Origin: Nocardia sputorum
GTDB lineage: Bacteria > Actinomycetota > Actinomycetes > Mycobacteriales > Mycobacteriaceae
Direction: 5' to 3'
Assembly (NCBI RefSeq): GCF_027924405.1
Contig: NZ_AP026978.1
Coordinates: 1,178,001-1,242,000 of the forward strand
DNA length: 64,000 nucleotides
Shown here: positions 1-64,000 of the stretch, piece by piece
Numbering within the stretch: the stretch's first letter is position 1
Layout: each line of letters opens with the position of its first letter
Program-made: the position numbers and the translations under genes
The notes under the pieces: model-generated
Databases searched by the model: none
Told to the model about the DNA's origin: nothing
What the model saw: the letters and a program-made list of their open reading frames with translations, nothing else

Positions 1-1
1 C

Positions 2-3000
2 GTGACCGGGCGGGTGACGCCGCAGCAGCTGGCACAGGCGCTGGGACTGCCACCGCCCACCGAGGAACAGGCCGCCGTGATCGCCGCGCCGCCCGGCCCG
101 ACCCTGGTGGTGGCGGGCGCGGGCGCGGGCAAGACCGAGACGATGGCCGCGCGTGTGGTGTGGATGGTCGCGAACGGGCTCGTCCTGCCGGACGAAGTGC
201 TCGGACTGACCTTCACGCGCAAAGCCGCGCAGCAGCTGACCGCCCGCATCCGGACCAGGCTGGCCAGGCTCGCCGGCGCGCCGCTGCTGCGCGAACTCGA
301 CCCGAGCGGCCGCTTGCGCGCCCAGCTGACCGGCGCGGAACCGGAGATCAGCACGTACCACTCGTACGCCGGCAGGTTGCTCACCGAACACGGACTGCTC
401 CTTCCGGTGGAGCCCTCGGCGACCCTGCTCACCGAGACCCAGCTCTGGCAGCTCGCCCACCAGGTGGTCCGCACCTGGGACGGCGACCTGGAGACCGAGC
501 GCACCCCGGTGTCGGTCACCGAGGCGGTGCTCGCGTTGTCCGGGCAGCTGGCCGAGCATCTGGTCGAACCCGAGGATCTGGCCGAGGCGCACACCGAGCT
601 GGCGAAGCTGGTGTACACGTTGCCCGCCGGTCCGCGGCAGCGGGGCGGGCCGAGCCAGACGCTGCTGAACATCGTGCAGGTGCAGCGGGAACGGGTAGCG
701 CTGCTGCCCCTGGTTCAGGAACTCGCCGAGGCGCTGCGCCGTCGGGGCGCCCTGGACTTCGGCGCGCAGATGTCCCTCGCCGCCCGCCTGGCCGCCGAGC
801 ATCCCGAGGTCGCCGCCGCCGAACGCGCCCGCTTCCGCCTGGTCCTGCTCGACGAGTACCAGGACACCGGCCACGCGCAGCGAGTTCTGCTCGCCGCCCT
901 GTTCGGGGGTGCGCCGGACCCGGCGGCCTCGACGCAAGCCACGCACGGCGATCTCGCTGCTGCCGGAGGGCGAGACTCGGCTGACGCAGACGTTTCCGCC
1001 GATGTCCGGCGGTCGACGCACCCCGGCGCGCACGGCGGCGAGCGTGAGTCGCGCGGCGCCGCCAACGGCTCGGATGCGCCGACCGCAAGCACTTCCGCAC
1101 GCTCCGGTGCGCAAAAGGCGCATCTCGAGCCGTCCACGGGGCAACTGTGGTCCTCGGACGACGCTCGGGCTCCGGCCACCGACCGGCTCGCGCCGGATAG
1201 CCGGGCACAGCAGCCGGTCGAGGGCAAGCGCGATCCGAATGTGCCACCGGCCACCTCGTTCTCGCGGACTGCCGACACTCGCGCTGGTGACACTCCGCAG
1301 CGCGGCCCCGACGGCGATACGGATAGCGAAGGGCAACCGAGGTTCGCCGGTGCGCACGATCCGCACGCCGCACTTCGGCGACGCGACCAGACCCCGCCGC
1401 CGCACCAAGCCCAGCGCCTTGCCGTGACCGCCGTCGGCGACCCGATGCAGTCGATCTACGGCTGGCGTGGCGCTTCGGCGGCGAATCTGCCCCGGTTCGC
1501 CACCGACTTCCCCAGTGCGCCAGGCGTGCCCGCCCCGACGCTGGCGTTGCTGACCAGCTGGCGCAATCCGCCCGAAGCGCTGGCGCTGGCCAATCTCGTC
1601 GCCGACCCATTGCGGCGCAAGGCGCTCGAGGGCGGCGGCGTCACGGTCGACGCGTTGCGCGCCAAACCCGACGCCGGGCCGGGAGTGGTCGCGCTGGCGT
1701 TGACCGAGACCGTGGCCGCCGAACGCGAGTGGGTGGCCGAGCGGATCGCCGCGGAGTGGGCAGCCCGGCGGGCGGCGCAACAGCAGCCGCCCACGTCGGC
1801 GGTACTGGTGCGTCGCAATGCCGATGCCGCGCCGCTCGCGGAAGCGCTGCGCGGCCAAGGTCTTCCGGTGGAGATCGTCGGGCTCGGTGGCTTGCTCGCC
1901 ACACCGGAGGTCGCCGACATCGTCGCCACCCTGCGGTTGATCGCCGAACCCGGATCGGGCAGCGCGGGCATGCGCGTGCTGACCGGCGCGCGCTGGCGCA
2001 TCGGAGTCGCCGACATCGCCGCGCTCGCCCGCCGCGCCAGGGACCTGTCCATCCGGCGTCCCGGGTCGGAAGGCCCGGCCGAGATCACCGACGGCGCCGC
2101 GCTGGACGAGGCGTTGCGCGAAGTGGCTCCGGAACCCGCCGAACAGGCCGGGCTGGCCGACGCGATCGCGGATCCCGGCCCGGCGGAGAACTATTCGCCC
2201 GCCGGCTTCGCCCGTATCGAGGCGCTGGGCCGGGAGCTGGCCGCGTTGCGCGAACGCAGCGGGCAGCCGCTGGCGGAGCTGGTCGCCGACGTCGAGCGCA
2301 CCATCGGCGTGGGGGTGGAGACCCAGACCCGGCGAGCCATGGCGGGCGCCGGAGCCGGGCGCGAGCATCTGGACGCGTTCGCCGAGGTGGTGGCCGGGTA
2401 CGCCGCGGACACCGGCGCCTCGCTCGGCGGGTTGCTCGCGTTCCTCGCCGCCGCGGAGGAGGTCGAGAACGGACTGGAGCCCGGCGAGGTCGAGGTCGCC
2501 AAGGACCGGGTGCAGGTGTTGACCGTGCACGCGGCCAAAGGTTTGGAATGGGAGATCGTGGCGGTCCCGCACGTGGTCGAGGGCGTGTTCCCGTCCAAGG
2601 TCGGTTCCGGCACGTGGCTGGGCGCGCTCGCGGAGCTGCCGACCTCGCTGCGGGGTGACCGTCAGCAGGAGGACGCGGCCGAGGGCGTGCCGGTGCTCGA
2701 TCTCACCGACCTGTACGACCGGGCGGACCTCGATCGCGCGATCAAGGCGCACAAGGAAGCGCTGGAGCGCCGCCGGATCGATGAGGAACGCCGCCTGTTC
2801 TACGTCGCGCTCACCAGAACCGAACGCGCGCTGCTGGTTTCGGCGCACTACTGGGCGGAGACCGGCAGTTCCCCGAAGGGGCCCTCGGACTTCCTGCTGG
2901 AACTGAAGCACGCGAACGACGACACCGGCAGCCCGGCCCACGGCGTTCTCACGATCGACCGCTGGGACGACCCGCCCGCCGCCGACGCCGTCAACCCGTT

Positions 3001-4228
3001 CACCGACAACCCCGCGACCGCCGAGTGGCCCCGCGACCCGCTCAGCACCCGCCGCGACCCGATCGAACAAGGCGCCGCGCTGGTCCGCGCCGCACTGGCC
3101 GACCTCCGCACCCGTCCCGCCGATGCCGGACGCGATGATCGGGAGCCCGGTGCGGGCCCGAACCGCCGGACCCGAAGCCGTTCTGCACCCGCTGACTATG
3201 AGCCGGGCTTCCTGGACGAACCGCCTTCGTACCCGTCGCCCGACGCGCCGAAGCCCGCGGATGAACCGTTCTACTACCCGCCCGACGACGACTACCCGCC
3301 CGACGATTTCGCGGACTTCGCGGCAACCGAATACGCCGACCCCTACGCGGACATCGAGCCCTACTTCGGCCCGGGACCCGACCCGGTGGAGGAGTACTTG
3401 TCCGACGACCGGGCATTCGCCGCGACCGGCTTCGCGCCACCGCCACCCGAGGACCCCTACCGGCCCGCGCACATCCAGCCCGACCCGGATCTCGACGATC
3501 CCGAAGGCTGGGCCGCCGACGTCGACGCCCTGCTGGCCGAGCACCAGGACGCCGCGACGGCCGCCGGGGAGGTCGAGCTCCCCGGGCAGATCGCCGCGAC
3601 CGCCCTGGTGGAGCTGCGTGCCGACCCGGCGCGACTGGCCGCTCGCCTGCGTCGCCCGTTGCCCTACCCGCCGAACCCGCTGGCCCGTCGCGGCACCGCC
3701 TTCCACGCGTGGGTGCAGCGCTGGTTCGGTTCCACGCGCCTGCTGGGTCTGGACGAATTGCCGGGCGCGGCCGACAGCGGCGCGGCCGACGCGGGGCTGG
3801 ACGCCGAGCTGACCGCGATGCAGCAGGCCTTCCTGAATTCCCGCTGGGCCGATCGCAGCCCGATCGAGGTCGAGATTCCGTTCGAGACCTCGATCGCGGG
3901 CACCGTGATCCGCGGACGGATGGACGCGGTGTTCGCCGAACCGGGCGGGCGCTGGATCGTCGTCGACTGGAAGACCGGCGCCGAACCCAGCGCCGCCGAG
4001 GAACCGGCGGTCGCCATGCAGCTGGCCGTCTATCGCCTGGCCTGGGCACGGTTGATGGCCGCCCGGGAGGGACGGCCGGAGCACGAGATGCTGCACCGGA
4101 TCGGCGCCGCGTTCCACTACGTGCGCACCGGACGGACCATCGCGCCGGTGAACCTGGCCGGTCCGGAGGAATTGGCCGAACTGATCAGGAACGCCGCGCC
4201 CGCCGGCTCACCGCCAGCGCCTGAGTGA
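2..4228 (+). CDS. adnB: AdnB-like ATP-dependent helicase-nuclease subunit
   Basis: UvrD-type motor fused to a C-terminal RecB-type nuclease, like the AdnB subunit of the mycobacterial AdnAB enzyme that resects double-strand DNA ends. Seen: Walker A GAGAGKT at residues 39-45, motif II LLDEYQDT near 282, motif III GDPMQSIYGWRGA near 479, helicase motif [10 protein letters not shown] near 842, ALTRTERALL near 936, and nuclease motif GRMDAVF...VVDWKTG near 1305-1325. At 1408 residues it is about 300 longer than mycobacterial AdnB (about 1,100). The excess is a Ser/Thr/Asp-rich insert at about residues 303-470, between motifs II and III, and a Pro/Asp/Tyr-rich stretch near 1040-1180. The GTG at position 2 is a plausible start, but the window edge prevents checking it. 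An adnA partner would lie upstream, outside the window. Confidence 0.9.
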   Translation: MTGRVTPQQLAQALGLPPPTEEQAAVIAAPPGPTLVVAGAGAGKTETMAARVVWMVANGLVLPDEVLGLTFTRKAAQQLTARIRTRLARLAGAPLLRELDPSGRLRAQLTGAEPEISTYHSYAGRLLTEHGLLLPVEPSATLLTETQLWQLAHQVVRTWDGDLETERTPVSVTEAVLALSGQLAEHLVEPEDLAEAHTELAKLVYTLPAGPRQRGGPSQTLLNIVQVQRERVALLPLVQELAEALRRRGALDFGAQMSLAARLAAEHPEVAAAERARFRLVLLDEYQDTGHAQRVLLAALFGGAPDPAASTQATHGDLAAAGGRDSADADVSADVRRSTHPGAHGGERESRGAANGSDAPTASTSARSGAQKAHLEPSTGQLWSSDDARAPATDRLAPDSRAQQPVEGKRDPNVPPATSFSRTADTRAGDTPQRGPDGDTDSEGQPRFAGAHDPHAALRRRDQTPPPHQAQRLAVTAVGDPMQSIYGWRGASAANLPRFATDFPSAPGVPAPTLALLTSWRNPPEALALANLVADPLRRKALEGGGVTVDALRAKPDAGPGVVALALTETVAAEREWVAERIAAEWAARRAAQQQPPTSAVLVRRNADAAPLAEALRGQGLPVEIVGLGGLLATPEVADIVATLRLIAEPGSGSAGMRVLTGARWRIGVADIAALARRARDLSIRRPGSEGPAEITDGAALDEALREVAPEPAEQAGLADAIADPGPAENYSPAGFARIEALGRELAALRERSGQPLAELVADVERTIGVGVETQTRRAMAGAGAGREHLDAFAEVVAGYAADTGASLGGLLAFLAAAEEVENGLEPGEVEVAKDRVQVLTVHAAKGLEWEIVAVPHVVEGVFPSKVGSGTWLGALAELPTSLRGDRQQEDAAEGVPVLDLTDLYDRADLDRAIKAHKEALERRRIDEERRLFYVALTRTERALLVSAHYWAETGSSPKGPSDFLLELKHANDDTGSPAHGVLTIDRWDDPPAADAVNPFTDNPATAEWPRDPLSTRRDPIEQGAALVRAALADLRTRPADAGRDDREPGAGPNRRTRSRSAPADYEPGFLDEPPSYPSPDAPKPADEPFYYPPDDDYPPDDFADFAATEYADPYADIEPYFGPGPDPVEEYLSDDRAFAATGFAPPPPEDPYRPAHIQPDPDLDDPEGWAADVDALLAEHQDAATAAGEVELPGQIAATALVELRADPARLAARLRRPLPYPPNPLARRGTAFHAWVQRWFGSTRLLGLDELPGAADSGAADAGLDAELTAMQQAFLNSRWADRSPIEVEIPFETSIAGTVIRGRMDAVFAEPGGRWIVVDWKTGAEPSAAEEPAVAMQLAVYRLAWARLMAAREGRPEHEMLHRIGAAFHYVRTGRTIAPVNLAGPEELAELIRNAAPAGSPPAPE

Positions 4229-4598
4229 TCAGCGGGATCTGCAGCGGCAGCCGCAGGGCCGAGCCGGCCTTGAGCAGCCGCGGCGCTTTCTCGCTGGCCA
4301 GCATGTCCGCGGTGAACTGCACGTTGGCCGGGAACACCGCGATGAACAGCAGCGCCGCGATCCGTCCGCCGAAGCTGCGGGTACGCGGGATCGCGAGGGC
4401 GGCGGCGACGCCGATCTCGGCCACGCCGGAAGCGTAGGTGTAGTCACGAGCCTTGCCGGGCAGGAAGCGCGGCACGATCGAATCGAACGGTTTCGGCCAG
4501 ACGAAATGCAACACTCCGGCCCCGAACAGCAGGGCGGCGAGAGCCAGCGCAGGCCGCCGCGCGCCGTCGGGCACGGATGTCAGCGTATTTTCAGCCAT
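4185..4598 (-). CDS. DoxX-like small integral membrane protein
   Basis: A 137-residue protein with four predicted hydrophobic segments: about residues 17-36, containing LFGAGVLHFVWPKPFD, then about 57-70, 78-92 and 112-127. This is the layout of DoxX/MauE-type quinone-associated membrane proteins. The residues PKPFDSIVPRFLPG and GVAEIGVAAALAIPRTR fit the DoxX-like subgroup. It converges on adnB and its last 44 bases overlap the adnB 3' end. The substrate and partner are unknown. The ATG at 4598 is the only good start. The gene is not part of the remembered M. tuberculosis order here, so it may be an insertion. Confidence 0.75.
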   Translation of the reverse strand: MAENTLTSVPDGARRPALALAALLFGAGVLHFVWPKPFDSIVPRFLPGKARDYTYASGVAEIGVAAALAIPRTRSFGGRIAALLFIAVFPANVQFTADMLASEKAPRLLKAGSALRLPLQIPLITQALAVSRRARRS

Positions 4599-5067
4599 GA
4601 GGCACCCTTACATCTACACCGCTCCGCGTCGAGCCCGGGCCGCTCGCCGCCGCGAGGGCCCCGCCGACCGGCACACGCCGAGCCACGCGCACCGAATCCC
4701 GAGCTCGAACACCGACGCGCCCAGCACACCGCAACCACGCCCGAGCGAAGCGAGACCCCGCGTATGCCGTTCGCAAGCCTCGGTTCGCGTTCGAGCACTC
4801 GCCCATCGCGCGACCCAAGGACCGCTCGACTCAATAGCCGACGCCGCCACGCAACACGAGTCCCGAGCTCGAATGCCGACGAGCTCAGTACACCGCAACC
4901 ACGTCTTTCGAGCGAAGCGAGACCGAGCATCCGCCGTTCGCGAGCCAGAAGTGGGCCGCGAACACCCAGCGCCGCAGGCGCTGGAAAAACAAACACAGTA
5001 GGCTCCCCTGCTGTGCCGGAGGGACAAGGAATACCGGGGATGACCGACACGAGCGACGAGATGACGG
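4599..5067. repeat. Intergenic region with a diverged direct repeat
   Basis: No convincing gene lies in these 469 bases. It holds a two-copy direct repeat of about 83 bp, at 4697-4779 and 4861-4946 (period about 164). Both copies share TCCCGAGCTCGAA, then CACCGCAACCACG, then GAGCGAAGCGAGACC, then CCGTTCGC. The apparent reading frames across it are arginine-rich and mutually overlapping, as expected of non-coding GC-rich DNA. It must also hold promoters for the divergent DoxX-like and channel genes, but none is clear. Confidence 0.6.
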
Positions 5068-6132
5068 GTGCGTCCGGTGTTCGGTGAGCGAGCGCGCGGC
5101 CTGGGGCTGGCCAGCCGTCCCGATTTCGCCCTGGTCGGTGTGCTGCGCATCCCGGAAGTGCAGAGCAGCCCGTGGATCTCGCTGACCAGGCGGGTGCTGT
5201 TCGCTACGGCGCTGCTGTTCCTGGCCGCGCTGGTGGTGTATCTCGGGCGCGAGGGCTACCACGACAACTCGGGTAATGAACTGTCGTTCCTGGACGCGTT
5301 CTACTACGCGACGGTGTCGCTGTCGACCACCGGATACGGCGACATCCATCCGGTGACGCCCGAGGCGCGGCTGGCGAACATCGTCGTCATCACCCCGCTG
5401 CGCATCCTGTTCCTGATCGTCCTGGTCGGAACCACACTGGGCGTGCTGACCGAACGTTCCCGGCAGGCTTTCAAGATTCAGCGATGGAGGCACACCGTGC
5501 GCAATCACACCGTGGTCGTCGGATACGGCACGAAGGGGCGGACGGCGATCGACGCCATGCTCGGCGACGGGGTGCAGCCCGCCGACATCGTCGTGGTCGA
5601 CACCGACGTGGTCGCTTTGGAGGCGGCCGCCAACGCCGGCCTGGTCACGGTGCACGGGTCGGCTTCCCAATCCGATGTGCTCCGGCTGGCCGGTGTGCAG
5701 CACGCCGACTCGGTGGTGGTCGCCACCAATCGGGATGACACCGCCGTGCTGGTCACCCTGACCGCCCGGGAACTGAACAAGGCCGCCAAGATCGTGGTGT
5801 CGATCCGGGAGGCGGAGAACACCCACCTGGTGCGGCAGTCCGGCGCGAACTCGGTGGTGGTGTCGTCGGAGACGGCGGGCCGGTTGCTCGGCATCGCGAC
5901 CACCACGCCCACGGTCGTGGAGATGATGGAAGACCTGCTCACCCCGGAGGAGGGTTTCGCCGTCGCGGAACGCGAGGTGGAGTCGTCCGAGATCGGCGGT
6001 TCGCCACGGCATCTCAGCGACATCGTCCTCGGCGTGGTGCGCGACGGGGTGCTCTACCGGGTGGGGGAGCCGGAAGTCGACGCGGTCGACGCCGGCGACA
6101 AGCTGCTGTACATCCGCCGGGCGGGCAAGTGA
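5068..6132 (+). CDS. Two-TM potassium channel with RCK (TrkA-N) domain
   Basis: Cytoplasmic-membrane K+ channel of the MthK/Kch type. Seen: a hydrophobic helix at about residues 40-60, a pore helix and the selectivity filter STTGYGD near 87-93, a second helix RILFLIVLVGTTLGVL, then an RCK domain starting VVVGYGTKGRTA near 150 and carrying the Rossmann acidic residue in VVVDTD. A C-terminal TrkA-C-like part ends the protein. Length (354 aa) and position before nudC match M. tuberculosis Rv3200c. The GTG at 5068 is taken as start; the ATG at 5040 is in another frame and stops after 15 codons, overlapping this start. Confidence 0.88.
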   Translation: MRPVFGERARGLGLASRPDFALVGVLRIPEVQSSPWISLTRRVLFATALLFLAALVVYLGREGYHDNSGNELSFLDAFYYATVSLSTTGYGDIHPVTPEARLANIVVITPLRILFLIVLVGTTLGVLTERSRQAFKIQRWRHTVRNHTVVVGYGTKGRTAIDAMLGDGVQPADIVVVDTDVVALEAAANAGLVTVHGSASQSDVLRLAGVQHADSVVVATNRDDTAVLVTLTARELNKAAKIVVSIREAENTHLVRQSGANSVVVSSETAGRLLGIATTTPTVVEMMEDLLTPEEGFAVAEREVESSEIGGSPRHLSDIVLGVVRDGVLYRVGEPEVDAVDAGDKLLYIRRAGK

Positions 6133-6179
6133 CACACGCCGCGAGCTGAGCGGTAGCTCGGGCGCGATAGTCTCGAAGC

Positions 6180-7085
6180 GTGTCGGCTTTTCAGCTCAAT
6201 GGTGTTCCGCTGCTGTCTCGTTCCGTGATCGATCGAGCCGAGCCGATTCGAGGTGACGCGCAGGCTCTGAAGGAGGGCTGGGCCGACGCCAAACTCTTGC
6301 GTGTCAATCGCCGCGGGCAGGTGCGCTTGGAGGACGGTGTCCTGCTCCTGGAACCGGCCCTGGAGTTGTCCGCGGAGCCGAGCCCGGCCGCGGTGTTCCT
6401 CGGGGTCGAGGACGGCATCCATCTCTGGGCGGTGCGCGATCCGGAGCTCGAGGGCACGCTCACCGACTTGCGCGCGCTGGCGGGCGGCGCCGTCGACGAC
6501 CGCACCGCCGGGTTGCTGTCCACCGCGATCGCGCTGTTGAACTGGCACGACAAGGCCGGATTCCACGGTGCGGACGGCACAGTGACCACCTCGGCGAAGG
6601 GCGGTTGGTCGCGCGTCACCGAGAGCGGCTACGAGGAGTTCCCGCGCATCGATCCGGCGGTGATCTGCTTGATCCACGACGGCGGCGACCGGGCGCTGCT
6701 CGCCCGCCAGCACGCCTGGCCGGAATCGCTGTTCTCGCTGCTGGCGGGATTCGTCGAGGCGGGCGAGTCGCTGGAGCGCTGCGTGGAGCGGGAGATGCGC
6801 GAGGAAGTCGGTCTCGACGTGCGCGAGATCAGCTACTTGGGCAGCCAGCCGTGGCCGTTCCCGCGCTCGCTCATGCTGGGCTTCGCGGCGGTCGCCGATC
6901 CGGAACAGCCGCTCGTCTTCTCCGACGGGGAGATCGCCGAGGCCGCCTGGTTCACGCGCGCGCAGGTGCGCGAAGCGCTGGCGGTGGGCGACTGGTCGAA
7001 GCGGGGCGAGGGCGCCCAGCTGCTGCTGCCCGGTTCGATCTCGATCGCTCGCACCATCATCGAATCCTGGGCCGCGCTCGACTAG
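6180..7085 (+). CDS. nudC: NudC-type NAD(H) pyrophosphatase
   Basis: Nudix hydrolase of the NudC branch, cleaving NAD(H) to NMN(H) and AMP; family members also remove NAD caps from RNA. Seen: Nudix box GFVEAGESLERCVEREMREE near residues 190-209 with the RE-x-REE core, and the NudC signature SQPWPFPRS just after it. The four zinc-ribbon cysteines of the E. coli enzyme are not visible: the segment between WHDKAGFHGADG and PRIDPAVI holds no Cys, so metal binding in that subdomain is probably lost. The GTG start lies 47 bases after the channel gene. Place and length (301 aa) match Rv3199c. Confidence 0.92.
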   Translation: MSAFQLNGVPLLSRSVIDRAEPIRGDAQALKEGWADAKLLRVNRRGQVRLEDGVLLLEPALELSAEPSPAAVFLGVEDGIHLWAVRDPELEGTLTDLRALAGGAVDDRTAGLLSTAIALLNWHDKAGFHGADGTVTTSAKGGWSRVTESGYEEFPRIDPAVICLIHDGGDRALLARQHAWPESLFSLLAGFVEAGESLERCVEREMREEVGLDVREISYLGSQPWPFPRSLMLGFAAVADPEQPLVFSDGEIAEAAWFTRAQVREALAVGDWSKRGEGAQLLLPGSISIARTIIESWAALD

Positions 7086-7091
7086 CGCACC

Positions 7092-7119
7092 CGCGCGCGG
7101 GCAGCGCGACCCGCGCGCG
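7092..7119. terminator. Possible bidirectional terminator, nudC/mycoredoxin
   Basis: An inverted repeat, CGCGCGCGGG at 7092-7101 and CCCGCGCGCG at 7110-7119 with an 8-base loop, lies between the convergent nudC and mycoredoxin genes. There is no T-run, and such GC-only repeats can arise by chance at this GC content. Confidence 0.4.
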
Positions 7120-7127
7120 TCGGCTGA

Positions 7128-7391
7128 TCAGGATAGTCCGGCGAGGACCTGCTTGACGGTCGCCAGCGACGGGTTCGTCGCGGTGGAGCCGTCGGCGAAC
7201 TTCACGGTGGGCACGACGTGGTTGCCCCCGTTCACGCTGCCGACGAACTCGGCCGACGCCGGGTCGTCCTCGATGTCGATCTCGACATAGGTGATGCCCG
7301 CCTCGTCCAGCTGCTTCTTGAGCCTGCGGCAGTAGCCGCACCAGGTGGTCGAGTACATCGTCAGGGTGGGGTTCGCGTCAGTCACGGACAC
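7128..7391 (-). CDS. mrx1: Mycoredoxin-1-like glutaredoxin
   Basis: Small thiol oxidoreductase with active site TTWCGYCRRLKKQL. The CGYC pair, the cis-Pro segment HVVPTVKFADGS and SVNGGN match mycoredoxin-1 (Rv3198A), which uses mycothiol to reduce mixed disulfides. About 85 residues are expected, so the start is placed at the GTG at 7391, with another GTG at 7385. The ATG at 7454 would add an unconserved 21-residue tail running into the palindrome upstream of the divergent SRPBCC gene. Confidence 0.88.
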   Translation of the reverse strand: MSVTDANPTLTMYSTTWCGYCRRLKKQLDEAGITYVEIDIEDDPASAEFVGSVNGGNHVVPTVKFADGSTATNPSLATVKQVLAGLS

Positions 7392-7453
7392 TGCAACACC
7401 GGAGGGCCGCGCACTGTTCCGACTCGGATCGTCTCGGATGGTCTTGCACTCCA

Positions 7454-7475
7454 TTTAGTATGTGCGCATACTAAA
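7454..7475. promoter_or_regulatory. 22-bp palindromic operator upstream of SRPBCC-EVE-MarR operon
   Basis: Arms TTTAGTATG and CATACTAAA pair perfectly around a TGCG centre. The palindrome ends three bases before the ATG of the SRPBCC gene at 7479, which has no Shine-Dalgarno sequence, so the operon may be leaderless with the operator covering its promoter. The third gene of the operon encodes a MarR-family repressor, the natural candidate ligand (inference). The divergent mycoredoxin gene begins about 60 bp away. Confidence 0.7.
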
Positions 7476-7478
7476 TGT

Positions 7479-7901
7479 ATGACGATCATCGCCACTGCAT
7501 ACGCCACCTCCGATGCTCCGCCGACCGCCTTCTTCGCTCGCTGGGCGGACATGGCCACCTGGCCGGAATGGAACACCGACACCGAGTGGGTGCGCCTGGA
7601 CGGACCGTTCGCCGAGGGCGCCACCGGGACGTTGCGGCCGAAGGGCGGTCCGGACATCCGGTTCGTCGTCGCACGCCTCACCGACCGCGAGTTCGTCGAC
7701 GTCTCCCGGTTGCTCGGCGCGCGGCTCACCTTCGCCCACGAGGTCACCGTCGCCGAGAGCGGCACCACGATCACGGTGACCGTCTCGATCGACGGACCAT
7801 TGCGCCGGCTGTGGACCAGAATCCTGGGCGCGGGCCTGGCGGAATCCGTGCAACCCGACCTCGACGCACTGGTCGCCGTCGCCGAGGGGGTCGCGGCGTG
7901 A
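7479..7901 (+). CDS. SRPBCC (polyketide cyclase/START-like) family protein
   Basis: A 140-residue protein of the SRPBCC fold. Seen: the family opening, with PTAFFARWADMATWPEWNTD at residues 14-33 and the WPEW helix-turn, followed by alternating beta strands ending LDALVAVAEGVA. These proteins bind hydrophobic ligands in a deep pocket; the ligand here is unknown. The ATG at 7479 is chosen because the palindrome lies immediately upstream. The stop overlaps the GTG of the next gene (GTGA), indicating an operon with the EVE and MarR genes. Confidence 0.8.
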   Translation: MTIIATAYATSDAPPTAFFARWADMATWPEWNTDTEWVRLDGPFAEGATGTLRPKGGPDIRFVVARLTDREFVDVSRLLGARLTFAHEVTVAESGTTITVTVSIDGPLRRLWTRILGAGLAESVQPDLDALVAVAEGVAA

Positions 7902-8470
7902 GCGGCATGCGCGGGAAGAACGCCGCCGTCCCCGGGGCGGATTCCCGCGTCAGCGAGGCGCGGCGGAGCGGGGCCGGTCGCCTCGAGGCGGGGGCTCAGG
8001 AGCGGAGCGGGGATCCGACCGCCGACGGCGGCTGCCCCGGCTCGAGCGCGCGATATTGGCTGGCGGTCGTGTCCAGGGAACATGTCCGGCGCGGTGTCGA
8101 GCTAGGCATCGCCCAGGCCAACCATGGCAAGCGCGCGGCGGTGGAACGTATGCGGCCGGGCGACGGATTGGTCTACTACTCGTCGCGGGAGGGCATGCGC
8201 GCGGGAGTGCCGGTGCGCTCGTTCACCGCGATCGGCACCATCGACGACCGTCCGGCCTGGCAGGCCGACCCGCAGGACGGCGGTTGCTTCCAGCCCTGGC
8301 GTCGCGGGGTGAGCTACCGAGCCGGCGCGCGCGAGATTCCGATCGAGGCGCTGCGCGAGGCCCTGGAATTCACCAGCGCGCCGAACTGGGGAATGATCCT
8401 GCGCCGCGGCCTGATAGAACTCAGCCCGCACGACTACACGCTGATCGCGCGGGCGATGACGGACGAGTGA
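7898..8470 (+). CDS. EVE-domain protein
   Basis: Seen: YWLAVVSREHVRRGVELGIA near residues 53-72, then KRAAVERMRPGDGLVYYSS and FTAIGTIDD, the pattern of the EVE domain. EVE is a PUA/YTH-like fold that in other proteins recognises modified bases in DNA or RNA. About 50 N-terminal residues are low in complexity (Ser, Arg, Ala, Gly) and probably disordered; the domain itself starts near residue 52. The GTG start overlaps the preceding stop by four bases. Linkage to a MarR regulator and an SRPBCC protein gives no clear function. Confidence 0.78.
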   Translation: MSGMRGKNAAVPGADSRVSEARRSGAGRLEAGAQERSGDPTADGGCPGSSARYWLAVVSREHVRRGVELGIAQANHGKRAAVERMRPGDGLVYYSSREGMRAGVPVRSFTAIGTIDDRPAWQADPQDGGCFQPWRRGVSYRAGAREIPIEALREALEFTSAPNWGMILRRGLIELSPHDYTLIARAMTDE

Positions 8471-8479
8471 GGGAGGCCG

Positions 8480-8944
8480 ATGCACGAAGTGGGGGACGGA
8501 ATGCTGCGCTCCAGATTCCGCACAGCCGAGGAAAGCCCCGGCCTGCTGCTGTGGCAGGTGACCAATCGCTGGCAGGCCGCGCAGCGGGCGGCGCTCGCCC
8601 CTTTCGACCTGACCCACGTGCAATTCGTGCTGCTGGCTTCGCTCACCTATCTCGCGGCGGGCCGCACGGATCCGGTCCGGCAACGTGACCTGGCCGACTA
8701 CGCCGCCACCGATCCGATGATGACCTCCCAGGTACTGCGCGCGCTGGCGCAGAAGAAATTGATCGAACGCCGCGACCACCCGACCGATCGCCGGGCCAAG
8801 GCCCTGGTTGCCACCGCAGCCGGCGTCGCGCTGGTCAACCGGGCCATCGTCGCGGTCGAGGCGTGTGACGCGGAGTTCTTCGGCCCGCTCGATGATCGGA
8901 CGAGCGCCTTCGTGCGTTCCCTACGGTTGCTGCGCGACCGCTGA
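8480..8944 (+). CDS. MarR-family transcriptional regulator
   Basis: A 154-residue winged-helix regulator. Seen: an N-terminal dimer helix ([20 protein letters not shown]), helix-turn-helix [20 protein letters not shown] and the wing [19 protein letters not shown] with the conserved D-x-R-D/R pattern of MarR proteins. It starts at an ATG 8 bases after the good ribosome site GAGGGAGG. It is the last gene of the SRPBCC-EVE-MarR operon and is the likely ligand of the palindrome at 7454-7475, hence probably autoregulatory. Confidence 0.85.
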
Positions 8945-9188
8945 TCCGTCCCTGCCCGCTAAGTCCCGACCGTTCGTGCTCCCCGCGCGCGAGGGACCGC
9001 GGATCCCGAGTGATCGGCGCATCGGCAAGCGCGACCCCGCGACCCCGTGCGCGGGTCGGTGCGAATTCTCGGCAGAACACGCCCTCCTGGAAGCCTCTGA
9101 TGGGGCACGCGCAACAAGTCGAGCACACACGAGGCGATACGGCGGCGAGGTCGCGAAGGCGCCGCCGTGCGTGTCGGTGGGCGCTGTC

Positions 9189-11336
9189 ATGATGGACCGC
9201 GTGCCCGCTCTCGACCTCGCAGACCTCGATCCCGAGCAGGCCGCCGCCGTGCGCGCCCCGCGCGGTCCGGTGTGCGTGCTCGCGGGCGCGGGTACCGGCA
9301 AGACCAGGACCATCACCTATCGCATCGCGCATCTGATCGCGCAGGGGCAGGTCAAGGCGGACCAGGTGCTCGCGGTGACGTTCACCGCGCGGGCGGCGGG
9401 GGAGTTGCGCACCCGGCTACGGGCCCTCGGCCTCGGCGGCGAAGCGACCCAGGTGCAGGCACGGACGTTCCACGCGGCGGCGTTGCGGCAGCTGAAGTAT
9501 TTCTGGCCGCAGATCGTCGGTGACGTGCCGTGGCGGCTGATCGACGCCAAGTTCCCGATCGTCGCGCAGGCGGCGCACCGGGCCGGGCTGTCCACGGCCA
9601 CCGACAGCGTCCGCGACCTGCTGAGCGAAATCGAGTGGTCGAAGGGCTCGCTCATCGCGCCGGAGGACTACGTGGCGGCGGTCGCGAAGCAGCGGCGCGA
9701 GACACCCTATGAGGCATTGCGTGTCGCCGATGTCTACGCGGGTTACGAGAAGCTCAAGGCGACGCCGGACGGGTTGCTGCTGGATTTCGATGACCTGCTG
9801 CTGCACACGGCGGCCGCCTTGGAGGACTACCCGGCCGTGGCCGACGAGTTCCGCGGCCGCTACCGCAGCTTCGTCGTCGACGAGTACCAGGACGTCACGC
9901 CGCTGCAACAGCGCGTGCTCGACGCGTGGCTCGGCGACCGCGACGACCTGACCGTCGTCGGCGACGCCAACCAGACGATCTATTCGTTCACCGGCGCAAC
10001 GCCGAGCTATCTGCTCGACTTCTCCCGTCGCTTCCCCGAGGCCACGGTGGTCCGTCTGGAACGCGACTATCGCTCGACCCCGCAGGTGGTGTCGCTGGCC
10101 AATCGGGTGATCGGAGCGGCGCGCGGGCGCATCGCGGGTACCAGGCTGCAATTGATCGGCCAGCGAGCCGACGGACCGGAGCCGGTTTTCGCCGAATACG
10201 ACGACGTGCCCGCAGAGGCCGCGGCAGTGGCGGAGGCGATCGGCCGGCTCATCCAGGCGGGCACACCGGCCGCCGAGATCGCCGTGCTCTATCGGATCAA
10301 CGCGCAGTCGGAGAGCTACGAGCAGGCGCTCACCGAACGTGGCATTCCCTACCAGGTGCGCGGCGGCGAGGGCTTCTTCGCGCGTGCCGAGGTGAGGCAG
10401 GCCGTGCAGGCGTTGCGGCAGGCCGCGTCCCGCGACGATCTGCCCGACCAGTCGCGCAGCGGCAGTGCCCTGGTCACCCTGGTTCGCGCGGTGCTCGCCC
10501 CGCTCGGTCTCACCGCCACCGAGCCCGCGGGCGCCCAGGCGCGCGAACGCTGGGCCTCGCTGGTGGCGCTGGTGCGGCTGACCGAGGAGCTGGTCGGCCA
10601 CGACGACCGGCTCGACCTGCCCGGGCTGCTGCGCGAGCTCGCGACCCGCGCCGAGGCGAGGCATCCACCCACCGTGCAGGGGGTCACGCTGGCCTCGCTG
10701 CACGCCGCCAAGGGCCTGGAGTGGGACGCGGTGTTTCTCGTCGGCCTCTCCGACGGCACCATGCCGATCGCGCACGTCCTCGCCGACGACGGCTCGGTCG
10801 CCGACGCGGCGGCGCTCGAGGAGGAACGGCGGCTGCTCTACGTAGGAGTCACCAGGGCGCGCGAACATCTGCGGCTGTCCTGGGCGCTGGCCAGGAACGA
10901 AGGCGGTAGGCGCACCCGGCGCCGTTCCCGGTTCCTCAGCGGCCTCCTCCCCGACGATTCGCCCGCGTCGCGGATCGCGGCCCCGCCGAAGGCCGCGAAC
11001 GGCGTCCGCCCGACCTGCCGGGTCTGCGCGAAACCGCTGATCGGCACGTACGCGACCATGCTCGGGCGCTGCCGTCGCTGCCCGGCCGAACTGGACGCCG
11101 AATTGCTTGCGGCACTGCGTGATTGGCGTGCGGAGAAGGCGGAGGCGCTGCGGGTCCGCGAATTCGTCGTGTTCACCGACACCACGCTCACCGCGATCGC
11201 CGAACAACTGCCCGCCGACGACGCCGCCTTGGCCGCGATCGCGGGCATCGGCGCGAAGAAGATCGACCAGTTCGGCGCCGACGTACTGGCCATCGTCGCG
11301 TCCCGGATTCGATCCACATCACAAAACCGCAGGTAG
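9189..11336 (+). CDS. uvrD2: UvrD2 superfamily I helicase with HRDC domain
   Basis: 3'-5' DNA helicase of the mycobacterial UvrD2 type. Seen: Walker A AGAGTGKT near residue 38, motif II VVDEYQD, motif [16 protein letters not shown], motif [17 protein letters not shown], motif [18 protein letters not shown]. Then comes the hallmark tetracysteine module CRVC...CRRC near 612-633, and a C-terminal HRDC domain ([20 protein letters not shown] onward). The start is placed at ATG 9189 (or 9192), just ahead of the conserved region; longer frames upstream are unconserved. The stop codon abuts the whiB7 promoter. Confidence 0.92.
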
Positions 11337-11373
11337 AAAATAGGTTGTCGCGCTCGACGATCTTGCCTATGGT
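11337..11373 (+). promoter_or_regulatory. whiB7 promoter with WhiB7-type AT-rich box
   Basis: AAAAT at 11337-11341, three bases, then -35 TTGTCG at 11345-11350, a 17-bp spacer and -10 TATGGT at 11368-11373. An AT-rich motif three bases upstream of the -35 is the recognised mark of WhiB7-activated SigA promoters in mycobacteria, so autoactivation of whiB7 is likely. Transcription would begin near 11380 and give a leader of about 545 nt. Confidence 0.75.
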
Positions 11374-11449
11374 GGATTCCACGCACCGGGAGGGCATCTC
11401 GGCGCGCACAGTTACCGACACACAACGAGTACAGGAGGGAGGCAGAGCA

Positions 11450-11788
11450 GTGGACAACATCATGAACTTCGGCGCCAGTGGCGTTGCGGTCTATGCGCCC
11501 ATGGCGGCCTCCCGGGGGATCCTCGCCTTGCAGGGGATCGGTCTGTCCGGAATCGGTGCGTTCGGCACGTGCGTCTCGCAAGCGAATTCCGCTGCGATGC
11601 ACACCTCTGTCCGTACCCGGATTCAGGGCAAGCCCAGCGCGGGCTGGCACCCGACGGCTGCCGAGGCAGCAGTCGGTGTCTTCGCGGATGAAGCCGGCTT
11701 CGAGCCGGCGGATCCGCGGGCAGCACGCCTCCGCACCGCACACCCAGCGACCGTGAACAGGGCTCGACAGAGATGTCGACCTAGGTAG
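11450..11788 (+). CDS. Upstream ORF in the whiB7 leader
   Basis: A 112-codon frame with a strong ribosome site (GGAGGGAGG, 7 bases before the GTG at 11450) inside the whiB7 leader. It is hydrophobic early (residues 10-40, with GILALQGIGLSGIGAFG) and Arg-rich at the end (RARQRCRPR). Known actinobacterial whiB7 leaders contain a uORF whose translation senses ribosome-targeting drugs and controls attenuation. It stops 19 bases before an inverted repeat. An internal ATG at 11462 is an alternative start. It is probably a sensing uORF rather than a working protein. Confidence 0.6.
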   Translation: MDNIMNFGASGVAVYAPMAASRGILALQGIGLSGIGAFGTCVSQANSAAMHTSVRTRIQGKPSAGWHPTAAEAAVGVFADEAGFEPADPRAARLRTAHPATVNRARQRCRPR

Positions 11789-11807
11789 GGAACTCCTCCC
11801 CGACCTC

Positions 11808-11844
11808 CTGGCCACGGATCGCACGACAGCGAAACCGTGGCCAG
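11808..11844 (+). terminator. whiB7 leader attenuator hairpin candidate
   Basis: A perfect 10-bp inverted repeat, CTGGCCACGG at 11808-11817 and CCGTGGCCAG at 11835-11844, with a 17-base loop and followed by TATTCT. It starts 19 bases after the uORF stop and 80 bases before the whiB7 start, where a conditional terminator would be expected. Confidence 0.55.
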
Positions 11845-11924
11845 TATTCTCCGGCCCTTCAGCCGACCGGCACCGGTTTCGCCACAACACACGAACCGCT
11901 GCAAACGAGCTGAAGGAGAACGAC

Positions 11925-12248
11925 GTGTTCACCGCACAGGGTTGGCCGCAGGCCACTACTGACGTGACATGCCGAACCGTGGCGTCGACTACTCGGACCC
12001 AGGAGATCGCCAAGGTCCTGCCCTGCCGTGCTGGAGATCCGGACCTCTGGTTCGCCGAGAGCCCGGTCCAGTTGGAGCAGGCCAAGGCGCTGTGCGCGAC
12101 CTGCCCGATCCGCAAGGGCTGCCTGAGCGCCGCCATGGATCGTCGTGAGCCGTGGGGTGTTTGGGGCGGGGAGATCTTCGACCAGGGTGTCGTGATCGCC
12201 CGCAAGCGTCCCCGTGGTCGTCCGCGCAAGGTCGCGGTCCCGGCATGA
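11925..12248 (+). CDS. whiB7: WhiB7 iron-sulfur transcriptional regulator
   Basis: WhiB-family Fe-S protein that works with the primary sigma factor to activate intrinsic antibiotic-resistance genes. Seen: the four cluster cysteines (LPCRAG, then C-x2-C-x5-C in LCATCPIRKGC), the GVWGGE turn typical of WhiB proteins, and a C-terminal AT-hook RGRPRK that distinguishes WhiB7. The GTG start follows GAAGGAGA by six bases. It is preceded by a long leader with its own promoter, uORF and hairpin, and followed by a terminator. Its place after uvrD2 matches Rv3197A. Confidence 0.95.
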   Translation: MFTAQGWPQATTDVTCRTVASTTRTQEIAKVLPCRAGDPDLWFAESPVQLEQAKALCATCPIRKGCLSAAMDRREPWGVWGGEIFDQGVVIARKRPRGRPRKVAVPA

Positions 12249-12334
12249 GCCGGGGAGTGATTTCCCTCCCTCCGGTCGATGTGCTCGATTCGGTCGGTCC
12301 CGGCACGGCCGAGCCAACGAACGAGAAAGCAGAC

Positions 12335-12365
12335 CAGCCGCCCACCGTCGCCAGGTGGGCGGCTG
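12335..12365 (+). terminator. whiB7 terminator
   Basis: A perfect 12-bp stem, CAGCCGCCCACC at 12335-12346 and GGTGGGCGGCTG at 12354-12365, with loop GTCGCCA. It lies 87 bases after whiB7, in the 366-base gap (12249-12614) before the convergent ABC1 kinase gene; nothing else is evident in that gap. Confidence 0.7.
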
Positions 12366-12614
12366 CTCTGCGTTCCTCGTCGCGGTGGCACCATCGCGGC
12401 GTGGACGAGTGGTCGAAGCGACCGTGCTCAGTCGCGGATTTCGGAGGCTCGAAGTCGAGATTGCGTTCGAGGACGCGGCGCTACAAAGACCGCCGCGACG
12501 CCGTGAGCTTCTGCTCGGTCCCTCGAGTGTCTGAGGAGGCGTCGAACTGCTCGGGGTTGGTCGGCCCCTCAGTCGCCGGACGCTTCCGACCGGCCGACAT
12601 GTGCCGGGCCGCGC

Positions 12615-13958
12615 TCAAGCGGAATTGCGCTCCTCGCGGAAGCCGGGCATCCAGGTGCGGACGAGTTGCATGAACGGCAGCTCGGCGTCGAGTTGCGCCA
12701 GGATGCCTACGGAGCCGCCGAGCACGCGGAAGATCATCACGTACTCGGCCGGAAGTTGCAGTGCCCGTGCGGTTTTCATTTCCGGGCTGGACAACTCCGA
12801 AGCCTTGCCCGCCACCCGCTGCATCCATCTGCGGGTGAAGTGGAACGAGTCGGTCTGGATCGGGTCGGTGAACGGCCGCAGGTAGTCGGCGATCTCCTGG
12901 TGGGTGACCACCCGGCCGGGGATCACCCAGCCGTGGTCGTACAGCAGTTCGGTGAGTTCGGCGAAGCGCTCCTCGACCGCGAGGGCCAGCATCCGGCCCA
13001 ACACCGGCGGAAAGCCGTCGGGCATCGGCGCGCAGGCGCCGAAATCGATCACCGCGAGCCTGCCGTCGGGCAGCATCATGAAATTGCCCGGGTGTGGGTC
13101 GGCATGCAGGAGCCCGACGACCTCGGGGGACGAGAAGTGGAACCGGCCCATCAGTCCCGCGACACGGTTGCGCAGCGCGAGGGTGCCCGCGGGATCCTCG
13201 GCGCCCTGCTTGATGATCGAGGAGACGGCGACACCGTCCAGCCATTCGGTGACGATCACCTTCGGCGCGCTCGCCACCACCTTCGGCACCACGATCTCGC
13301 CGTGCCCGTCGAAGCCCTTGGCGAAGGCGCGCTGGTTGGCCGCTTCGTTGCGGTAGTCCAACTCTTCCTCGGTGCGTTCGGTGATCTCGGCGAGGATCGG
13401 CTTGACGTCCGCCCCGGGGATCACGGACGCGACCAGACCGGACATCCGGGACAACGTTTTGAGGTCCGCGCGCAGCGCCTCGTCGGCGCCGGGGTACTGC
13501 ACCTTCACCGCGACGGTGCGCCCGTCCGACCACACCGCCCGGTGCACCTGCCCGATGCTGGCCGACGCCGCCGGGCTGTCGTCGAACTCGCGGAAGCGGG
13601 TACGCCATTGGGTGCCGAGCTGCTGGTCGAGCACCCGGTGGACGGTGGCGGCCGGCATCGGCGGCGCGGCGGCCTGCAGTTTGGTGAGTGCCTCCCGGTA
13701 GTGCTCGCCGAACTCCTCCGGTACCGCGGCCTCCATCACGCTGAGTGCCTGCCCGAACTTCATCGCGCCGCCCTTCAGCTCACCCAGGACCGTGAACAGC
13801 TGCTCGGCGGCCTTCTGATTGAGCTGCGCGTTGATCTCGGACTTGTCGCCTCCGGCGAGCTTCTTGCCGAACCCCACGGCCGCCCGACCGGCGATGCCGA
13901 GCGGAATCTTGGCCAGCTTGGCGTTACGGGACGAGCGACGGCGCACGATCTCAGACAC
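12615..13958 (-). CDS. ABC1/UbiB-family atypical kinase
   Basis: Protein-kinase-like ATPase of the ABC1/ADCK/UbiB family. Seen: the family KxGQ motif in GGAMKFGQALS (near residue 66), the Ala-rich loop SPAASASIGQVHRA in place of a Gly-loop, VAVKVQYPG with the ATP lysine, the ExD-type EELDYRNEAANQ, the catalytic segment LHADPHPGNFMMLPDGR and metal site VIDFGA. The GTG at 13958 gives 447 residues, about the size recalled for the Rv3197 protein; the frame extends upstream to 14000. The neighbourhood also matches Rv3197, reported to be linked to macrolide tolerance together with WhiB7 (recalled). Confidence 0.87.
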   Translation of the reverse strand: MSEIVRRRSSRNAKLAKIPLGIAGRAAVGFGKKLAGGDKSEINAQLNQKAAEQLFTVLGELKGGAMKFGQALSVMEAAVPEEFGEHYREALTKLQAAAPPMPAATVHRVLDQQLGTQWRTRFREFDDSPAASASIGQVHRAVWSDGRTVAVKVQYPGADEALRADLKTLSRMSGLVASVIPGADVKPILAEITERTEEELDYRNEAANQRAFAKGFDGHGEIVVPKVVASAPKVIVTEWLDGVAVSSIIKQGAEDPAGTLALRNRVAGLMGRFHFSSPEVVGLLHADPHPGNFMMLPDGRLAVIDFGACAPMPDGFPPVLGRMLALAVEERFAELTELLYDHGWVIPGRVVTHQEIADYLRPFTDPIQTDSFHFTRRWMQRVAGKASELSSPEMKTARALQLPAEYVMIFRVLGGSVGILAQLDAELPFMQLVRTWMPGFREERNSA

Positions 13959-14006
13959 GTACCCATCATGGCGGACAGACCGGCCGATCGGCCATCGCAA
14001 TCTTGA

Positions 14007-14882
14007 TCACGGCCGGCTTCCGAGGCTGTGTCCTGCGGAAACGTGCACACACGCGCATGTGGGATGGCGGTCCCACTCGCGCCGATCAAGGACGTGTGAA
14101 TCCAGATCCAGTTCCAGCGTGGCGTCCAACGTCGCCGGAGCGCGTCGCGGCGAGCAGTCGATGATCGCCTCCAACTCGCTCAGCGCGACGGCCGCGGTCG
14201 CCGCGATCCCGGCGGGGGACGCGTGTCCGACGCGGCCCAGCAGCTGCGCCGCGAGATGCGGCCATTCGGCGTCGTTCTGCGCGCGGATCAGGTCCGCGCA
14301 GCGCAGGCAGCTGGTGACGCCGGGGAGTACCAAGGGCCCGACGACGCCCTTGTTGTCGCGGATGCGCAGTTGCAGGTGCGGGATCCGGTGCAGCACCAGA
14401 TCGCTCACCAGCCGTGGATCGGGCATCAGTGTGTCGGCGAGCACCACGAGGTCCGCTCCCCAGGACCGTACCGTGGCCGTGCCGGAGGGGTAGTCGCGAG
14501 AACGGCTCGGCCGCAAGCCGAGCGCGCGCAACCCGGCCGACACCGCGTCCGACAGCGGACCGAGCCCGTGCACCCGCACCGCCCGCACCTGCGCGGCGCG
14601 ATCCTCTGGATGGTCCAGCAGGCCGGCTTCGTCGACCAGCGTGAGCAATGCCACGGCGCGTTCGGCCTCGATCCCGCATTCGCCGGCTCGCCAGACGATC
14701 TGCGGCTTGGTACGCAGACCGTCGAGCAGGCGCAGGAACGTGACGACGGTCTCGGCGTCCATGCCTTCCGGATCGAGCACCACCGCGGTTTCCGGATCGC
14801 ACCCGAGTTGCACGACACCACTCGGGCGGACCAGCACGGTCACCCTCGGCCGCAATCGCGGACCGCGACACATCGTTGTCAT
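14007..14882 (-). CDS. Cyclodehydratase-domain-like protein (Rv3196 type)
   Basis: A 291-residue protein resembling the ThiF/YcaO-associated cyclodehydratase domain found in thiazole/oxazole-modified peptide systems and in orphan actinobacterial proteins such as Rv3196. Seen: an N-terminal winged-helix-like part (VVTFLRLLDGLRTKPQIV), a Rossmann-like middle (VRAVRVHGLGPLSDAVSAGL), and the conserved GVTSCLRCADLIRAQND segment with a CxxC pair near residues 195-198, plus a CAC at 275-277. No precursor peptide or YcaO gene is nearby, so a role in RiPP maturation is not supported here. Confidence 0.7.
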   Translation of the reverse strand: MTTMCRGPRLRPRVTVLVRPSGVVQLGCDPETAVVLDPEGMDAETVVTFLRLLDGLRTKPQIVWRAGECGIEAERAVALLTLVDEAGLLDHPEDRAAQVRAVRVHGLGPLSDAVSAGLRALGLRPSRSRDYPSGTATVRSWGADLVVLADTLMPDPRLVSDLVLHRIPHLQLRIRDNKGVVGPLVLPGVTSCLRCADLIRAQNDAEWPHLAAQLLGRVGHASPAGIAATAAVALSELEAIIDCSPRRAPATLDATLELDLDSHVLDRREWDRHPTCACVHVSAGHSLGSRP

Positions 14883-14967
14883 GTCATCAGTATGCGGAGC
14901 GCGTGGCGGCCGACCTACATCGAAACCCGTAGTTATCCACAGGGTTTCGCTTCATCCACAGTGTGGA

Positions 14968-16380
14968 TCAGGACGATGCGCCGCCCTCTTCGCCCAGGTC
15001 GGTGCCGCCGTCGTCGTCCTTGCGTTCGCGCGCGGCCTGCTCGCGGGCCTCGGTTTCGGCTAGTTGCGCGAGCGGATCGTCGAACACGGCCGCGCCGCCG
15101 CCGATCACCGAGTCGATGAAGCCCGCGGGGGAGTCCAGATCGTCGGAATCCGGCAGGAGGTCCGGGTGCGCCCACACGCGGTCGCGCGCGGTCATGCCCG
15201 CGTCGTCGGTGAGCCTGCGCCACAACGCGGCCGCCTCACGCAGCTTGCGCGGACGCAATTCCAGGCCGACCAGCGTCGCGAAGGTCTGCTCCGCGGGGCC
15301 GCCGGTGGCCCGCCGCCTGCGCAGCGTCTCAGCCAGCGCGCCCGCGCCGGGCAACCGGTCGCCGACGGCGTCGGCCACCACCACCTGCACCCAGCCCTCG
15401 ATGAGCGCCAGCAGCGTTTCCAGGCGTTCCAGCGCCTGCTTCTGCTCGGGTGTGGTCTGCGGCTCGAAGGTGCCCTGCGCCAGGATCTCCTCGAGCTTCG
15501 CGGGATCGGTCAGCGACATCGGGTCGATGCCCTGCGCGGCCTGCTCCATCGCGGAGAAGTCCATCCGGATGCCGCGCGCGTAGTCCTCGACCGCGCCGAG
15601 CACCTGCTGGCGCAGCCACGGCACGTGCGCGAACAGGCGCTGGTGAGCGGCTTCTCGCGCGGCGAGGAACACCAGGATCTCGCTCTCCGGCTGTTCCAGC
15701 CCCGCGCTGAATTCCGAGATCGCCGCGGGCAGCAGCGCCGCGGTGCCGGTGGGCCCGAGCGGGAGGCCGATGTCGGTGGAGGTCAGCACCTCTTTGGCGA
15801 GTTGCCCGAGCGCCTGGCCGAGCTGCGAACCGAACGCCAGACCGCCCATCTGGCCCAGCATGCCGACCATCGGCGCGGCGAACTGCCTGGCCTCCTCCGG
15901 CAGCGCCGCGGTCCACATCCCCGAGATCTGCTCGGCGACCGGGTCGCACAGGCGCTGCCAGGTGGACAGGGTCTGCTCGATCCAATCGTTGGCGGTCCAC
16001 GCCACGGTCTTGCCTGCACCGGCGGGGAGGGTGGTCGCGCTGTCGAGCCAGAGTTCGGCGAGGTGCGCGGCGTCGGCCACGGCGCTCGCGGCGCCCGCGG
16101 TCACCGGGGCGACGGCCGAGCCGAGCTGTTGACGGGCCAGCCGCTTGGCGACGTCGTAGTTCACCGGCCCGGCCTGCGCGGAGCCCGGCTGACCCATGCC
16201 GCTGAGCATCTGGCCGAGCGAGGTCAGCATCTGCCCGAGCTGCGCCGGGTCGAATCCGCCCGCGCCGGACCCACCGATACCGAACCCGAACGGATCGTTC
16301 GGGCCGGGACCGCTCGGCTCGTCACCGCGCTTGCGATCGTCGTCGTCGCGGTTCGAGAATCCGAAGGGGAGGTCGTTCAT
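14968..16380 (-). CDS. DUF2342-type putative zinc metalloprotease (Rv3195 type)
   Basis: A 470-residue protein with a Gly/Asp/Pro-rich start (MNDLPFGFSNRDDDD) and a helical body. The segment VFLAAREAAHQRLFAHVPWL near residue 230 is the family's signature. It resembles a zincin helix, but the first residue of HExxH is Arg (REAAH), so ordinary peptidase activity is doubtful. A second conserved patch, LIEGWVQVVVADAVGDRLPG, lies near 337. The ATG at 16380 is followed by the conserved N-terminus; the frame continues upstream without similarity. The acidic C-tail (KDDDGGTDLGEE) is probably disordered. Confidence 0.75.
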   Translation of the reverse strand: MNDLPFGFSNRDDDDRKRGDEPSGPGPNDPFGFGIGGSGAGGFDPAQLGQMLTSLGQMLSGMGQPGSAQAGPVNYDVAKRLARQQLGSAVAPVTAGAASAVADAAHLAELWLDSATTLPAGAGKTVAWTANDWIEQTLSTWQRLCDPVAEQISGMWTAALPEEARQFAAPMVGMLGQMGGLAFGSQLGQALGQLAKEVLTSTDIGLPLGPTGTAALLPAAISEFSAGLEQPESEILVFLAAREAAHQRLFAHVPWLRQQVLGAVEDYARGIRMDFSAMEQAAQGIDPMSLTDPAKLEEILAQGTFEPQTTPEQKQALERLETLLALIEGWVQVVVADAVGDRLPGAGALAETLRRRRATGGPAEQTFATLVGLELRPRKLREAAALWRRLTDDAGMTARDRVWAHPDLLPDSDDLDSPAGFIDSVIGGGAAVFDDPLAQLAETEAREQAARERKDDDGGTDLGEEGGASS

Positions 16381-16507
16381 GCCCTTCACGTTACGCGCGT
16401 AGCACAGCGTCCCCGTGTTCGCGCGGCGCGAAACCGGTGGCGGCGCGCCCGGGTGAAATGACCGCCTCCGGTGCCTCGCGCCGCCGGTTGTCATTACTGT
16501 GGTTCGG

Positions 16508-17533
16508 GTGAATCGTCGGATCCTCACCCTGGTCGCCGCTCTGATCCCGGTGCTCGTGCTCGGTGTCGCCGGCAGTGTGCTGACTGTGCCGTACGTCGCA
16601 CTCGGTCCCGGGCCCACCTTCAACACCCTCGGCCAAGTGGACGGCAAGGAAGTCGTCGACGTCCGGGGCACCGAGGTCGATCCGACCACGGGCCATCTCA
16701 ACATGACCACGGTGTCGGTGCGGGACGGGCTGAGCATCTTCGAGGCGTTCGGCTTCTGGGCCAGCGGCAAGCACGGCCTGGTGCCGCGCTCGGAGGTCTA
16801 TCCGCCGGGCGTGTCCCGGGAGGAGATCGACAAGTCCAACCAGGAGGACTTCAAGGACTCCGAGGGCAACGCCGAGGTCGCCGCCCTGCACTACCTGAAC
16901 CTGCCCACGGTCGTGCTGCTGCGCAAGGTGGCCGACGACGGGCCCGCCCATGACGCGCTGCGTGCCGGTGACGAACTGGTCAGCATCAACGGCACCCCGG
17001 TCGCGACGCCCAAGGACGTCGTCACCGCGGTCGGGGCCCAGGCGCCCGGCAGCACGCTGACCGTGGTGTACCGGCGCGACAACGCCGAGCAGACCGCGAC
17101 GATCGTCCTCGGCGCCCGCCCCGGCGACCCGGCCAAGGGCTACCTCGGCGTGACGCCGGGCGAGGGCGCCCGCCCGCCGATGCAGGTGGCCTTCAACCTC
17201 GCCGACATCGGCGGCCCCTCGGCGGGCCTGATGTTCAGCCTGGCCCTGATCGACAAGCTCACCCCCGGCGAGCTGGACAGCGGCAAATTCGTGGCGGGCA
17301 CCGGGACCATTGATCAGGACGGCAAGGTCGGCCCGATCGGCGGCATCCAGTACAAGATGATGGCCGCGCGGGAGGCCGGTGCGGAGACCTTCCTGGTTCC
17401 CGCCGCCAACTGCAACGAAGCCAAGCAGCGGACCCCGGACGGCCTGCGGCTGGTGCGCGTCGAGAACCTCACCGGCGCCGTGCAGTCGCTCAACGAGATC
17501 AGCGCGGGCAAGGAGCCGGTCAGCTGCGGCTGA
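16508..17533 (+). CDS. PDZ/Lon-type membrane-anchored serine protease (YlbL-like)
   Basis: Seen: an N-terminal membrane anchor (ILTLVAALIPVLVLGVAGSV, residues 5-24), a PDZ domain around residues 135-215 (LRAGDELVSINGTPV), and a Lon-type catalytic domain with nucleophile Ser in GGPSAGLMFSLALID near 240 and general-base Lys in GGIQYKMMAARE. The active site faces outside the cell in this family. The second GTG (16508) gives VNRRILTL, matching the recalled Rv3194c start; a GTG three codons upstream is possible. It probably degrades or processes envelope proteins; its substrate here is unknown. Confidence 0.87.
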   Translation: MNRRILTLVAALIPVLVLGVAGSVLTVPYVALGPGPTFNTLGQVDGKEVVDVRGTEVDPTTGHLNMTTVSVRDGLSIFEAFGFWASGKHGLVPRSEVYPPGVSREEIDKSNQEDFKDSEGNAEVAALHYLNLPTVVLLRKVADDGPAHDALRAGDELVSINGTPVATPKDVVTAVGAQAPGSTLTVVYRRDNAEQTATIVLGARPGDPAKGYLGVTPGEGARPPMQVAFNLADIGGPSAGLMFSLALIDKLTPGELDSGKFVAGTGTIDQDGKVGPIGGIQYKMMAAREAGAETFLVPAANCNEAKQRTPDGLRLVRVENLTGAVQSLNEISAGKEPVSCG

Positions 17534-17685
17534 TGCGGCACCGTGCGGCCGGTGACCCGCTCCAGGCGCTCGGGGCGACCGGGTAGTCACCCGCAAGAGT
17601 GTGGGCCGCACCGCAGGTGCAGATCGCGCGCACTCGCCCGGCGCAGCCGGTGCCGCAGCGCGCCCGACCGGCACCGGGCAGTAGT

Positions 17686-18279
17686 TCACTCGAGCGTATG
17701 GTGCAGCGCCTCGACCAGATTCGGTGCCAGGTTGGGGTAGGTGCGCAGGTCGAGATCGCCGAAATCGTCGGCGTCGTCCTCGGGGCGCAGCTGCAGCAGG
17801 CACAGCGACGCGCCGTCGCGCAGCACCGCGGCGAACAACCGGGCCTCCCGGCGCTCCGGGTGCGCTTCGGCGGCGGCGCGCGCGGCCGCGTCGGCCGCGT
17901 CATGGTCGGCCAGCAGCGGGGCGAGCGCGTCGTCGAGCGTCGATTCGGCGTCCGGCGGCAGCACCACGATCTCCTGCACCAGCACGCAACCCCGGACCGC
18001 GGGCGGCCAGCTGGTGGTGGCCAGGAATTCGTCCAACGCGATCGAGCCGCCGGTGATGTCGTCCGGGAAAGCCTCCTGGGCGACCGGCGTCAGCTCGTCG
18101 CCGCCGTCGAGCTGGTCCTCCAGTTCCGGCTGCGCCGCGACCAGGTCCGCGGTCGGCACCAGGGCGAACATCTGCGGGGGACGGCCCCACCCCTCGGCGT
18201 CGACGAATTCCGCCACCTCCCGGACGGATCGGGCAAGGACGAGTTCGGCGTGCAGGTCTGGGGTCACGCGAATATCCAA
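17686..18279 (-). CDS. PPA1309-family protein of unknown function
   Basis: A 197-residue protein matching the actinobacterial PPA1309 family by its opening (LHAELVLARSVREVAEFVDA), WGRPPQMFALVPTADL, and the closing LRTYPNLAPNLVEALHHTLE. It has no membrane segment and no catalytic motif I recognise. The start is TTG at 18279 or GTG at 18267. It is convergent with the Lon/PDZ gene and divergent from the UPF0182 gene, an order common in the Mycobacteriales. Confidence 0.72.
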   Translation of the reverse strand: MDIRVTPDLHAELVLARSVREVAEFVDAEGWGRPPQMFALVPTADLVAAQPELEDQLDGGDELTPVAQEAFPDDITGGSIALDEFLATTSWPPAVRGCVLVQEIVVLPPDAESTLDDALAPLLADHDAADAAARAAAEAHPERREARLFAAVLRDGASLCLLQLRPEDDADDFGDLDLRTYPNLAPNLVEALHHTLE

Positions 18280-18477
18280 TCAAACCGCCCGCCGGAGCCG
18301 CCGGAAACCCGGACGATCGGTTCCCCGGCGCGGCAAGCGCAACCCTGCCAGCTGGATGGTGTCCGATTTCCGTAGAGTGGGCCGGGACGGTCCGGAAGGA
18401 CCACCCGCAACATCGGACTGCGGCGCATCGGCCGGGCGTATCGGTGCGAGCGTCGCCGGACCTTGGAGAGTGGCATC

Positions 18478-21477
18478 GTGGGCATGCGGCCCCCCACCGG
18501 CTTACCTTCGCTGTCCCGACGCAGCCGTGTGCTGCTGGTGGCGGCCATCGTCCTCGCGGCGTTGCTGCTGCTCGGGCCGCGGCTGACGGACACCTACACG
18601 AATTGGCTGTGGTTCGGCGAGGTCGGCTTCCGCAACGTGTACCTCACGGTGTTGCGGACCCGGGTCCTGCTATTCCTGGCCGTGGCGGCCTTCGTCGGGC
18701 TGGTGGTCTGGCTGGCGCTGCTGCTGGCCTACCGGTCCAGGCCGGTGTTCGTGCCGGTGGCGGGCCCGAACGATCCCATCGCGCGCTACCGCACCACGGT
18801 GATGAGCAGGCTGCGGCTGTTCGGCGTCGGCATCCCGGTGCTGCTCGGCCTCCTGTCGGGTCTGGTGGCGCAGTCGAACTGGGTGACGGTGCAGCTGTTC
18901 CTCAACGGCGGATCGTTCGGCGAGAAGGACCCGGAATTCGGCCTCGACGTCGGGTTCTACGCCTTCGACCTGCCCTTCTACCGCATGGTGCTGAACTGGC
19001 TGTTCGTCGCGGTGGTCATCGCGTTCTTCGCCAGCCTGGTCACCCACTACGTCTTCGGCGGGCTGCGCCTGACCGGCCGCGAGGGCACGCTCACCCGCGC
19101 CGCGCGGATCCAGCTGGCGCTGCTGGCCGGAACCTTCGTGCTGCTCAAGGCGATCGCGTACTGGTTCGACCGATACGAACTGCTCTCCAGCAGCCGGAAG
19201 GAACCCACCTTCACCGGCGGGTCGTTCACCGACATCAACGCGGTGCTGCCCGCCAAGCTCATCCTGCTGTCCATCGCGGTGATCTGCGCGCTGGCCTTCT
19301 TCGCCGGCATCGTGCTGCGCGATCTGCGGGTGCCCGCGATGGCCGCCGCGCTGCTGGTGCTGTCCTCGATCCTGGTCGGCGCGGTGTGGCCGCTGGTGGT
19401 CGAACAGTTCTCCGTGCGGCCCAACGCCGCGGACAAGGAGAGCGAGTACATCGAACGCAACATCGCCGCCACCAGGCAGGCGTTCGGCATCACCAACGAC
19501 CGGATCGATTACAAGGACTACAAGGGCGAGAGCAGCAAGAGCCCGCTCGAGGTGCCGGTGGACGCCGCGACCATCGGCAACGCCAGGCTGCTGGACCCGA
19601 ACATCCTCTCGCCCACCTTCACGCAGCTGCGCCAGCTGAAGAACTTCTACGGCTTCCCGGAGTCGCTGGACATCGACCGCTACAACCTCGACGGTGACGT
19701 GCAGGACTACATCGTCGCCGCCCGGGAGCTCTCGCCCGCGGCGCTGAGCGGCAACCAGACCGACTGGATCAACCGGCACACCGTGTACACCCACGGCAAC
19801 GGCTTCGTCGCCGCTCCCGCCAACCGGGTGAACAAGCCGCCGTCGGACGATCCGAACGCCGCGGGCGGCAGCGGCGACGGCGGTTACCCGATCTTCATGG
19901 TGAGCGACCTGTTCACGCCCGCGGACAAGCAGCGGATCAAGGTGGACCAGCCGCGGGTGTATTTCGGGGAGCTGATCTCGCAGGCCAACCCGGACTACGC
20001 GATCGTCGGCGCGACGGACGGCCAGCGTCCGCGCGAATACGACTCGGACGTCGCGCAATACACCTACACCGGCAAGGGCGGCGTGCCGATCGGCAACTGG
20101 TTCAACCGCCTCGCCTTCGCGGCCAAGTACGCCGAGCGCAACATCCTGTTCTCCTCCGCCATCGCCGAGGACTCGAAGATCATCTTCAACCGCAGCCCGC
20201 GCGAACGGGTGCAGAAGGTCGCGCCATGGCTGACCACCGACGGGAACGCCTATCCCGCGGTTGTCGACGGGCGGATCGTCTGGATCGTGGACGCCTACAC
20301 CACACTGGACAACTACCCGTACGCGCAGACCACCTCGCTGGAGGGCGCGCTGGAGGACAGCATCGACAAGAAGACCGGGCGGTTGCTGCCGCGCAAGGAG
20401 GTCAGCTACATCCGCAACTCGGTGAAAGCGACGGTCGACGCGTACGACGGCAGCGTCACGCTCTACGAGGTGGACTCGTCGGACCCGGTGCTGAAGGCCT
20501 GGCGCGGAGTGTTCCCGGGCGCGGTGAAGCCGGAGAGCGAGATCTCGCCGGAACTGCGGGCGCACTTCCGCTACCCGGAGGATCTGTTCAAGGTGCAGCG
20601 CGAGATGCTGTCGAAGTATCACGTGGACGATCCCCGAGAGTTCTTCACCAACAACGCCTTCTGGTCGGTGCCCGCCGATCCGACCACCGAGGGCGGCACC
20701 ACCGCCAACCAGCCGCCGTATTACGTGCTGCTCGGCGACCCGAAAACCAACAAGCCGACGTTCAATTTGACCAGCGCGATGACCGGCTACAACCGGCCTT
20801 ATCTCGCCGCCTATATCTCGGTGCGCTCCGACCCGGACGGGTACGGCAAATTCACGATTCTCCGATTGCCCACGGACACACAGACATTGGGTCCGCAGCA
20901 GACGCAGAACCGGATGACGACCTCGCCGGATGTGTCACGCGAGAAGACGCTGCTGTCGAATTCGAACAAAATCAAATATGGCAATCTGCTGACCTTGCCG
21001 GTCGCCGACGGCGGCATTCTCTACGTGGAGCCGTTCTACAACGAACGCAACACCGGGCCGAACACGGCGACCTTCCCGCAGCTGCTGCGGGTGCTGGTGA
21101 GCTATCGGGACGAGGCGGGCAACGTCAAGGTGGGCTACGCCTCGACCTTGACGGACGCGCTGAACCAGGTCATCCCGGGCGCGGGCACGCTGGCGACACC
21201 GTTCGGCGGTGACTCGGGCACCAGGCCGAAGCCGGGCACCGCTCCGGCGCCCGCCGAGGGCAACAACGGGACCGGCGCCGCGTCGACCCCGCCGCCCGCG
21301 TCGGTGCCGCCGCCCGCGCCGGGATCGTCCTCGGCCAAGGACGCCGCGGCGGCCGAGCTCAACCGCAAGATCGAGAACGTGCGAAACGCCATGCGCAGCG
21401 GGAACTTCCAGGACTTCGGCCGGGCGCTGGACGAGCTGGAAGCCGCCGTCAAGGCGTATCAGGACGCGGGTCGCTGA
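18478..21477 (+). CDS. UPF0182 large membrane protein (Rv3193c type)
   Basis: A 999-residue protein with an N-terminal set of about seven transmembrane helices (residues 15-300), beginning SRRSRVLLVAAIVLAALLLL and including the conserved WLWFGEVGFRNVYLTVLRTR. A large extracytoplasmic part follows (from about 310), then a Pro/Ala/Gly-rich linker near 895-950 and a C-terminal coiled helix (LNRKIENVRNAMRSGNFQDF). The GTG at 18478 gives VGMRPP, as in the mycobacterial homologue. The function is unknown. It is followed by a clean terminator. Confidence 0.88.
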   Translation: MGMRPPTGLPSLSRRSRVLLVAAIVLAALLLLGPRLTDTYTNWLWFGEVGFRNVYLTVLRTRVLLFLAVAAFVGLVVWLALLLAYRSRPVFVPVAGPNDPIARYRTTVMSRLRLFGVGIPVLLGLLSGLVAQSNWVTVQLFLNGGSFGEKDPEFGLDVGFYAFDLPFYRMVLNWLFVAVVIAFFASLVTHYVFGGLRLTGREGTLTRAARIQLALLAGTFVLLKAIAYWFDRYELLSSSRKEPTFTGGSFTDINAVLPAKLILLSIAVICALAFFAGIVLRDLRVPAMAAALLVLSSILVGAVWPLVVEQFSVRPNAADKESEYIERNIAATRQAFGITNDRIDYKDYKGESSKSPLEVPVDAATIGNARLLDPNILSPTFTQLRQLKNFYGFPESLDIDRYNLDGDVQDYIVAARELSPAALSGNQTDWINRHTVYTHGNGFVAAPANRVNKPPSDDPNAAGGSGDGGYPIFMVSDLFTPADKQRIKVDQPRVYFGELISQANPDYAIVGATDGQRPREYDSDVAQYTYTGKGGVPIGNWFNRLAFAAKYAERNILFSSAIAEDSKIIFNRSPRERVQKVAPWLTTDGNAYPAVVDGRIVWIVDAYTTLDNYPYAQTTSLEGALEDSIDKKTGRLLPRKEVSYIRNSVKATVDAYDGSVTLYEVDSSDPVLKAWRGVFPGAVKPESEISPELRAHFRYPEDLFKVQREMLSKYHVDDPREFFTNNAFWSVPADPTTEGGTTANQPPYYVLLGDPKTNKPTFNLTSAMTGYNRPYLAAYISVRSDPDGYGKFTILRLPTDTQTLGPQQTQNRMTTSPDVSREKTLLSNSNKIKYGNLLTLPVADGGILYVEPFYNERNTGPNTATFPQLLRVLVSYRDEAGNVKVGYASTLTDALNQVIPGAGTLATPFGGDSGTRPKPGTAPAPAEGNNGTGAASTPPPASVPPPAPGSSSAKDAAAAELNRKIENVRNAMRSGNFQDFGRALDELEAAVKAYQDAGR

Positions 21478-21510
21478 CCGGCGACACCGGTCGGAGAGGC
21501 ACTGATACGA

Positions 21511-21543
21511 AAGACGCCGCCATCGTGCCGATGGCGGCGTCTT
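21511..21543. terminator. Terminator after UPF0182 gene
   Basis: A perfect 15-bp stem, AAGACGCCGCCATCG at 21511-21525 and CGATGGCGGCGTCTT at 21529-21543, with loop TGC. It lies between the convergent UPF0182 and rpf genes and could serve both. Confidence 0.8.
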
Positions 21544-21565
21544 CGTATTCGTGACGCGGGAGACG

Positions 21566-22150
<585 letters not shown>

Positions 22151-22162
22151 TTACTGCCGTGT

Positions 22163-22229
22163 CCCTGTCCCCAGGTCGTCGGGGATCCTCGAACCGCGGG
22201 ACAGGGTCACCGGTGTTCGGCGGTTCGAG
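22163..22229 (-). promoter_or_regulatory. Structured rpf leader with interleaved inverted repeats
   Basis: In the RNA sense the order is CTCGAACCG (22229-22221), CCCTGTCCC (22206-22198), CGGTTCGAG (22196-22188), GGGACAGGG (22171-22163). The first pairs with the third and the second with the fourth, each by 9 perfect base pairs, so the two stems are either mutually exclusive or form a pseudoknot. rpfA leaders in several actinobacteria carry a c-di-AMP (ydaO) riboswitch, but I do not see that class's conserved core here. Confidence 0.5.
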
Positions 22230-22403
22230 TTCGAGCCCGTCTCGGATGATCCGGGCCGTGGAGTGACGGTAACGAAGAAATCTCAGCAGATCACATCTGG
22301 ATAACGTCGGAATTGCATGAAGCGAATAACCCGAATATCCCCGTTTTTCCTGGTGGGAAACGTCATCAACACGCTGTGGTGATCGTACGTTATCGCATCG
22401 TTA

Positions 22404-22419
22404 TGTGAGTGAGATCACT
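22404..22419. promoter_or_regulatory. CRP-like site upstream of rpf
   Basis: TGTGA, six bases (GTGAGA), TCACT: nine of ten matches to the TGTGA-N6-TCACA consensus of CRP/GlxR regulators. It lies about 290 bases upstream of the rpf start. In M. tuberculosis rpfA is a known target of the CRP homologue Rv3676. It lies in the 533-base gap (22112-22644) that otherwise holds only the rpf leader and the tRNA promoter. Confidence 0.5.
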
Positions 22420-22602
22420 GCGATATAGTGAAGTACATCACGTTTGAAGTGGTTATCTCGTGGCAAATCTTGTGGGGCGCGGCGTCGGGGCGTGTCTTCC
22501 GGGCCGCGGTTGCGGCCTGGTATTTCCGGGGCGCCGGCGTCGGCTCCTGGCCGGCGTTCCGCGGCCTGTTCACCTTCCCGAAACCGCACCTGAGCTGGCG
22601 AT

Positions 22603-22632
22603 TTGCAGTCTCAGCGAACGCGTGTGTAATGT
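22603..22632 (+). promoter_or_regulatory. Promoter of the initiator tRNA gene
   Basis: -35 TTGCAG at 22603-22608, an 18-bp spacer and -10 TAATGT at 22627-22632, 12 bases before the tRNA 5' end. Confidence 0.65.
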
Positions 22633-22644
22633 TGTGTTCACCGA

Positions 22645-22718
22645 CGCGGGGTGGAGCAGCTCGGTAGCTCGCTGGGCTCATAACCCAGAGGTCGCAGGTT
22701 CAAATCCTGTCCCCGCTA
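22645..22718 (+). tRNA. Initiator tRNA-fMet (CAT anticodon)
   Basis: A full cloverleaf can be drawn. The acceptor strands CGCGGGG and CCCCGCT leave position 1 (C) unpaired with position 72 (T), the mismatch that marks initiator tRNA. The anticodon stem has the three G-C pairs GGG/CCC around CTCATAA with anticodon CAT, the T-arm contains GGTTCAAATCC, and the discriminator base is A. CCA is not encoded. The sequence looks like the mycobacterial initiator tRNA. Confidence 0.96.
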
Positions 22719-22722
22719 CTAG

Positions 22723-22760
22723 CGAAACGGCCCGGAACCACGAGGTTCCGGGCCGTTTCG
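22723..22760 (+). terminator. Terminator after initiator tRNA
   Basis: A perfect 17-bp stem, CGAAACGGCCCGGAACC at 22723-22739 and GGTTCCGGGCCGTTTCG at 22744-22760, with loop ACGA and followed by TTTGCG. It starts five bases after the tRNA 3' end. Confidence 0.88.
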
Positions 22761-22842
22761 TTTGCGTTCGATGCCCCAGCGGGTGGCCATCGAGGAGTCG
22801 GCCGACATGCGGCTCCGACCCTCCCGCTGGTCCCGGTTGCGG

Positions 22843-23172
22843 CTATTGCCGGTGCAAGCGCTCCCGCACGGCGTCCATGCGGGCGCGGAGCTCCTCCGGC
22901 GTGATCACGCCGCGCTCCATCAGCGTGTGCGCGGTGACGACCACCGAGCGACTGCGTACCGGGAAATCCTGATAGATCGTCTCGCCCAGGGCGTCCTCGG
23001 CATGACGGCGTTCCAGGTTGTCCAGGGCGCCGCGCCAAGAGAGGCATTCGCAGGTGGCCTGCATGCTCGACTCCCACGGGTCGGGTGCGCGATCGAGTTC
23101 GGGCAGCGCACTCTCCCGGCGCGCCGCGGGATCCAAGGCGCTCAGCAGGACTTCGTACGGACCGCTCGTCAC
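22843..23172 (-). CDS. P15K-like activator / NHase-beta N-terminal homologue
   Basis: A 109-residue protein, last gene of the thiocyanate hydrolase operon. It shares with the ScnB-like protein upstream the segment ATCECLSWRGALDNLERRHA (TCECLGWRG in ScnB) and the closing GVITPEELRARMDAVRERL, so both derive from the NHase beta N-terminal domain. In Thiobacillus thioparus the gene after scnBAC encodes P15K, which helps cobalt insertion; the same order is found here. The GTG start overlaps the scnC stop by four bases (GTGA). It is assigned as activator by position and homology. Confidence 0.75.
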   Translation of the reverse strand: MTSGPYEVLLSALDPAARRESALPELDRAPDPWESSMQATCECLSWRGALDNLERRHAEDALGETIYQDFPVRSRSVVVTAHTLMERGVITPEELRARMDAVRERLHRQ

Positions 23173-23879
23173 CGGCGTCCCTCCTTCCTCGTGGCGGACT
23201 CGACTCGGTTCGGTGGCTGCTGCGCGGTCCAATCGACCTGGGGCAGCGCCACACCGATCATGGTGTCCCGGGTGACGATGGCGGCCAGCTGCTCCTCGGT
23301 CCAGCCCTCGGTGCCCTCGGGGCGCATCGGCAGCACCATGAACCGCGACTTCTGGTTCGAATCGTGCACCCGGATCTCCACGTCGGGCGGGAAATGCAAG
23401 CCGAATTCGGCGAGCACCTCGCGGGGCCGGCGCACCATGCGGCGACGGTAGTTGGGCGTGCGATACCAATCCGGGGACATCCCCAGCACCGGCCGCGGAT
23501 AGCACGAGCACAGCGTGCACACGATGACGTTGTGCACCTGCGGCGTGTTCTCCAGTACGTAGAAGTAGGTGTAGTCGCTCGGTGTCCCGGACCCGGTCGG
23601 ATCGCGCCAGTCGATGCCGACCTCCTTGCACGTCTCGGTCCCGTCGGCGAGCAGGCGCGCCTTGAACTCGGGATCGGTCCACGCCTTGGCCACGAGTTTC
23701 GACCCGCCGTGCGGCCCGACCGATTCGGCCCACTCGCTGAACCGGCGGTGGTCCTCCTGGGAGAACAGGCCCTTCTCGATGGCGAGTTCCCGGACCGCCG
23801 TCTCGAGCACTTCGAACTCGCTGATCTCCTCGCTCGTCCGGATCGGCGCGTGCGCGTCGTGATCGTGGGTCCGGCTCAC
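23169..23879 (-). CDS. scnC: Cobalt-type thiocyanate hydrolase gamma subunit (NHase alpha-like)
   Basis: A 236-residue metal-binding subunit of the nitrile hydratase family. Seen: the metal claw Cys121-Thr-Leu-Cys124-Ser-Cys126 in VIVCTLCSCYPRPVLG; Thr at the second position marks the Co(III) form, where Fe enzymes have Ser. Arg129 follows the claw at +3, where typical nitrile hydratases have Trp (CYPWP). As I recall, Arg136 occupies this place in T. thioparus thiocyanate hydrolase, which converts SCN- to COS and ammonia. Separate genes for the two halves of the beta chain also favour that enzyme. The GTG start overlaps the scnA stop by four bases. A three-subunit nitrile hydratase such as ToyJKL remains an alternative. 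Confidence 0.82.
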   Translation of the reverse strand: MSRTHDHDAHAPIRTSEEISEFEVLETAVRELAIEKGLFSQEDHRRFSEWAESVGPHGGSKLVAKAWTDPEFKARLLADGTETCKEVGIDWRDPTGSGTPSDYTYFYVLENTPQVHNVIVCTLCSCYPRPVLGMSPDWYRTPNYRRRMVRRPREVLAEFGLHFPPDVEIRVHDSNQKSRFMVLPMRPEGTEGWTEEQLAAIVTRDTMIGVALPQVDWTAQQPPNRVESATRKEGRR

Positions 23880-24175
23880 TGGGCATCCTCCTCCGCGGGC
23901 TCGAGCCAGCGCTCGGAGACCTCCGTCTCCAGGGTGTCGACGTCGAAGCCGGTGTATGTGGGCCACAAATCTCTCTGACGGAATCGCACGACGTAGAACG
24001 GTTCGACGCGACCGTCCTCGCGTCCCCACGCCTCGTCCTCCGGGATGATCCACTCCGGGCGGTGCTCGACGACGACCCCGGTGTGCCCCCGGGTGTAGGC
24101 CTGGGTGCGGGTGTGGAACATCGACGTGGCGTCGCGGACCCGCACACGATCGCCGATTCGGTACTTCCTGCTCAT
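23876..24175 (-). CDS. scnA: Thiocyanate hydrolase alpha subunit (NHase beta C-terminal domain)
   Basis: A 99-residue SH3-like domain matching the C-terminal half of nitrile hydratase beta. Seen: YRIGDRVRVRDATSMFHTRT, YTRGHTGVVVEHRP, the PFYVVRFRQRDLW strand and a C-terminal ERWLEPAEE. In thiocyanate hydrolase this half is encoded by a separate gene, as here. The ATG start overlaps the scnB stop (ATGA) and the stop overlaps the scnC start (GTGA), implying translational coupling and fixed stoichiometry. Confidence 0.82.
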   Translation of the reverse strand: MSRKYRIGDRVRVRDATSMFHTRTQAYTRGHTGVVVEHRPEWIIPEDEAWGREDGRVEPFYVVRFRQRDLWPTYTGFDVDTLETEVSERWLEPAEEDAQ

Positions 24176-24597
24176 GCGCGCGCCTCCAGTCGGGCGCGTA
24201 CTTCGTCCAGCTTGGCCGACAGTTCGTCGGGGGTGATCAGACCCTTGGCGACCAAGGTCTTCGCGGCGACGGTCGCCCAGCGCGCGTAGTAGGGGAGACC
24301 GAAGTACAACGTCGCGCCCAGGTCGTTCTCCGCTCGCCTGCGTTCTTCGGAATTCCACACGCCGCGCCAGCCGAGGCATTCGCAGGTGACGTAGGTGCTC
24401 ATCTCCCAGGGCTGTTCCTCCTTCTCCCGGTATTCGACCGGGATGTCCGGCTGTCCGCCCACGTCGTGCAGCACGTGCCGGAGGGCGGCGAACAATTCGT
24501 TGGAGATCTCGTAGGGGGAGTCCAGCGGTTCGCGGAAGACCGGTGCGAGGTCCGCGACGCGATGCTGCAACTCGTCGAATCGGTTCGGTGCGCTCAT
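24172..24597 (-). CDS. scnB: Thiocyanate hydrolase beta subunit (NHase beta N-terminal domain)
   Basis: A 141-residue protein corresponding to the N-terminal half of nitrile hydratase beta. Seen: PYEISNELFAALRHVLHD, PWEMSTYVTCECLGWRGVWN, the helix RWATVAAKTLVAKGLITPDE. It is the first gene of a four-gene operon, scnB-scnA-scnC-P15K, with four-base overlaps throughout. A CRP-type palindrome lies about 165 bases upstream. No cobalt transporter or COS hydrolase gene is adjacent. Confidence 0.8.
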   Translation of the reverse strand: MSAPNRFDELQHRVADLAPVFREPLDSPYEISNELFAALRHVLHDVGGQPDIPVEYREKEEQPWEMSTYVTCECLGWRGVWNSEERRRAENDLGATLYFGLPYYARWATVAAKTLVAKGLITPDELSAKLDEVRARLEARA

Positions 24598-25231
24598 GAT
24601 GTCTCCGAAGTGACGGATCCGGTGTCTCCGGCGCGGCGTTCGCGGCGGGTGTATGGGCACGCGCCGCCACTCATCGAGGCGGGAGTGGAAACGAGCGCCA
24701 TGGGGACTCCAGCGGGACGGCCGGCCCGGCCATCGGGCAGGCGGGTGCAGTCAGGCGGGGGGTGTGACCCCAGTCACAATCACATGGTTCGGAAGCCAAG
24801 GGTACACGTCAAGATCGATTTGCTGAAGGATGACTGCGGCGCGGGGCGACGGCGCGCATCCTCTCGGATCAGGCTCTTGACTAGCCGGAAATGTGGAGGA
24901 GACTAGTCATTACACCGGAACACCGGTAGGTGAGCGCACTGCCAGCTGAGACGTCGGCAGGCAGTGAAGGCAACCGACCCAGGATCCGGCTAGGCCCCCG
25001 GCAAGCCAGCCGAAATACCGGAGTATTCAGCGACGACTGAGGCTCACGGTTTCGACGAGACTACCGGGGACTGATCTGTGTAGGGGGTTTTTCACCTGGG
25101 TTCCAGGCGCGCGAGCGCGACGCGGCGCTCCGGCCGAATCGGCTCACTCCAACGGAATGCTGATGGTTGACTAGCCGTGTGCCGGCTGTCTCGGCCCGCA
25201 CATCGGCAACCCATGTCAGGAGGCACCCGCA
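24598..25231. other. 634-bp intergenic region with candidate structured RNA
   Basis: No gene is supported. On the + strand an outer helix can be drawn: CCGGTAG then GTGAGC (24923-24936) pair with GCTCAC (25042-25047) and CTACCGG (25061-25067). It encloses further hairpins such as CTGCC/GGCAG (24940-24960). After it comes a G5 then T5 tract at 25083-25092. This resembles a structured leader or small RNA, but I cannot match it to a known riboswitch class. TTGACTAGCCG occurs twice (about 24877 and 25167). The downstream + gene encodes a VOC protein. Confidence 0.4.
24763..24778. promoter_or_regulatory. CRP/GlxR-type operator upstream of the scn operon
   Basis: TGTGA-CCCCAG-TCACA is a perfect match to the TGTGA-N6-TCACA consensus. 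It lies 165 bases upstream of scnB, in the gap before the operon. Control of thiocyanate use by a cAMP-type regulator is inferred. Confidence 0.6.
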
Positions 25232-26038
25232 ATGCCCACTCATGACGGAAGCTGGCCGCAGGGAACGCCGTGCTGGGTCGACTGCCAGGTCGACGACCCG
25301 GCGCGCGCCCGCGAATTCTACGGCGCTCTCTTCGGCTGGGAGATCGAGGACAGCCCGCCCGAGGCGGGGGGATATCTGATGGCGATGCGCAACGGCCGCC
25401 CGGCCGCCGGCATCGGACCCAAGCCGGAAGGCATGCCGATGCCGTCGGTGTGGACCACCTATCTCGCCGCCGACAGCGCCGACGCCGTCGCGCAGAAGGT
25501 CGGCGCCGCGGGTGGCTCGCTGATGATGCAACCGTTCGACGTGCTCGACGTCGGCCGCATGGTCGTCGGCGCCGATCCCACCGGAGCGGTATTCGGGGTC
25601 TGGGAGGCCAAGGCACACGCCGGCGCTGGCATCTACAACGAGCACGGCGCCTACTGCTGGAACGAGCTGCACACCAGCGACTACAAGCAGGCGCAACAGT
25701 TCTACGCCGACGTGTTCGGCTGGCACTACACCGAGATCGGCGACGGCGAGCACTTCGTGTACTCCACGTTCAGCCTGGCGCAGGACGGCGACGCCGTCGG
25801 CGGCGTGAACGACTCGACGAAGATGCCGGGTGACAACCCGTCGTATTGGCTGGCCTGGTTCCAGGTCGACAACACCGACGACGCGCTCGCCAAGGCGGGC
25901 GAACTCGGCGCGACCGTCATGTCGGGCCCCGACGACAGCCCCTTCGGCCGCATGGGCATCGTCCAGGGCCCGCAGGGCGAGGTCTTCGGCATCATCGATC
26001 CGACGACGACCGTCGGGGAACCGCCGACCGGCGGGTGA
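25232..26038 (+). CDS. Two-domain VOC (glyoxalase-fold) protein, CFP30B-like
   Basis: A 268-residue protein with tandem vicinal-oxygen-chelate domains. Domain 1 (residues 10-125) opens GTPCWVDCQVDDPARAREFY and closes DPTGAVFGVWEAKAH. Domain 2 (about 135-262) opens CWNELHTSDYKQAQQFYADV and closes GPQGEVFGIIDP. This layout and the GTPxWVD opening match the actinobacterial CFP30B/TB27.3 antigen (Rv0577). Some family members are resistance proteins or dioxygenases; the substrate is not predictable. The ribosome site AGGAGG lies before the ATG, and a strong terminator follows. Confidence 0.85.
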   Translation: MPTHDGSWPQGTPCWVDCQVDDPARAREFYGALFGWEIEDSPPEAGGYLMAMRNGRPAAGIGPKPEGMPMPSVWTTYLAADSADAVAQKVGAAGGSLMMQPFDVLDVGRMVVGADPTGAVFGVWEAKAHAGAGIYNEHGAYCWNELHTSDYKQAQQFYADVFGWHYTEIGDGEHFVYSTFSLAQDGDAVGGVNDSTKMPGDNPSYWLAWFQVDNTDDALAKAGELGATVMSGPDDSPFGRMGIVQGPQGEVFGIIDPTTTVGEPPTGG

Positions 26039-26043
26039 GCCAT

Positions 26044-26085
26044 CGGCAGCGACAACCGAGCCACCGCGCTCGGTTGTCGCTGCCG
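26044..26085. terminator. Bidirectional terminator, VOC gene/response regulator
   Basis: A perfect 18-bp stem, CGGCAGCGACAACCGAGC at 26044-26061 and its complement at 26068-26085, with loop CACCGC, fills the 54-base gap between two convergent genes. Confidence 0.88.
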
Positions 26086-26092
26086 CGTGGGG

Positions 26093-26764
26093 TCAGTCGG
26101 GGCGTGCCGATTCGGGCGACGCCAGACCGTGCTGATGGGCGTAGACGACGGCGTGGATGCGATCGCGCACGCCGAGTTTGGCGAGGATGCGGGAGACGTG
26201 CGTCTTCACCGTCTCCTCGCCGACACCCAGCTGTGCGGCGATCTCGGCGTTGCTGCGCGCGTCGGCCAGCAGGAGCAGCACCTCCAGTTCGCGCGCGGTG
26301 AGCTGCTGGACTTCCGGCGGGATGCGCGGCGGCGCGAGCGTGCTCGCGAAGCGGGAGACCAGGCGGCGGGTCATCGACGGGTCGATCAGCGCGTCGCCGC
26401 GTGCCGCGATCCGGATCGCCGTGACGAGTTCTTCGGGCGGCAGGCTCTTCAGCAGGAACCCGCTCGCGCCCGCCTGCAAGGCGCGATACAGGTTGGCGTC
26501 GCTGTCGTAGGTGGTGAGCACCAGGACATGCGTGCCGCCCGCGCCGACGATCGCGGCGGTGGCGGCCAAGCCGTCGAGTTTCGGCATGCGGACGTCGAGG
26601 ATCGCGACATCCGGTCGCAGCCGGGCGGTCTCCGTGATCGCTGCGCGGCCGTCGCTCACCTCGGCGACGCAATCGAGGTCCGGCTGGCTGTCCACGACGG
26701 CGCGCAGGCCGGAGCGGAACACGCTGTGGTCGTCGGCGATCAGGACGCGGATGGGCGGGTTCAC
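26093..26764 (-). CDS. NarL/LuxR-family response regulator
   Basis: A 223-residue two-domain response regulator. The receiver domain has IADDHSVFRSGL, phospho-acceptor Asp57 in AILDVRMP and the conserved LTTYD and GASGFLLK. The DNA-binding domain (from about 150) has TARELEVLLLLADARSNAEI and the recognition helix GVGEETVKTHVSRILAKLGV typical of LuxR/NarL proteins. The GTG start overlaps the stop of the upstream kinase gene (GTGA), so the two form one transcription unit. Confidence 0.93.
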   Translation of the reverse strand: MNPPIRVLIADDHSVFRSGLRAVVDSQPDLDCVAEVSDGRAAITETARLRPDVAILDVRMPKLDGLAATAAIVGAGGTHVLVLTTYDSDANLYRALQAGASGFLLKSLPPEELVTAIRIAARGDALIDPSMTRRLVSRFASTLAPPRIPPEVQQLTARELEVLLLLADARSNAEIAAQLGVGEETVKTHVSRILAKLGVRDRIHAVVYAHQHGLASPESARPD

Positions 26765-27918
26765 GATCCTCCGATCGGCACGGACACCGTGGTGTGCCAG
26801 TGCGTGGCGTCACGGCCGTAGTCCACCGCGCCGTCGAACAGCTCGGCGCGGCGGCGGATTCCGTTCAGGCCGCGCTGGATCGAGGGGTCGGCGGAGACCG
26901 GCTCACGGGGGAGGGGATTGGTCGCGCTCAGCACCACTCGCTTCGGCAGGTACTCCACGTCCAGGCGGACGTGCGTGCCGTCGCCGTGCCGGAGCGCGTT
27001 GGTCAGCATCTCCTGCACGATGCGGTACAGGGTGAGATTCAGCGAGTCCGGCAGTGTGACGGCGTCACCGCGCACGGTCGTCTCGACCTGCAGCCCGGCC
27101 GCGCGGACATGTTCGATCAGCCCGTCGATGTCGGCTAGTCCCGGCTGGCGCTGCCCCTCGTCCTCCCGTCCGTGCAGCAGGTCGAGCTGGCGGCGCAGAT
27201 CCACCATCGCGGCCCGGCTGCTGGATTCCACCGCCGACAACGATCGGGCGGCGGCCGCGTTCGCCGTGCCGCCCAGGGCCAGCCGCGCCGCGCCCGCGTG
27301 GATGCCGATCGCACTGACGTGGTGGGAGATCACGTCGTGCAGGTCGCGGGCGATGGCCGCCCGTTCCTCGGTGACCGCGCGCTCCAACGCCGTCCGGTGC
27401 TCCTGCTGCCGCAGGCGGGCACGCTGCTCCAGATCGGCGATGTAGGCGCCCCGCGCCGCGGTGTAGCGGCCGACGAGCCACGGGACGCAGCCCGCGGAGA
27501 CGGTCGCGGCCAGCAGCAGCCGCCAGTCCTGCGCCGCGGCGGTGTCGGTGACCAGGTGCGCCCCGGCGACTCCGGCGCACAGCGACAACATGGTCAGCAC
27601 CGAACTCGGTCCGGCGAGCCACGCCCCCGCGCGGTATCCGGCCACCAGGAACCCCACGTCGGCGAACCGCACCGGGAATCCGTGCCGATACAGCAGCAGC
27701 GCGGCCAGCAGTCGCACGAGCACTTGCGCCACCGCGACCACGCCTGCGGTCCGGGGCGGGGCGGCCAAGGCGAGATCGGCGGCGACGATGGCCGTGACAG
27801 CGGCGACCGTCTGCCACGGCGCCACCGCGAAGACGCCGCACAGACCCAGCACCACCGCGTCGATGACGGCGGCCACCACGGCGACCACCACCGACTGGCG
27901 GGCCAGCGATCTGCTCAC
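26761..27918 (-). CDS. NarL-type sensor histidine kinase (HisKA_3)
   Basis: A 385-residue membrane kinase. Seen: a five- to six-helix N-terminal membrane region (residues 8-165, e.g. SVVVAVVAAVIDAVVLGLCG), then a HisKA_3 dimerisation motif with the phosphorylated His in AIARDLHDVISHHVSAIG, and an ATPase domain with RIVQEMLTNALRHG (N box) and QRGLNGIRRRAELFDG. The start is set at GTG 27918 (VSRSLARQS); the frame continues to 28143 but without conserved sequence and across the divergent promoter. The signal is unknown. It is divergent from the hydroxylase gene. Confidence 0.87.
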   Translation of the reverse strand: MSRSLARQSVVVAVVAAVIDAVVLGLCGVFAVAPWQTVAAVTAIVAADLALAAPPRTAGVVAVAQVLVRLLAALLLYRHGFPVRFADVGFLVAGYRAGAWLAGPSSVLTMLSLCAGVAGAHLVTDTAAAQDWRLLLAATVSAGCVPWLVGRYTAARGAYIADLEQRARLRQQEHRTALERAVTEERAAIARDLHDVISHHVSAIGIHAGAARLALGGTANAAAARSLSAVESSSRAAMVDLRRQLDLLHGREDEGQRQPGLADIDGLIEHVRAAGLQVETTVRGDAVTLPDSLNLTLYRIVQEMLTNALRHGDGTHVRLDVEYLPKRVVLSATNPLPREPVSADPSIQRGLNGIRRRAELFDGAVDYGRDATHWHTTVSVPIGGS

Positions 27919-28141
27919 GTCCAACAGTTCGTCACCGCCTCCGTCCGGTTCCGGTGCCGGGTCCTGGGGCGATCCTAGTGATCCGGCTGATCGGAGACGC
28001 CGCACGGACGACAACTCTGCCCGCGCGCGGGCGCGCTCGCGTCCCCCGTGCGGGGGACGCGAAGTCCCTCGCCGGCGCGATGTTTCCCCAGGCCCGGGCA
28101 CGTAGCGTCGAAGGCCGAGGCCAGAGGAAGAAGGAGAACTC

Positions 28142-29068
28142 ATGGGTCGTGTGGAGTTCGAGTTGCTGACCTACGCCATTCCGGCGTTCGCGGTGCTCAT
28201 GCTGGTGGAGTGGATCGCCTACCGGCGCGATCCCGACCGGTCCGGCAACGGCGGATCGGCCCGTGACACCGCTTCCAACCTGACGACGTTCACGGTGGGC
28301 AGGCTGGTCAAGCCGCTGATGCAGCATCTGGTGCCGTTCTCGGCCGTGGTCGTGGCCGCGGCGATCACGCCGCTGCACCTGTCGCCGCGATCCTGGTGGG
28401 TCTGGGTGCTCGGCTTGATCGTCACGGATCTGTGCTACTACTGGGCGCACCGTGCCGACCACCGGGTCCGGCTGATGTGGACCGCGCACAACGTGCACCA
28501 CTCCAGCCAGCACTTCAACCTCTCCACCGCGCTGCGCCTCTCCTGGCTGCATCCGATCCCGAATATCCTGCGCGGGCTGGCGTGGGTGCCCGCGGCGCTG
28601 CTGGGCTTCCCCACGTGGATGATCTTCTTGTTGCAGGGCATCGGGCTGCTCTACCAGTTCCCGATTCACACCCAGCGCGTCGAGACGCTTCCGCGTCCGA
28701 TCGAGTTCCTGTTCAACACGCCCTCGCACCACCGTGTCCACCACGGCTCGAACCAGCCCTACATCGACAAGAACTACGGCGGCATTTTCATCATCTGGGA
28801 TCGCCTGTTCGGCAGCTTCGCCGCCGAATCCGAACCGGTCCGCTACGGCCTCACCAAGAACATCGGCACCGACAACCCGCTGAAGGTCAACTATCACGAA
28901 TTGGCGGCGCTGATCCGCGACGTGCGCGGCGCGAGCACCTGGCGGGGGCGGCTCGGATACATCTTCGGCCCGCCCGGCTGGACCGAGCATGCCGTGCCGG
29001 TGCCCGAGCCGGTCGAAACTCCGGTGTCGGGGCGGGCCCGGGAACACGCCGGACAGCTCGCGTCGTGA
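28142..29068 (+). CDS. Fatty acid hydroxylase / sterol desaturase superfamily membrane protein
   Basis: A 308-residue diiron membrane oxygenase family member. Seen: the histidine clusters WAHRADH (near residue 101), AHNVHHSSQHF (near 117) and SHHRVHHG (near 198), with hydrophobic helices between them. The natural substrate may be a lipid or sterol side chain. The ATG follows AGAAGGAGAA. The protein has a Pro/Glu-rich tail. The neighbouring SnoaL-like and steroid 5-alpha-reductase-like genes suggest, but do not prove, a steroid-related role. Confidence 0.85.
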   Translation: MGRVEFELLTYAIPAFAVLMLVEWIAYRRDPDRSGNGGSARDTASNLTTFTVGRLVKPLMQHLVPFSAVVVAAAITPLHLSPRSWWVWVLGLIVTDLCYYWAHRADHRVRLMWTAHNVHHSSQHFNLSTALRLSWLHPIPNILRGLAWVPAALLGFPTWMIFLLQGIGLLYQFPIHTQRVETLPRPIEFLFNTPSHHRVHHGSNQPYIDKNYGGIFIIWDRLFGSFAAESEPVRYGLTKNIGTDNPLKVNYHELAALIRDVRGASTWRGRLGYIFGPPGWTEHAVPVPEPVETPVSGRAREHAGQLAS

Positions 29069-29111
29069 CCGGGTGCGGAGTTCGTTCACCGATCTGAGCT
29101 TGCCTTGAATC

Positions 29112-29145
29112 CGGTAGCCGGGTGCTTCGGTGCATCCGGCTACCG
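29112..29145. terminator. Terminator between hydroxylase and SnoaL-like genes
   Basis: A perfect 10-bp inverted repeat, CGGTAGCCGG at 29112-29121 and CCGGCTACCG at 29136-29145, between two convergent genes. The loop can form a smaller stem (TGC/GCA). Confidence 0.6.
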
Positions 29146-29254
29146 ACGCGCGTGCTCGGAGGCGCCGAACTGACGCGTGACGGTCCGGGCAGGCGACCAC
29201 GGGGGCGCGGGCATCGGCCGATGGCGACGACTCCGCGGCGGGCGATTCGCCGGG

Positions 29255-30061
29255 TCAGTCGCCGTCGAGATAGAACGTCACGCGCGCGATGCCTTCCCCG
29301 CTGCTCGCGAACTCCACGACGGCGACTCCGAATACCGCGCCGAGCCGGACGCTCGCCGTGACGGTGTGGCCGGCGGCGATCACCTTGCTCCAGCGCATGT
29401 TCCGCACCCGATTGGTGAATTCCTCCACCGACACCGGCGTGCCCGCGGGCAATTCGATCTCCGCCCGAGACCCGAGCAGCTCGCGCGCCCGGCTCAGATC
29501 GGTGCTCGCCGCGGCGGCGAAAAGCCTTGTGGTAGCTCGTTTTCCGCGGCGGCCCACGCCACCGAGCGCCCGCATCATGCCCAGCGCGCCACCGACGCCC
29601 TGGTTGACGATCAGCTGCGGCCCGAGCTTCAGCGCCGCGGCGATCCCGGGCAGCCCGGTGCGCAGCAGTTGCCAGATCATGTTCGCCAGTTCCCAGTGCG
29701 CGGCGAGAGAGGCGATCTTCCAGACGCCGTCCTGCTCGACCAGCCGGTAGCGCAGGTGCATCGGGACGAGGACGGTGGCGCCGGTCGACATCGTGGTGAC
29801 GACAGTCAGATCGCGCAGCACCGTCGGCGGATGGACCAGGTCGCGGTCTACCCGGAACGCGATGGTGTTCGGCCCGATGAAGGTGTCGTAGAACCGTTCG
29901 ATGGCGGCGCGGCCCACGTGCGGGCGGGACCCCACCGGGTCGTTGACCTCCGCCCCGGCGGCGAACAGACCCACCCACGCGGACTTGTCGTGTGCCGCGA
30001 CCGCGCGCGGTGACGCCTCGACGGCCGTCAGCAGCGCTGCGGCCGAGGGATCCAGCGGCAT
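29255..30061 (-). CDS. SnoaL/NTF2-like protein (ketosteroid-isomerase fold)
   Basis: A 268-residue protein whose first 130 residues have the NTF2/SnoaL pattern (AVAAHDKSAWVGLFAAGAEV, DPVGSRPHVGRAAIERFYDT, VWKIASLAAHWELANMIWQL). The C-terminal half (VSVEEFTNRVRNMRW...VTFYLDGD) may be a second such domain. Members include steroid delta-isomerases and hydratases; Asp and His positions are too divergent to assign catalysis. A KstR-like operator lies 44 bases upstream, shared with the divergent reductase gene. The start is ATG 30061. Confidence 0.72.
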   Translation of the reverse strand: MPLDPSAAALLTAVEASPRAVAAHDKSAWVGLFAAGAEVNDPVGSRPHVGRAAIERFYDTFIGPNTIAFRVDRDLVHPPTVLRDLTVVTTMSTGATVLVPMHLRYRLVEQDGVWKIASLAAHWELANMIWQLLRTGLPGIAAALKLGPQLIVNQGVGGALGMMRALGGVGRRGKRATTRLFAAAASTDLSRARELLGSRAEIELPAGTPVSVEEFTNRVRNMRWSKVIAAGHTVTASVRLGAVFGVAVVEFASSGEGIARVTFYLDGD

Positions 30062-30104
30062 GATGACAGAACCTCCGTAGACGCGAGCCGGACTGGACAC
30101 ATGG

Positions 30105-30118
30105 TAGAACAAGTTCTA
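30105..30118. promoter_or_regulatory. KstR-like operator
   Basis: TAGAACAAGTTCTA is a perfect 14-bp palindrome with a two-base centre. It fits the KstR consensus TnnAACnnGTTnnA, the TetR-family repressor of cholesterol catabolism in mycobacteria and rhodococci. It lies between the divergent SnoaL-like and steroid-reductase-like genes, 44 and 57 bases from their starts. Confidence 0.75.
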
Positions 30119-30175
30119 ATTTTGGCGTCGCGTTCCGGTGTCCCGCCGGTCGCGTCCGCAGGACAAGGGAACTCG

Positions 30176-30967
30176 ATGGACTGGTATACCGGCAACACCG
30201 TGTACGACACAGTACTGACGATCGGCTTCGCGTTCGCGGCGTTCGTCGTGGTCGGCGGCTTGTTCGCGCAGAGTCCCTACGGCCGCTTCGCCTCCGGCAA
30301 GGTCGGTTTCAATCTCAATCCCCGTCTGGGGTGGTGGTTGATGGAGATCCCGGCGACGGTGGTGTTCGCCCTCTGCTATCTCGCGGGCCCGAACCGCTTG
30401 GAACCCACGGCGCTCGCCCTCGCGGCCATCTGGGTGCTGCACTACGGCAACCGTGGCTGGTTCTTCCCGCTGGCCATCCGGCAGGTGCCCGGCAAGCGGG
30501 GCAGCTTCAATGTCTCGGTGCTCGCCGCCGGTATGTTCGTCACGGCGCTGCACGGCTATCTCAACGGCTCCCTGTTCAGTCACGACTACCTCGATCAGTA
30601 CGGGCCGGAATGGCTGACCGATCCGCGGTTCCTGCTCGGGCTCGTGGTCTATCTGAGTGGCTTCGCTCTGCTGGTGCGCTCCGAATCCATCGTGCGCAAC
30701 CTGCGGGACAAGGCGGATCCGGGTGCGGCCGAGTATCGGATCCCCTACGGCGCGGGATTCCGGTTCGTCAGCAGCCCGGCCTATCTGGGCGAGCTGATCG
30801 CGTGGGCGGGCTTCGCGCTGGCGACCTGGTCGTTGGCCGGCGTGGTCATCTTCCTGATCACGGCGGGCAATCTTGTGCCGCGTGCCCTCGCCACGCACAA
30901 GTGGTACCGGGAGAAGTTCGCCGACTATCCCGTGGACCGGAAGGCGTTGATTCCGTTCGTGGTCTGA
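30176..30967 (+). CDS. Steroid 5-alpha-reductase-like membrane protein
   Basis: A 263-residue multi-pass membrane protein. The C-terminal signature is GAGFRFVSSPAYLGELIAWAG...NLVPRALATHKWYREKFADYP, with the final KWY and the conserved Glu and His of the 3-oxo-5-alpha-steroid 4-dehydrogenase family, which reduces delta-4 bonds of 3-oxosteroids with NADPH. About six hydrophobic helices are visible. The ATG at 30176 follows GGACAAGGGA. The KstR-like palindrome 57 bases upstream supports a place in sterol metabolism (inference). Confidence 0.83.
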   Translation: MDWYTGNTVYDTVLTIGFAFAAFVVVGGLFAQSPYGRFASGKVGFNLNPRLGWWLMEIPATVVFALCYLAGPNRLEPTALALAAIWVLHYGNRGWFFPLAIRQVPGKRGSFNVSVLAAGMFVTALHGYLNGSLFSHDYLDQYGPEWLTDPRFLLGLVVYLSGFALLVRSESIVRNLRDKADPGAAEYRIPYGAGFRFVSSPAYLGELIAWAGFALATWSLAGVVIFLITAGNLVPRALATHKWYREKFADYPVDRKALIPFVV

Positions 30968-31084
30968 CCTCCTTGCCGAACCGGGGTCGTCTATCCATCG
31001 ATTGCCCAACGATCGAGTCATCGATTTGCATCGGAATAACTACTAGTAGCAGGCAAATATCTGGTGTTTGAAACTGTGTGCCAA

Positions 31085-31106
31085 TGACCGATGCATAACC
31101 GATGCA
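31085..31106 (-). promoter_or_regulatory. CarH-type operator site 1 (two 11-bp repeats)
   Basis: On the minus strand, TGCATCGGTTA (31106-31096) is followed directly by TGCATCGGTCA (31095-31085): two direct repeats at 11-bp spacing. The site ends 30 bases before the TIGR01777 gene and overlaps a possible -10 for a -35 TTGAAA at 31068. The same repeat recurs near 32859 and 34534. Confidence 0.65.
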
Positions 31107-31135
31107 CTCCGTCGGTTTCGGACTAGAGTCGGGTC

Positions 31136-32485
31136 ATGGGTATCGAGTACGCGAGCGTCATCGATCTACCCCGGTCCGAGGTGTTCGCCTGGCACGGTCG
31201 CCCCGGCGCGCTGGCCCGCCTGGCGCCGCCCTGGCAGCCGGTGTCGCCCCGCGCCGAATCGGACTCGCTCTGCGACGGGCAGGCGGTGCTCGGACTGCCC
31301 GGTGGCCTGCGCTGGGTGGCGCGGCACGATCCGGGCGAGTACGACCCGCCGCGCCGGTTCGTGGACGCGGTCACCGTCGACGGAATCGGCTCGCTGCCTG
31401 CCGGACTGCTGCCGTGGCGGCACACCCACGACTTCGAGGTCGTCGACGAGACGCGTACGCGGGTGGTGGACCGGGTGGACGCGCCGGTTCCCGCCACGGT
31501 GCTGCGCCCCATGTTCGCCTACCGGCACCGGCAGCTCGCCGACGATCTCGCGGCCCATGCGCGGGCGGCCGGAGCGGGCTTCGTGTCCAGGACCGTCGCG
31601 GTGACCGGAGCGTCCGGCCTGGTCGGTTCGGCGCTGACCGCGTTCCTGTCCACCGGCGGGCACCGTGTCGTGCGGCTGGTCCGGCACGCGCCGCGCGCCG
31701 CCGACGAAAGGCTCTGGGACACCGCCGACCCCGCGCCGGACCTGCTGGACGGTGTGGACGCCGTAGTGCATCTGGCGGGGGCCTCCATCGCAGGCCGGTT
31801 CACCGAGGGGCACAAGCGCGCGATCGCGGGCAGCCGGATCGGGCCGACCCGGAAACTCGCCGAGGTGGCGGCGCGCGCGGCGGTGCCGGTCTTCGTGTGC
31901 GCCTCCGCGATCGGCTACTACGGCGCCGATCGCGGCGACGAGGCGCTGACCGAGCGGTCGATGCGCGGTGCCGGTTTCCTCGCCGATGTGGTCGAGGAGT
32001 GGGAGGACGCGACGGCTCCCGCCGCCGAAGCCGGTGTGCGAGTGGTGCGCGTGCGTACGGGCATCGTGCAGTCCCCGCGCGGCGGCACGCTGCGGTTGTT
32101 GCGCCCGCTGTTCACCGCCGGGCTGGGCGGGCGCATCGGCAACGGCAGGCAATGGCTGTCGTGGATCGGGATCGATGACCTGATCGACATCTATCACCGG
32201 GCGCTCTGGGATGCGGGCCTGTCCGGCGCGGTCAATGCCGTTGCGCCGCAACCGGTCCGGAACGCGGAATACACCAAGATCCTCGCGAGCGTGCTGCACA
32301 GGCCCACCCTGTTCCCGGTGCCCGCATTCGGTCCCGCTCTGCTACTGGGCCGCGAAGGCAATCGGGAGGTGGCGTCCGCGAACCAACGCGTCGTTCCCGC
32401 GCGGCTGGCGGAGGCCGGGCATCAGTTCCGCACCCCCGCCCTGGAACCGGCGTTACGGCACCTGCTCGGCAGGCTCGCGGACTGA
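31136..32485 (+). CDS. TIGR01777 epimerase with N-terminal SRPBCC domain
   Basis: A 449-residue fusion. Residues 1-145 form an SRPBCC-like domain (SEVFAWHGRPGALARLAPPW, RWVARHDPGEYDPPRRFVD). From 150 comes an NAD-binding extended SDR of the TIGR01777/YfcH type: TGASGLVGSALTAFL, VVHLAGASIAGRF, CASAIGYYGADRGDE, GRIGNGRQWLSWIGIDDLID, and a closing domain RVVPARLAEAGHQFRTPAL. Such genes occur in light-inducible LitR/PplR regulons together with photolyase and lipocalin (recalled), and this one carries a CarH-type operator. The reaction is unknown. Confidence 0.87.
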   Translation: MGIEYASVIDLPRSEVFAWHGRPGALARLAPPWQPVSPRAESDSLCDGQAVLGLPGGLRWVARHDPGEYDPPRRFVDAVTVDGIGSLPAGLLPWRHTHDFEVVDETRTRVVDRVDAPVPATVLRPMFAYRHRQLADDLAAHARAAGAGFVSRTVAVTGASGLVGSALTAFLSTGGHRVVRLVRHAPRAADERLWDTADPAPDLLDGVDAVVHLAGASIAGRFTEGHKRAIAGSRIGPTRKLAEVAARAAVPVFVCASAIGYYGADRGDEALTERSMRGAGFLADVVEEWEDATAPAAEAGVRVVRVRTGIVQSPRGGTLRLLRPLFTAGLGGRIGNGRQWLSWIGIDDLIDIYHRALWDAGLSGAVNAVAPQPVRNAEYTKILASVLHRPTLFPVPAFGPALLLGREGNREVASANQRVVPARLAEAGHQFRTPALEPALRHLLGRLAD

Positions 32486-32858
32486 GCCCGGGGGCGTGTG
32501 CTTCGGTGGGCGAACGGGCGTGCCGAGTCCGGCGGCGTGTGCTCGCGTGGGGCCCGATCGATGCGGCCGGCGGTCCGCGCCCGCGACGCAGCGATCCGGC
32601 TGCACGCTGTGCCAGGATGCGGCCCGAGCGCGGAAGGATCTGTCAGGCACGGGCAGCCGCTGAATCGGCGTGCGCGAGATGCCGCCGCCCGCCGGATGAT
32701 CGAACCCGGCCGAGCCGGGGCGGCATGGTCGGTGCGGCCGGAGAATCGCAGGCGCGGTGTGTGCACAGCGCTCACCGGTGACCGGTGCGGAGCTTTGCCG
32801 CACGACGAGGTCCGCTACCGCTGGGCGTTGCTGATGCGCCGGTGCCGAGATCCCATGA

Positions 32859-32880
32859 TGCATCGATTTTGCATCGTACT
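32859..32880 (+). promoter_or_regulatory. CarH-type operator site 2 (two 11-bp repeats)
   Basis: TGCATCGATTT (32859-32869) followed directly by TGCATCGTACT (32870-32880). The spacing is exactly 11 bp and the core is the same as at sites 1 and 3. No protein gene starts just downstream, so it may control a small RNA or act as an auxiliary site for the carH-like gene 344 bases away. Confidence 0.6.
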
Positions 32881-32998
32881 GCCGACTGGGTGGAAAGGGT
32901 GGCCAACCGAGGTGGTCGGCCCCCAGCCCACCGCGCTGAACGGACGTGACGGCACAGTGTGAAGTCGCGCCACGCCGCCTTCGCTGTGCCCGGAAATG

Positions 32999-33033
32999 AA
33001 CCCCCGAGGGCGGCCATCGCCGCCTCGGGGTTT
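32999..33033 (+). terminator. Terminator-like hairpin with T tail
   Basis: AACCCCCGAGGGCGGC (32999-33014) pairs with GCCGCCTCGGGGTTT (33019-33033), with one bulged G and one extra C, loop CATC. Reading on the + strand it ends in TTT. It could end the epimerase transcript or a short RNA from operator site 2. Confidence 0.55.
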
Positions 33034-33223
33034 GTCGAGTTCCATGACGGCCAGTTCGCTCAGCGCGTACTCGCCCGGCCCGAAGGCGTCCGGCCGACCG
33101 GCCTGGTAGACCCCAAGGTCGTGGCGGCTGCGGGTCGCCGATCCGAGCCGGGACGGTGTGCCGACGCGGGATCGCGGCGTGTCCGTTGATAGGGGCGGTT
33201 CGGCGGGATTCGCCCGGGGGTGC

Positions 33224-34069
33224 TCAGGCGAGCCGGTCGGCGGCGTCGACCAGGCTCTCGACCCGTTCCACGTCCTCGGGGAGGAAGACCACCTCCCACC
33301 CCGGGCCGCCGACCAGCACGCGGGCGCCCGCGCCGAGGCAGGCGCGCACCGCGGAGGTCAACGCCGTGGACTCCTGCTGCGACCACAGCAGTACGGCGGC
33401 GGGGCGGTCGAACCGGGCGAGGGTGTCGGCGAGCGCGGCGGCGGGCACGTCGGCGCCCAGCATCCGCGCCCCGGCGCCGCGTTCGGCGAGTGCCGCGCGC
33501 AGCACCTCCAGCGGCAGCGAGTGCGTCTCCCCGCTGGTGCAGGCGAGCACCACCGGCGCCATGCCGTCCGGGACCGGCGGCGGGTTCGTCCGGTGCAGCA
33601 CCGAGACGACGCACCAGGAAAGCAAGTGCTCCACATCGATGCATCCCTCGCCGCCGAGCTGCCGATCGACGATGTCGGCGAACGCGGGGCGGCACAGCAG
33701 ATTCCAGGTGTCCACCACGCCGAACGCGCGGACGTGCGCTTCGATCTGGTTCGACACCGCGGTGGTGTCCAGCGCGAAGGCCGCGGCCAGCAGCGCCTCC
33801 CGGCGGCCGAGTGTGGGCGCGGGCCCGCGCACCGCGGCCGCCGCGCCCGCCGGGCTCGCGCCCGCGCGGATCAGCGCCAGCATCCGTTCGAGCATGGCGA
33901 TGTCGGCCTCGGTGTACAGGCGGTGCCGACCCGGGCGGTGCTGCGGCGGGCCGATGTCGTAGCGGCGGTTCCAGCTGCGCAGCGTGGCGGTCGGGATACC
34001 GAGACGCTCGGCGACCGCGCGCACCGTGTATCCCGCCGCGTCGGACACGGGGACGGGACCGGTGGGCAT
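33224..34069 (-). CDS. CarH/LitR-type MerR regulator with B12-binding domain
   Basis: A 281-residue regulator. The N-terminal MerR domain is seen in YTVRAVAERLGIPTATLRSW (residues 14-33) and GRHRLYTEADIAMLERM. Next come a helical cap and a Rossmann cobalamin-binding domain with SGETHSLPLEVL, whose His183 aligns with the lower axial His177 of Thermus CarH, and a closing GGPGWEVVFLPEDVE. Glu147-His148 align with the CarH adenosyl-capping Glu141-His142. Gln137-Leu138 replace Trp131-His132, so light chemistry could differ. CarH proteins repress in the dark with adenosylcobalamin and release DNA in light. The gene sits between three matching operator sites and near a photolyase. Confidence 0.83.
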   Translation of the reverse strand: MPTGPVPVSDAAGYTVRAVAERLGIPTATLRSWNRRYDIGPPQHRPGRHRLYTEADIAMLERMLALIRAGASPAGAAAAVRGPAPTLGRREALLAAAFALDTTAVSNQIEAHVRAFGVVDTWNLLCRPAFADIVDRQLGGEGCIDVEHLLSWCVVSVLHRTNPPPVPDGMAPVVLACTSGETHSLPLEVLRAALAERGAGARMLGADVPAAALADTLARFDRPAAVLLWSQQESTALTSAVRACLGAGARVLVGGPGWEVVFLPEDVERVESLVDAADRLA

Positions 34070-34607
34070 CGCCCCATTCTGCCCGCCGCCGCCGACGGGA
34101 TCCGCTCCACCCGGCTGATCGGTGGGTCCGCGCGGCGGCATCAGGTCACCGTCGATTTCGTGCCGGGGCGTTCATGCGGGCCACCCCGGCGGTGCTTGCC
34201 CGGACGCGCGCAGGTCGGCCGCCGCCGTTCGGGAGGGTGAGCAGCGGCGGCGGGCCGGTGCGACGGCCTGGCCCATCCGCACGGCCCCACTGCCACGGGC
34301 AGAGGGGCGATCCGCCGGCTGGGCGGCCTCTCGCGTCGGCCGACCGCCAGGGCTGCTCGCGTGTGTGGGCTCATCGGTGCGAGTTCTGGAAAGCGTGATG
34401 CTGCGGCAGCGCCGGGGTGGGTGTCGTGCGGCCGGGCGCGCAGCTGGTTCCCGGGGCGTGTGCGAACCGGTTTCCGGCAGGCGTGGGGCCCTCGATGCTC
34501 GGCGCTGTCCTCCGCGTCATTGCTCCTCCGGGATGCGAATGCGTTGCATCAATTGTGCATCGTTCTATGCTAGAGTGGTCGGCATCGCCGATTTCCGAGG
34601 AGTTAGC
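34070..34607. other. 538-bp divergent control region, carH-like gene/lipocalin
   Basis: No gene is supported in this gap. Its right end carries the lipocalin promoter and operator site 3. The carH-like gene would need its own promoter or a roughly 475-base leader from the operator region; none is obvious. Confidence 0.5.
34534..34571 (+). promoter_or_regulatory. CarH-type operator site 3 overlapping lipocalin-photolyase promoter
   Basis: Three adjacent 11-bp units begin at 34534 (TGCGAATGCGT), 34545 (TGCATCAATTG) and 34556 (TGCATCGTTCT). The second covers the -35 TTGCAT (34544-34549) and the third fills the 16-bp spacer before the -10 TATGCT (34566-34571). This is the layout expected for repression by a CarH tetramer, which contacts tandem 11-bp repeats. 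Confidence 0.75.
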
Positions 34608-35231
34608 GTGCACCGTCGCAACTTGCTGCGTACGTCGACCCGCCTGCTCGCCGGGCTGGTGTCGGCGCTGTCCGCGACCGCTCTGGCGGCGGGTGGCGCC
34701 TCCGCGGCTCCGAACCCGCTCGGCGGCCCCGCGCCGGTGCCGCGGCTGGAACTGGAGCGGTACACGGGGACGTGGCGTCAGCTCGCGGCCGTCCCGCAGT
34801 ACTTCAACCTCGCCTGCGCGCGTGATACCCAGGCGAATTACGCACTCGACGCGGCGGGCGACATCGCGGTGCGCAACACCTGCACCACGTGGACCGGCAC
34901 GCAGAACGAGATCAACGGCACCGCGACGGTCAACGACCGGGAGACCGGCGCCCAGCTGCACGTCAGCTTCCCCGGCGTGCCGACCCAGGATCGCCTGGAC
35001 GGGCCGACCAACTACATCGTCACGGCGCTCGGCCCGGACTATTCGTGGGCGGTGGTCACCGACCCGAGCCGGATATCCGGATTCGTCCTGGCGCGCGCCG
35101 CGTCATTGGACGCGAATGCCTGGCAGCAGGTGCGCGCCGCGATCGTCGCGGCGGGCCAGAACCCGTGCCTGTACCTGACCTCGCCGACGACGGGCGGTGA
35201 GTCGCGCATCGTCCCGCTGTGCGCGGGGTGA
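34608..35231 (+). CDS. Secreted lipocalin (Blc-like)
   Basis: A 207-residue protein with a signal sequence (residues 1-35, LAGLVSALSATALAAGGASA) and a lipocalin domain: the GxW-type opening LELERYTGTWRQLAAVPQYF (residues 47-66), NYALDAAGDIAVRNTC, and the late motif PTNYIVTALGPDYSWAVV. Two Cys pairs may form disulfides. Lipocalins of this type bind lipids or pigments at the envelope. The GTG start follows CGAGGAG. It is the first gene behind the CarH-type promoter, with photolyase downstream on the same strand. Confidence 0.87.
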   Translation: MHRRNLLRTSTRLLAGLVSALSATALAAGGASAAPNPLGGPAPVPRLELERYTGTWRQLAAVPQYFNLACARDTQANYALDAAGDIAVRNTCTTWTGTQNEINGTATVNDRETGAQLHVSFPGVPTQDRLDGPTNYIVTALGPDYSWAVVTDPSRISGFVLARAASLDANAWQQVRAAIVAAGQNPCLYLTSPTTGGESRIVPLCAG

Positions 35232-35355
35232 TCCGGCATGTTCGGCGCTCGCGAGGGTCGCGTCGGCGGCGGTGGGGCTGAGCCGCCCGACGCCGCGCCG
35301 GCGCGAACCCTCACGGGCGCCGAGCACGACCGCGCTCGTTCGACAAGGAGGCTCG

Positions 35356-35394
35356 ATGACTGTCACTGCCACACAGCCTGAGCGTGCGCGATGA
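35356..35394 (+). CDS. 12-codon leader ORF coupled to photolyase
   Basis: An ATG after a near-perfect ribosome site (AAGGAGG) encodes MTVTATQPERAR and stops in ATGA, where the ATG is the photolyase start. It may serve translational coupling. Its first codons resemble those of photolyase (MTVT), suggesting a local duplication of the start region. Confidence 0.45.
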   Translation: MTVTATQPERAR

Positions 35395-36716
35395 CCGTCA
35401 CGATCGCTCTGTTCACCCGGGACCTGCGGGTGCGAGACAACCCGGTGCTGACCGCCGCCCACCGGGAAGGCGCCGCGGTGTTGCCGTTGTTCGTGCTCGA
35501 CGATGCCATCCTCTCCGGGCGCTTCGCCGCGCCGAACCGCGCCCGGTTCCTCGTCGCCGCCCTCGCCGAACTCGACGTCGAACTGCGCGCCCTCGGCGGC
35601 GGCCTGGTGCTGCGCCGCGGCGACGTGGCCGCGGAGGTCGACCGCGTGGCCGCACAGGTGCACGCCGAGAGCGTGCACGTGGCGGCCGACGTCAGTGGCT
35701 ACAGCCGGCGGCGCGAACGGGCGCTGCGGGAGCGTCTCGCGCGGCGCGGCTGCCTGCTGCACACCCATTCCGCCACCGTCACCGTCGCCGATCCGGCGAC
35801 GCTGCTGCCCGCAACCGGGCGTGACCACTTCGCGGTCTTCAGCCCGTATTTCCGGCGTTGGTCCGACGCGCCGCAGCGCAAGCCGCTGGGCAAACCGCGC
35901 AGCCTCATGGTGCCGCGGGTGCCGAGCCTGCCTCTGCCGGACGCGGGCGAGCTGTGCCAGGGACCGACGTCGCCGCAGCTCGCCGTGGGCGGTGAGACGA
36001 CCGGGCGAGAAATCGTGCGCGATCGGCTGTCCGGGCCGGTCGAGCAGTACGCGCGCGACAACGACGACCTCGCCGCCGACGACACCTCGCGGCTGTCGCC
36101 GTATCTGCATTTCGGTTGCGTGTCGCCGGTGGAGTTGGTGCACCGGCTCGACCTGTCCACCGCGGGCGGGCACGCGTTCGCCCGCCAGCTGGCCTGGCGC
36201 GACTTCCACCACCAGTTGCTGGCCGCCCGCCCGTCGGCGGCCTGGTCGGACTATCGGCCCCGCTCGGTTCGCCCGCGTGACGACGAGCGGGCCGTCGACG
36301 CCTGGCGCGAAGGCCGCACGGGGCATCCGATCGTGGACGCCGGTATGCGGCAGTTGCGCGCGGAGGGGTGGATGCACAACCGCGCGCGGCTGATCACGGC
36401 CAGCTTCCTCACCAAGTCGCTGCGCGTCGACTGGCGGGTGGGGGCGGAGCACTTCTTGCGCTGGCTGGTGGACGGCGACCTGGCGAACAACCAGCTCAAC
36501 TGGCAGTGGGTGGCCGGCACGGGGACCGACACCAGGCCGAATCGGGTGCTCAACCCGCTGCGCCAAGCGGAGCGTTACGACCCGGACGGCGAGTACGTCC
36601 GGCGCTGGGTTCCCGAGCTGGCGCACCTGCCCGGCGGACGTATCCACCGGCCGTGGCGCGAACACGTCGATCCGGCGGACTATCCGGCGCCGATCATCGA
36701 CTTCGTCGGAATGTAG
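35391..36716 (+). CDS. phr: Class I CPD photolyase
   Basis: A 441-residue flavoprotein that uses blue light to split cyclobutane pyrimidine dimers. Seen: the N-terminal antenna-binding domain (VTIALFTRDLRVRDNPVLTA), the linker, and the FAD domain with DDTSRLSPYLHFGCVSPVEL near 228, WRDFHHQLL, HPIVDAGMRQLRAEGWMHNR, RMxxASFLTK-like ITASFLTKSLRVDWRVGAEH and DGDLANNQLNWQWVAGTGTD. The Trp electron-transfer positions are present in these motifs. The start overlaps the 12-codon leader. Its control by the CarH-type operator upstream of lipocalin fits known LitR regulons. Confidence 0.95.
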   Translation: MTVTIALFTRDLRVRDNPVLTAAHREGAAVLPLFVLDDAILSGRFAAPNRARFLVAALAELDVELRALGGGLVLRRGDVAAEVDRVAAQVHAESVHVAADVSGYSRRRERALRERLARRGCLLHTHSATVTVADPATLLPATGRDHFAVFSPYFRRWSDAPQRKPLGKPRSLMVPRVPSLPLPDAGELCQGPTSPQLAVGGETTGREIVRDRLSGPVEQYARDNDDLAADDTSRLSPYLHFGCVSPVELVHRLDLSTAGGHAFARQLAWRDFHHQLLAARPSAAWSDYRPRSVRPRDDERAVDAWREGRTGHPIVDAGMRQLRAEGWMHNRARLITASFLTKSLRVDWRVGAEHFLRWLVDGDLANNQLNWQWVAGTGTDTRPNRVLNPLRQAERYDPDGEYVRRWVPELAHLPGGRIHRPWREHVDPADYPAPIIDFVGM

Positions 36717-36720
36717 CGGT

Positions 36721-37314
36721 TCACCCGGGTCGACGGTCCGTGACGAGCATTGCGTCGGCGACCGACTCGAAGGCCTGCACCACGTTCTCCAGTTCGTCGC
36801 CGAGGTCACGCATCTCGGCGACCGCCATGAGGTCGTCGGTGTCGAAGTACCATCGCGCGAACAGGCGGCGGAAAGCGTCGTCGGCGTCGTCCGCCAGCCG
36901 CCGGATCTCCGCTCGATATCTCTGCGCCTCGATGGAATTCAGCGGGGCAGTCAGTGACCGGGCCGTGTGCTGCCCGCATTCCTCGACGATGCCGATCACC
37001 TCGGTGAGTTCGTCCACGAGCGTCGTCGCGCGGTGCCCGCTCGCGCGCTCGGCCGCCGTGCGCAGGTGGACGACGACGCTGTGCAACGCCCGGCCGAGCG
37101 CGCACCGGCCAGCCGCATCCGGCACGCCGAACAGTTCGCACACGAGTGCGTCGCTGCGATCGGCGACCACCACGAGCCGCGCGTGCGCCGCCGCGAGGTC
37201 TGCGGGGTCGCGACACAGCATGCCGAGTATCGCCGCGGCTTGCCCGACCGTGCCCGCCACGGACCGGAAACAGTCGTGCGAGTCCTCCCGGATCAACGGT
37301 TGCGATGACGCCAC
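36721..37314 (-). CDS. DUF47/PhoU-like helical protein
   Basis: A 197-residue all-helical protein. The pattern GQAAAILGMLCRDPADLAAA, HARLVVVADRSDALVCELF, TTLVDELTEVIGIVEECGQH, RRLADDADDAFRRLFARWYF and LGDELENVVQAFESVADAML resembles DUF47 proteins, PhoU relatives that accompany Pit phosphate transporters. No Pit gene is adjacent. The GTG at 37314 is chosen; the frame runs on upstream without conserved sequence. It converges on photolyase with a four-base gap. Confidence 0.62.
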   Translation of the reverse strand: MASSQPLIREDSHDCFRSVAGTVGQAAAILGMLCRDPADLAAAHARLVVVADRSDALVCELFGVPDAAGRCALGRALHSVVVHLRTAAERASGHRATTLVDELTEVIGIVEECGQHTARSLTAPLNSIEAQRYRAEIRRLADDADDAFRRLFARWYFDTDDLMAVAEMRDLGDELENVVQAFESVADAMLVTDRRPG

Positions 37315-37519
37315 AGATACTCCTGACGGTGGATCGAGATGTCTGCGTGGTGTGGGGATTCCACGGCCGCGACCGGCGCCGCGACACAGATGATTCGAAG
37401 AGCGAGACACCGCGGATGAAATCTCGTGGATCCACCCGGGCGTGAGCTTCCGAATCCCGTTCGGGCGCGCTTGAATTGATATGTCGAGGATCTGCCACGC
37501 CCGAGGAAAGGGGCCTGTC

Positions 37520-37600
37520 ATGGGCACCGTCGAAATCGCGATCACCATCGGCCGCATCGTGGACACGCTGCAGAAGGCGCTGATCCTGCTCATTCTCTGA
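37520..37600 (+). CDS. Small 26-residue hydrophobic peptide ORF
   Basis: The ATG at 37520 follows GAGGAAAGG by 8 bases. The peptide MGTVEIAITIGRIVDTLQKA continues LILLIL and is a single amphipathic or membrane-inserting helix. It is too small for ordinary gene calling. The ribosome site and isolation from other genes favour a real small gene; no family is recognised. Confidence 0.45.
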   Translation: MGTVEIAITIGRIVDTLQKALILLIL

Positions 37601-38101
37601 TCGACTCGGGAAGCCGGGCGCCCTGACGAAGGTTGCCCGAAAATCACCGAATACCTCGAATTATTCCTCGGTCGATCAGTCGCCGGACACCGACCGGTGG
37701 AATTCCCCTGCGTCGGAGACGATGTCGGCCAAGCCCGGGCGCCGCGTCTTCCAGCCGAGCCTGCTGCCCGCCTTGCCGCTCGCGGCCGGATCCCCCCGCC
37801 TGCGCGAGCCGTAGCGCACGGGAAGTCGTGTCCGGTGATTTCCCGCGCGGTATCGAGCACCTGCCGGTTGGAGTAGCACGTGCCGATACGGGTACCGATT
37901 CAGTTGCCAGGAGTTTCCCAGCAGGGTATCGGGCTGTCTCGAGATCCCGCGTCGAGGATCGTTTCCGCGGTCGAAGTGCGGCCGAGGGCCCGACGGGCCG
38001 GATGAAGGCAGGTATGCAGGTGTCTTCCCGGGCACACCGCTGTCAGGTCGATTACCTCGCAGGTAATCGACCTGAGCGGCGTTCTGGGCGAGGCTCGGGG
38101 C
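37601..38101. other. 501-bp intergenic region
   Basis: Apart from the perfect palindrome at 38044-38076, I see no gene or clear signal here. Frames across it are Arg/Pro-rich and unlike any family. Confidence 0.45.
38044..38076. promoter_or_regulatory. Perfect 15-bp-arm palindrome upstream of small membrane protein
   Basis: TCAGGTCGATTACCT at 38044-38058 and its exact complement at 38062-38076, loop CGC. It ends 25 bases before the ATG at 38102. It could be a repressor operator or a hairpin; there is no T-run to suggest a terminator. The AT-rich core (GATTACC) is unusual in this GC-rich DNA. Confidence 0.5.
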
Positions 38102-38497
38102 ATGGCGACGAACAACATGCGGCAAACCCGCTCCCCCTTGGCTGGTGCGCTGCGCGGCCTCGCGGTCGGACGGATCGCGCTGGGGTCGGCCGCTGTCCTG
38201 GCCCCGCGAACGTTGAGTAAAAGGTTGGGTGTGCGCCCCACACCCGAACTCGAGTACATGACCCGGATCTTCGGCGCGCGGGCGATCGCGCTGGGCCTGG
38301 GATATCTGACGGCGCCGGCCGAGGAGCTGCCGCGCTGGCAGCGCCTGGCGTTGCTGGTGGACATCCTGGACACCACACACGGCGGGGTGCGGATCCTGCG
38401 CAGCGACGTCCCCCGGCCGACCGCCGTCGCGCTGGTCGCTCTGACCGGCGGTTACATGCTCGTCGGCGCGACCCGGCTGGCCACGGACCTGTGGTGA
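38102..38497 (+). CDS. Small membrane protein of unknown function
   Basis: A 131-residue protein with hydrophobic stretches at about residues 17-34, 65-75 and 108-125 and the conserved-looking LEYMTRIFGARAIALGLGYL and VALVALTGGYMLVGATRLA. It resembles small actinobacterial DUF4267-like membrane proteins, but the match is only by general appearance. It is preceded by a strong palindrome and followed 22 bases later by the PIG-L gene, probably co-transcribed. Confidence 0.6.
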   Translation: MATNNMRQTRSPLAGALRGLAVGRIALGSAAVLAPRTLSKRLGVRPTPELEYMTRIFGARAIALGLGYLTAPAEELPRWQRLALLVDILDTTHGGVRILRSDVPRPTAVALVALTGGYMLVGATRLATDLW

Positions 38498-38519
38498 AAG
38501 TCTTTGGCACACTGGTGCG

Positions 38520-39320
38520 ATGGCGACCGTTGTGGCATTCCACGCGCACCCCGACGACGAGACGCTGCTGACCGGCGGGACGCTGGCGAGGCTGTCCGCC
38601 GCCGGGCACCGGACCGTGATCGTGGTGGCCACCGACGGCCACATGGCCGATCTGGACGGCCGCGAACCGCTGCGGCTCAGCGAGCTGGAGGCGAGCGCGG
38701 CAGCGCTCGGCGTGCACCGAGTGGTGCACCTCGGCTACGCCGACAGCGGACACGGTGCGGTGCTGTACGCCGACCCGCCGGACCGGATGCGGTTCGCCCG
38801 CGCGGACCCGGAGGAGGCGGCTCGGCGGTTGGCCGCGATCCTGCGCGAGGAGCGCGCCGAGATTCTGCTCAGCTACGACCGCAACGGCGGGTACGGGCAC
38901 CGCGACCACGTCCGCGTGCACGAAGTGGGCAAGCGCGCGGCCGAACTCGCAGGAGTGTCGCGCGTCCTGGACGCGACCCTGCCGCGTGAGGGTTATACGC
39001 GCCTGGTTCATCTGTCGCGGCGGCTGCGGGCCCCCGTGAACTACGACCCGTCGGTCCTCGACTCGCTGTACAGCCCACGCTCGGCGATCACGCACCGCGT
39101 CGACGTCGGCGCTCACGCCGCGCAACGGAAGACCGCACTGGCGGCGCACCGCTCGATCCTCGAGGGCTCCAGCCGCTTCGCCACCATCGCGAAGGTGCTC
39201 CTGCGCATGCCCACCCCACTTCTCGCCCGGGTGATGCGCTGGGAATGGTATGCCGAAGAAGGCGTCATTTCCGCACCGGCGGTCCCGCTCGACGACATCT
39301 TCCGGCCCGCGTCCCGTTGA
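38520..39320 (+). CDS. PIG-L/LmbE-family zinc deacetylase
   Basis: A 266-residue zinc-dependent N-acetylglucosaminyl deacetylase-fold protein. Seen: the metal motif HAHPDDE at residues 8-14, TDGHMADLDGRE, a second motif NGGYGHRDHVRVHE near 123 containing the third metal His, and THRVDVGAHAAQRKTALAAH later. Family members deacetylate GlcNAc-linked lipids, mycothiol intermediates or antibiotics; the substrate here cannot be named. The ATG at 38520 has a weak ribosome site. Confidence 0.87.
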   Translation: MATVVAFHAHPDDETLLTGGTLARLSAAGHRTVIVVATDGHMADLDGREPLRLSELEASAAALGVHRVVHLGYADSGHGAVLYADPPDRMRFARADPEEAARRLAAILREERAEILLSYDRNGGYGHRDHVRVHEVGKRAAELAGVSRVLDATLPREGYTRLVHLSRRLRAPVNYDPSVLDSLYSPRSAITHRVDVGAHAAQRKTALAAHRSILEGSSRFATIAKVLLRMPTPLLARVMRWEWYAEEGVISAPAVPLDDIFRPASR

Positions 39321-39360
39321 GCGGTTCCGCCGCTGGGTCGGCGATGGCCGGATACACCGG

Positions 39361-40902
39361 CTACCCGGATGGTGTTCGGTCGACCCGGGGCTGCGGATCG
39401 GCGGGCTCGCGCGGCAACACCACCGTGAAGGTCGCCCCACTCCCGGGTTCGCTGTCCACCGATACCCGTCCGCCGTGGGCGGTGACCAGCGCTTGGACGA
39501 TGGACAGGCCGAGGCCGGTACCGCCGCTGGCCCGGGTGCGGGAGGCGTCCGCGCGATAGAAGCGTTCGAACACCCGGGCGGCGGCCTCGGGTGACAGGCC
39601 GGGTCCCGCGTCGATGACATCGATGCGGACGCGATCGGGCGCGGGTGTGAGTCGCACGGTGATCGCCGCTTCGCGTGGGGTGTGGGTGAGGGCGTTGCCG
39701 AGCAGGTTGCCCAGCACCTGGCGCAGGCGGGCCTCGTCGCCGACGACGTCCATGGTGCCCGAGCCGTCGCCCACCACCAGCGTGATCGGCCGGTCCGGCG
39801 CGTCGGGTGCGGGTTTCTGGCGGGCGGCGATGGCCCGGGCGTTGTGTACGGCGTCACCGGCGAGCGCGAGCAGGTCGACGGGTCTGCGCTCCAGCGGCCG
39901 CTTCTCGTCCAGTCGCGCGAGCAGCAGCAGATCTTCGACCAGCAGGCCCATCCGCTCGGCCTCGGCCTCGATCCGGCCCACCACCATTCCCGCGTCGGTG
40001 CTGGCGCCCTGCCGGTACAGCTCGGCGAACCCGCGGATAGTGGTCAGCGGCGTGCGCAGCTCATGGCTGGCATCGGCGACGAAGCGGCGCATCCGCGCCT
40101 CCGAACGGCGGGCCGCCTCCTCCGAGGCCTCGGTCGCCGCGACGCCGTGCTGGATCTGCGCGAGCATCTCGTTCAGCGACCGCGCCAGATGGTCGACCTC
40201 GGTGTCGACGCCGCGCACCGGGACCCGCCGGTGCAGATCGCCGCCCGCGATCGCCGCGGCGGTCTGCTCCACCTCGCGCAGCGGCCGCAGGCTGCGCCGG
40301 ATCACCAGGTAGCCGATGGCGCCCAGGGCCAGCAGAGCCGCGGCTCCGGTGCCGATCTCGAAGAAGATCAGCCGCGAGACCGTCTCCTGGTTGTCGGTCA
40401 GCGGCAGGCCGACCGTGGTGGAACCGTACTGGTTGGTGGTGGTCAAAACGCGCCAGCGCACCGGGGAACCGTCCGAGGAATCCACCGTGCGCGGGGTATG
40501 CGCGTTCGCGCCGTCGAGATCCGGGGTCCCCGCCGCGCTGCCGGCGCCGGGTAGGTCTTGATACACCTGCCCGTCGGCTCCGGTGCGCAGTTCGAAGAAC
40601 CGGCGCGGCTGCTCGCCCGGCGACCTCGGCGGTACGGGCGCGGCCGGCAAATCGGCCGGAATCCATTGCGTGCGGCCGTCACTGGTCGTCACCTGCCGCA
40701 TCGGCCGCGGCTCCGCCCAGGACCGGGCCGCGTCGTAGAGCTGCTCGTCGGTGCGTTGGGTCAGCGACCGGCTCAGCGCCGAGGTCACCGCCGCGCCCGA
40801 CGCGAACAGCGCCGCTGTCGTCAGCAGCAGCAGCACGATCACCAGCCCTACCCGCAGCGGGACCGCCGAGATCCGCCGCGCGAGTTTCTCCCGTACGCTC
40901 AC
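39361..40902 (-). CDS. HAMP-domain sensor histidine kinase
   Basis: A 513-residue OmpR-class sensor kinase. Seen: transmembrane helix 1 (residues 17-40), an extracellular sensor part of about 140 residues, helix 2 near 185-205, HAMP (RRSLRPLREVEQTAAAIAGG), the phosphorylated His in ADASHELRTPLTTIRGFAEL, N box VLGNLLGNALTHT, and G boxes DAGPGLS and GGTGLGLSIVQALV. It resembles mycobacterial TrcS-type kinases. It is co-transcribed with the response regulator upstream, with overlapping ends. Confidence 0.93.
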   Translation of the reverse strand: MSVREKLARRISAVPLRVGLVIVLLLLTTAALFASGAAVTSALSRSLTQRTDEQLYDAARSWAEPRPMRQVTTSDGRTQWIPADLPAAPVPPRSPGEQPRRFFELRTGADGQVYQDLPGAGSAAGTPDLDGANAHTPRTVDSSDGSPVRWRVLTTTNQYGSTTVGLPLTDNQETVSRLIFFEIGTGAAALLALGAIGYLVIRRSLRPLREVEQTAAAIAGGDLHRRVPVRGVDTEVDHLARSLNEMLAQIQHGVAATEASEEAARRSEARMRRFVADASHELRTPLTTIRGFAELYRQGASTDAGMVVGRIEAEAERMGLLVEDLLLLARLDEKRPLERRPVDLLALAGDAVHNARAIAARQKPAPDAPDRPITLVVGDGSGTMDVVGDEARLRQVLGNLLGNALTHTPREAAITVRLTPAPDRVRIDVIDAGPGLSPEAAARVFERFYRADASRTRASGGTGLGLSIVQALVTAHGGRVSVDSEPGSGATFTVVLPREPADPQPRVDRTPSG

Positions 40903-41615
40903 GCCCGGCTCGCCTGTGGTTCACGCAGCACGTATCCCACGCCGCGGAGCGTGTGCAGCAGTTTCGGTTCGGTGGTGTCGACCTTGCGCCGCAGATACGA
41001 CACGTACGACTCGACGACGCCCGCGTCGCCGCCGAAGTCGTAGCGCCACACGTGGTCGAGGATCTTCGGCTTACTCAGCACCTTGCCCGCGTTGACCATG
41101 AAGTACCGCAGCAGGGTGAACTCGGTCGGCGACAGCGACACCGGCACGCCCGCCTTCCACACCTCGTGGCTGTCGTCGTCGAGCACCAGATCGCCGACCG
41201 TCATCCGGTTGACGCCCGCCTCGGCGGACTGTCTTCCGCTGCGGCGCAAGATGACCCGCAGGCGCGCGATGACCTCCTCCAGGCTGAACGGCTTGGTGAC
41301 GTAGTCGTCCGCACCGAGGGTGAGCCCGGTGAGCTTGTCGTCGACGTCGTCGCGGGCGGTGAGGAACAGCACGGGCGCGGTGACCCCGTCGGCGCGCAGC
41401 CGCCGCAGCATCCCGAATCCGTCCATGCCGGGCATCATCACGTCCACGATCAGCGCGTCCGGCCGGAGTCCGCGCACCCGGTCCAGCGCCTCGGTTCCGC
41501 TGAGCGCGGTGGCCACCTCGAAGCCCTGGAACCGCAGGCTGACCGCGAGCAGTTCGATGATCATGGGTTCGTCGTCCACGATGAGGACGCGGGCTTCGGG
41601 TTCGGTACCGGTCAT
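40899..41615 (-). CDS. OmpR-family response regulator
   Basis: A 238-residue regulator. The receiver domain has LIVDDEPMIIELL, acceptor Asp in ALIVDVMMPGMDGFG, TARDD and the switch Lys in GADDYVTKPFSLEEVI. The C-terminal winged helix has LSPTEFTLLRYFMVNAGKVL and GVVESYVSYLRRKVD, ending TLRGVGYVLRE. The ATG is at 41615. It partners with the HAMP kinase whose gene starts at 40902. The 407-base gap on its upstream side (41616-42022) carries a strong terminator and presumably its promoter. Confidence 0.94.
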   Translation of the reverse strand: MTGTEPEARVLIVDDEPMIIELLAVSLRFQGFEVATALSGTEALDRVRGLRPDALIVDVMMPGMDGFGMLRRLRADGVTAPVLFLTARDDVDDKLTGLTLGADDYVTKPFSLEEVIARLRVILRRSGRQSAEAGVNRMTVGDLVLDDDSHEVWKAGVPVSLSPTEFTLLRYFMVNAGKVLSKPKILDHVWRYDFGGDAGVVESYVSYLRRKVDTTEPKLLHTLRGVGYVLREPQASRA

Positions 41616-41973
41616 GCACCCATGGTTACGCTGCGAGCCCTGAGCAATCTGCGAGCAAGCTGGATGTTTCCTGTGAACGCGTCGACCGTCGCGTGTGCTG
41701 CGGCCCGGGCGGCGCGGCTTGCTGCTGCCGCTGCCACCCATGATGCACAACCGGCTACGCGTGCCGAGCGGGGTGGTCCGTCTGAACGGCTCGGTCACAG
41801 ACCGAACAGCAATGCCCCGGCCGATGTCGGTGCTCGACGTCAGGGCGGCCCCCAGCGGAGCGTCGATGGGTGGCGGCGTCGCAGGCCATGCCCCGGACGG
41901 TGGCCGTGTGCCGACGTTCCTGCCAGCGGCATTGTTGAGCGGTCGTGACGCCGCACGGTCCCCGAACCGCGGA

Positions 41974-42011
41974 CGCGATATCGCCGCGTCGTGGGACGCG
42001 GCGATATCGCG
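41974..42011. terminator. Terminator downstream of the GT39 gene
   Basis: A 17-bp perfect stem with arms at 41974-41990 (core GCGATATCGCCGCGTC) and 41995-42011, loop GTGG. It lies just 3' of the minus-strand glycosyltransferase gene. Confidence 0.78.
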
Positions 42012-42022
42012 GACCGGATCGG

Positions 42023-44164
42023 TCAGCTGATCGGCGCGGTCAGGTCGTAGACCGTGACGTTGCCGACCGTCTTCGCGGTGTAGTGGGCCTTGACCCACTC
42101 GGTGATCTCGTCCGCCGCCGACTTCTCGCCACCGGAGCCGGGCCGCATACCCTGCCCCTGCGCGATGAAGTAGTGCACCTCGCCATTCGCCACGTATCGC
42201 TGGAACTGGGCCAGCGTCGGCGCGTCGTCGCCGCCGCTGAAACCGCCGATCGCGATCACCGACGTGCCGGTGCGCAATTCCAGGCTCGACGCGGTGCCGG
42301 AGCCGATGCTCGCCGCCGACCACCGGCTGTCGGTGTTCTCCAGCAGGGCGTCCAGTTCGGCGTTGTCCGCGCTGCCGCCCGGTCCGCCGCCGGGAGCGCC
42401 ACCCGCAGGAACTCCGTCTTCGGTGGGCGGTTCGGTGCCGGTGGGAGCCGCATCGCTGGTCAGCGGTTCGGTGCCGGTGGTAGCCGCGTCTCCGGTTGTG
42501 CCGGACGCTCCGTCGGCGGCGTCGGCGCGGCCGTCGTCCGCCGCCGCGCCCTGGCCGGGTCCACCGCGCCCGCCCGCGCCGGGGCCGCCCATAGAACCCG
42601 CCTGCGCGGGTCCGGAGGCCGGGATGCCGCCGCTGTGCGCGTGCGTGACCGTTTCGACCGCGTAGGCCGTCGATCCGGCGAACCCGGCCACCAACGCCGT
42701 GGCCGCGATCACGACGGCGATCCGGCGCGACCGATGCGCGCCGATGACCAGCGCGATCGCGGCGATCGCGGTCACGATCAGCACGGTCCAGCGCAGCCAG
42801 GGCAGCCAGTCCGGCGTGCGATGCAGCAGGACGAAAGCCCACGCGCCGGTGGCCGCCGACAGCAGCGCCAAGGTGAGCCGGGCCGCCACGTGCCCGCGCC
42901 GCCGCCACAACTGCGTCACCGCGACCGCGGCGACACCGGCGACGGCCGGCGCCAAGGCCACCGTGTAGTACGGGTGGATGATGCCGCTCATGTAGCTGAA
43001 GACCAGGCCGGTGCCGAGCAGCCAGCCACCCCAGAGGATCATCGCCGCGCGCACTCGATCGGTGCGCGGCGCGCGTCCACTGAGCCAGAGCCCGGCGACC
43101 AAGCCGATCAGCGCCACCGGCAGCAGCCAGGACACCTCGGTGGCCATGGTGCCGCTGAACAGCCGGGCCAACCCGGTGTCGCCGCCGAACGCGCCGCCCA
43201 TGCCGCCGCCGCCCGGTCCGCCGGATCCACCGCTCGGGTTGCCGCTGCCGCCCAGCAACCGGCCCATGCCGTTGTAGCCGAGTGCCAGTTCCCACAGGCT
43301 GTTGTCGGTCGACCCGCCGATGTAGGGGCGCGAATCCGCGGGCCACAGTTCGACCAGCAGCACATACCACCCGCCCGCCACCACCATGGCCGCGCAGGCG
43401 GTGACCAATTTGACGATCCGGGACCAGAAGCCCCCCGCCCCGGCGACCAGGAACACCAACCCGAGCGCGGGGAGGACAAGGAACGCCTGCATCATCTTGG
43501 TCAGGAACGCGAAACCGATGGCGACACCGGCCAGCGCCAGCCAGCCGGTACTCGCCGCCCGCAAGCGCGGGCCGGGCGCGTCGATCGCTCGCACCGTGCA
43601 GTACGCCGCCGCGACCAGCAGCACTGTCAGCAGCGCGTCCGGGTTGTCGAAGCGGAACATCAACGCGGCGACGGGAGTCGCCGCCAATGCCGCACCGGCC
43701 AGCAGGCCCGCGCCGGGCCCGCTCCATCGCCGCACCGCGGCATACAGCAGGGCCACCGAGCCGACGCCTATCAAGGCTTGGGGCGCCAGCAGCGACCACG
43801 AGCCGAAGCCGAACAGCCGCCCCGACAGCCCCATCACCCACAGGGCCGCGGGCGGCTTGTCCACCGTGATCGCGTTGCCCGCGTCGTGCGCGCCGAACAG
43901 CAGTGCCTTCCAGCTCTGCGTGCCCGCCTGCGCCGCGGCGGCGTAATACTCGTTCGCCCACCCGGATACCGTCAGATTCCACAGATACAGCACCGCGGTC
44001 GCGACGAGCAGCGCGAGCAACGCCGGACGCGCCCACCGCGGTTGGGTCGACGGCCCGAAGAACACGCGATCCGCCCGGGATCGCCGGGAGGCCGGGGCGC
44101 GATGGGCGCCGACGGGTCTCGCGACGGCCTCCACGCCCGGCGGGACGGTCGTAATCGACGCCAT
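42023..44164 (-). CDS. GT39-type membrane glycosyltransferase with extracellular tail
   Basis: A 713-residue multi-pass protein. Residues about 40-470 carry 12 or so helices and GT39/ArnT features: WANEYYAAAAQAGTQSWKAL and the acidic-Lys pair in ITVDKPPAALWVMGL, then RFDNPDALLTVLL. A Gly-rich loop (near 325-345) interrupts the membrane part. After helix 12 come a Gly/Thr/Pro-rich linker (520-600) and a C-terminal globular domain (SVIAIGGFSGGDDAPTLAQF, NGEVHYFIAQGQG). Such enzymes transfer sugar from polyprenyl-phosphate donors outside the membrane. The ATG is at 44164. It sits next to the OmpR-type two-component pair. Confidence 0.85.
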   Translation of the reverse strand: MASITTVPPGVEAVARPVGAHRAPASRRSRADRVFFGPSTQPRWARPALLALLVATAVLYLWNLTVSGWANEYYAAAAQAGTQSWKALLFGAHDAGNAITVDKPPAALWVMGLSGRLFGFGSWSLLAPQALIGVGSVALLYAAVRRWSGPGAGLLAGAALAATPVAALMFRFDNPDALLTVLLVAAAYCTVRAIDAPGPRLRAASTGWLALAGVAIGFAFLTKMMQAFLVLPALGLVFLVAGAGGFWSRIVKLVTACAAMVVAGGWYVLLVELWPADSRPYIGGSTDNSLWELALGYNGMGRLLGGSGNPSGGSGGPGGGGMGGAFGGDTGLARLFSGTMATEVSWLLPVALIGLVAGLWLSGRAPRTDRVRAAMILWGGWLLGTGLVFSYMSGIIHPYYTVALAPAVAGVAAVAVTQLWRRRGHVAARLTLALLSAATGAWAFVLLHRTPDWLPWLRWTVLIVTAIAAIALVIGAHRSRRIAVVIAATALVAGFAGSTAYAVETVTHAHSGGIPASGPAQAGSMGGPGAGGRGGPGQGAAADDGRADAADGASGTTGDAATTGTEPLTSDAAPTGTEPPTEDGVPAGGAPGGGPGGSADNAELDALLENTDSRWSAASIGSGTASSLELRTGTSVIAIGGFSGGDDAPTLAQFQRYVANGEVHYFIAQGQGMRPGSGGEKSAADEITEWVKAHYTAKTVGNVTVYDLTAPIS

Positions 44165-44275
44165 GGATGTTCGCCTTCCTTCTCGTGTGCACCTCTTTCG
44201 AAGGCTAGGAAGGCCGGCTGCCCACAACCTGGGGCAAAGCTGGGAGTGCGCTGTGCGGGCCGGGCGGGCCTCGGC

Positions 44276-44695
44276 TCAGTCGTGGACGACGCGCCGCGAG
44301 CGGGTCAGCAACGCGCCGTCGGCGCGGATGAGCACGTCGTGCACGACGCAGCTCGGCGCGATCTCCGGCTTGCTGTTCGGGCGGATCTTCACCACCAGGC
44401 AGTAGGCGGTGGACACGATGGTCCCGTCGTCCTGCGGCTGCAGGTTGATCATGTTGAACCAGTGCCTGCGCTGCATCGGGTCGTGCTCGAAACGCTTGTG
44501 GAACTCGACCAGGTCGGCGATGATGCCCGCCCTGGTGCGGGCGGGCGGGATGCCGGGGGTGTGCTCGAATTCCGCGTCTTCGGTGAAAGTCGCGGCGTAA
44601 CCGGGAATGTCGCGGTTGTCCAGGCGCTGCATCTGCTCGGCGTAGAACTGCTGGACCTCGGCGTACAACTCGGTGCGGCTGGCGACGGTCGTCAT
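44276..44695 (-). CDS. SnoaL/ActVI-ORFA-like NTF2-fold protein
   Basis: A 139-residue protein with the SnoaL pattern: VQQFYAEQMQRLDNRDIPGY, TFTEDAEFEHTPG, and the closing SCVVHDVLIRADGALLTRSR. Homologues in aromatic polyketide clusters include ring cyclases and the ActVI-ORFA family of pyran tailoring proteins. It is divergent from the ketoreductase gene and marks the left edge of the cluster. The ribosome site AGGAG lies before the ATG at 44695. Its function could be cyclisation, hydration or an accessory role. Confidence 0.75.
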   Translation of the reverse strand: MTTVASRTELYAEVQQFYAEQMQRLDNRDIPGYAATFTEDAEFEHTPGIPPARTRAGIIADLVEFHKRFEHDPMQRRHWFNMINLQPQDDGTIVSTAYCLVVKIRPNSKPEIAPSCVVHDVLIRADGALLTRSRRVVHD

Positions 44696-44866
44696 GGTTG
44701 CTCCTGTGGTCGCGGCGGGGTTCGGGTCGCACGCCAGGTTGACCGACGCCGCTAGAGCTTCGGTCGAGCCGAATCCGGCGACCGGCGGTTGACCGGATCT
44801 ATAGGACGCGGGTCGACCCTGGTGGTCGAGAAGGGCGAGTTCGGAAGTTCGACCGATGGAGGAGTC

Positions 44867-45649
44867 ATGGCGGAGAATCGGCGCGTCGCGCTGGTCACCG
44901 GAGCGACCAGTGGAATGGGCCTGGAGATCACGAAAAACCTTGCCGCGCAGGGAATCGCGGTGTTCCTGTGCGCTCGCGATCAGCAGCGGGTGACCGACAC
45001 GGTGAAGAGCCTGCAGGACGACGGTCACGAGGTGGACGGCACCGTCTGCGACGTCGCCGACGCCGCGCAGGTGCGCGAGTACGTCGACGCGGGTGTGCGG
45101 CGCTACGGCCCCATCGACATCCTGATCAACAACGCGGGCCGCAGCGGCGGCGGCGTCACCGCGCAGGTGCCCGACGACCTGTGGTTCGACGTGATCAACA
45201 CCAACCTCAACAGCGTGTTCCTGATGACGAAGGCGGTGCTGAACGCGGGCGGCATGCTGGAACGCGGCAGCGGCCGCATCGTCAACATCGCCTCCACCGG
45301 CGGCAAACAGGGCGTGGTGCACGGCGCTCCGTACTCCGCGTCCAAGCACGGCGTCGTGGGTTTCACCAAGGCGCTGGGCCTCGAACTGGCCAAGACGGGA
45401 ATCACCGTGAACGCCGTCTGCCCCGGATTCGTGGAGACGCCGATGGCCGAGCGGGTCCGCGAGGTGTATTCCGGGCTGTGGGGCGTGGACACCGACGAGG
45501 TGCACGCCAGGGTCAGCGCGCGGGTGCCCATCGGCCGCTACGTGCAGCCGTTCGAGGTGGCGGCGATGGTCGACTACCTGATCGGCCCCGGGGCGGGGGC
45601 GGTCACCGCGCAGGCGCTGAACGTCTGTGGCGGACTGGGCAACTACTGA
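44867..45649 (+). CDS. Polyketide C9 ketoreductase (ActIII-like)
   Basis: A 260-residue SDR extremely close to actinorhodin ketoreductase over its whole length. Seen: TGATSGMGLEI (NADPH), NNAGRSGGG, catalytic Ser143 (IASTGGKQG), Tyr156 and Lys160 (APYSASKHG), KALGLELAKTGITVNAVCPG, and the ActIII ending VTAQALNVCGGLGNY. The stereochemistry-linked Pro94 of ActIII is Ser93 here. It reduces the C9 carbonyl of the nascent polyketide on the ACP. The ATG follows GGAGGAG. Next gene 15 bases later is accB. Confidence 0.95.
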   Translation: MAENRRVALVTGATSGMGLEITKNLAAQGIAVFLCARDQQRVTDTVKSLQDDGHEVDGTVCDVADAAQVREYVDAGVRRYGPIDILINNAGRSGGGVTAQVPDDLWFDVINTNLNSVFLMTKAVLNAGGMLERGSGRIVNIASTGGKQGVVHGAPYSASKHGVVGFTKALGLELAKTGITVNAVCPGFVETPMAERVREVYSGLWGVDTDEVHARVSARVPIGRYVQPFEVAAMVDYLIGPGAGAVTAQALNVCGGLGNY

Positions 45650-45664
45650 CGAGGAGGGACGGCG

Positions 45665-46135
45665 ATGACCGCAGTAGAGGAAAATGCCCCCGCCACCGGG
45701 CACGAGGACTATCTCCGGGTGCTGGAAGCGATCCAGACCGGTGCGCTGCAGTTGCTCGCGGGGTTCCCGCAGCAGCCGAGCGCGTTGCGCTTCCAGGTGG
45801 GGGAGGTGACCGTCGAGGCCGAGTGGCAAGCAGCCGCCCCGGCCGCGCCCGCGGCTGCTCCGGTGGAAGGCATTGCCGCGCCGGAGGTTCCGGCGCTCGG
45901 CGCCGTCGTGCGCGCTCCCAGCGTCGGCGTGTTCTATCGATGCCCCGAGCCGGGCGCGGACCCGTTCGTGGAGGTAGGCGACCGCGTGAGCGCCGGGCAG
46001 CAGGTCGGCATCGTCGAGGCGATGAAGCTGATGATCCCGGTGACGGCCCAGGCGGGCGTGATCACCGGGATTCTCAAAGAAGACGGTGAGCCGGTTCAGT
46101 TCGACGAGCCGTTGTTCTCGTACTCCCCGGAATGA
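45665..46135 (+). CDS. accB: Biotin carboxyl carrier protein of acetyl-CoA carboxylase
   Basis: A 156-residue BCCP: a helical start (EDYLRVLEAIQTGALQLLAG), an Ala/Pro-rich linker, and a biotinyl domain with VRAPSVGVFYRCPEPGADPF and the biotinylation site EAMKLMIPV near residue 122 (Lys). It resembles the stand-alone bacterial AccB rather than the fused carboxylase-carrier proteins common in actinobacteria. With accC and accDA in this cluster it completes a malonyl-CoA supply for the polyketide synthase. Co-transcribed with the ketoreductase gene. Confidence 0.92.
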   Translation: MTAVEENAPATGHEDYLRVLEAIQTGALQLLAGFPQQPSALRFQVGEVTVEAEWQAAAPAAPAAAPVEGIAAPEVPALGAVVRAPSVGVFYRCPEPGADPFVEVGDRVSAGQQVGIVEAMKLMIPVTAQAGVITGILKEDGEPVQFDEPLFSYSPE

Positions 46136-46530
46136 CGGTTCGGTTGGGGCGGGCGGCTGCGGCGCCAGGTGAGCACCCGGCGTTGCGTCCGCCCGCCGAC
46201 CTGTGCGGCGCCGATCAGCGTCAGCACGTCTCCGTCCAGCGACATTCGCCGCACCTGCTCGGTCTGCGCCCACGCCGGGTTGGAGCACACGCTGATCGCG
46301 TGCACCACCTCCGCGCCGGTCAATCGCCAGGTGCCCGCGTAACCCATGAACGGGTTGGCTCCCGCGGCGCTGTCCGTGCGCATCATGCTCACCGACATGT
46401 AGCCGTGCGCGCCGTAGATCAGCAGGCCGCGCGGGGCGTCGCCGAGCGGGCCCTGGCTGGTGCCGTTCTGCTCATCGAGGTCGTAGTAGGACACCAGTTC
46501 CCAAGTACCCACGAGATCGCTTGCGTTCAT
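46096..46530 (-). CDS. Lipocalin-like-domain protein in polyketide cluster
   Basis: A 144-residue protein: LVGTWELVSYYDLDEQNGTS, GLLIYGAHGYMSVSMMR, the strand AGTWRLTGAEVVHAISVCSN, MSLDGDVLTLIGAA. This is the lipocalin-like (Lipocalin_5) pattern seen in small proteins beside aromatic polyketide genes, some suspected as cyclases or chaperones. Its last 40 bases overlap the convergent accB gene. The start is ATG 46530, 17 bases after the preceding gene, so probably one operon with it. Confidence 0.7.
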   Translation of the reverse strand: MNASDLVGTWELVSYYDLDEQNGTSQGPLGDAPRGLLIYGAHGYMSVSMMRTDSAAGANPFMGYAGTWRLTGAEVVHAISVCSNPAWAQTEQVRRMSLDGDVLTLIGAAQVGGRTQRRVLTWRRSRPPQPNRHSGEYENNGSSN

Positions 46531-46547
46531 GGCGGCCGCCGCTCTGA

Positions 46548-47042
46548 TCACGCTGTAGCCGGTTGCCGGGCGAACCGGTGACTGACCCGCACCAGTCGCC
46601 AGACGATGTCCAGCTCCGCGTGATCGCGCGGCCCGTAGATCATCACCAGCGTCCCGGGCAGGTACCCCTGCCGAGCCATCGGATGCGGTTCCGCCCAGCC
46701 CTGCCGGACGGCCTCGGCGACAACGCCTTTCGGCAGGCACATGTGCAGACTGCCGTCGCCGTGCCCGTGCAGGTGGGCGAATTCGGTGCCGACGAGATAC
46801 GCCTCGGCGGGCCCGTGGGCGATCGTCGGCCGCAGGTGCAGGGCGCGGGTGTCGGGCACAGACACCCCGCTGCGACCGGGCAGGACGCCGTCGAGCGTGG
46901 TCATCCGCGACCACAGTTCCTCTTGCAGCTCGGGTGGCGCGGTCTGGCTGAGCTGCTGGTGCGGATTGTGTTCCCGGGTGCGCGGCCGGTCGCCGGAGCG
47001 AGGCGGCAGGTCCAGGCGCCCGTCCGGTGTTGTCGTCGTCAT
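46548..47042 (-). CDS. Luciferase-domain (DUF5519-like) protein
   Basis: A 164-residue protein matching the small 'luciferase domain' family by RPTIAHGPAEAYLVGTEFAH, LHGHGDGSLHMCLPKGVVAE and GWAEPHPMARQGYLPGTLVM followed by YGPR. No catalytic assignment is known to me and nothing implies light emission. It is divergent from the HxlR regulator, whose operator lies between them, so it is probably controlled by that regulator together with the lipocalin-like gene. Confidence 0.68.
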   Translation of the reverse strand: MTTTTPDGRLDLPPRSGDRPRTREHNPHQQLSQTAPPELQEELWSRMTTLDGVLPGRSGVSVPDTRALHLRPTIAHGPAEAYLVGTEFAHLHGHGDGSLHMCLPKGVVAEAVRQGWAEPHPMARQGYLPGTLVMIYGPRDHAELDIVWRLVRVSHRFARQPATA

Positions 47043-47091
47043 GACTGTGCTCCCTTCGGATTTCGCATTCTGGCGACCCTTGGGACCACGT

Positions 47092-47105
47092 TACTTTCCA
47101 AAGTA
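47092..47105. promoter_or_regulatory. HxlR-type operator
   Basis: TACTTTCCAAAGTA: perfect 6-bp arms TACTTT/AAAGTA around CC, in the 103-base gap between the luciferase-domain gene and the HxlR gene. Such TACTT/AAGTA palindromes are common targets of HxlR-family proteins. Confidence 0.65.
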
Positions 47106-47145
47106 TAGTAGTAACCAAGGGGAAAGTGACTTACCGGGAGGATGT

Positions 47146-47520
47146 ATGACCGCCGGGCCCGAGACGCCCATCGATCCCTGTCCGATCACGCCGGTCATCG
47201 ACCTGGTGTTCGGCCGCTGGTCCACCCAGGTGCTCTGGGTGCTCACCCACGACGGCCGGCTTCGGTTCACCGAACTGCAACAGCGCATCCCCGGCCTGAC
47301 GCCCAAGGTCCTCACCCAGCGCCTGCGTCAGCTGGAACGCGACGGCCTGGTCGCGCGCACCTACCACCCAGAGGTGCCGCCCCGGGTCGAATACGAGGCG
47401 ACCGCGCTGGCCAGGACGCTGACGCCGGTGTTCGGCAGCATCGTGGACTGGTCCGCCGAACACCTCGGCGAGGTTCTCGCGGCCCGCGCCGCCTACGACG
47501 CGGGGGAGCGCGCGAGCTGA
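47146..47520 (+). CDS. HxlR-family transcriptional regulator
   Basis: A 124-residue winged-helix regulator: CPITPVIDLVFGRWSTQVLW with the FGRW core typical of HxlR (residues 12-31), the recognition region RFTELQQRIPGLTPKVLTQR, and wing LVARTYHPEVPPRVEYEATA. It keeps only one Cys in the N-terminal position (Cys12), a potential redox or electrophile sensor as in HypR/QorR. The ATG follows GGGAGG. A TACTTT-AAAGTA palindrome lies about 41 bases upstream. Confidence 0.9.
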   Translation: MTAGPETPIDPCPITPVIDLVFGRWSTQVLWVLTHDGRLRFTELQQRIPGLTPKVLTQRLRQLERDGLVARTYHPEVPPRVEYEATALARTLTPVFGSIVDWSAEHLGEVLAARAAYDAGERAS

Positions 47521-47542
47521 CCCGTGGCCACGGGACCCGAGA

Positions 47543-48304
47543 TCATCGGGCGGACGCTGGATGCGACGCCGACGTGATCAGGCATCCGGCCAGCTCGCGC
47601 GGCATCGTGATCATGCAGTCGTGCCCGGTGGGTAGCACGTGGAGGCGGTCGGCGGGCAGGTCCGCGGGCGGCAGGGTGCGCGGCATGGCCGCGCGCATCG
47701 CCTTGAAGTCCTCGCCGCCTTCGCCGCAGTGCACGTGCGTCACCGGAATCGCCTCCAGCGCTTCCGGATTCGTCAATCGCACGGGCTGCTGGAAGGTCTT
47801 CAGCGATTGCGGCGTCTGCATGGACGCCAGCCAGCTGAGATCGGGTTCCTCGGTGACGCCGTACAGTCCGCCGTCGCCGGTCGGTTCGGTTTGCGGCGGC
47901 ACCCGCCAGCCGTCGCCGGTGGCGGCCGCCGCGGCGGCGAACGCCTGGACCATGCCCGGCATGATGTCGGCCACCGCCTCGCCGTCGCGCGGCACGAAGG
48001 TGTCGAGGTAGACGAGGCCGGCGATGCGCTCCGGCACGGCGTCGGCCAGGGCGGTGACGACGATGCCCGCATAGCTGTGACCCACCAGGACGATGTCGGT
48101 CAGGTCCTCGGCGGTGACCAGGTCGACCAGATCCTGGACATGGGTGTCGAGGCCCACGTCGGCGGTCAGTAGATGCGCGCGGTCGCCGAGGCCGACCAGC
48201 GAAGGAGCCAGGACGCGGTGGCCCGCGTCTTCCAACAGCGGGGTCACCCGCTGCCAGACCCAGCCGCCGTGGAAGGCGCCGTGGATGAGCAGGTAGGTCG
48301 ACAC
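47543..48304 (-). CDS. Alpha/beta hydrolase, esterase family
   Basis: A 253-residue hydrolase like the plant salicylate/methyl-ester esterase group: oxyanion HGAFHGGWVWQRVTPLLEDA, nucleophile Ser in LVGHSYAGIVVTAL near residue 76, acid Asp in the late strand, and catalytic His in LPTGHDCMITMPREL near 231. It is the last gene of the seven- or eight-gene KS operon, two bases after the monooxygenase gene. A role in ester cleavage, chain release or thioesterase editing is possible. GTG start. Confidence 0.85.
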   Translation of the reverse strand: MSTYLLIHGAFHGGWVWQRVTPLLEDAGHRVLAPSLVGLGDRAHLLTADVGLDTHVQDLVDLVTAEDLTDIVLVGHSYAGIVVTALADAVPERIAGLVYLDTFVPRDGEAVADIMPGMVQAFAAAAAATGDGWRVPPQTEPTGDGGLYGVTEEPDLSWLASMQTPQSLKTFQQPVRLTNPEALEAIPVTHVHCGEGGEDFKAMRAAMPRTLPPADLPADRLHVLPTGHDCMITMPRELAGCLITSASHPASAR

Positions 48305-48306
48305 GA

Positions 48307-49566
48307 TCAGTTCTCCCTGAGTTTCGTCAGTGCCGTGCCGGTTTGGTTCGACGCGGCGGGCGGCACGGGTTCGGGGCGGACGCCGACGCCGATCACCCGG
48401 GCGACCAGGCGGGGCAGCCGCGGGAAACGGCGGAGCAGCCGGACCAGCAGCGGGTTGTCGGTCCCCGGGCGTCCCGCGCTGGGGTAGAGGTCGGCCAGCA
48501 GGCGCAATTGCGCGAATTGCACCACGCGCATAGGGAACTCGCGGCGGCGCTGGATGGCGCGCAGCTGGGCCGTGGTCGGCGTCGCGCCCGCGGTGAGGAT
48601 CGGCGCGAGCAGCCGGGCGGCGGCGATCGCATCCTGCACCGCCAGATTGATCCCGACCCCGCCCGCCGGGGACATCGCGTGCGCCGCGTCCCCGATCGCC
48701 ACCAGCCCCGGCCGGTACCAGCGGCGCAGCCGGTCCACCCGGACGTCGAGCGGCTTCACGTCGTCCCAGCCCAGGATCTCCGCCTCCAGATACGGCGCGA
48801 GCACGGGATAGATGGCGGCCAGATCCGCGCGGAACCGTGCGGGCCCCGCCTCCCGGATCGTCGCGAAGCCACCCTTCGGGATCATGTACGCGACCTGGAG
48901 ATAGTCTCCGCGGTCGATGCAGACGATGAAGAACCCCTTCCCGCTGCGCACGGTGGGCAGCCGTTCGCCCTCCGGCTTGCCGACCCGGAACCAGAGCACG
49001 TCCATCGGCGCCGCGCTGGCGGCGACCTCGAGCAGCCCCGACCGGCGCACGATCGAATGCCGCCCGTCGGCCGCGATGACCAGGTCGGCGGTGACCTCCA
49101 GCGGTCCGCCGGCCGTCGTGGCGCGGACGCCGGTCACCGCGCCGTCGCGCTGGATCAGCTCGGTGACCTCGGCTTCCTGCACCAGCCGGAAGCCGGGGTA
49201 GCGGCGGCCCGCCTCGGCGAGGAAGTTCAGCACATCCCACTGCGGCATGAACGCCACGAACGGGAAAGGTCCGGGCAGGGCACTGAAATCCGCGAACACC
49301 ACCGGACCGGTCGCGGTCGCCATCGGCAATCGAGGCAGTTCGACGTGCGGCAGCGCGAGGAACTCCTCGGCCAGGCCGAGGTCGTTCATCGCCAGCAGCG
49401 TCGAGGTGTGCACGGTGTCGCCGCGAAAATCCCGCAGGAAATCCGGATGCTTCTCCAGCACGAGAACTTCCACGCCGGAGCGGGCCAGCAGCAACCCCGT
49501 CATCAGTCCGGCGGGGCCGCCGCCGATCACGCAGACCCGTACCGATTCGGTCCTCACGCCAGGCAT
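48307..49566 (-). CDS. FAD-dependent aromatic monooxygenase
   Basis: A 419-residue class A flavoprotein hydroxylase: GxGxxG in VCVIGGGPAGLMTGLLLARS (residues 11-30), the DG motif in LVIAADGRHSIVRRSGL near 165, and GD motif GLVAIGDAAHAMSPAGGVGI near 285. Related enzymes hydroxylate polyketide rings using NAD(P)H and O2. It overlaps the MBL cyclase stop by 13 bases and so is translationally linked. A quinone-forming oxidation is a reasonable guess. Confidence 0.88.
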   Translation of the reverse strand: MPGVRTESVRVCVIGGGPAGLMTGLLLARSGVEVLVLEKHPDFLRDFRGDTVHTSTLLAMNDLGLAEEFLALPHVELPRLPMATATGPVVFADFSALPGPFPFVAFMPQWDVLNFLAEAGRRYPGFRLVQEAEVTELIQRDGAVTGVRATTAGGPLEVTADLVIAADGRHSIVRRSGLLEVAASAAPMDVLWFRVGKPEGERLPTVRSGKGFFIVCIDRGDYLQVAYMIPKGGFATIREAGPARFRADLAAIYPVLAPYLEAEILGWDDVKPLDVRVDRLRRWYRPGLVAIGDAAHAMSPAGGVGINLAVQDAIAAARLLAPILTAGATPTTAQLRAIQRRREFPMRVVQFAQLRLLADLYPSAGRPGTDNPLLVRLLRRFPRLPRLVARVIGVGVRPEPVPPAASNQTGTALTKLREN

Positions 49567-50480
49567 GTCGGCACCTGCCCGCCGTTGTAGAGCACCATCT
49601 CGTCGAAGATCGCCAGCACGTCCAGCGGTTCACCGGGCGGGCCGCCGGTCAGTTCCGCGTCCGCGCGATAGAGGTTGCCCACCAGCCGCTCCTGGTCGAC
49701 CAGCTCGGTGAACTCGCCGTGGTCGGCCTCCAGCGCGATCGCCAGCGGCGTCAGCCCGAGCGCGCGTCCCTCCGCGGCCAGCTCCTGCACCCAGCGCAGA
49801 TACCGCAGCGTCTGGTCGAAGATCTCCGGCCCGGTGACCGGGCCGTGCCCCGCGACCACCGTCTCCGCGCCCAGCGCGGCCAGCCGCCGGACCGCGGTGA
49901 TCGAACCGCTGACCGAACCCATCAGGCAGAACGGCGCCGCGCCCGCCATCACCAGGTCGCCGGCGAACAGCACGCGTTCCTCGGGCAGCCACGCCACCAC
50001 GTCGTTGGTGGTGTGCGCGGCGGTCCCGAAGTGGATGAGCTCCACCCGGCGCTCGCCCCGGTGCAGAGTCAGGTGGTAGCTGAACGTGATGCTCGGCAGC
50101 GTGACTCGCACGTCACCCCATTCCACGTCCGGCCACAGCTTGGTCAGTGCCAGGCCGGTCTCGATCATCTCCGGCCGGATCCGGTCGTGGCCGACGACGA
50201 CGGCGGCCGGTCCGAACAGGTGGTTGCCGAAATTGTGGTCGCCATGGTGATGGGTGTTCACGATGGTGCGGGCGGGGCCGGTACCGAGCCCGTCGACGAA
50301 CTCGACGAGGGCGCGGGTGCGTCCCTCGGTCGCCAGCGTGTCGATGACCACCGCGCCGCCCGGCGCGGTCAGCACCCCGGCGTTGCTGACGCACCAGCCG
50401 CCGCGGCTGTGCGTGTAGGCGTAGACGCCGTCGGCGAGCTCCTGGACGCGCGGGGCGGCGGCCGTCTCGGTGGCGGTCAT
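49554..50480 (-). CDS. Metallo-beta-lactamase-fold cyclase (ActIV-like)
   Basis: A 308-residue MBL-fold protein with zinc motif TIVNTHHHGDHNFGNHLFGP near residue 77, IHFGTAAHTTNDVVAWLPEE near 150, LFAGDLV and the late VVAGHGPVTG. In the actinorhodin pathway ActIV has this fold and acts as second-ring cyclase and thioesterase; the operon position after the aromatase fits that role. It starts at ATG 50480, overlapping the aromatase stop by four bases. Confidence 0.85.
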   Translation of the reverse strand: MTATETAAAPRVQELADGVYAYTHSRGGWCVSNAGVLTAPGGAVVIDTLATEGRTRALVEFVDGLGTGPARTIVNTHHHGDHNFGNHLFGPAAVVVGHDRIRPEMIETGLALTKLWPDVEWGDVRVTLPSITFSYHLTLHRGERRVELIHFGTAAHTTNDVVAWLPEERVLFAGDLVMAGAAPFCLMGSVSGSITAVRRLAALGAETVVAGHGPVTGPEIFDQTLRYLRWVQELAAEGRALGLTPLAIALEADHGEFTELVDQERLVGNLYRADAELTGGPPGEPLDVLAIFDEMVLYNGGQVPTCLA

Positions 50481-51415
50481 GTCGGCGACTTCGTCGTGGC
50501 GGCGTAGCGCTCGGCGCACCGCAGCGTGTTGCGGCTGTTGCTGGACAGCGCGTCGGTCAGGTACGCGCGGGCGTCGGCGAGATCGGTGTTCGCGCCGAGG
50601 ATCTCGCGCGCGGCGGAGGGATTGATCGCGACCGTGTGCCGTGCGGTCACGACCGCGCCGTCGGGTCCGTCCGCGAACTCCCACCCACCGCTGTGGCCGA
50701 ACAGTATCGCGGGCGGCACCAGCTGCTTGTACTCGATCCGCTCGCCCGGGAAGCACACCCGGATCGACTTGGTGGTGTGCGGAATCCCGCCCGCGGTCAC
50801 CGTGTCCATCTCCATCAGCTGCACGCCCTCGGCGTCCTCGGTGAGCTCGATGCGGCCGACGTGCGGCACCTGCTCGGGCCACCGTTCGCTGTGGTAGACG
50901 AAGTCGTACGCCTCGGCGGCCGAGCAGTTCAGCGTCACCGTGTCCGCGAAGGTGTGGATCACCTCGTCCACCGGGTGACCGAGTTCGGCGATGCGGGCCA
51001 GCGCGGCGAGCTCGGTTTCGCTGTTGCGGTCCACCGCCGCGGCCACCTGCCCGGGATCGACCCCGTCCACCACCGTGAAGTGGTGATCCAGGGTGACTTC
51101 GGTGCTGCCCGGACCGATCGCACGGAACGACCAGGCGCCGCCCATCGACGCGATCGGCGCCTGGCTGCGCTCCTGCTCGAAGCCGATGCGGCGCTGCCCG
51201 GCGTCCAGCACCCGCCGCGACGTCCAGTTCCGCACCGCGCCACCGACGGTCGCCCACAGCCGGAAGCGCTCCTCGTCCGGTCCGCGGTGCAGGTGGCGTA
51301 CCAGCACGCTCGGCTCGAAGATCACCGGCCACCTGGTCACGTCGGCGACCAGGTCGTAGACGACCTCGGGCGCGGCTTGCACCACTGTGGTGTGGGTCAT
51401 CACTTCGGCGCTCAT
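50477..51415 (-). CDS. Didomain polyketide aromatase/cyclase (ActVII-like)
   Basis: A 312-residue protein with two SRPBCC domains: the first (PEVVYDLVADVTRWPVIFEP, then WTSRRVLDAGQRRIGFEQER and PIASMGGAWSFRAI), the second from about 150 (TLNCSAAEAYDFVYHSERWP, HTTKSIRVCFPGERIEYKQL, ANSxxTLR-like SSNSRNTLRCAERYA). Close to ActVII, which folds and aromatises the first ring. The start is ATG 51415 or 51400. A triplicated 75-bp element lies immediately upstream, between this gene and the ACP gene. Confidence 0.93.
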   Translation of the reverse strand: MSAEVMTHTTVVQAAPEVVYDLVADVTRWPVIFEPSVLVRHLHRGPDEERFRLWATVGGAVRNWTSRRVLDAGQRRIGFEQERSQAPIASMGGAWSFRAIGPGSTEVTLDHHFTVVDGVDPGQVAAAVDRNSETELAALARIAELGHPVDEVIHTFADTVTLNCSAAEAYDFVYHSERWPEQVPHVGRIELTEDAEGVQLMEMDTVTAGGIPHTTKSIRVCFPGERIEYKQLVPPAILFGHSGGWEFADGPDGAVVTARHTVAINPSAAREILGANTDLADARAYLTDALSSNSRNTLRCAERYAATTKSPT

Positions 51416-51639
51416 GCTCTGTCCTCTCCGGCATGGGCGGGGCCCTGCGTGGTTACGCTGCGCTGCCGCCTCCGGGCCTGACCGCTCATGCTGTGTCTGT
51501 TGTCGGCATGAGCGGGGCCCTGCGTGGTCACGCTGCGCTGCCGCCTCCGGGGCTGACCGCTCATGCTGTGTCCGATTTCGGCATGAGCGGGGCCCTCCGT
51601 GGTCACGCTGCGCTGCCGCCTCCGGGCCTGACCGCTCAT
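51412..51639 (-). CDS. Possible 75-residue repeat ORF between ACP and aromatase genes
   Basis: The frame starts at an ATG overlapping the ACP stop (ATGA) and ends in a TGA overlapping the aromatase ATG (ATGA). It encodes three near-identical 25-residue units (MSGQARRRQRSVTT, then xGPAH and a variable end), strongly basic. The open frame may be a by-product of a 75-bp tandem duplication; coupling at both ends makes translation plausible. No family is recognised. Confidence 0.35.
   Translation of the reverse strand: MSGQARRRQRSVTTEGPAHAEIGHSMSGQPRRRQRSVTTQGPAHADNRHSMSGQARRRQRSVTTQGPAHAGEDRA
51416..51639 (-). repeat. Triplicated 75-bp hairpin-forming repeat
   Basis: Units at 51639-51565, 51564-51490 and 51489-51416 (75, 75 and 74 bp), each opening ATGAGCGGTCA and nearly identical. 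Each unit can form a hairpin from its ends (GCATGAGCGG with CCGCTCATGC, extended by GGCCC with GGGCC). The aromatase start (ATGAGCGCC) looks like the beginning of a fourth copy. It may tune expression of the aromatase against the ACP. Confidence 0.9.
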
Positions 51640-51890
51640 GCCGCACCTTGCAGCTGGGTGTTGACGATGTCGACCAGCTCTTGCGGCGTCTTCACCTCGA
51701 CGAGCTGTTCCTCCGGGATGGTGACGCCGAAGTCGCGCTGGATGCGCGCGGCGGTTTCGATGAGCGCGAGCGAGTCGTAGCCCAGCTCCTCGAATTCCAC
51801 GGCGGCGATGTCGCCGTCGAGTTCGGCGAGGTCCTCGCCGCCCGCGCAGTCCACGAGAATCCGGCGTAGTTCGGTGATGGTCATGGTCAT
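51636..51890 (-). CDS. Type II PKS acyl carrier protein
   Basis: An 84-residue ACP with phosphopantetheine Ser40 in ELGYDSLALIETAARIQRDF and the acidic helices typical of the family (GGEDLAELDGDIAAVEFEEL). It carries the growing chain for the KS/CLF pair. ATGA overlap with the CLF stop. It corresponds to ActI-ORF3. The stop lies at the edge of the triplicated repeat. Confidence 0.94.
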   Translation of the reverse strand: MTMTITELRRILVDCAGGEDLAELDGDIAAVEFEELGYDSLALIETAARIQRDFGVTIPEEQLVEVKTPQELVDIVNTQLQGAA

Positions 51891-53125
51891 GAGTCGCTCC
51901 TCGGCAGATCTCGGTCGGACACGGCGCGCACGACGACCGCGGAGTTGAAACCCCAGCGTCCGCGAGCCAGGACGAGCGCGCCGCCGACGGTGGCGGTGCG
52001 CGGGGCGCCGAGGACCAGGTCGATCCGGCAGTCCTCGGCGAGCGCGGTGGTGCGGGCGGTCGGCGGGATCACCGAGTCGCGCATCGTCAGCAGCGCGGTG
52101 ACGACGTCGAGCGGACCCGCGCCGGAGAACAGCCGCCCGGTCAGCGCTTTCGACGCGGTGACCGGAACGCCGCAGGGCCCGAACAGCGCCTCGATGGCGG
52201 CGGCTTCGTCGCGGTCGCGGTCGGGGATGCCGGAGGCGTCGGCGAACACCACATCGATGTCGGCCGGTGTCATCCCGGCGTCGGCCAGCGCCAGTTCGGC
52301 GGCGCGGCGCAGGCCCGAGGGCCGGCCGGAACCGGGCGGCGGGTCGAAGGTCGAGGCGTAGCCCGCGATCTCGCCGTGCACCTTGGGCACACCGCGGGCG
52401 CGCGCGGCGGCGGCGTCCTCGACGACCAGCATGGCACCGCCCTCACCCGGCACGTATCCCGCCGCTGCGGCGTCGAACGGCAGATAGGCGCGGTCGGGGT
52501 CGGTCGCGGTGCTCACCCCGCCGCTGGACAGATGCGAGGCCCAGCCCCACGGATCCAGCGCCGAGTCGACGCCTCCGGTGACCACCAGCGGCGTCCCGCG
52601 CCGCACGGTGCGCCGCGCGTGGCCGATCGCGTCCAAGCCGCCTGCCTGCTCGGCGACCAAGGCGCTGCTCGGCCCGCGCATGCCGTGCCGGATGGAGATC
52701 TGGCCGGTGTTGACCGCGTAGAACCACGCGAAGGACTCGTACACGCTGACGTGCTCGGAGCCGAGCGACCACAGCTTGTTGAACTCCCGATGGGTGAATT
52801 CGAAACCGCCAGAGGCGTTTCCGGTGACCACGCCCATGTCGTAGTCGGTCATCGTCGTGGTGTCGACCTTGGCGTCGTCCAGCGCCCACTGCGCGGCGAC
52901 CAGCGCCATTCGCGTGGAGATATCCGTCTGCGGCAGCAGCCGGCTCGGCAGGTGTTCACCGGCGTCGAAATCGGCCACCTGGCCGGCCAGGCGGGCCGCC
53001 GAACGGGAAGCGTCGAATCGGGTGAGCGGCGCGATCCCGCCGCGGCCGGCCAGCACGGCGTCCCAGAAACGTTCCACGCCGGCACCGTTCGGCGCGAGCA
53101 CGCCCATTCCGGTCACGAGGATCAT
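51887..53125 (-). CDS. Type II PKS chain-length factor (KS-beta)
   Basis: A 412-residue KS-beta, close to the actinorhodin CLF by remembered alignment. The active-site Cys is replaced by Gln160 ([12 protein letters not shown]), as in all CLFs. The chain-length gate residues Phe109, Thr112 and Phe116 of the Act CLF correspond to Phe108, Thr111 and Phe115 here ([10 protein letters not shown]), so the pocket should stop at 16 carbons. Four-base overlap with KS-alpha upstream and ACP downstream. Corresponds to ActI-ORF2. Confidence 0.94.
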
Positions 53126-54390
53126 GCCGCCACCGCTTCCGCCTTGCGCAGCACCATCGCGCTCTGGAAGCCGCCGAACCCGCTGCCTACGGTGAGCACG
53201 GTGTCCATCCGATGGTCGCGGGCGACCAGCGGCACGTAGTCCAGATCGCATTCGGGGTCGGGTTCGTGCAGGTTCGCCGTCGGCGGCACCACTTGGTACT
53301 CCAGCGCCAGCAGTGAGGCGGCGATCTCGACCGAGCCGATCGCCCCGAGCGAGTGTCCGACCATCGACTTGATCGAACTCATCGGCGTGGCGTAGGCGTG
53401 CGCGCCGAGACTGCGCTTCACCGCGGCGGTCTCGTGCCGGTCGTTCTGCCTGGTACCGGAGCCGTGCGCGTTGATGTAGTCCACGCCGGTCGGGTCGATC
53501 CTGGATTCGTCGAGCGCCACCCGGATCGCCTCGGCCATCTCGCGGCCGTCCGCTTTGAGCCCCGTCATGTGGTAGGCGTTGCACCGGGTCGCGTAGCCGG
53601 TGATCTCGGCGTAGACGTGCGCACCCCGCTTGCGCGCGCTCTCGTACTCCTCCAGCACGAACATCGCGGCGCCCTCGGCGAGCACGAACCCGTTGCGCGA
53701 GTTGTCGAACGGCCGTGAGGCGACCTCCGCCTCGTCGTTGCGCGGCGTCGTCGCCTTGATCGCGTCGAAGCAGGCCACCACGATCGGCGTGATGGGCGTG
53801 TCGGACGCCCCCGCCACCATGACGTCGGCGGAGCCCTCGCGGATCAGCTGCACCGCGTGGCCCACCGAGTCCAGACCCGACGTGCACCCGTTGGAGACCA
53901 TCGCCACGGGTCCCTCGGCGCCCACGCTCCAGGCCACTTCCGCGGGCATCACGCTGGGGATCATGTAGTCGAACATGTGCGGGGAGAGATACGTCTCGTC
54001 GACCAGCCAGTTCTTCCCGGAGTCCGACAGCACCAAGTACTCGCGCTCCAGGCTGGTGGCCGCAGCGACCGCACTACCGAGGCTCACGCCGAGCCGGTGC
54101 GGATCGACCGCCGCGAGGTCGAGCCCGCTGTCGGCCACCGCCTCCCGCGCGCAGACCACGGCGAACTGCACCGCGCGGTCCATGCGCCGAATCTCCCTGG
54201 GGGACAGACCCTCCCGCGCCGGGTCGAAGTCCGCCTCGCCGGCCACCTGGGACCGGTAGGGCGAGGCGTCGAAGAACGAGATCCGCCGCGTCGCGGTGCG
54301 GCCCTCGGACAGCAGCTTCCAGAACTCGTCCTTGCCCGACCCGCCGGGCGCGCGGACGCCGAGCCCGGTGACGACAACGCGGCGGCTCAT
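53122..54390 (-). CDS. Type II PKS ketosynthase (KS-alpha)
   Basis: A 422-residue ketosynthase with the catalytic triad Cys169 ([11 protein letters not shown]), His309 (INAHGSGT) and His346 ([11 protein letters not shown]), the same residue numbers as Act KS. It condenses malonyl units on the ACP together with the CLF. It is the first gene of an operon running KS-CLF-ACP-(repeat ORF)-ARO-CYC-monooxygenase-hydrolase. SARP-type heptamers lie 71-88 bases upstream. Corresponds to ActI-ORF1. Confidence 0.95.
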
Positions 54391-54443
54391 CGCGGACCAC
54401 CGGATGCATTGGTGTTCATGGCGTTCTCCCTTCGATGGTGCGA

Positions 54444-54519
54444 TCGAGCATCGGGGACGACCCTCGAACCTCGCTCGAGCGAGCGGGTCGAGTTGTTCTC
54501 GAGCGGCGCGGCGCAGGCT
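54444..54519. promoter_or_regulatory. Divergent SARP-type promoter region (KS operon and accDA)
   Basis: Rightward: heptamers TCGAACC (54464) and TCGAGCG (54475), then TCGAGTT (54488) and TCGAGCG (54499), each pair at 11-bp spacing. The last ends 8 bases before a possible -10 CAGGCT (54514-54519). Leftward: TCGAGCG (54478-54472) and TCGAGGG (54467-54461), 11 bp apart, then 8 bases and GATGCT (54452-54447). SARP activators such as ActII-ORF4 bind TCGAG-type heptamers at 11-bp spacing just 8 bp upstream of the -10. The gap also holds the palindrome CTCGCTCGAGCGAG (54470-54483). Confidence 0.75.
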
Positions 54520-54588
54520 GACGCTGTGATCGCCCGGCCGGCGCCGTCCGGACCGATCACCCGTTCCCGAGCACAGGAGACACGCGTG

Positions 54589-56277
54589 ATGAAGTCAGCA
54601 CACGGCCAGGACGGCGCCGCGGACTGGGTGCTCTGCCCGGCCTGCCTGATCCCGCTGTACGGCAAGCGGTTCGCCCGCGATCTCGGTGTCTGCGGCGAGT
54701 GCGGCAGGCACACCCCGATCACCGCGCGGCAGCGCATCGAGCAGCTCGCCGACGACGGACGCTTCGAGCCGCTGCCGATCGCCGCCACCGACGACGACCC
54801 GCTGACCTTCACCGACACCAAGTCCTATCCGGACCGGCTGGCGGCCGCCCGCGCCCGCACCGGCATGCACGACGCGGTGCTGTGCGCGCAGGCCGCGATC
54901 GAGGGCAGGCCGGTGCTGATCGCCGCCATGGACTTCCGTTTCCTGGGCGGCAGCCTCGGCACCGCGGTGGGCGAGATGATCACCGCCGCCGCCGAGACCG
55001 CGCTGGCGCGGCGTCTTCCGCTGATCGTCGTCACCGCGTCGGGCGGCGCGCGGATGCAGGAGGGCCCGCTGTCGCTGATGCAGATGGCCAAGACCAGCGC
55101 GGCACTGGAGCAACTGGACCGGGCGGGCATCCTCACCGTCAGCCTGATCACCGACCCCACCTACGGCGGCGTGGCGGCCTCCTTCGCCACCCTCGCCGAC
55201 GTGCTGATCGCCGAGCCGGGCGCGCGCCTCGGCTTCGCCGGACGCCGGGTGATCGAGCAGACCATCCGGCAGCAATTGCCGCCGAAGTTCCAGACCGCCG
55301 AATTCCTGCTGGAACGTGGGCTCATCGACATGATCGTGCCCCGCGCGGGCCTGCGCCAGGCGCTCGGCGCGCTGCTGCGGGCCGCGGGACCGGTCGATCC
55401 CGCCGGGACCTTCGTCCCCGCGGACGCCGGAGCGATCACCGATCCGGACCGCATCCCCGCGACCGATCCCTGGACGCAGGTGCGCCGGGCCCGCTCTCCG
55501 CAGCGGCCGACCGCGCTCGACTATTTCGCCCTCGCTTTCGACGAGTTCCGCGAACTGCGCGGCGACCGGGTCTCGGGCGACTGCGCCGCCGTGGTGGGCG
55601 GAACGGCGTGGCTCGGCGGGCGCCCGGTGATGGTGATCGGCCACCAGAAGGGCCACGATCCGAAGGAGTTGATGGAGCGCAACTTCGGCATGCCGACCCC
55701 GGCCGGCTATCGCAAGGCGGCACGGCTCATGCGGCTGGCCGAGAAGCTCGGGTTGCCGATCGTCACCTTGATCGACACGCCCGGCGCGTACCCGGGCGCC
55801 ACCGCCGAGGAGCAGGGGCAGGCGATCGTCATCGCGGAGAACATCCGGTTGATGTCCGCGCTGCGGGTGCCGGTGGTCAGCGTGGTGATCGGCGAGGGCG
55901 GCAGCGGCGGAGCCCTGGCGCTCGGCGTCGCCAACCGGGTGCTGATGTTCGCCAACGGCACGTACTCGGTGATCAGCCCGGAGGGCTGCGCGGCGATCGT
56001 GTGGAACGACCCGGCCGCCGCGCCCGAGGCCGCCGCCGCGCTGGCGCTCACCGCGCGGGACCTGCTGCGTCTCGGAGTGGTCGACGCGGTGCTGCCCGAG
56101 CCGGGCGACGACGTGGGCGCCGCGCCGATGGCCGCGGCCGAGCAGCTGCGCCGCGCCCTGGCCGCGACCCTCGGTGAGCTCGCCGAGCGCGGCGGCGCGG
56201 AGCTGGCCGAGGAGCGCCGCGCACGTTTCCGGCGCTTCGGCGCGCGGCAGCAGGTCCTGGTCCGGTCGGTCGCGTGA
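54589..56277 (+). CDS. accDA: Fused acetyl-CoA carboxylase carboxyltransferase (AccD-AccA)
   Basis: A 562-residue fusion of carboxyltransferase beta (zinc finger CPAC...CGEC at residues 16-38, [32 protein letters not shown]) and alpha (from about 300: [76 protein letters not shown]). Together with AccB and AccC it makes malonyl-CoA. This bacterial-type subunit layout is unlike the usual actinobacterial AccA3/AccD type. ATG 54589 or GTG 54586. Followed 10 bases later by accC. Confidence 0.94.
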
Positions 56278-56287
56278 GGGTGGCGGA

Positions 56288-57637
56288 ATGTTCGAGAAGA
56301 TCCTGATCGCCAACCGCGGCGAGATCGCGCTGCGCGTCGCGCGCACCTGCCGTGAACTCGGCGTGCGCACGGTGGCGGTGCACTCGGTCGCCGACGCCGA
56401 GTCGGCGGTGGTCCGCTTCGCCGACGAGGCGGTGCAGATCGGCCCGTCCGCGGCCAAGCGCAGCTACCTGAACGCCGCGGCGATCCTGGCCGCCGCCGAG
56501 CTCACCGGCGCGGACGCGATTCATCCCGGATACGGATTCCTCTCGGAGTCACCGGATTTCGCCGACGCGTGCCGTGCGGCGGGCATAACGCTGATCGGCC
56601 CGCCCGCCGACGTGATGGCCCAGTTGGGCGACAAACAGTCGGCGCGCACGCTGATGGCGAAGGCGGGACTGCCGCTACTGCCGGGCAGCCTCGATCCGCT
56701 CGAGCTCGACGAGGCGCACGCGCTCGCGGATTCGATCGGCTTCCCGGTGATCATCAAGGCGGCCGCGGGCGGCGGCGGGCGCGGCATGCAGGTGGTGCAC
56801 GCGAGCGCGGCGTTCCCGCGCGCCTATCAGGAGACCAGGGCGACGGCGCGGATGCTGTTCGGCGACAGCCGGGTGTACCTGGAGAAATATCTCGCCGCGG
56901 CCAGGCACGTCGAGATCCAGGTGCTGTGCGACGGACACGGCACGGGCGTGCACCTGGGCGAACGCGACTGCTCGGTGCAGCGCAGGCATCAGAAATTGAT
57001 CGAGGAATCACCGGCTCCGCTGCTGCCCGAAGGGCTTGCCGCGCGAATGGGCGCATCCGCTGTGCACGGTGTGCTGGAGGCCGGCTATGTCGGCGCCGGA
57101 ACCGTGGAATTCTTGGTCGACCGGGACGGTAACCACTATTTCATGGAGGTGAACTGCCGTATTCAAGTGGAACATCCGGTCACGGAAATGGTGACCGGCA
57201 TAGATTTGATCGCCGAACAGATCCGTATCGCGGCGGGGCAACCTCTCGGCATTACGCAAGAAGACATCATTGCACACGGCGCGGCGATCGAATGCCGCAT
57301 CAATGCCGAAGATCCCGCCGCAGAATTCGCGCCCGCCCCGGGAATCCTGGCGGAATTCACCCCGCCAGGCGGGCCGTTCGTGCGCGTCGACACCCACGCG
57401 CACGCCGGTTATTCGATACCTCCGCACTATGATTCGCTGCTGGCCAAACTGGTGGTGTGGGCGCCGGACCGCGAGCGGGCGCTCGCCCGGATGCGGCGGG
57501 CACTGGAGGAATTCCGGATCTCCGGCGCCCGCGTCGCGACCACCCGGGATTTCCTGCGCGAGGTGCTCGACCATCCGGCCATGCGCGCCGCGACGCACAC
57601 CACCGGGTTGGTCGATGAACTCCTCGGACGGGGGTGA
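56288..57637 (+). CDS. accC: Biotin carboxylase
   Basis: A 449-residue ATP-grasp biotin carboxylase: FEKILIANRGEIALRVARTC, HPGYGFLSESPDFADAC, the Gly-rich ATP loop KAAAGGGGRGMQVV, HVEIQVLCDGHGTGVHLGER, EVNCRIQVEHPVTEMVTGID, and C-terminal GHAIECRIN-like GAAIECRINAEDP. No carrier domain is fused, consistent with the separate accB in the cluster. Forms one operon with accDA. About the standard 450-residue size. Confidence 0.95.
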   Translation: MFEKILIANRGEIALRVARTCRELGVRTVAVHSVADAESAVVRFADEAVQIGPSAAKRSYLNAAAILAAAELTGADAIHPGYGFLSESPDFADACRAAGITLIGPPADVMAQLGDKQSARTLMAKAGLPLLPGSLDPLELDEAHALADSIGFPVIIKAAAGGGGRGMQVVHASAAFPRAYQETRATARMLFGDSRVYLEKYLAAARHVEIQVLCDGHGTGVHLGERDCSVQRRHQKLIEESPAPLLPEGLAARMGASAVHGVLEAGYVGAGTVEFLVDRDGNHYFMEVNCRIQVEHPVTEMVTGIDLIAEQIRIAAGQPLGITQEDIIAHGAAIECRINAEDPAAEFAPAPGILAEFTPPGGPFVRVDTHAHAGYSIPPHYDSLLAKLVVWAPDRERALARMRRALEEFRISGARVATTRDFLREVLDHPAMRAATHTTGLVDELLGRG

Positions 57638-57680
57638 GCCCGCGGCCCGTGCGCCCGGCCGCCCCGCACTTCGGAGCCGG

Positions 57681-58550
57681 TCAGGCGGGCTCGGCGGCCG
57701 CCGCGCTGAATTCGGGCGAGTGCCACCCGATCAGGTAACGGGCGTGGCGGCTGTTGAGCATCGCGCTCACCGAGACGTCGGAGGCGGCCAGGATGTCCCG
57801 GTGCAGTTTCTGCAGCTTCTGGCACGGGTCGAGCCCCAGTTCGGCCTGCATGGACTTGCTGAACCGCTGATACGAGGTCAGGGCGCGGTCGCGCCGGCCC
57901 GACCGGCACAAGGCGAACATGTAGTACGCCTGGAGTCGCTCGTGCAGCGGATGCTGCATGGTCAGCCGCGCGAGATCGGGACACACCTCGCGGTGCCTGC
58001 CCAGCCGCAACTCCGCCTCCACGCGCAGTTCGATGTTGGTCAGCCGCAGGTGGTCCAGATGCGAGATCTCGGCGGCGAGCGGAATGCCGCCCTCCACGTC
58101 GACCAGCGCCGGACCGCTCCACAGCGCCTCCGCGGCGCTGAACAGATCCACCGCCCGCTGGTCGTCGCCGGTCTTGGCGGCGCACCGGGCGGCCTCGGAC
58201 ATGGACTGGTAATCGCGGAGATCGAACACGCAGTCCTTGACGTCGAAGGAATAGCCTTTGCTGCGCGTGCGCAGAAAGCGCTCGGCCACCTCGGCCTGCC
58301 CCACCCCGAGTCGCTCCGCTATCTTCTTGCGAATTCCGAGTACATAGGTCTGCACGACGGTCACCGCGCTGCGCGGCGGATCGTCGTTCCACAGTTCTTC
58401 GATGAGGGTCGTTACCGGAACAACGGTGTCGTGCCGGACCAACAGTAGGGCCAGCAACTGCCGCTGCTTCTGCGCAGTCGGCGTCGCGTTGTGATTGTTC
58501 AGAGCAAGCGTCAACGGGCCTAACACGCGAGCGCAAACTGGATACTTCAC
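57681..58550 (-). CDS. SARP-family pathway activator
   Basis: A 289-residue regulator: an OmpR-like winged helix at residues 1-100 (QKQRQLLALLLVRHDTVVPV, TVVQTYVLGIRKKIAERLGV, GYSFDV) and a BTAD helical domain (LDHLRLTNIELRVEAELRLG, HPLHERLQAYYMFALCRSGR, YQRFSKSMQAELGLDPCQKL). This is the SARP pattern (ActII-ORF4, DnrI). GTG start. Codon 10 is TTA, a very rare codon here; in Streptomyces actII-ORF4 a TTA codon makes expression bldA-dependent. Probable target: the TCGAG heptamers between KS-alpha and accDA. Confidence 0.92.
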   Translation of the reverse strand: MKYPVCARVLGPLTLALNNHNATPTAQKQRQLLALLLVRHDTVVPVTTLIEELWNDDPPRSAVTVVQTYVLGIRKKIAERLGVGQAEVAERFLRTRSKGYSFDVKDCVFDLRDYQSMSEAARCAAKTGDDQRAVDLFSAAEALWSGPALVDVEGGIPLAAEISHLDHLRLTNIELRVEAELRLGRHREVCPDLARLTMQHPLHERLQAYYMFALCRSGRRDRALTSYQRFSKSMQAELGLDPCQKLQKLHRDILAASDVSVSAMLNSRHARYLIGWHSPEFSAAAAEPA

Positions 58551-58748
58551 TGGGAACTCTCCTACGGGCGACTATCCCCCCGACCGACGTGAGATTCTCG
58601 ATTCCCACCGCGCTGTAGGCACCGTCCACAGTAGCGAGAAATCGGTATCGCCGCCATGAATCCTGGGTAATATCGGAGTTAATTCCATGCGGTGGTTATT
58701 CGAATTCTCCTCGAGTGCAAGGAGATTCGCCCGTTATTTGCGCCCCGG

Positions 58749-59405
58749 TCAGTCGCGGCGAATTCGTAGGATGTTGTCCTTTCGCGTGCCCGGTTGCCCT
58801 TCGGGGCCCGGATGCTCGCGCTCGACGACCTCCTCGACTTCCACCCGCCATTCGGCCGGGTCGAGCGCGAGATCGGCACGCACCTCGGCGGTGGTCGGAA
58901 AGTGTACGTCGGCGGGTGGTTCCGCGACCCAGGTCGGCCATTCCGCATGCCCGACGATCAGCAACAGCCCGCCGGGCGCCACCGCCTCGGCGGCCCGGCG
59001 CAGGATCCGCGTCCGTTCGCCGTCCCGGGCGAGCGGCGAGTGCAGAAATTGCGCCGAGACGAGGTCGAATCGTCCGGCCGGGAAGGTGTGGTCGAGATCG
59101 TGCCGCTGCCAATCTATTTCGCCGGAAAGTTCCTGTCGTTCGGCGTGGGCCCTGGCGCGAGCCAGCGCGGTCTCCGAGACGTCCACCGCCGTGACCCGCC
59201 AGCCGCGTTCGGCCAGCCAGATCGCGTCGGCGCCCTCTGCGCAGCCCAGGTCCAGTGCCCGGCCCGGCGCGACCGCTTCGATCTCCCGCACCAGCAGGAA
59301 GTTCGGCCGGCCCGACCAGACCTGCTCGCGCTCCTGGTAGAAGGACTCCCAGTATTCGACCGTCGTGGGCGTCGTCCGATCGGCGTGGTGGTGTGTGGCG
59401 CTCAT
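58749..59405 (-). CDS. Class I SAM-dependent methyltransferase
   Basis: A 218-residue methyltransferase: an N-terminal TVEYWESFYQEREQVWSGRP, SAM motif I ALDLGCAEGADAIWLAERGW near residue 50, TAVDVSETALARARAHAE, FDLVSAQFLHSP (motif IV) and GGLLLIVGHAEWPTW. It resembles the tellurite/thiopurine-type cluster. It may tailor the polyketide or be a general small-molecule methyltransferase; it lies just beyond the SARP gene on the same strand, so cluster membership is uncertain. The 198-base gap before SARP is relatively AT-rich. Confidence 0.82.
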   Translation of the reverse strand: MSATHHHADRTTPTTVEYWESFYQEREQVWSGRPNFLLVREIEAVAPGRALDLGCAEGADAIWLAERGWRVTAVDVSETALARARAHAERQELSGEIDWQRHDLDHTFPAGRFDLVSAQFLHSPLARDGERTRILRRAAEAVAPGGLLLIVGHAEWPTWVAEPPADVHFPTTAEVRADLALDPAEWRVEVEEVVEREHPGPEGQPGTRKDNILRIRRD

Positions 59406-59515
59406 GTGTCCCACCATCCATCGACTTGGCCGGATCGGCAAATATCGTTGCCGATCCGGCAACCGCACCGGCGTCGGTGCTCGTCCCGCGCGGCCCCTAC
59501 CCGCCCGCGCGCGGG

Positions 59516-59743
59516 TCAGCAGTCGTCGAGCGGGTCGCGCAGGATCATGCCCTCGGCGGCGCGCAGGCGCGTGGTCATGGTCGTCAGCAGATCGACGGAA
59601 TCCTCGGAGAGGCCGATGGCCGTGTGTAGCAGCCTGCGCAACCGCGGGCTGGTGAGCCGGTCGGCCACGGTGCTGTCGTGCTCGGTCGGTTCGGCGTCGA
59701 GCTGTCGGTCGAGATTCACGGGAAGGTACTCACAATCGGTCAT
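59516..59743 (-). CDS. Small hypothetical protein
   Basis: A 75-residue acidic/polar protein from ATG 59743, MTDCEYLPVNLDRQL to DPLDDC, predicted helical (LTSPRLRRLLHTAIGLSEDS, VDLLTTMTTRLRAAEG). No family is recognised. It precedes the methyltransferase gene on the same strand by 110 bases. Confidence 0.5.
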   Translation of the reverse strand: MTDCEYLPVNLDRQLDAEPTEHDSTVADRLTSPRLRRLLHTAIGLSEDSVDLLTTMTTRLRAAEGMILRDPLDDC

Positions 59744-60173
59744 CGGGCCCCCAGAAACCATTGTCGATGCGCCGTCCGCACCCGGAACGACGCGTGGGCA
59801 CGGGCGGGATCGTTCCGGGGCGCAGCGTACATCGCGCACAATTGGTCGCTGGACCGGGTCGGAATGGTTACAGGTGGCCTCCGTGCCGCAGTCGGGTCGG
59901 TTCGTCCGTGCCGTGGCCGTGCCCGCTCCGGTGCCGAGACCGCACTCATTGTTCCACTCTCCCTGCGGAATTCGGAAAAGGACCCCGTCGGCGTAGGTCG
60001 CGGACGCGCGGTCCACCGCTGTGCGCGCCGAAATGTATCACCGCCGGCCCGTCCCCAGCTCTGGGAAATCGCCCGCCGACGGCCCGGCCCACCGGAAAAA
60101 CGCGAGCTCACGTCGGCCGCGCATGACACGATGGTGGCGGCCGAAGCAGGGACCGACCGAGGAGAGGCCAGTC
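59744..60173. other. 430-bp divergent intergenic region
   Basis: No gene or clear operator is seen. It separates the small hypothetical gene (minus) from the SDR gene (plus) and must hold both promoters. Frames across it are Arg/Pro-rich shadows. Confidence 0.45.
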
Positions 60174-61004
60174 ATGGGAAACCTCGACGACCGGGTAGCC
60201 GTGATCACCGGTGGTGCCCGCGGACAGGGGCGCGCGCATGCCGTGGCGCTGGCGAACGCGGGTGCGGACATCGTGGTGTGCGATATCGCCGCACCCCTGC
60301 CCGGTCTTCCCTACGAGTTGAGCACTCCCGACGACCTGGCCGAGACCGCCGCCCTCGTCGAGCGGACCGGCCGCCGCTGCGTCGCCGTCCAGGCCGACGT
60401 GCGCAGCCTGGAGCAGATGCGGATGGTCGCCGAGCGCGCGCTCGAGGAATTCGACCGCATCGACATCCTCATCGCCAACGCGGGCATCGCGTCCAACTCG
60501 CCCGTCGCCGAGATGGACGAGCAGTTGTGGCGGGACATGATCGACACCAACCTGACCGGCGTCTTCCACAGCTTCCGTGCGGTCGTGCCGCACATGATCG
60601 AACGCCGCTGGGGCCGTGTGGTGGCCACCTCGTCCATCGTGGCGAAGATGGGCGTGCGCAACGCGGCCCATTACGCCGCGAGCAAATGGGGTGTGCTCGG
60701 CTTGGTGAAGTCGCTGTCGCTGGAGGTGGCCGAGTATGGGATCACCGTGAACGCCCTGCTGCCGTCCGGCGTGGACACCGACATGATCCAGAATCCGGCG
60801 ACTTGGCGGCTCATGGTGCCGGACAAGGAGAACCCGACCAAGGAGGACTGGATGGCGATCATCGAATCCGGCCCGCCGAACGGCGATCTCATCCAGCCCG
60901 CCGAGGTGGCCGAGGCGGTGTTGCTGCTGGTCTCCGAGCACGGCCGCCATTTCAACGGAGAGGCTGTCACCATCTCCTGCGGCGGGAGCGCCGGCACGTC
61001 CTAG
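60174..61004 (+). CDS. Short-chain dehydrogenase, mycofactocin-coupled type
   Basis: A 276-residue SDR: ITGGARGQGRAHAVALANAG, the mycofactocin-linked insertion after the third strand (VVCDIAAPLPGLPYELSTPD, residues 34-53), NAGIASNSPVAEMDEQLWRD, catalytic Ser in VATSSIVAKMGV, Tyr-x3-Lys in HYAASKWGVLGLVKS, and VNALLPSGVDTDMI. The insertion defines enzymes that keep NAD bound and pass electrons to mycofactocin. The ATG follows GGAGAGG. Substrate unknown; role in the polyketide pathway not indicated. Confidence 0.87.
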   Translation: MGNLDDRVAVITGGARGQGRAHAVALANAGADIVVCDIAAPLPGLPYELSTPDDLAETAALVERTGRRCVAVQADVRSLEQMRMVAERALEEFDRIDILIANAGIASNSPVAEMDEQLWRDMIDTNLTGVFHSFRAVVPHMIERRWGRVVATSSIVAKMGVRNAAHYAASKWGVLGLVKSLSLEVAEYGITVNALLPSGVDTDMIQNPATWRLMVPDKENPTKEDWMAIIESGPPNGDLIQPAEVAEAVLLLVSEHGRHFNGEAVTISCGGSAGTS

Positions 61005-61131
61005 AGCCGCGAGTCATGGCCCGGAAAGCGCGGTCGCCGAACGCGGTTCGCGCCTGTACAGACCTGCGGCACCGTGCTTCACTGGAAGCGCAACGTCTGT
61101 GCACTGCCAGCTTCCGGCCAGGAGTCAGCGC

Positions 61132-61521
61132 ATGTCACGTCACGCCGAATGGGCTGTTCCGCTGCAGTTTTCGGTGTGCCGCCCGCGGCGCGACGTCACC
61201 ATGCTGATGATCGCGGGCGATATCGATGCGGCGACCGCGCCGAGCTTCCGTGCCGAACTCTCGTGCGCATACGTGCGCCGCGCGGCCACGCTCGTGCTCG
61301 ACCTCTCTCCGGTCACCTTCCTCGCGGCGGCGGGCTTGAGCGTTCTGGTCGAGGCGCAGGCCGAAGCCACGCGCGCACGCCGCCGGATGCTGCTGATCAC
61401 CACCGTGCGACCGGTGGACCGCGCCATCGACGTCACCGGCCTCGCCGACCGGTTCCAACGGGTGGCCTCGCTCGACGCCGCCCTCGTGGTTCTGGGACCC
61501 GGCTACGACGAGACCGCCTGA
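61132..61521 (+). CDS. STAS-domain anti-sigma-factor-antagonist-like protein, degenerate site
   Basis: A 129-residue STAS protein: VTMLMIAGDIDAATAPSFRA, ATLVLDLSPVTFLAAAGLSV, RPVDRAIDVTGLADRFQ. The phosphorylatable Ser of the usual DSSGL motif is Ala in FLAAAGL, so it cannot be switched off by kinase phosphorylation at that site, or is not a classical antagonist. No anti-sigma factor is adjacent. ATG at 61132. Confidence 0.78.
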   Translation: MSRHAEWAVPLQFSVCRPRRDVTMLMIAGDIDAATAPSFRAELSCAYVRRAATLVLDLSPVTFLAAAGLSVLVEAQAEATRARRRMLLITTVRPVDRAIDVTGLADRFQRVASLDAALVVLGPGYDETA

Positions 61522-61880
61522 CCCGGGGGTCCTTCCCGACGTGCCGTGCCAGGAGTCGGCGATACGGAAGGCGCAGGGGCTCACAGCGACTGTCCGGTCC
61601 GTCAGGGTCGGCGGGCCGAGTGCCGAAGGGAGCGCCTCAGCGGGGAGGCAGAACGCTACGCACGAGACCGGCGGCGACCGGTGCCGCGAACCGTCCGATG
61701 GACTGCCGCACGTCGGTGACCCCGCCGAGTGCTTACGTCACGCGTCCGGTGCGACCGGTGCCGCGAACCGTCGGATCGACTGCCGCACGTCGGTGAACCA
61801 GCAGAACGCTACGGCGACCCGGTGGACCGCCGTAGCGCCTGGGTTCGCCGCCGCGCCGGAGCGAGGCGGCGTCCCGAGGG
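61522..61880. repeat. Intergenic region with two-copy direct repeat
   Basis: No gene is seen in these 359 bases. GCGACCGGTGCCGCGAACCG and the following ACTGCCGCACGTCGGTGA form a unit of about 47 bp repeated at 61674 and 61751 (period 77), and AGAACGCTACG occurs twice nearby. Both flanking genes end here. Confidence 0.6.
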
Positions 61881-62912
61881 TCAGTGGCGACGCGATTCGA
61901 TCGCCTCGCGGGCCGCGTGTGCCGTCTGTGCTCCGCGCTCGCGGGCCAGCTGCGCGGTGTGCGCGCCGCGTTCCCGCGCGGCGTCGGCGATCTCCGGTCC
62001 GCGCTCTTTGGCGATCTCCGCCCATTCGGTCCCGCGCTGCTTGGCCAGATCCGCGAGTTGTGCACTCCGCTCTTTGGCGATTTCGGCCCACTCCGCGCCG
62101 CGCTCTTTAGCGATCTCAGCCAACTCCGCGCCGCGTTCCTTGGCGACTTCGGCCCAGTCGCTGCCGCGCTCTTTGGCGACTTCGGCCCAGTCGCTGCCGC
62201 GCTCTTTGGCGATCTCCGCCCACTCCGACCCGTGTGCCTTGGCGGTCTCGGCCAGGTCGCCGCCGTGTTCCTTGGCCGCTTCCGCCCACCCCGGGCCGTG
62301 ACGCTGGGCCGATTCGGCGAGCTCGGAGCCCTTGCTCGCGGCCACCGCGCCGAGCGCGCGCGCTCGCTCGGCGGCCTCGTGCGCGTGCTTGCGCAACGCC
62401 GCGCCGGTGTTGGTGTCCGAGGCAGCGCCGAACGGCAGCGCGGCGGTGACCGCGGCGGCGGCGTCGCGTGCGGCCCGGCGGCCGCGCCAGCCCAGCGACG
62501 GCTTGCCCTCGGTGTCCGCCGCGGCGATCATCAGGCCGCCGAGCAGCCCGAGATCCTTGAGGAAAGCGTTCCGCTTCGCCGACTTGCGGGCGGGGTCCTG
62601 TTCGTTCCAGAAGTCCTGCTCGGTGACGGCCGCGGGCACGACGGTCGCCGCGAGCACCAGGGCGGCCAGGCGCGGCGCCTTTCCCAGGGCCAGCAGGACG
62701 CCGCCGCTCACCTGGGCGAGGGCGTTGACCTGCACGACGGTCGTGGGATTCGACGGCAACTTCGTGGCGATTTCTTCGGGGAGCTGCCGGTGCCCCCGTT
62801 CCAGTAGTGCGTTCGCGGCCTTGACCCGCTCGTCCGGGCGCCGCAGCGTATCTACCCCGTCTACTACGAACGCGGTGGCCAGTAGCGGCCGGGCGAGTCG
62901 GCGCAACAACAT
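61881..62912 (-). CDS. DoxX-family membrane protein with C-terminal 11-residue repeats
   Basis: A 343-residue protein. Residues 1-150 are DoxX-like (RRLARPLLATAFVVDGVDTL, VQVNALAQVSGGVLLALGK, ALVLAATVVPAAVT, NEQDPARKSAKRNAFLKDLG). Residues 195-337 are thirteen tandem 11-mers of the type GSEWAEIAKER, forming a long amphipathic charged helix like LEA or apolipoprotein repeats. The charged repeat part would lie on one side of the membrane, possibly contacting lipid or protein. The ATG is at 62912. Confidence 0.85.
   Translation of the reverse strand: MLLRRLARPLLATAFVVDGVDTLRRPDERVKAANALLERGHRQLPEEIATKLPSNPTTVVQVNALAQVSGGVLLALGKAPRLAALVLAATVVPAAVTEQDFWNEQDPARKSAKRNAFLKDLGLLGGLMIAAADTEGKPSLGWRGRRAARDAAAAVTAALPFGAASDTNTGAALRKHAHEAAERARALGAVAASKGSELAESAQRHGPGWAEAAKEHGGDLAETAKAHGSEWAEIAKERGSDWAEVAKERGSDWAEVAKERGAELAEIAKERGAEWAEIAKERSAQLADLAKQRGTEWAEIAKERGPEIADAARERGAHTAQLARERGAQTAHAAREAIESRRH
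61902..62330 (-). repeat. Thirteen 33-bp tandem repeats within DoxX gene
   Basis: The 11-residue coding repeats correspond to thirteen consecutive 33-bp units in frame. Several units are nearly identical at the base level (two adjacent GSDWAEVAKER units), suggesting recent expansion and possible length variation between strains. Confidence 0.88.
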
Positions 62913-63113
62913 GACAGAACCCCTTCCCTTGATGTCGTCATGTTTCGGATTCCCGCGCGATTCGTGACCAAACAAGCCGGTCCGCCGCCGTGTGAAAGCC
63001 ACCTCATCCGGGTAACAGCTAATGGAGAGAGATCGATCCAGGGGGAAAGGCACCGCGGCCCGCACCGGCCTGCGCTCTCGCCTCCCGCCCTGTCCCGCCG
63101 GAAGGTATCTGCT

Positions 63114-63398
63114 GTGAACACCCGTACGGCCACAACGGCTTTCGACGCCGTCGTCGCCGAGTTGCCCGCCGCGCCGACCTGCACGTTCCGGTTCGATTCG
63201 GTGCCCTGCCGTCATCGCGCGGAATGGTTCATCCGTAAACGATCCTGCTGCCACCCTGCGGGCGTGGATTTCCTGTGCGAAACCTGCCATACCCGCATCC
63301 ACTGGATGCTCGATATCGGCGTGGTGTTCGAATGCACCGGCTGCGGCGTGCACTCGGCCAGTTTCGCCGAGCTCTGCCCGACCGCGGCTCCGCTGTGA
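63114..63398 (+). CDS. Small Cys-rich protein of unknown function
   Basis: A 94-residue protein with eight or more cysteines and several His (CTFRFDSVPCRHRAEWF, RKRSCCHPAGVDFLCETCHT, FECTGCGVH), suggesting two zinc sites of the C-x2-C type. No family is recognised. The GTG start follows GGAAGG. Actinobacteria carry many such short Zn-binding proteins. Confidence 0.6.
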   Translation: MNTRTATTAFDAVVAELPAAPTCTFRFDSVPCRHRAEWFIRKRSCCHPAGVDFLCETCHTRIHWMLDIGVVFECTGCGVHSASFAELCPTAAPL

Positions 63399-63405
63399 GG
63401 GCGGT

Positions 63406-64000
63406 TCAGTGGCCGCCGGACTGCTTCGGCACGAGCACGTTCGTGGCGGCGAGAAAATCGGTGATGATCGACGTGACCCGCTCGGGGGCCTCCACCATCG
63501 GAAGATGACCGCAGTCCGGGAGTTCCACCGCCGTATGCGGGCGCAGCCTGCGGTTGAGCCGCCCGCCCGCCTTCGCCGACAGAATGCGATTGCGCCGCCC
63601 CCAGATGGTGCAGATCGGCGGGAATCCTTCGGGCGGATCGAACGTGTCCAGCGTGCGGTAGGACGGGAAATCCTGCACCAGGCCGTGCAGGGCTTGCAGC
63701 CTGCCCCGATCGGTCCAGTGCGCCCGCACGCGCGGCTCGTGCTGGTTCTTGCGGGCCCGTCCGCGGGGGCCGAGCTGATTGCCGACGATCAGGGAGACGA
63801 CCGGGCTCGGCAGCGTGATCCGGCGGGCCAGCGGCGCCAGCGGCAGCCGCGCGTCCAGCCAGGCCAGGCCCGCCGACTGCCCGGAGCTGACGGTGTCCAG
63901 CGTGAGCGGATTGAGCAGCACGAGCGCGCACACCCGCGGCGCGTGGCCCATGGCGTAGCGCAGCGAGGTGGCGCTGCCGAGGCAGTTGCCGATCAGCACC
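63406..64000 (-). CDS. Alpha/beta hydrolase, partial at window edge
   Basis: The C-terminal 198 residues of an alpha/beta hydrolase; the gene continues beyond the window. Seen: the nucleophile elbow near the edge, LIGNCLGSATSLRYAMGHAP, with Cys rather than Ser as central residue, a lid region, the late strand GFPPICTIWGRRNRILSAKA containing the position of the acid, and the catalytic-His segment LPDCGHLPMVEAPERV. Substrate unknown. It converges on the Cys-rich gene with a seven-base gap. Confidence 0.7.
   Translation of the reverse strand, partial: VLIGNCLGSATSLRYAMGHAPRVCALVLLNPLTLDTVSSGQSAGLAWLDARLPLAPLARRITLPSPVVSLIVGNQLGPRGRARKNQHEPRVRAHWTDRGRLQALHGLVQDFPSYRTLDTFDPPEGFPPICTIWGRRNRILSAKAGGRLNRRLRPHTAVELPDCGHLPMVEAPERVTSIITDFLAATNVLVPKQSGGH

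Follow-up and report, generated by a model that had tools for sequence, protein, structure and literature searches.

A two-repeat operator associated with CarH-like regulators and photoprotection genes in Nocardia

Does a cluster of Nocardia sputorum in which a lipocalin, a photolyase and a TIGR01777-family oxidoreductase lie around a CarH-like regulator possess an operator of its own? The window, meaning the whole 64 kb stretch of DNA that was analysed, holds three exact copies of TGCATC-N5-TGCATC. The initial annotation had described three sites with TGCATC at exact 11-bp spacing, a CarH-like gene among them and protective genes at their flanks; all of these were recovered, the flanking genes being confirmed by profile scores:

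31090..31106, minus strand: operator C, TGCATCGGTTATGCATC on the minus strand, exact match
31136..32485, plus strand: TIGR01777-family oxidoreductase, 449 aa (NCBIfam TIGR01777, 284.5 bits, cut-off 207)
32859..32875, plus strand: operator B, TGCATCGATTTTGCATC, exact match, orphan
33224..34069, minus strand: CarH1, with MerR helix-turn-helix, four-helix bundle and B12-type Rossmann domain
34534..34539, plus strand: weak third half-site TGCGAA, 11 bp upstream of operator A, unconserved in relatives
34545..34561, plus strand: operator A, TGCATCAATTGTGCATC, exact match, followed by TAGAGT
34608..35231, plus strand: lipocalin, 207 aa (Pfam Lipocalin_2, 117 bits)
35391..36716, plus strand: deoxyribodipyrimidine photolyase, 441 aa (Pfam FAD_binding_7, 232 bits; DNA_photolyase, 133 bits)

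The open frame of CarH1 (33224-34141, minus strand, 305 residues) lies between the second and third sites, and the 281-aa length common to many of the listed homologues suggests a start at 34069. By eye, the lipocalin N terminus has the look of an export signal.

Under a first-order model, 0.0086 exact copies of the pattern are expected in 64 kb, and the probability of at least three within 3,487 bp is about 2e-11. When TGCATC pairs were scanned at gaps of 0-30, gap 5 occurred three times, gap 18 once and the other gaps not at all. With up to two mismatches allowed, five sites were found against a chance mean of 4.95, i.e., no excess, and the claim for the window therefore rests on the exact copies. 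The genome-wide scan that had been proposed (7.43 Mb) returned four exact copies, against one for the reversed control pattern. The fourth adjoins a second CarH-like gene, CarH2, next to crtE-crtI; each of the four is next to a CarH-like gene or within the cluster of one. Sites with one mismatch number 12 in this genome, and the one at 3139709, upstream of crtE, is the only one whose spacer fits and whose neighbour is known, as well as the sole one whose surroundings were examined.

The same association was seen in other genomes. The CarH loci of relatives contain 42 exact sites in 34 of 51 loci, with gap 5 far exceeding any other of the gaps 0-39. Among 201 related genomes, 28 have a close CarH-like gene, and 27 of these carry an exact site; of the 173 others 47 do, three of the 173 (G001, G011 and G032) having distant CarH-like matches only (E 1e-31 to 1e-36). 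Of the 28, 15 come from the window's genus, and members of a single genus do not count as independent. In 19 of the 28 the site lies within 6 kb of the CarH-like gene (24 such sites); in genus g29, all four genomes with CarH lack an exact site near the gene. An R-N-T spacer was found in 20 of these 24 near sites versus 7 of 57 sites in genomes that lack a close CarH-like gene. At exact sites in 10 of the 15 genomes of the window's genus, the spacer is TGCGT or CGCGT.

The motif was also used alone to predict targets far from any CarH gene. CarH genomes hold 47 such exact sites; all 19 with an R-N-T spacer were taken, from 18 loci, L110 contributing two overlapping sites, together with two other sites (L126 and L127), and 20 controls were hand-picked from the 57 sites of the other genomes. 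The window, L017 and L037 supplied the 13 query proteins apart from CrtB, which was taken from L114, itself a test locus, and chosen after the test loci had been inspected. Promoters of photolyase, crtE, crtB, crtI or TIGR01777 genes were found at 8 of the 18 loci versus none of the 20 controls (Fisher p 0.0009), or at 7 of 18 versus none of 20 (p 0.0025) when CrtB was dropped; the remaining 10 loci have no query gene nearby. Neither the L126 site (spacer TATTG) nor the L127 site (spacer TGCGT) is at a query gene; the latter overlaps an open frame that was called there.

By comparing 36 lipocalin promoters, the operator unit was defined as TGCATCrnTtn (reverse complement naAnyGATGCA), two in tandem. 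Conservation of the 12 core letters is partly by choice, since these sites were selected at up to one mismatch (24 exact, 12 with one mismatch); the spacer T's and a TAnnnT element lie outside this selection. TAnnnT occurs just 3' of the site in 32 of the 36 promoters; a control stretch gave 10 of 36. In the window, the -10-like TAGAGT of the lipocalin-photolyase unit (34571-34576) lies downstream of operator A. A site with at most one mismatch occupies the position of operator A in 35 of 51 relatives' loci. The three repeats proposed for the lipocalin promoter are reduced to two by this comparison: TGCGAA matches four of six letters and its region carries 0.0-0.3 bit, no third conserved half-site exists upstream in the 36 promoters, and the conserved letters downstream are out of repeat register. 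Three perfect repeats were found in one locus of another genus (L110). In operator C, GATGCA (31101-31106) lies 17 bp upstream of a -10-like TAGAGT (31124-31129), and the TIGR01777 ATG at 31136 follows 6 nt past it; judged by eye, this transcript is probably leaderless. A counterpart of operator C (at most one mismatch, within 120 bp upstream of the TIGR01777 gene) was present in 13 of 51 relatives' loci. Scanning of 30900-34800 gave no terminator and one promoter-like match, on the minus strand and away from the operators; no Rfam family reached gathering score in 26000-40000.

Operator B lies, as had been noted, in an empty region with no target gene left. In five relatives the matching place is taken by the promoter of a FAD-oxidoreductase/DUF1365/CFA-synthase-like operon; this operon is absent from the window, and site B is most likely its leftover. 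A working promoter at site B was rejected, no -10-like sequence being seen downstream; TAnnnT follows the site in only 3 of 27 B-type sites. A search for the FAD-oxidoreductase elsewhere in the genome, run without a positive control, returned none at E 1e-10.

Regarding the regulator, CarH1 has the domain order of CarH/LitR class I (MerR helix-turn-helix, four-helix bundle, Rossmann B12-binding domain), and its predicted fold and best sequence match is the class I protein Thermus thermophilus CarH (PDB 5C8D/5C8E/5C8F; Foldseek E 2.8e-14), with which it shares domain order. LitR class II, in contrast, has the four-helix bundle only and lacks the Rossmann half. The lower-axial His of ExHxxG/P is kept (GETHSLP) and is found in every homologue aligned; EH and GxxxP are kept as VEH 170-172 and GADVP 229-233, and mostly in homologues, and all three features occur in Thermus CarH. 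The Trp of Wx9EH (GxxW signature; Trp131 in Thermus CarH) is replaced by Gln161, and His132 is unconserved. This Trp, which caps the Ado group, is described as crucial in AdoCbl photoreceptors in the available text of PMC8156234 and PMC9304148. Among the 120 homologues listed, the position is Gln in 119 and Leu in one. Gln as a conserved functional substitute is a weakened idea, because three further-off homologues of other genera (L101, L104 and L105) carry His or Arg. The structure alignment covered 36 of the 120 listed homologues and nine others, and the truncated L103 was excluded from the tree. No exact site was found in the 3.7 kb analysed around L106 and L107, two relatives that bear the Trp, a contrast that is weak because 12 of 28 Trp-less loci also lack one. 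CarH1 scores 72.3 bits against the NCBIfam CarH equivalog, whose cut-off of 400 was passed in none of 14 control genomes.

At the DNA, the tandem 11-bp direct repeats of a CarH class I promoter are present in head-to-tail order and at the spacing of Thermus CarH; the initial annotation had linked the 11-bp spacing to CarH and called the operator sequence unfamiliar, and its letters do differ from the published consensus nAnnTnnACAn (PMC8156234, as far as its text is available). One alignment register places the consensus letters A, C and A on conserved A, C and A of naAnyGATGCA; the consensus T and A fall on G and G. The Thermus operator has three repeats and that described here two conserved ones, and the recognition helix reads RSWN(R/Q)RY here versus RQWERRY there. 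Myxococcus xanthus CarA, a B12-independent CarH paralogue controlled by the antirepressor CarS, keeps the B12-binding motif and EH and has lost the Trp, as here, but retains an RxWERRY helix that CarH1 lacks (accessible portions of PMC9304148). The Pseudomonas PplR/PmlR regulon (LitR class II) is alike in photolyase, short-chain dehydrogenase, FAD-dependent oxidoreductase and a fatty-acid-modifying methyltransferase-type enzyme, UfaM there and CFA-synthase-like here (PMC9758184, available sections). The expectation that photolyase, lipocalin and TIGR01777 genes recur in such regulons held for photolyase; lipocalin does not appear in the available sections of the LitR/MerR papers PMC9758184 and PMC5241685, nor TIGR01777 in those of PMC5241685. 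Photocobilins (SasPcob, PDB 8J2W/8J2X) carry a globin-type biliverdin domain that would not fit the 305 residues of CarH1, and SasPcob keeps the Trp that CarH1 lacks (PMC10979010, in its available part). The four site sequences queried turned up in none of the open-access papers searched, and the papers listed by literature searches include no description of this regulon.

A chance or compositional origin of the repeats might be argued from the exact matches that 47 of 173 genomes carry despite having no close CarH-like gene, and from the roughly one match expected per 7.4-Mb genome. Clustering in the window, gap and spacer specificity, the relatives' loci, the genome comparison and the held-out test all contradict this origin, which is rejected as practically untenable. 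That another, unlinked regulator is the main binder, with CarH hitch-hiking in a conserved cluster, is improbable: much of the conservation evidence does come from one conserved cluster, but in one genome the site is found with both of two paralogous CarH genes that are unlinked to each other, it is also present at promoters of crt and photolyase genes remote from CarH, and it tracks CarH presence across genomes.

Two readings of how CarH1 would sense its signal were weighed. As a classical photoreceptor it would bind AdoCbl, sit on the repeats as a dark oligomer and dissociate in light, with other residues replacing the Trp function. The invariant His, the mostly kept EH and GxxxP, an adenosyltransferase gene in the genome and CtMerR, which is light-responsive although it lacks the His132 of TtCarH (PMC11796333, available text), speak for this reading; the missing GxxW signature and the reported importance of the Trp weigh against it, and it is held tentatively. 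AdoCbl is a possible chromophore in that the cobalt ligand is kept, but the capping Trp is gone. An equally tentative reading is a CarA-like repressor that would need no cobalamin to bind DNA and would be released by a partner or ligand made in light. The motif combination of CarA and the variation of the Trp position between genera, as expected of a lost function, agree with it, but the His ligand is invariant across the genera aligned, beyond what drift would predict.

What the computation shows is a conserved operator linked with this regulator clade and with photoprotection genes, and this is read as a photoprotection regulon of CarH-like type whose operator is new. Probably, CarH1 and its paralogue CarH2 (the latter beside carotenoid genes) act on the two-repeat operator and repress photoprotection genes until induced. 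Both proteins would bind two head-to-tail 11-bp TGCATCrnTtn units overlapping the -35/spacer region of target promoters and so silence lipocalin-photolyase, TIGR01777 and crtE-crtI; an inducing condition, with light or photo-oxidative stress the likeliest, would release the regulator; we infer the binders, their repressor role and light as the signal. It is quite possible, though short of probable, that in Nocardia, Mycobacterium and neighbouring genera this clade gave up the AdoCbl-capping Trp, kept the cobalt ligand, 11-bp-repeat binding and photoprotection regulon, evolved its own operator together with the recognition helix, and senses light or photo-oxidative damage via another cobalamin form, chromophore or partner.

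Light-induced carotenoids in this bacterial order have been credited to CrtR of Corynebacterium and Mycobacterium kansasii, a MarR-type protein of a family unrelated to CarH1 that represses light-induced crt genes (PMC6739363 and PMC9861118, available text); according to the available text of PMC6739363, the light-responsive strains studied there have no LitR homologue in their genomes. With a CarH-like pair, a defined operator and a target list, light control can be tested directly in Nocardia and in some mycobacteria. The operator and the recognition helix both depart from the Thermus pair, a difference that may be of use in deciphering the DNA code of direct-repeat MerR proteins; the new operator could serve as a second one for CarH-type optogenetic switches. 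The Trp-less clade is a natural test of the role of the Trp in CarH and, if the scenario outlined above is true, would represent a third solution beside CarH and CarA.

The operator TGCATC-N5-TGCATC is conserved and is associated with this CarH-like clade and with photoprotection genes, and both the operator and the regulon proposed in the initial annotation proved to be real. The three sites noticed at 11-bp spacing are exact copies, against a chance expectation of 0.0086 per 64 kb under a first-order model. Besides gap 5, TGCATC pairs at gaps of 0–30 occur in the window at gap 18 alone, once. When two mismatches are permitted, the window count is not above chance, and the argument therefore rests on the exact copies. 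The relevant features are:

31090-31106 (-), exact operator
31136-32485 (+), TIGR01777 oxidoreductase
32859-32875 (+), exact operator
33224-34069 (-), CarH1, the CarH-like MerR-B12 regulator (start at 34069 predicted)
34545-34561 (+), exact operator
34608-35231 (+), lipocalin
35391-36716 (+), photolyase

A scan of the genome (one contig, 7,431,165 bases) returned four exact sites. On one side of the copy outside the window, at 3140264-3140280, come the gene of a DUF6764 protein and then the polyprenyl synthase gene crtE and the phytoene desaturase gene crtI (483 bits to TIGR02734); on the other side is the gene of a second MerR-B12 protein, CarH2, with 54% identity to CarH1. Given these placements in the window and the crt cluster, all four lie near one of two CarH-like paralogues. 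The crtE open frame lies about 60 bp downstream of a one-mismatch site, CGCATCGATAGTGCATC, at G000:C1:3139709-3139725 of the same contig (L017:9709-9725), which is followed 11 bp on by TGCGAA and is likely a fifth operator. The 15 kb adjoining the crt-cluster stretch also holds a second photolyase/cryptochrome-like gene (L018:12029-13324), which itself has no exact site. A search of an open-access library for four site sequences found none of them in print.

A search of species genomes yielded 51 loci (45 Nocardia, five Mycobacterium/Mycobacteriaceae and one Streptomyces), 34 of which carry exact operators, with 42 copies within 621 kb. Among TGCATC pairs at gaps of 0–39, gap 5 accounts for 42, gap 24 for 11 and gap 10 for six, with one each at gaps 9, 20 and 38 and none elsewhere; the recurrent gaps 24 and 10 (loci L019-L069) perhaps reflect coding sequence. 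With at most one mismatch, the operator stands within 400 bp upstream of lipocalin, on its strand, in 35/51 loci, close upstream of TIGR01777 in reversed orientation in 13/51, and near crtE in four. These 35 lipocalin promoters and that of the window form a set of 36, for which sites with one mismatch at most were selected (24 are exact). In all 36, T is found at spacer position 3 of the first unit and at the equivalent position after the second half-site. TAnnnT occurs near the operator in 32/36, versus 10/36 in a control stretch, starting in nearly all of those 32 at 25–27 bases past the operator's first base. The third repeat initially described at the lipocalin promoter did not hold up, no conserved third half-site being found upstream of the operator in the 36 promoters; together with the conserved spacer T's, this defines the unit as TGCATCrnTtn, twice. 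In L110, a locus of another genus, three perfect TGCATC units stand in tandem at 11-bp spacing around 3492-3519, with a gene for a histidine-kinase-like ATPase some 500 bp away and a DUF1295 gene within the same 7 kb.

Among 201 genomes drawn evenly from the family, a close CarH-like gene (E below 1e-60) is present in 28, and 27 of these carry an exact site, compared with 47 of the remaining 173 (Fisher p 1e-12, with three genomes having distant matches only counted in the 173, and same-genus genomes not independent). In several of the 27, the exact sites have solely unlike spacers, far from the CarH-like gene, and are probably chance occurrences. Exact operators lie within 6 kb of the gene in 19/28 genomes (24 sites altogether); genus g29 contributes four CarH genomes, and none of them has a site at that distance. 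The purine-N-T spacer is found in 20/24 of these nearby sites versus 7/57 in the other genomes. Exact copies with the unlike spacers TGCGT or CGCGT occur in 10/15 genomes of the window's genus; the one such site opened, L127, overlaps a called open frame.

A held-out set comprised all purine-N-T-spacer sites far from the CarH gene in CarH genomes (19 sites, 18 loci). In 8/18 loci the site precedes a photolyase, crtE, crtB, crtI or TIGR01777 gene by no more than about 215 bp, or in 7/18 without crtB, which was added to the query list after these loci were viewed, compared with 0/20 control and 0/2 non-consensus sites. A gene scan near 8 of the 10 remaining loci gave DUF2867-SDR, luciferase-like, GAF-ANTAR, GGDEF, histidine-kinase-like ATPase, PLP-dependent enzyme, acyltransferase and, as a weak match, small membrane protein genes, which may be chance neighbours or further regulon members. 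In L115 and L116, from one genome of another genus, GGDEF-gene open frames begin 163 and 210 bp from the sites, a possible tie of the regulon to cyclic di-GMP.

The site at 32859 stands in an empty region. In five related loci (L032, L037, L038, L039 and L040), an operator with no or one mismatch lies downstream of CarH1, 13–111 bp ahead of the point where a flavin amine oxidoreductase gene is estimated to start; DUF1365 and CFA-synthase-like (CMAS) genes come after that gene. The window lacks this operon, and a search of the own genome found no match to the flavin amine oxidoreductase. The site is therefore best interpreted as an orphan operator that gene loss has left behind. In close relatives also devoid of the operon, the best remaining site has zero to six mismatches. 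A similar set, of photolyase, dehydrogenase, FAD-oxidoreductase and UfaM, is part of the Pseudomonas LitR regulon (PMC9758184). Between the orphan site and the carH1 3' end, a hairpin (AACCCCCGAGG / CCTCGGGGTTT, window 32999-33033) is perhaps a two-way terminator.

Regarding light sensing, the published signature of light-responsive domains (PMC11796333) comprises GxxW, EH, GxxH and GxxxP, of which CarH1 has all except GxxW. The invariant His speaks for cobalamin binding having been retained, and the loss of the Trp speaks against AdoCbl photosensing of the classical kind; the two readings appear about equally likely. The same Trp loss is seen in Myxococcus CarA, which functions without B12 (PMC9304148). 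An adenosyltransferase gene is present in the genome. Light and B12 control of the regulon is plausible, if unproven.

Compared with the Thermus CarH repeat consensus nAnnTnnACAn (PMC8156234), naAnyGATGCA (the reverse complement of the unit) retains A, C and A at their positions and has G for T and G for A. Taken with the altered recognition helix, these differences suggest joint change of protein and DNA, other alignment registers being possible. CarH1 and CarH2 would bind the operator by the CarH direct-repeat mode and would thereby repress their target genes.
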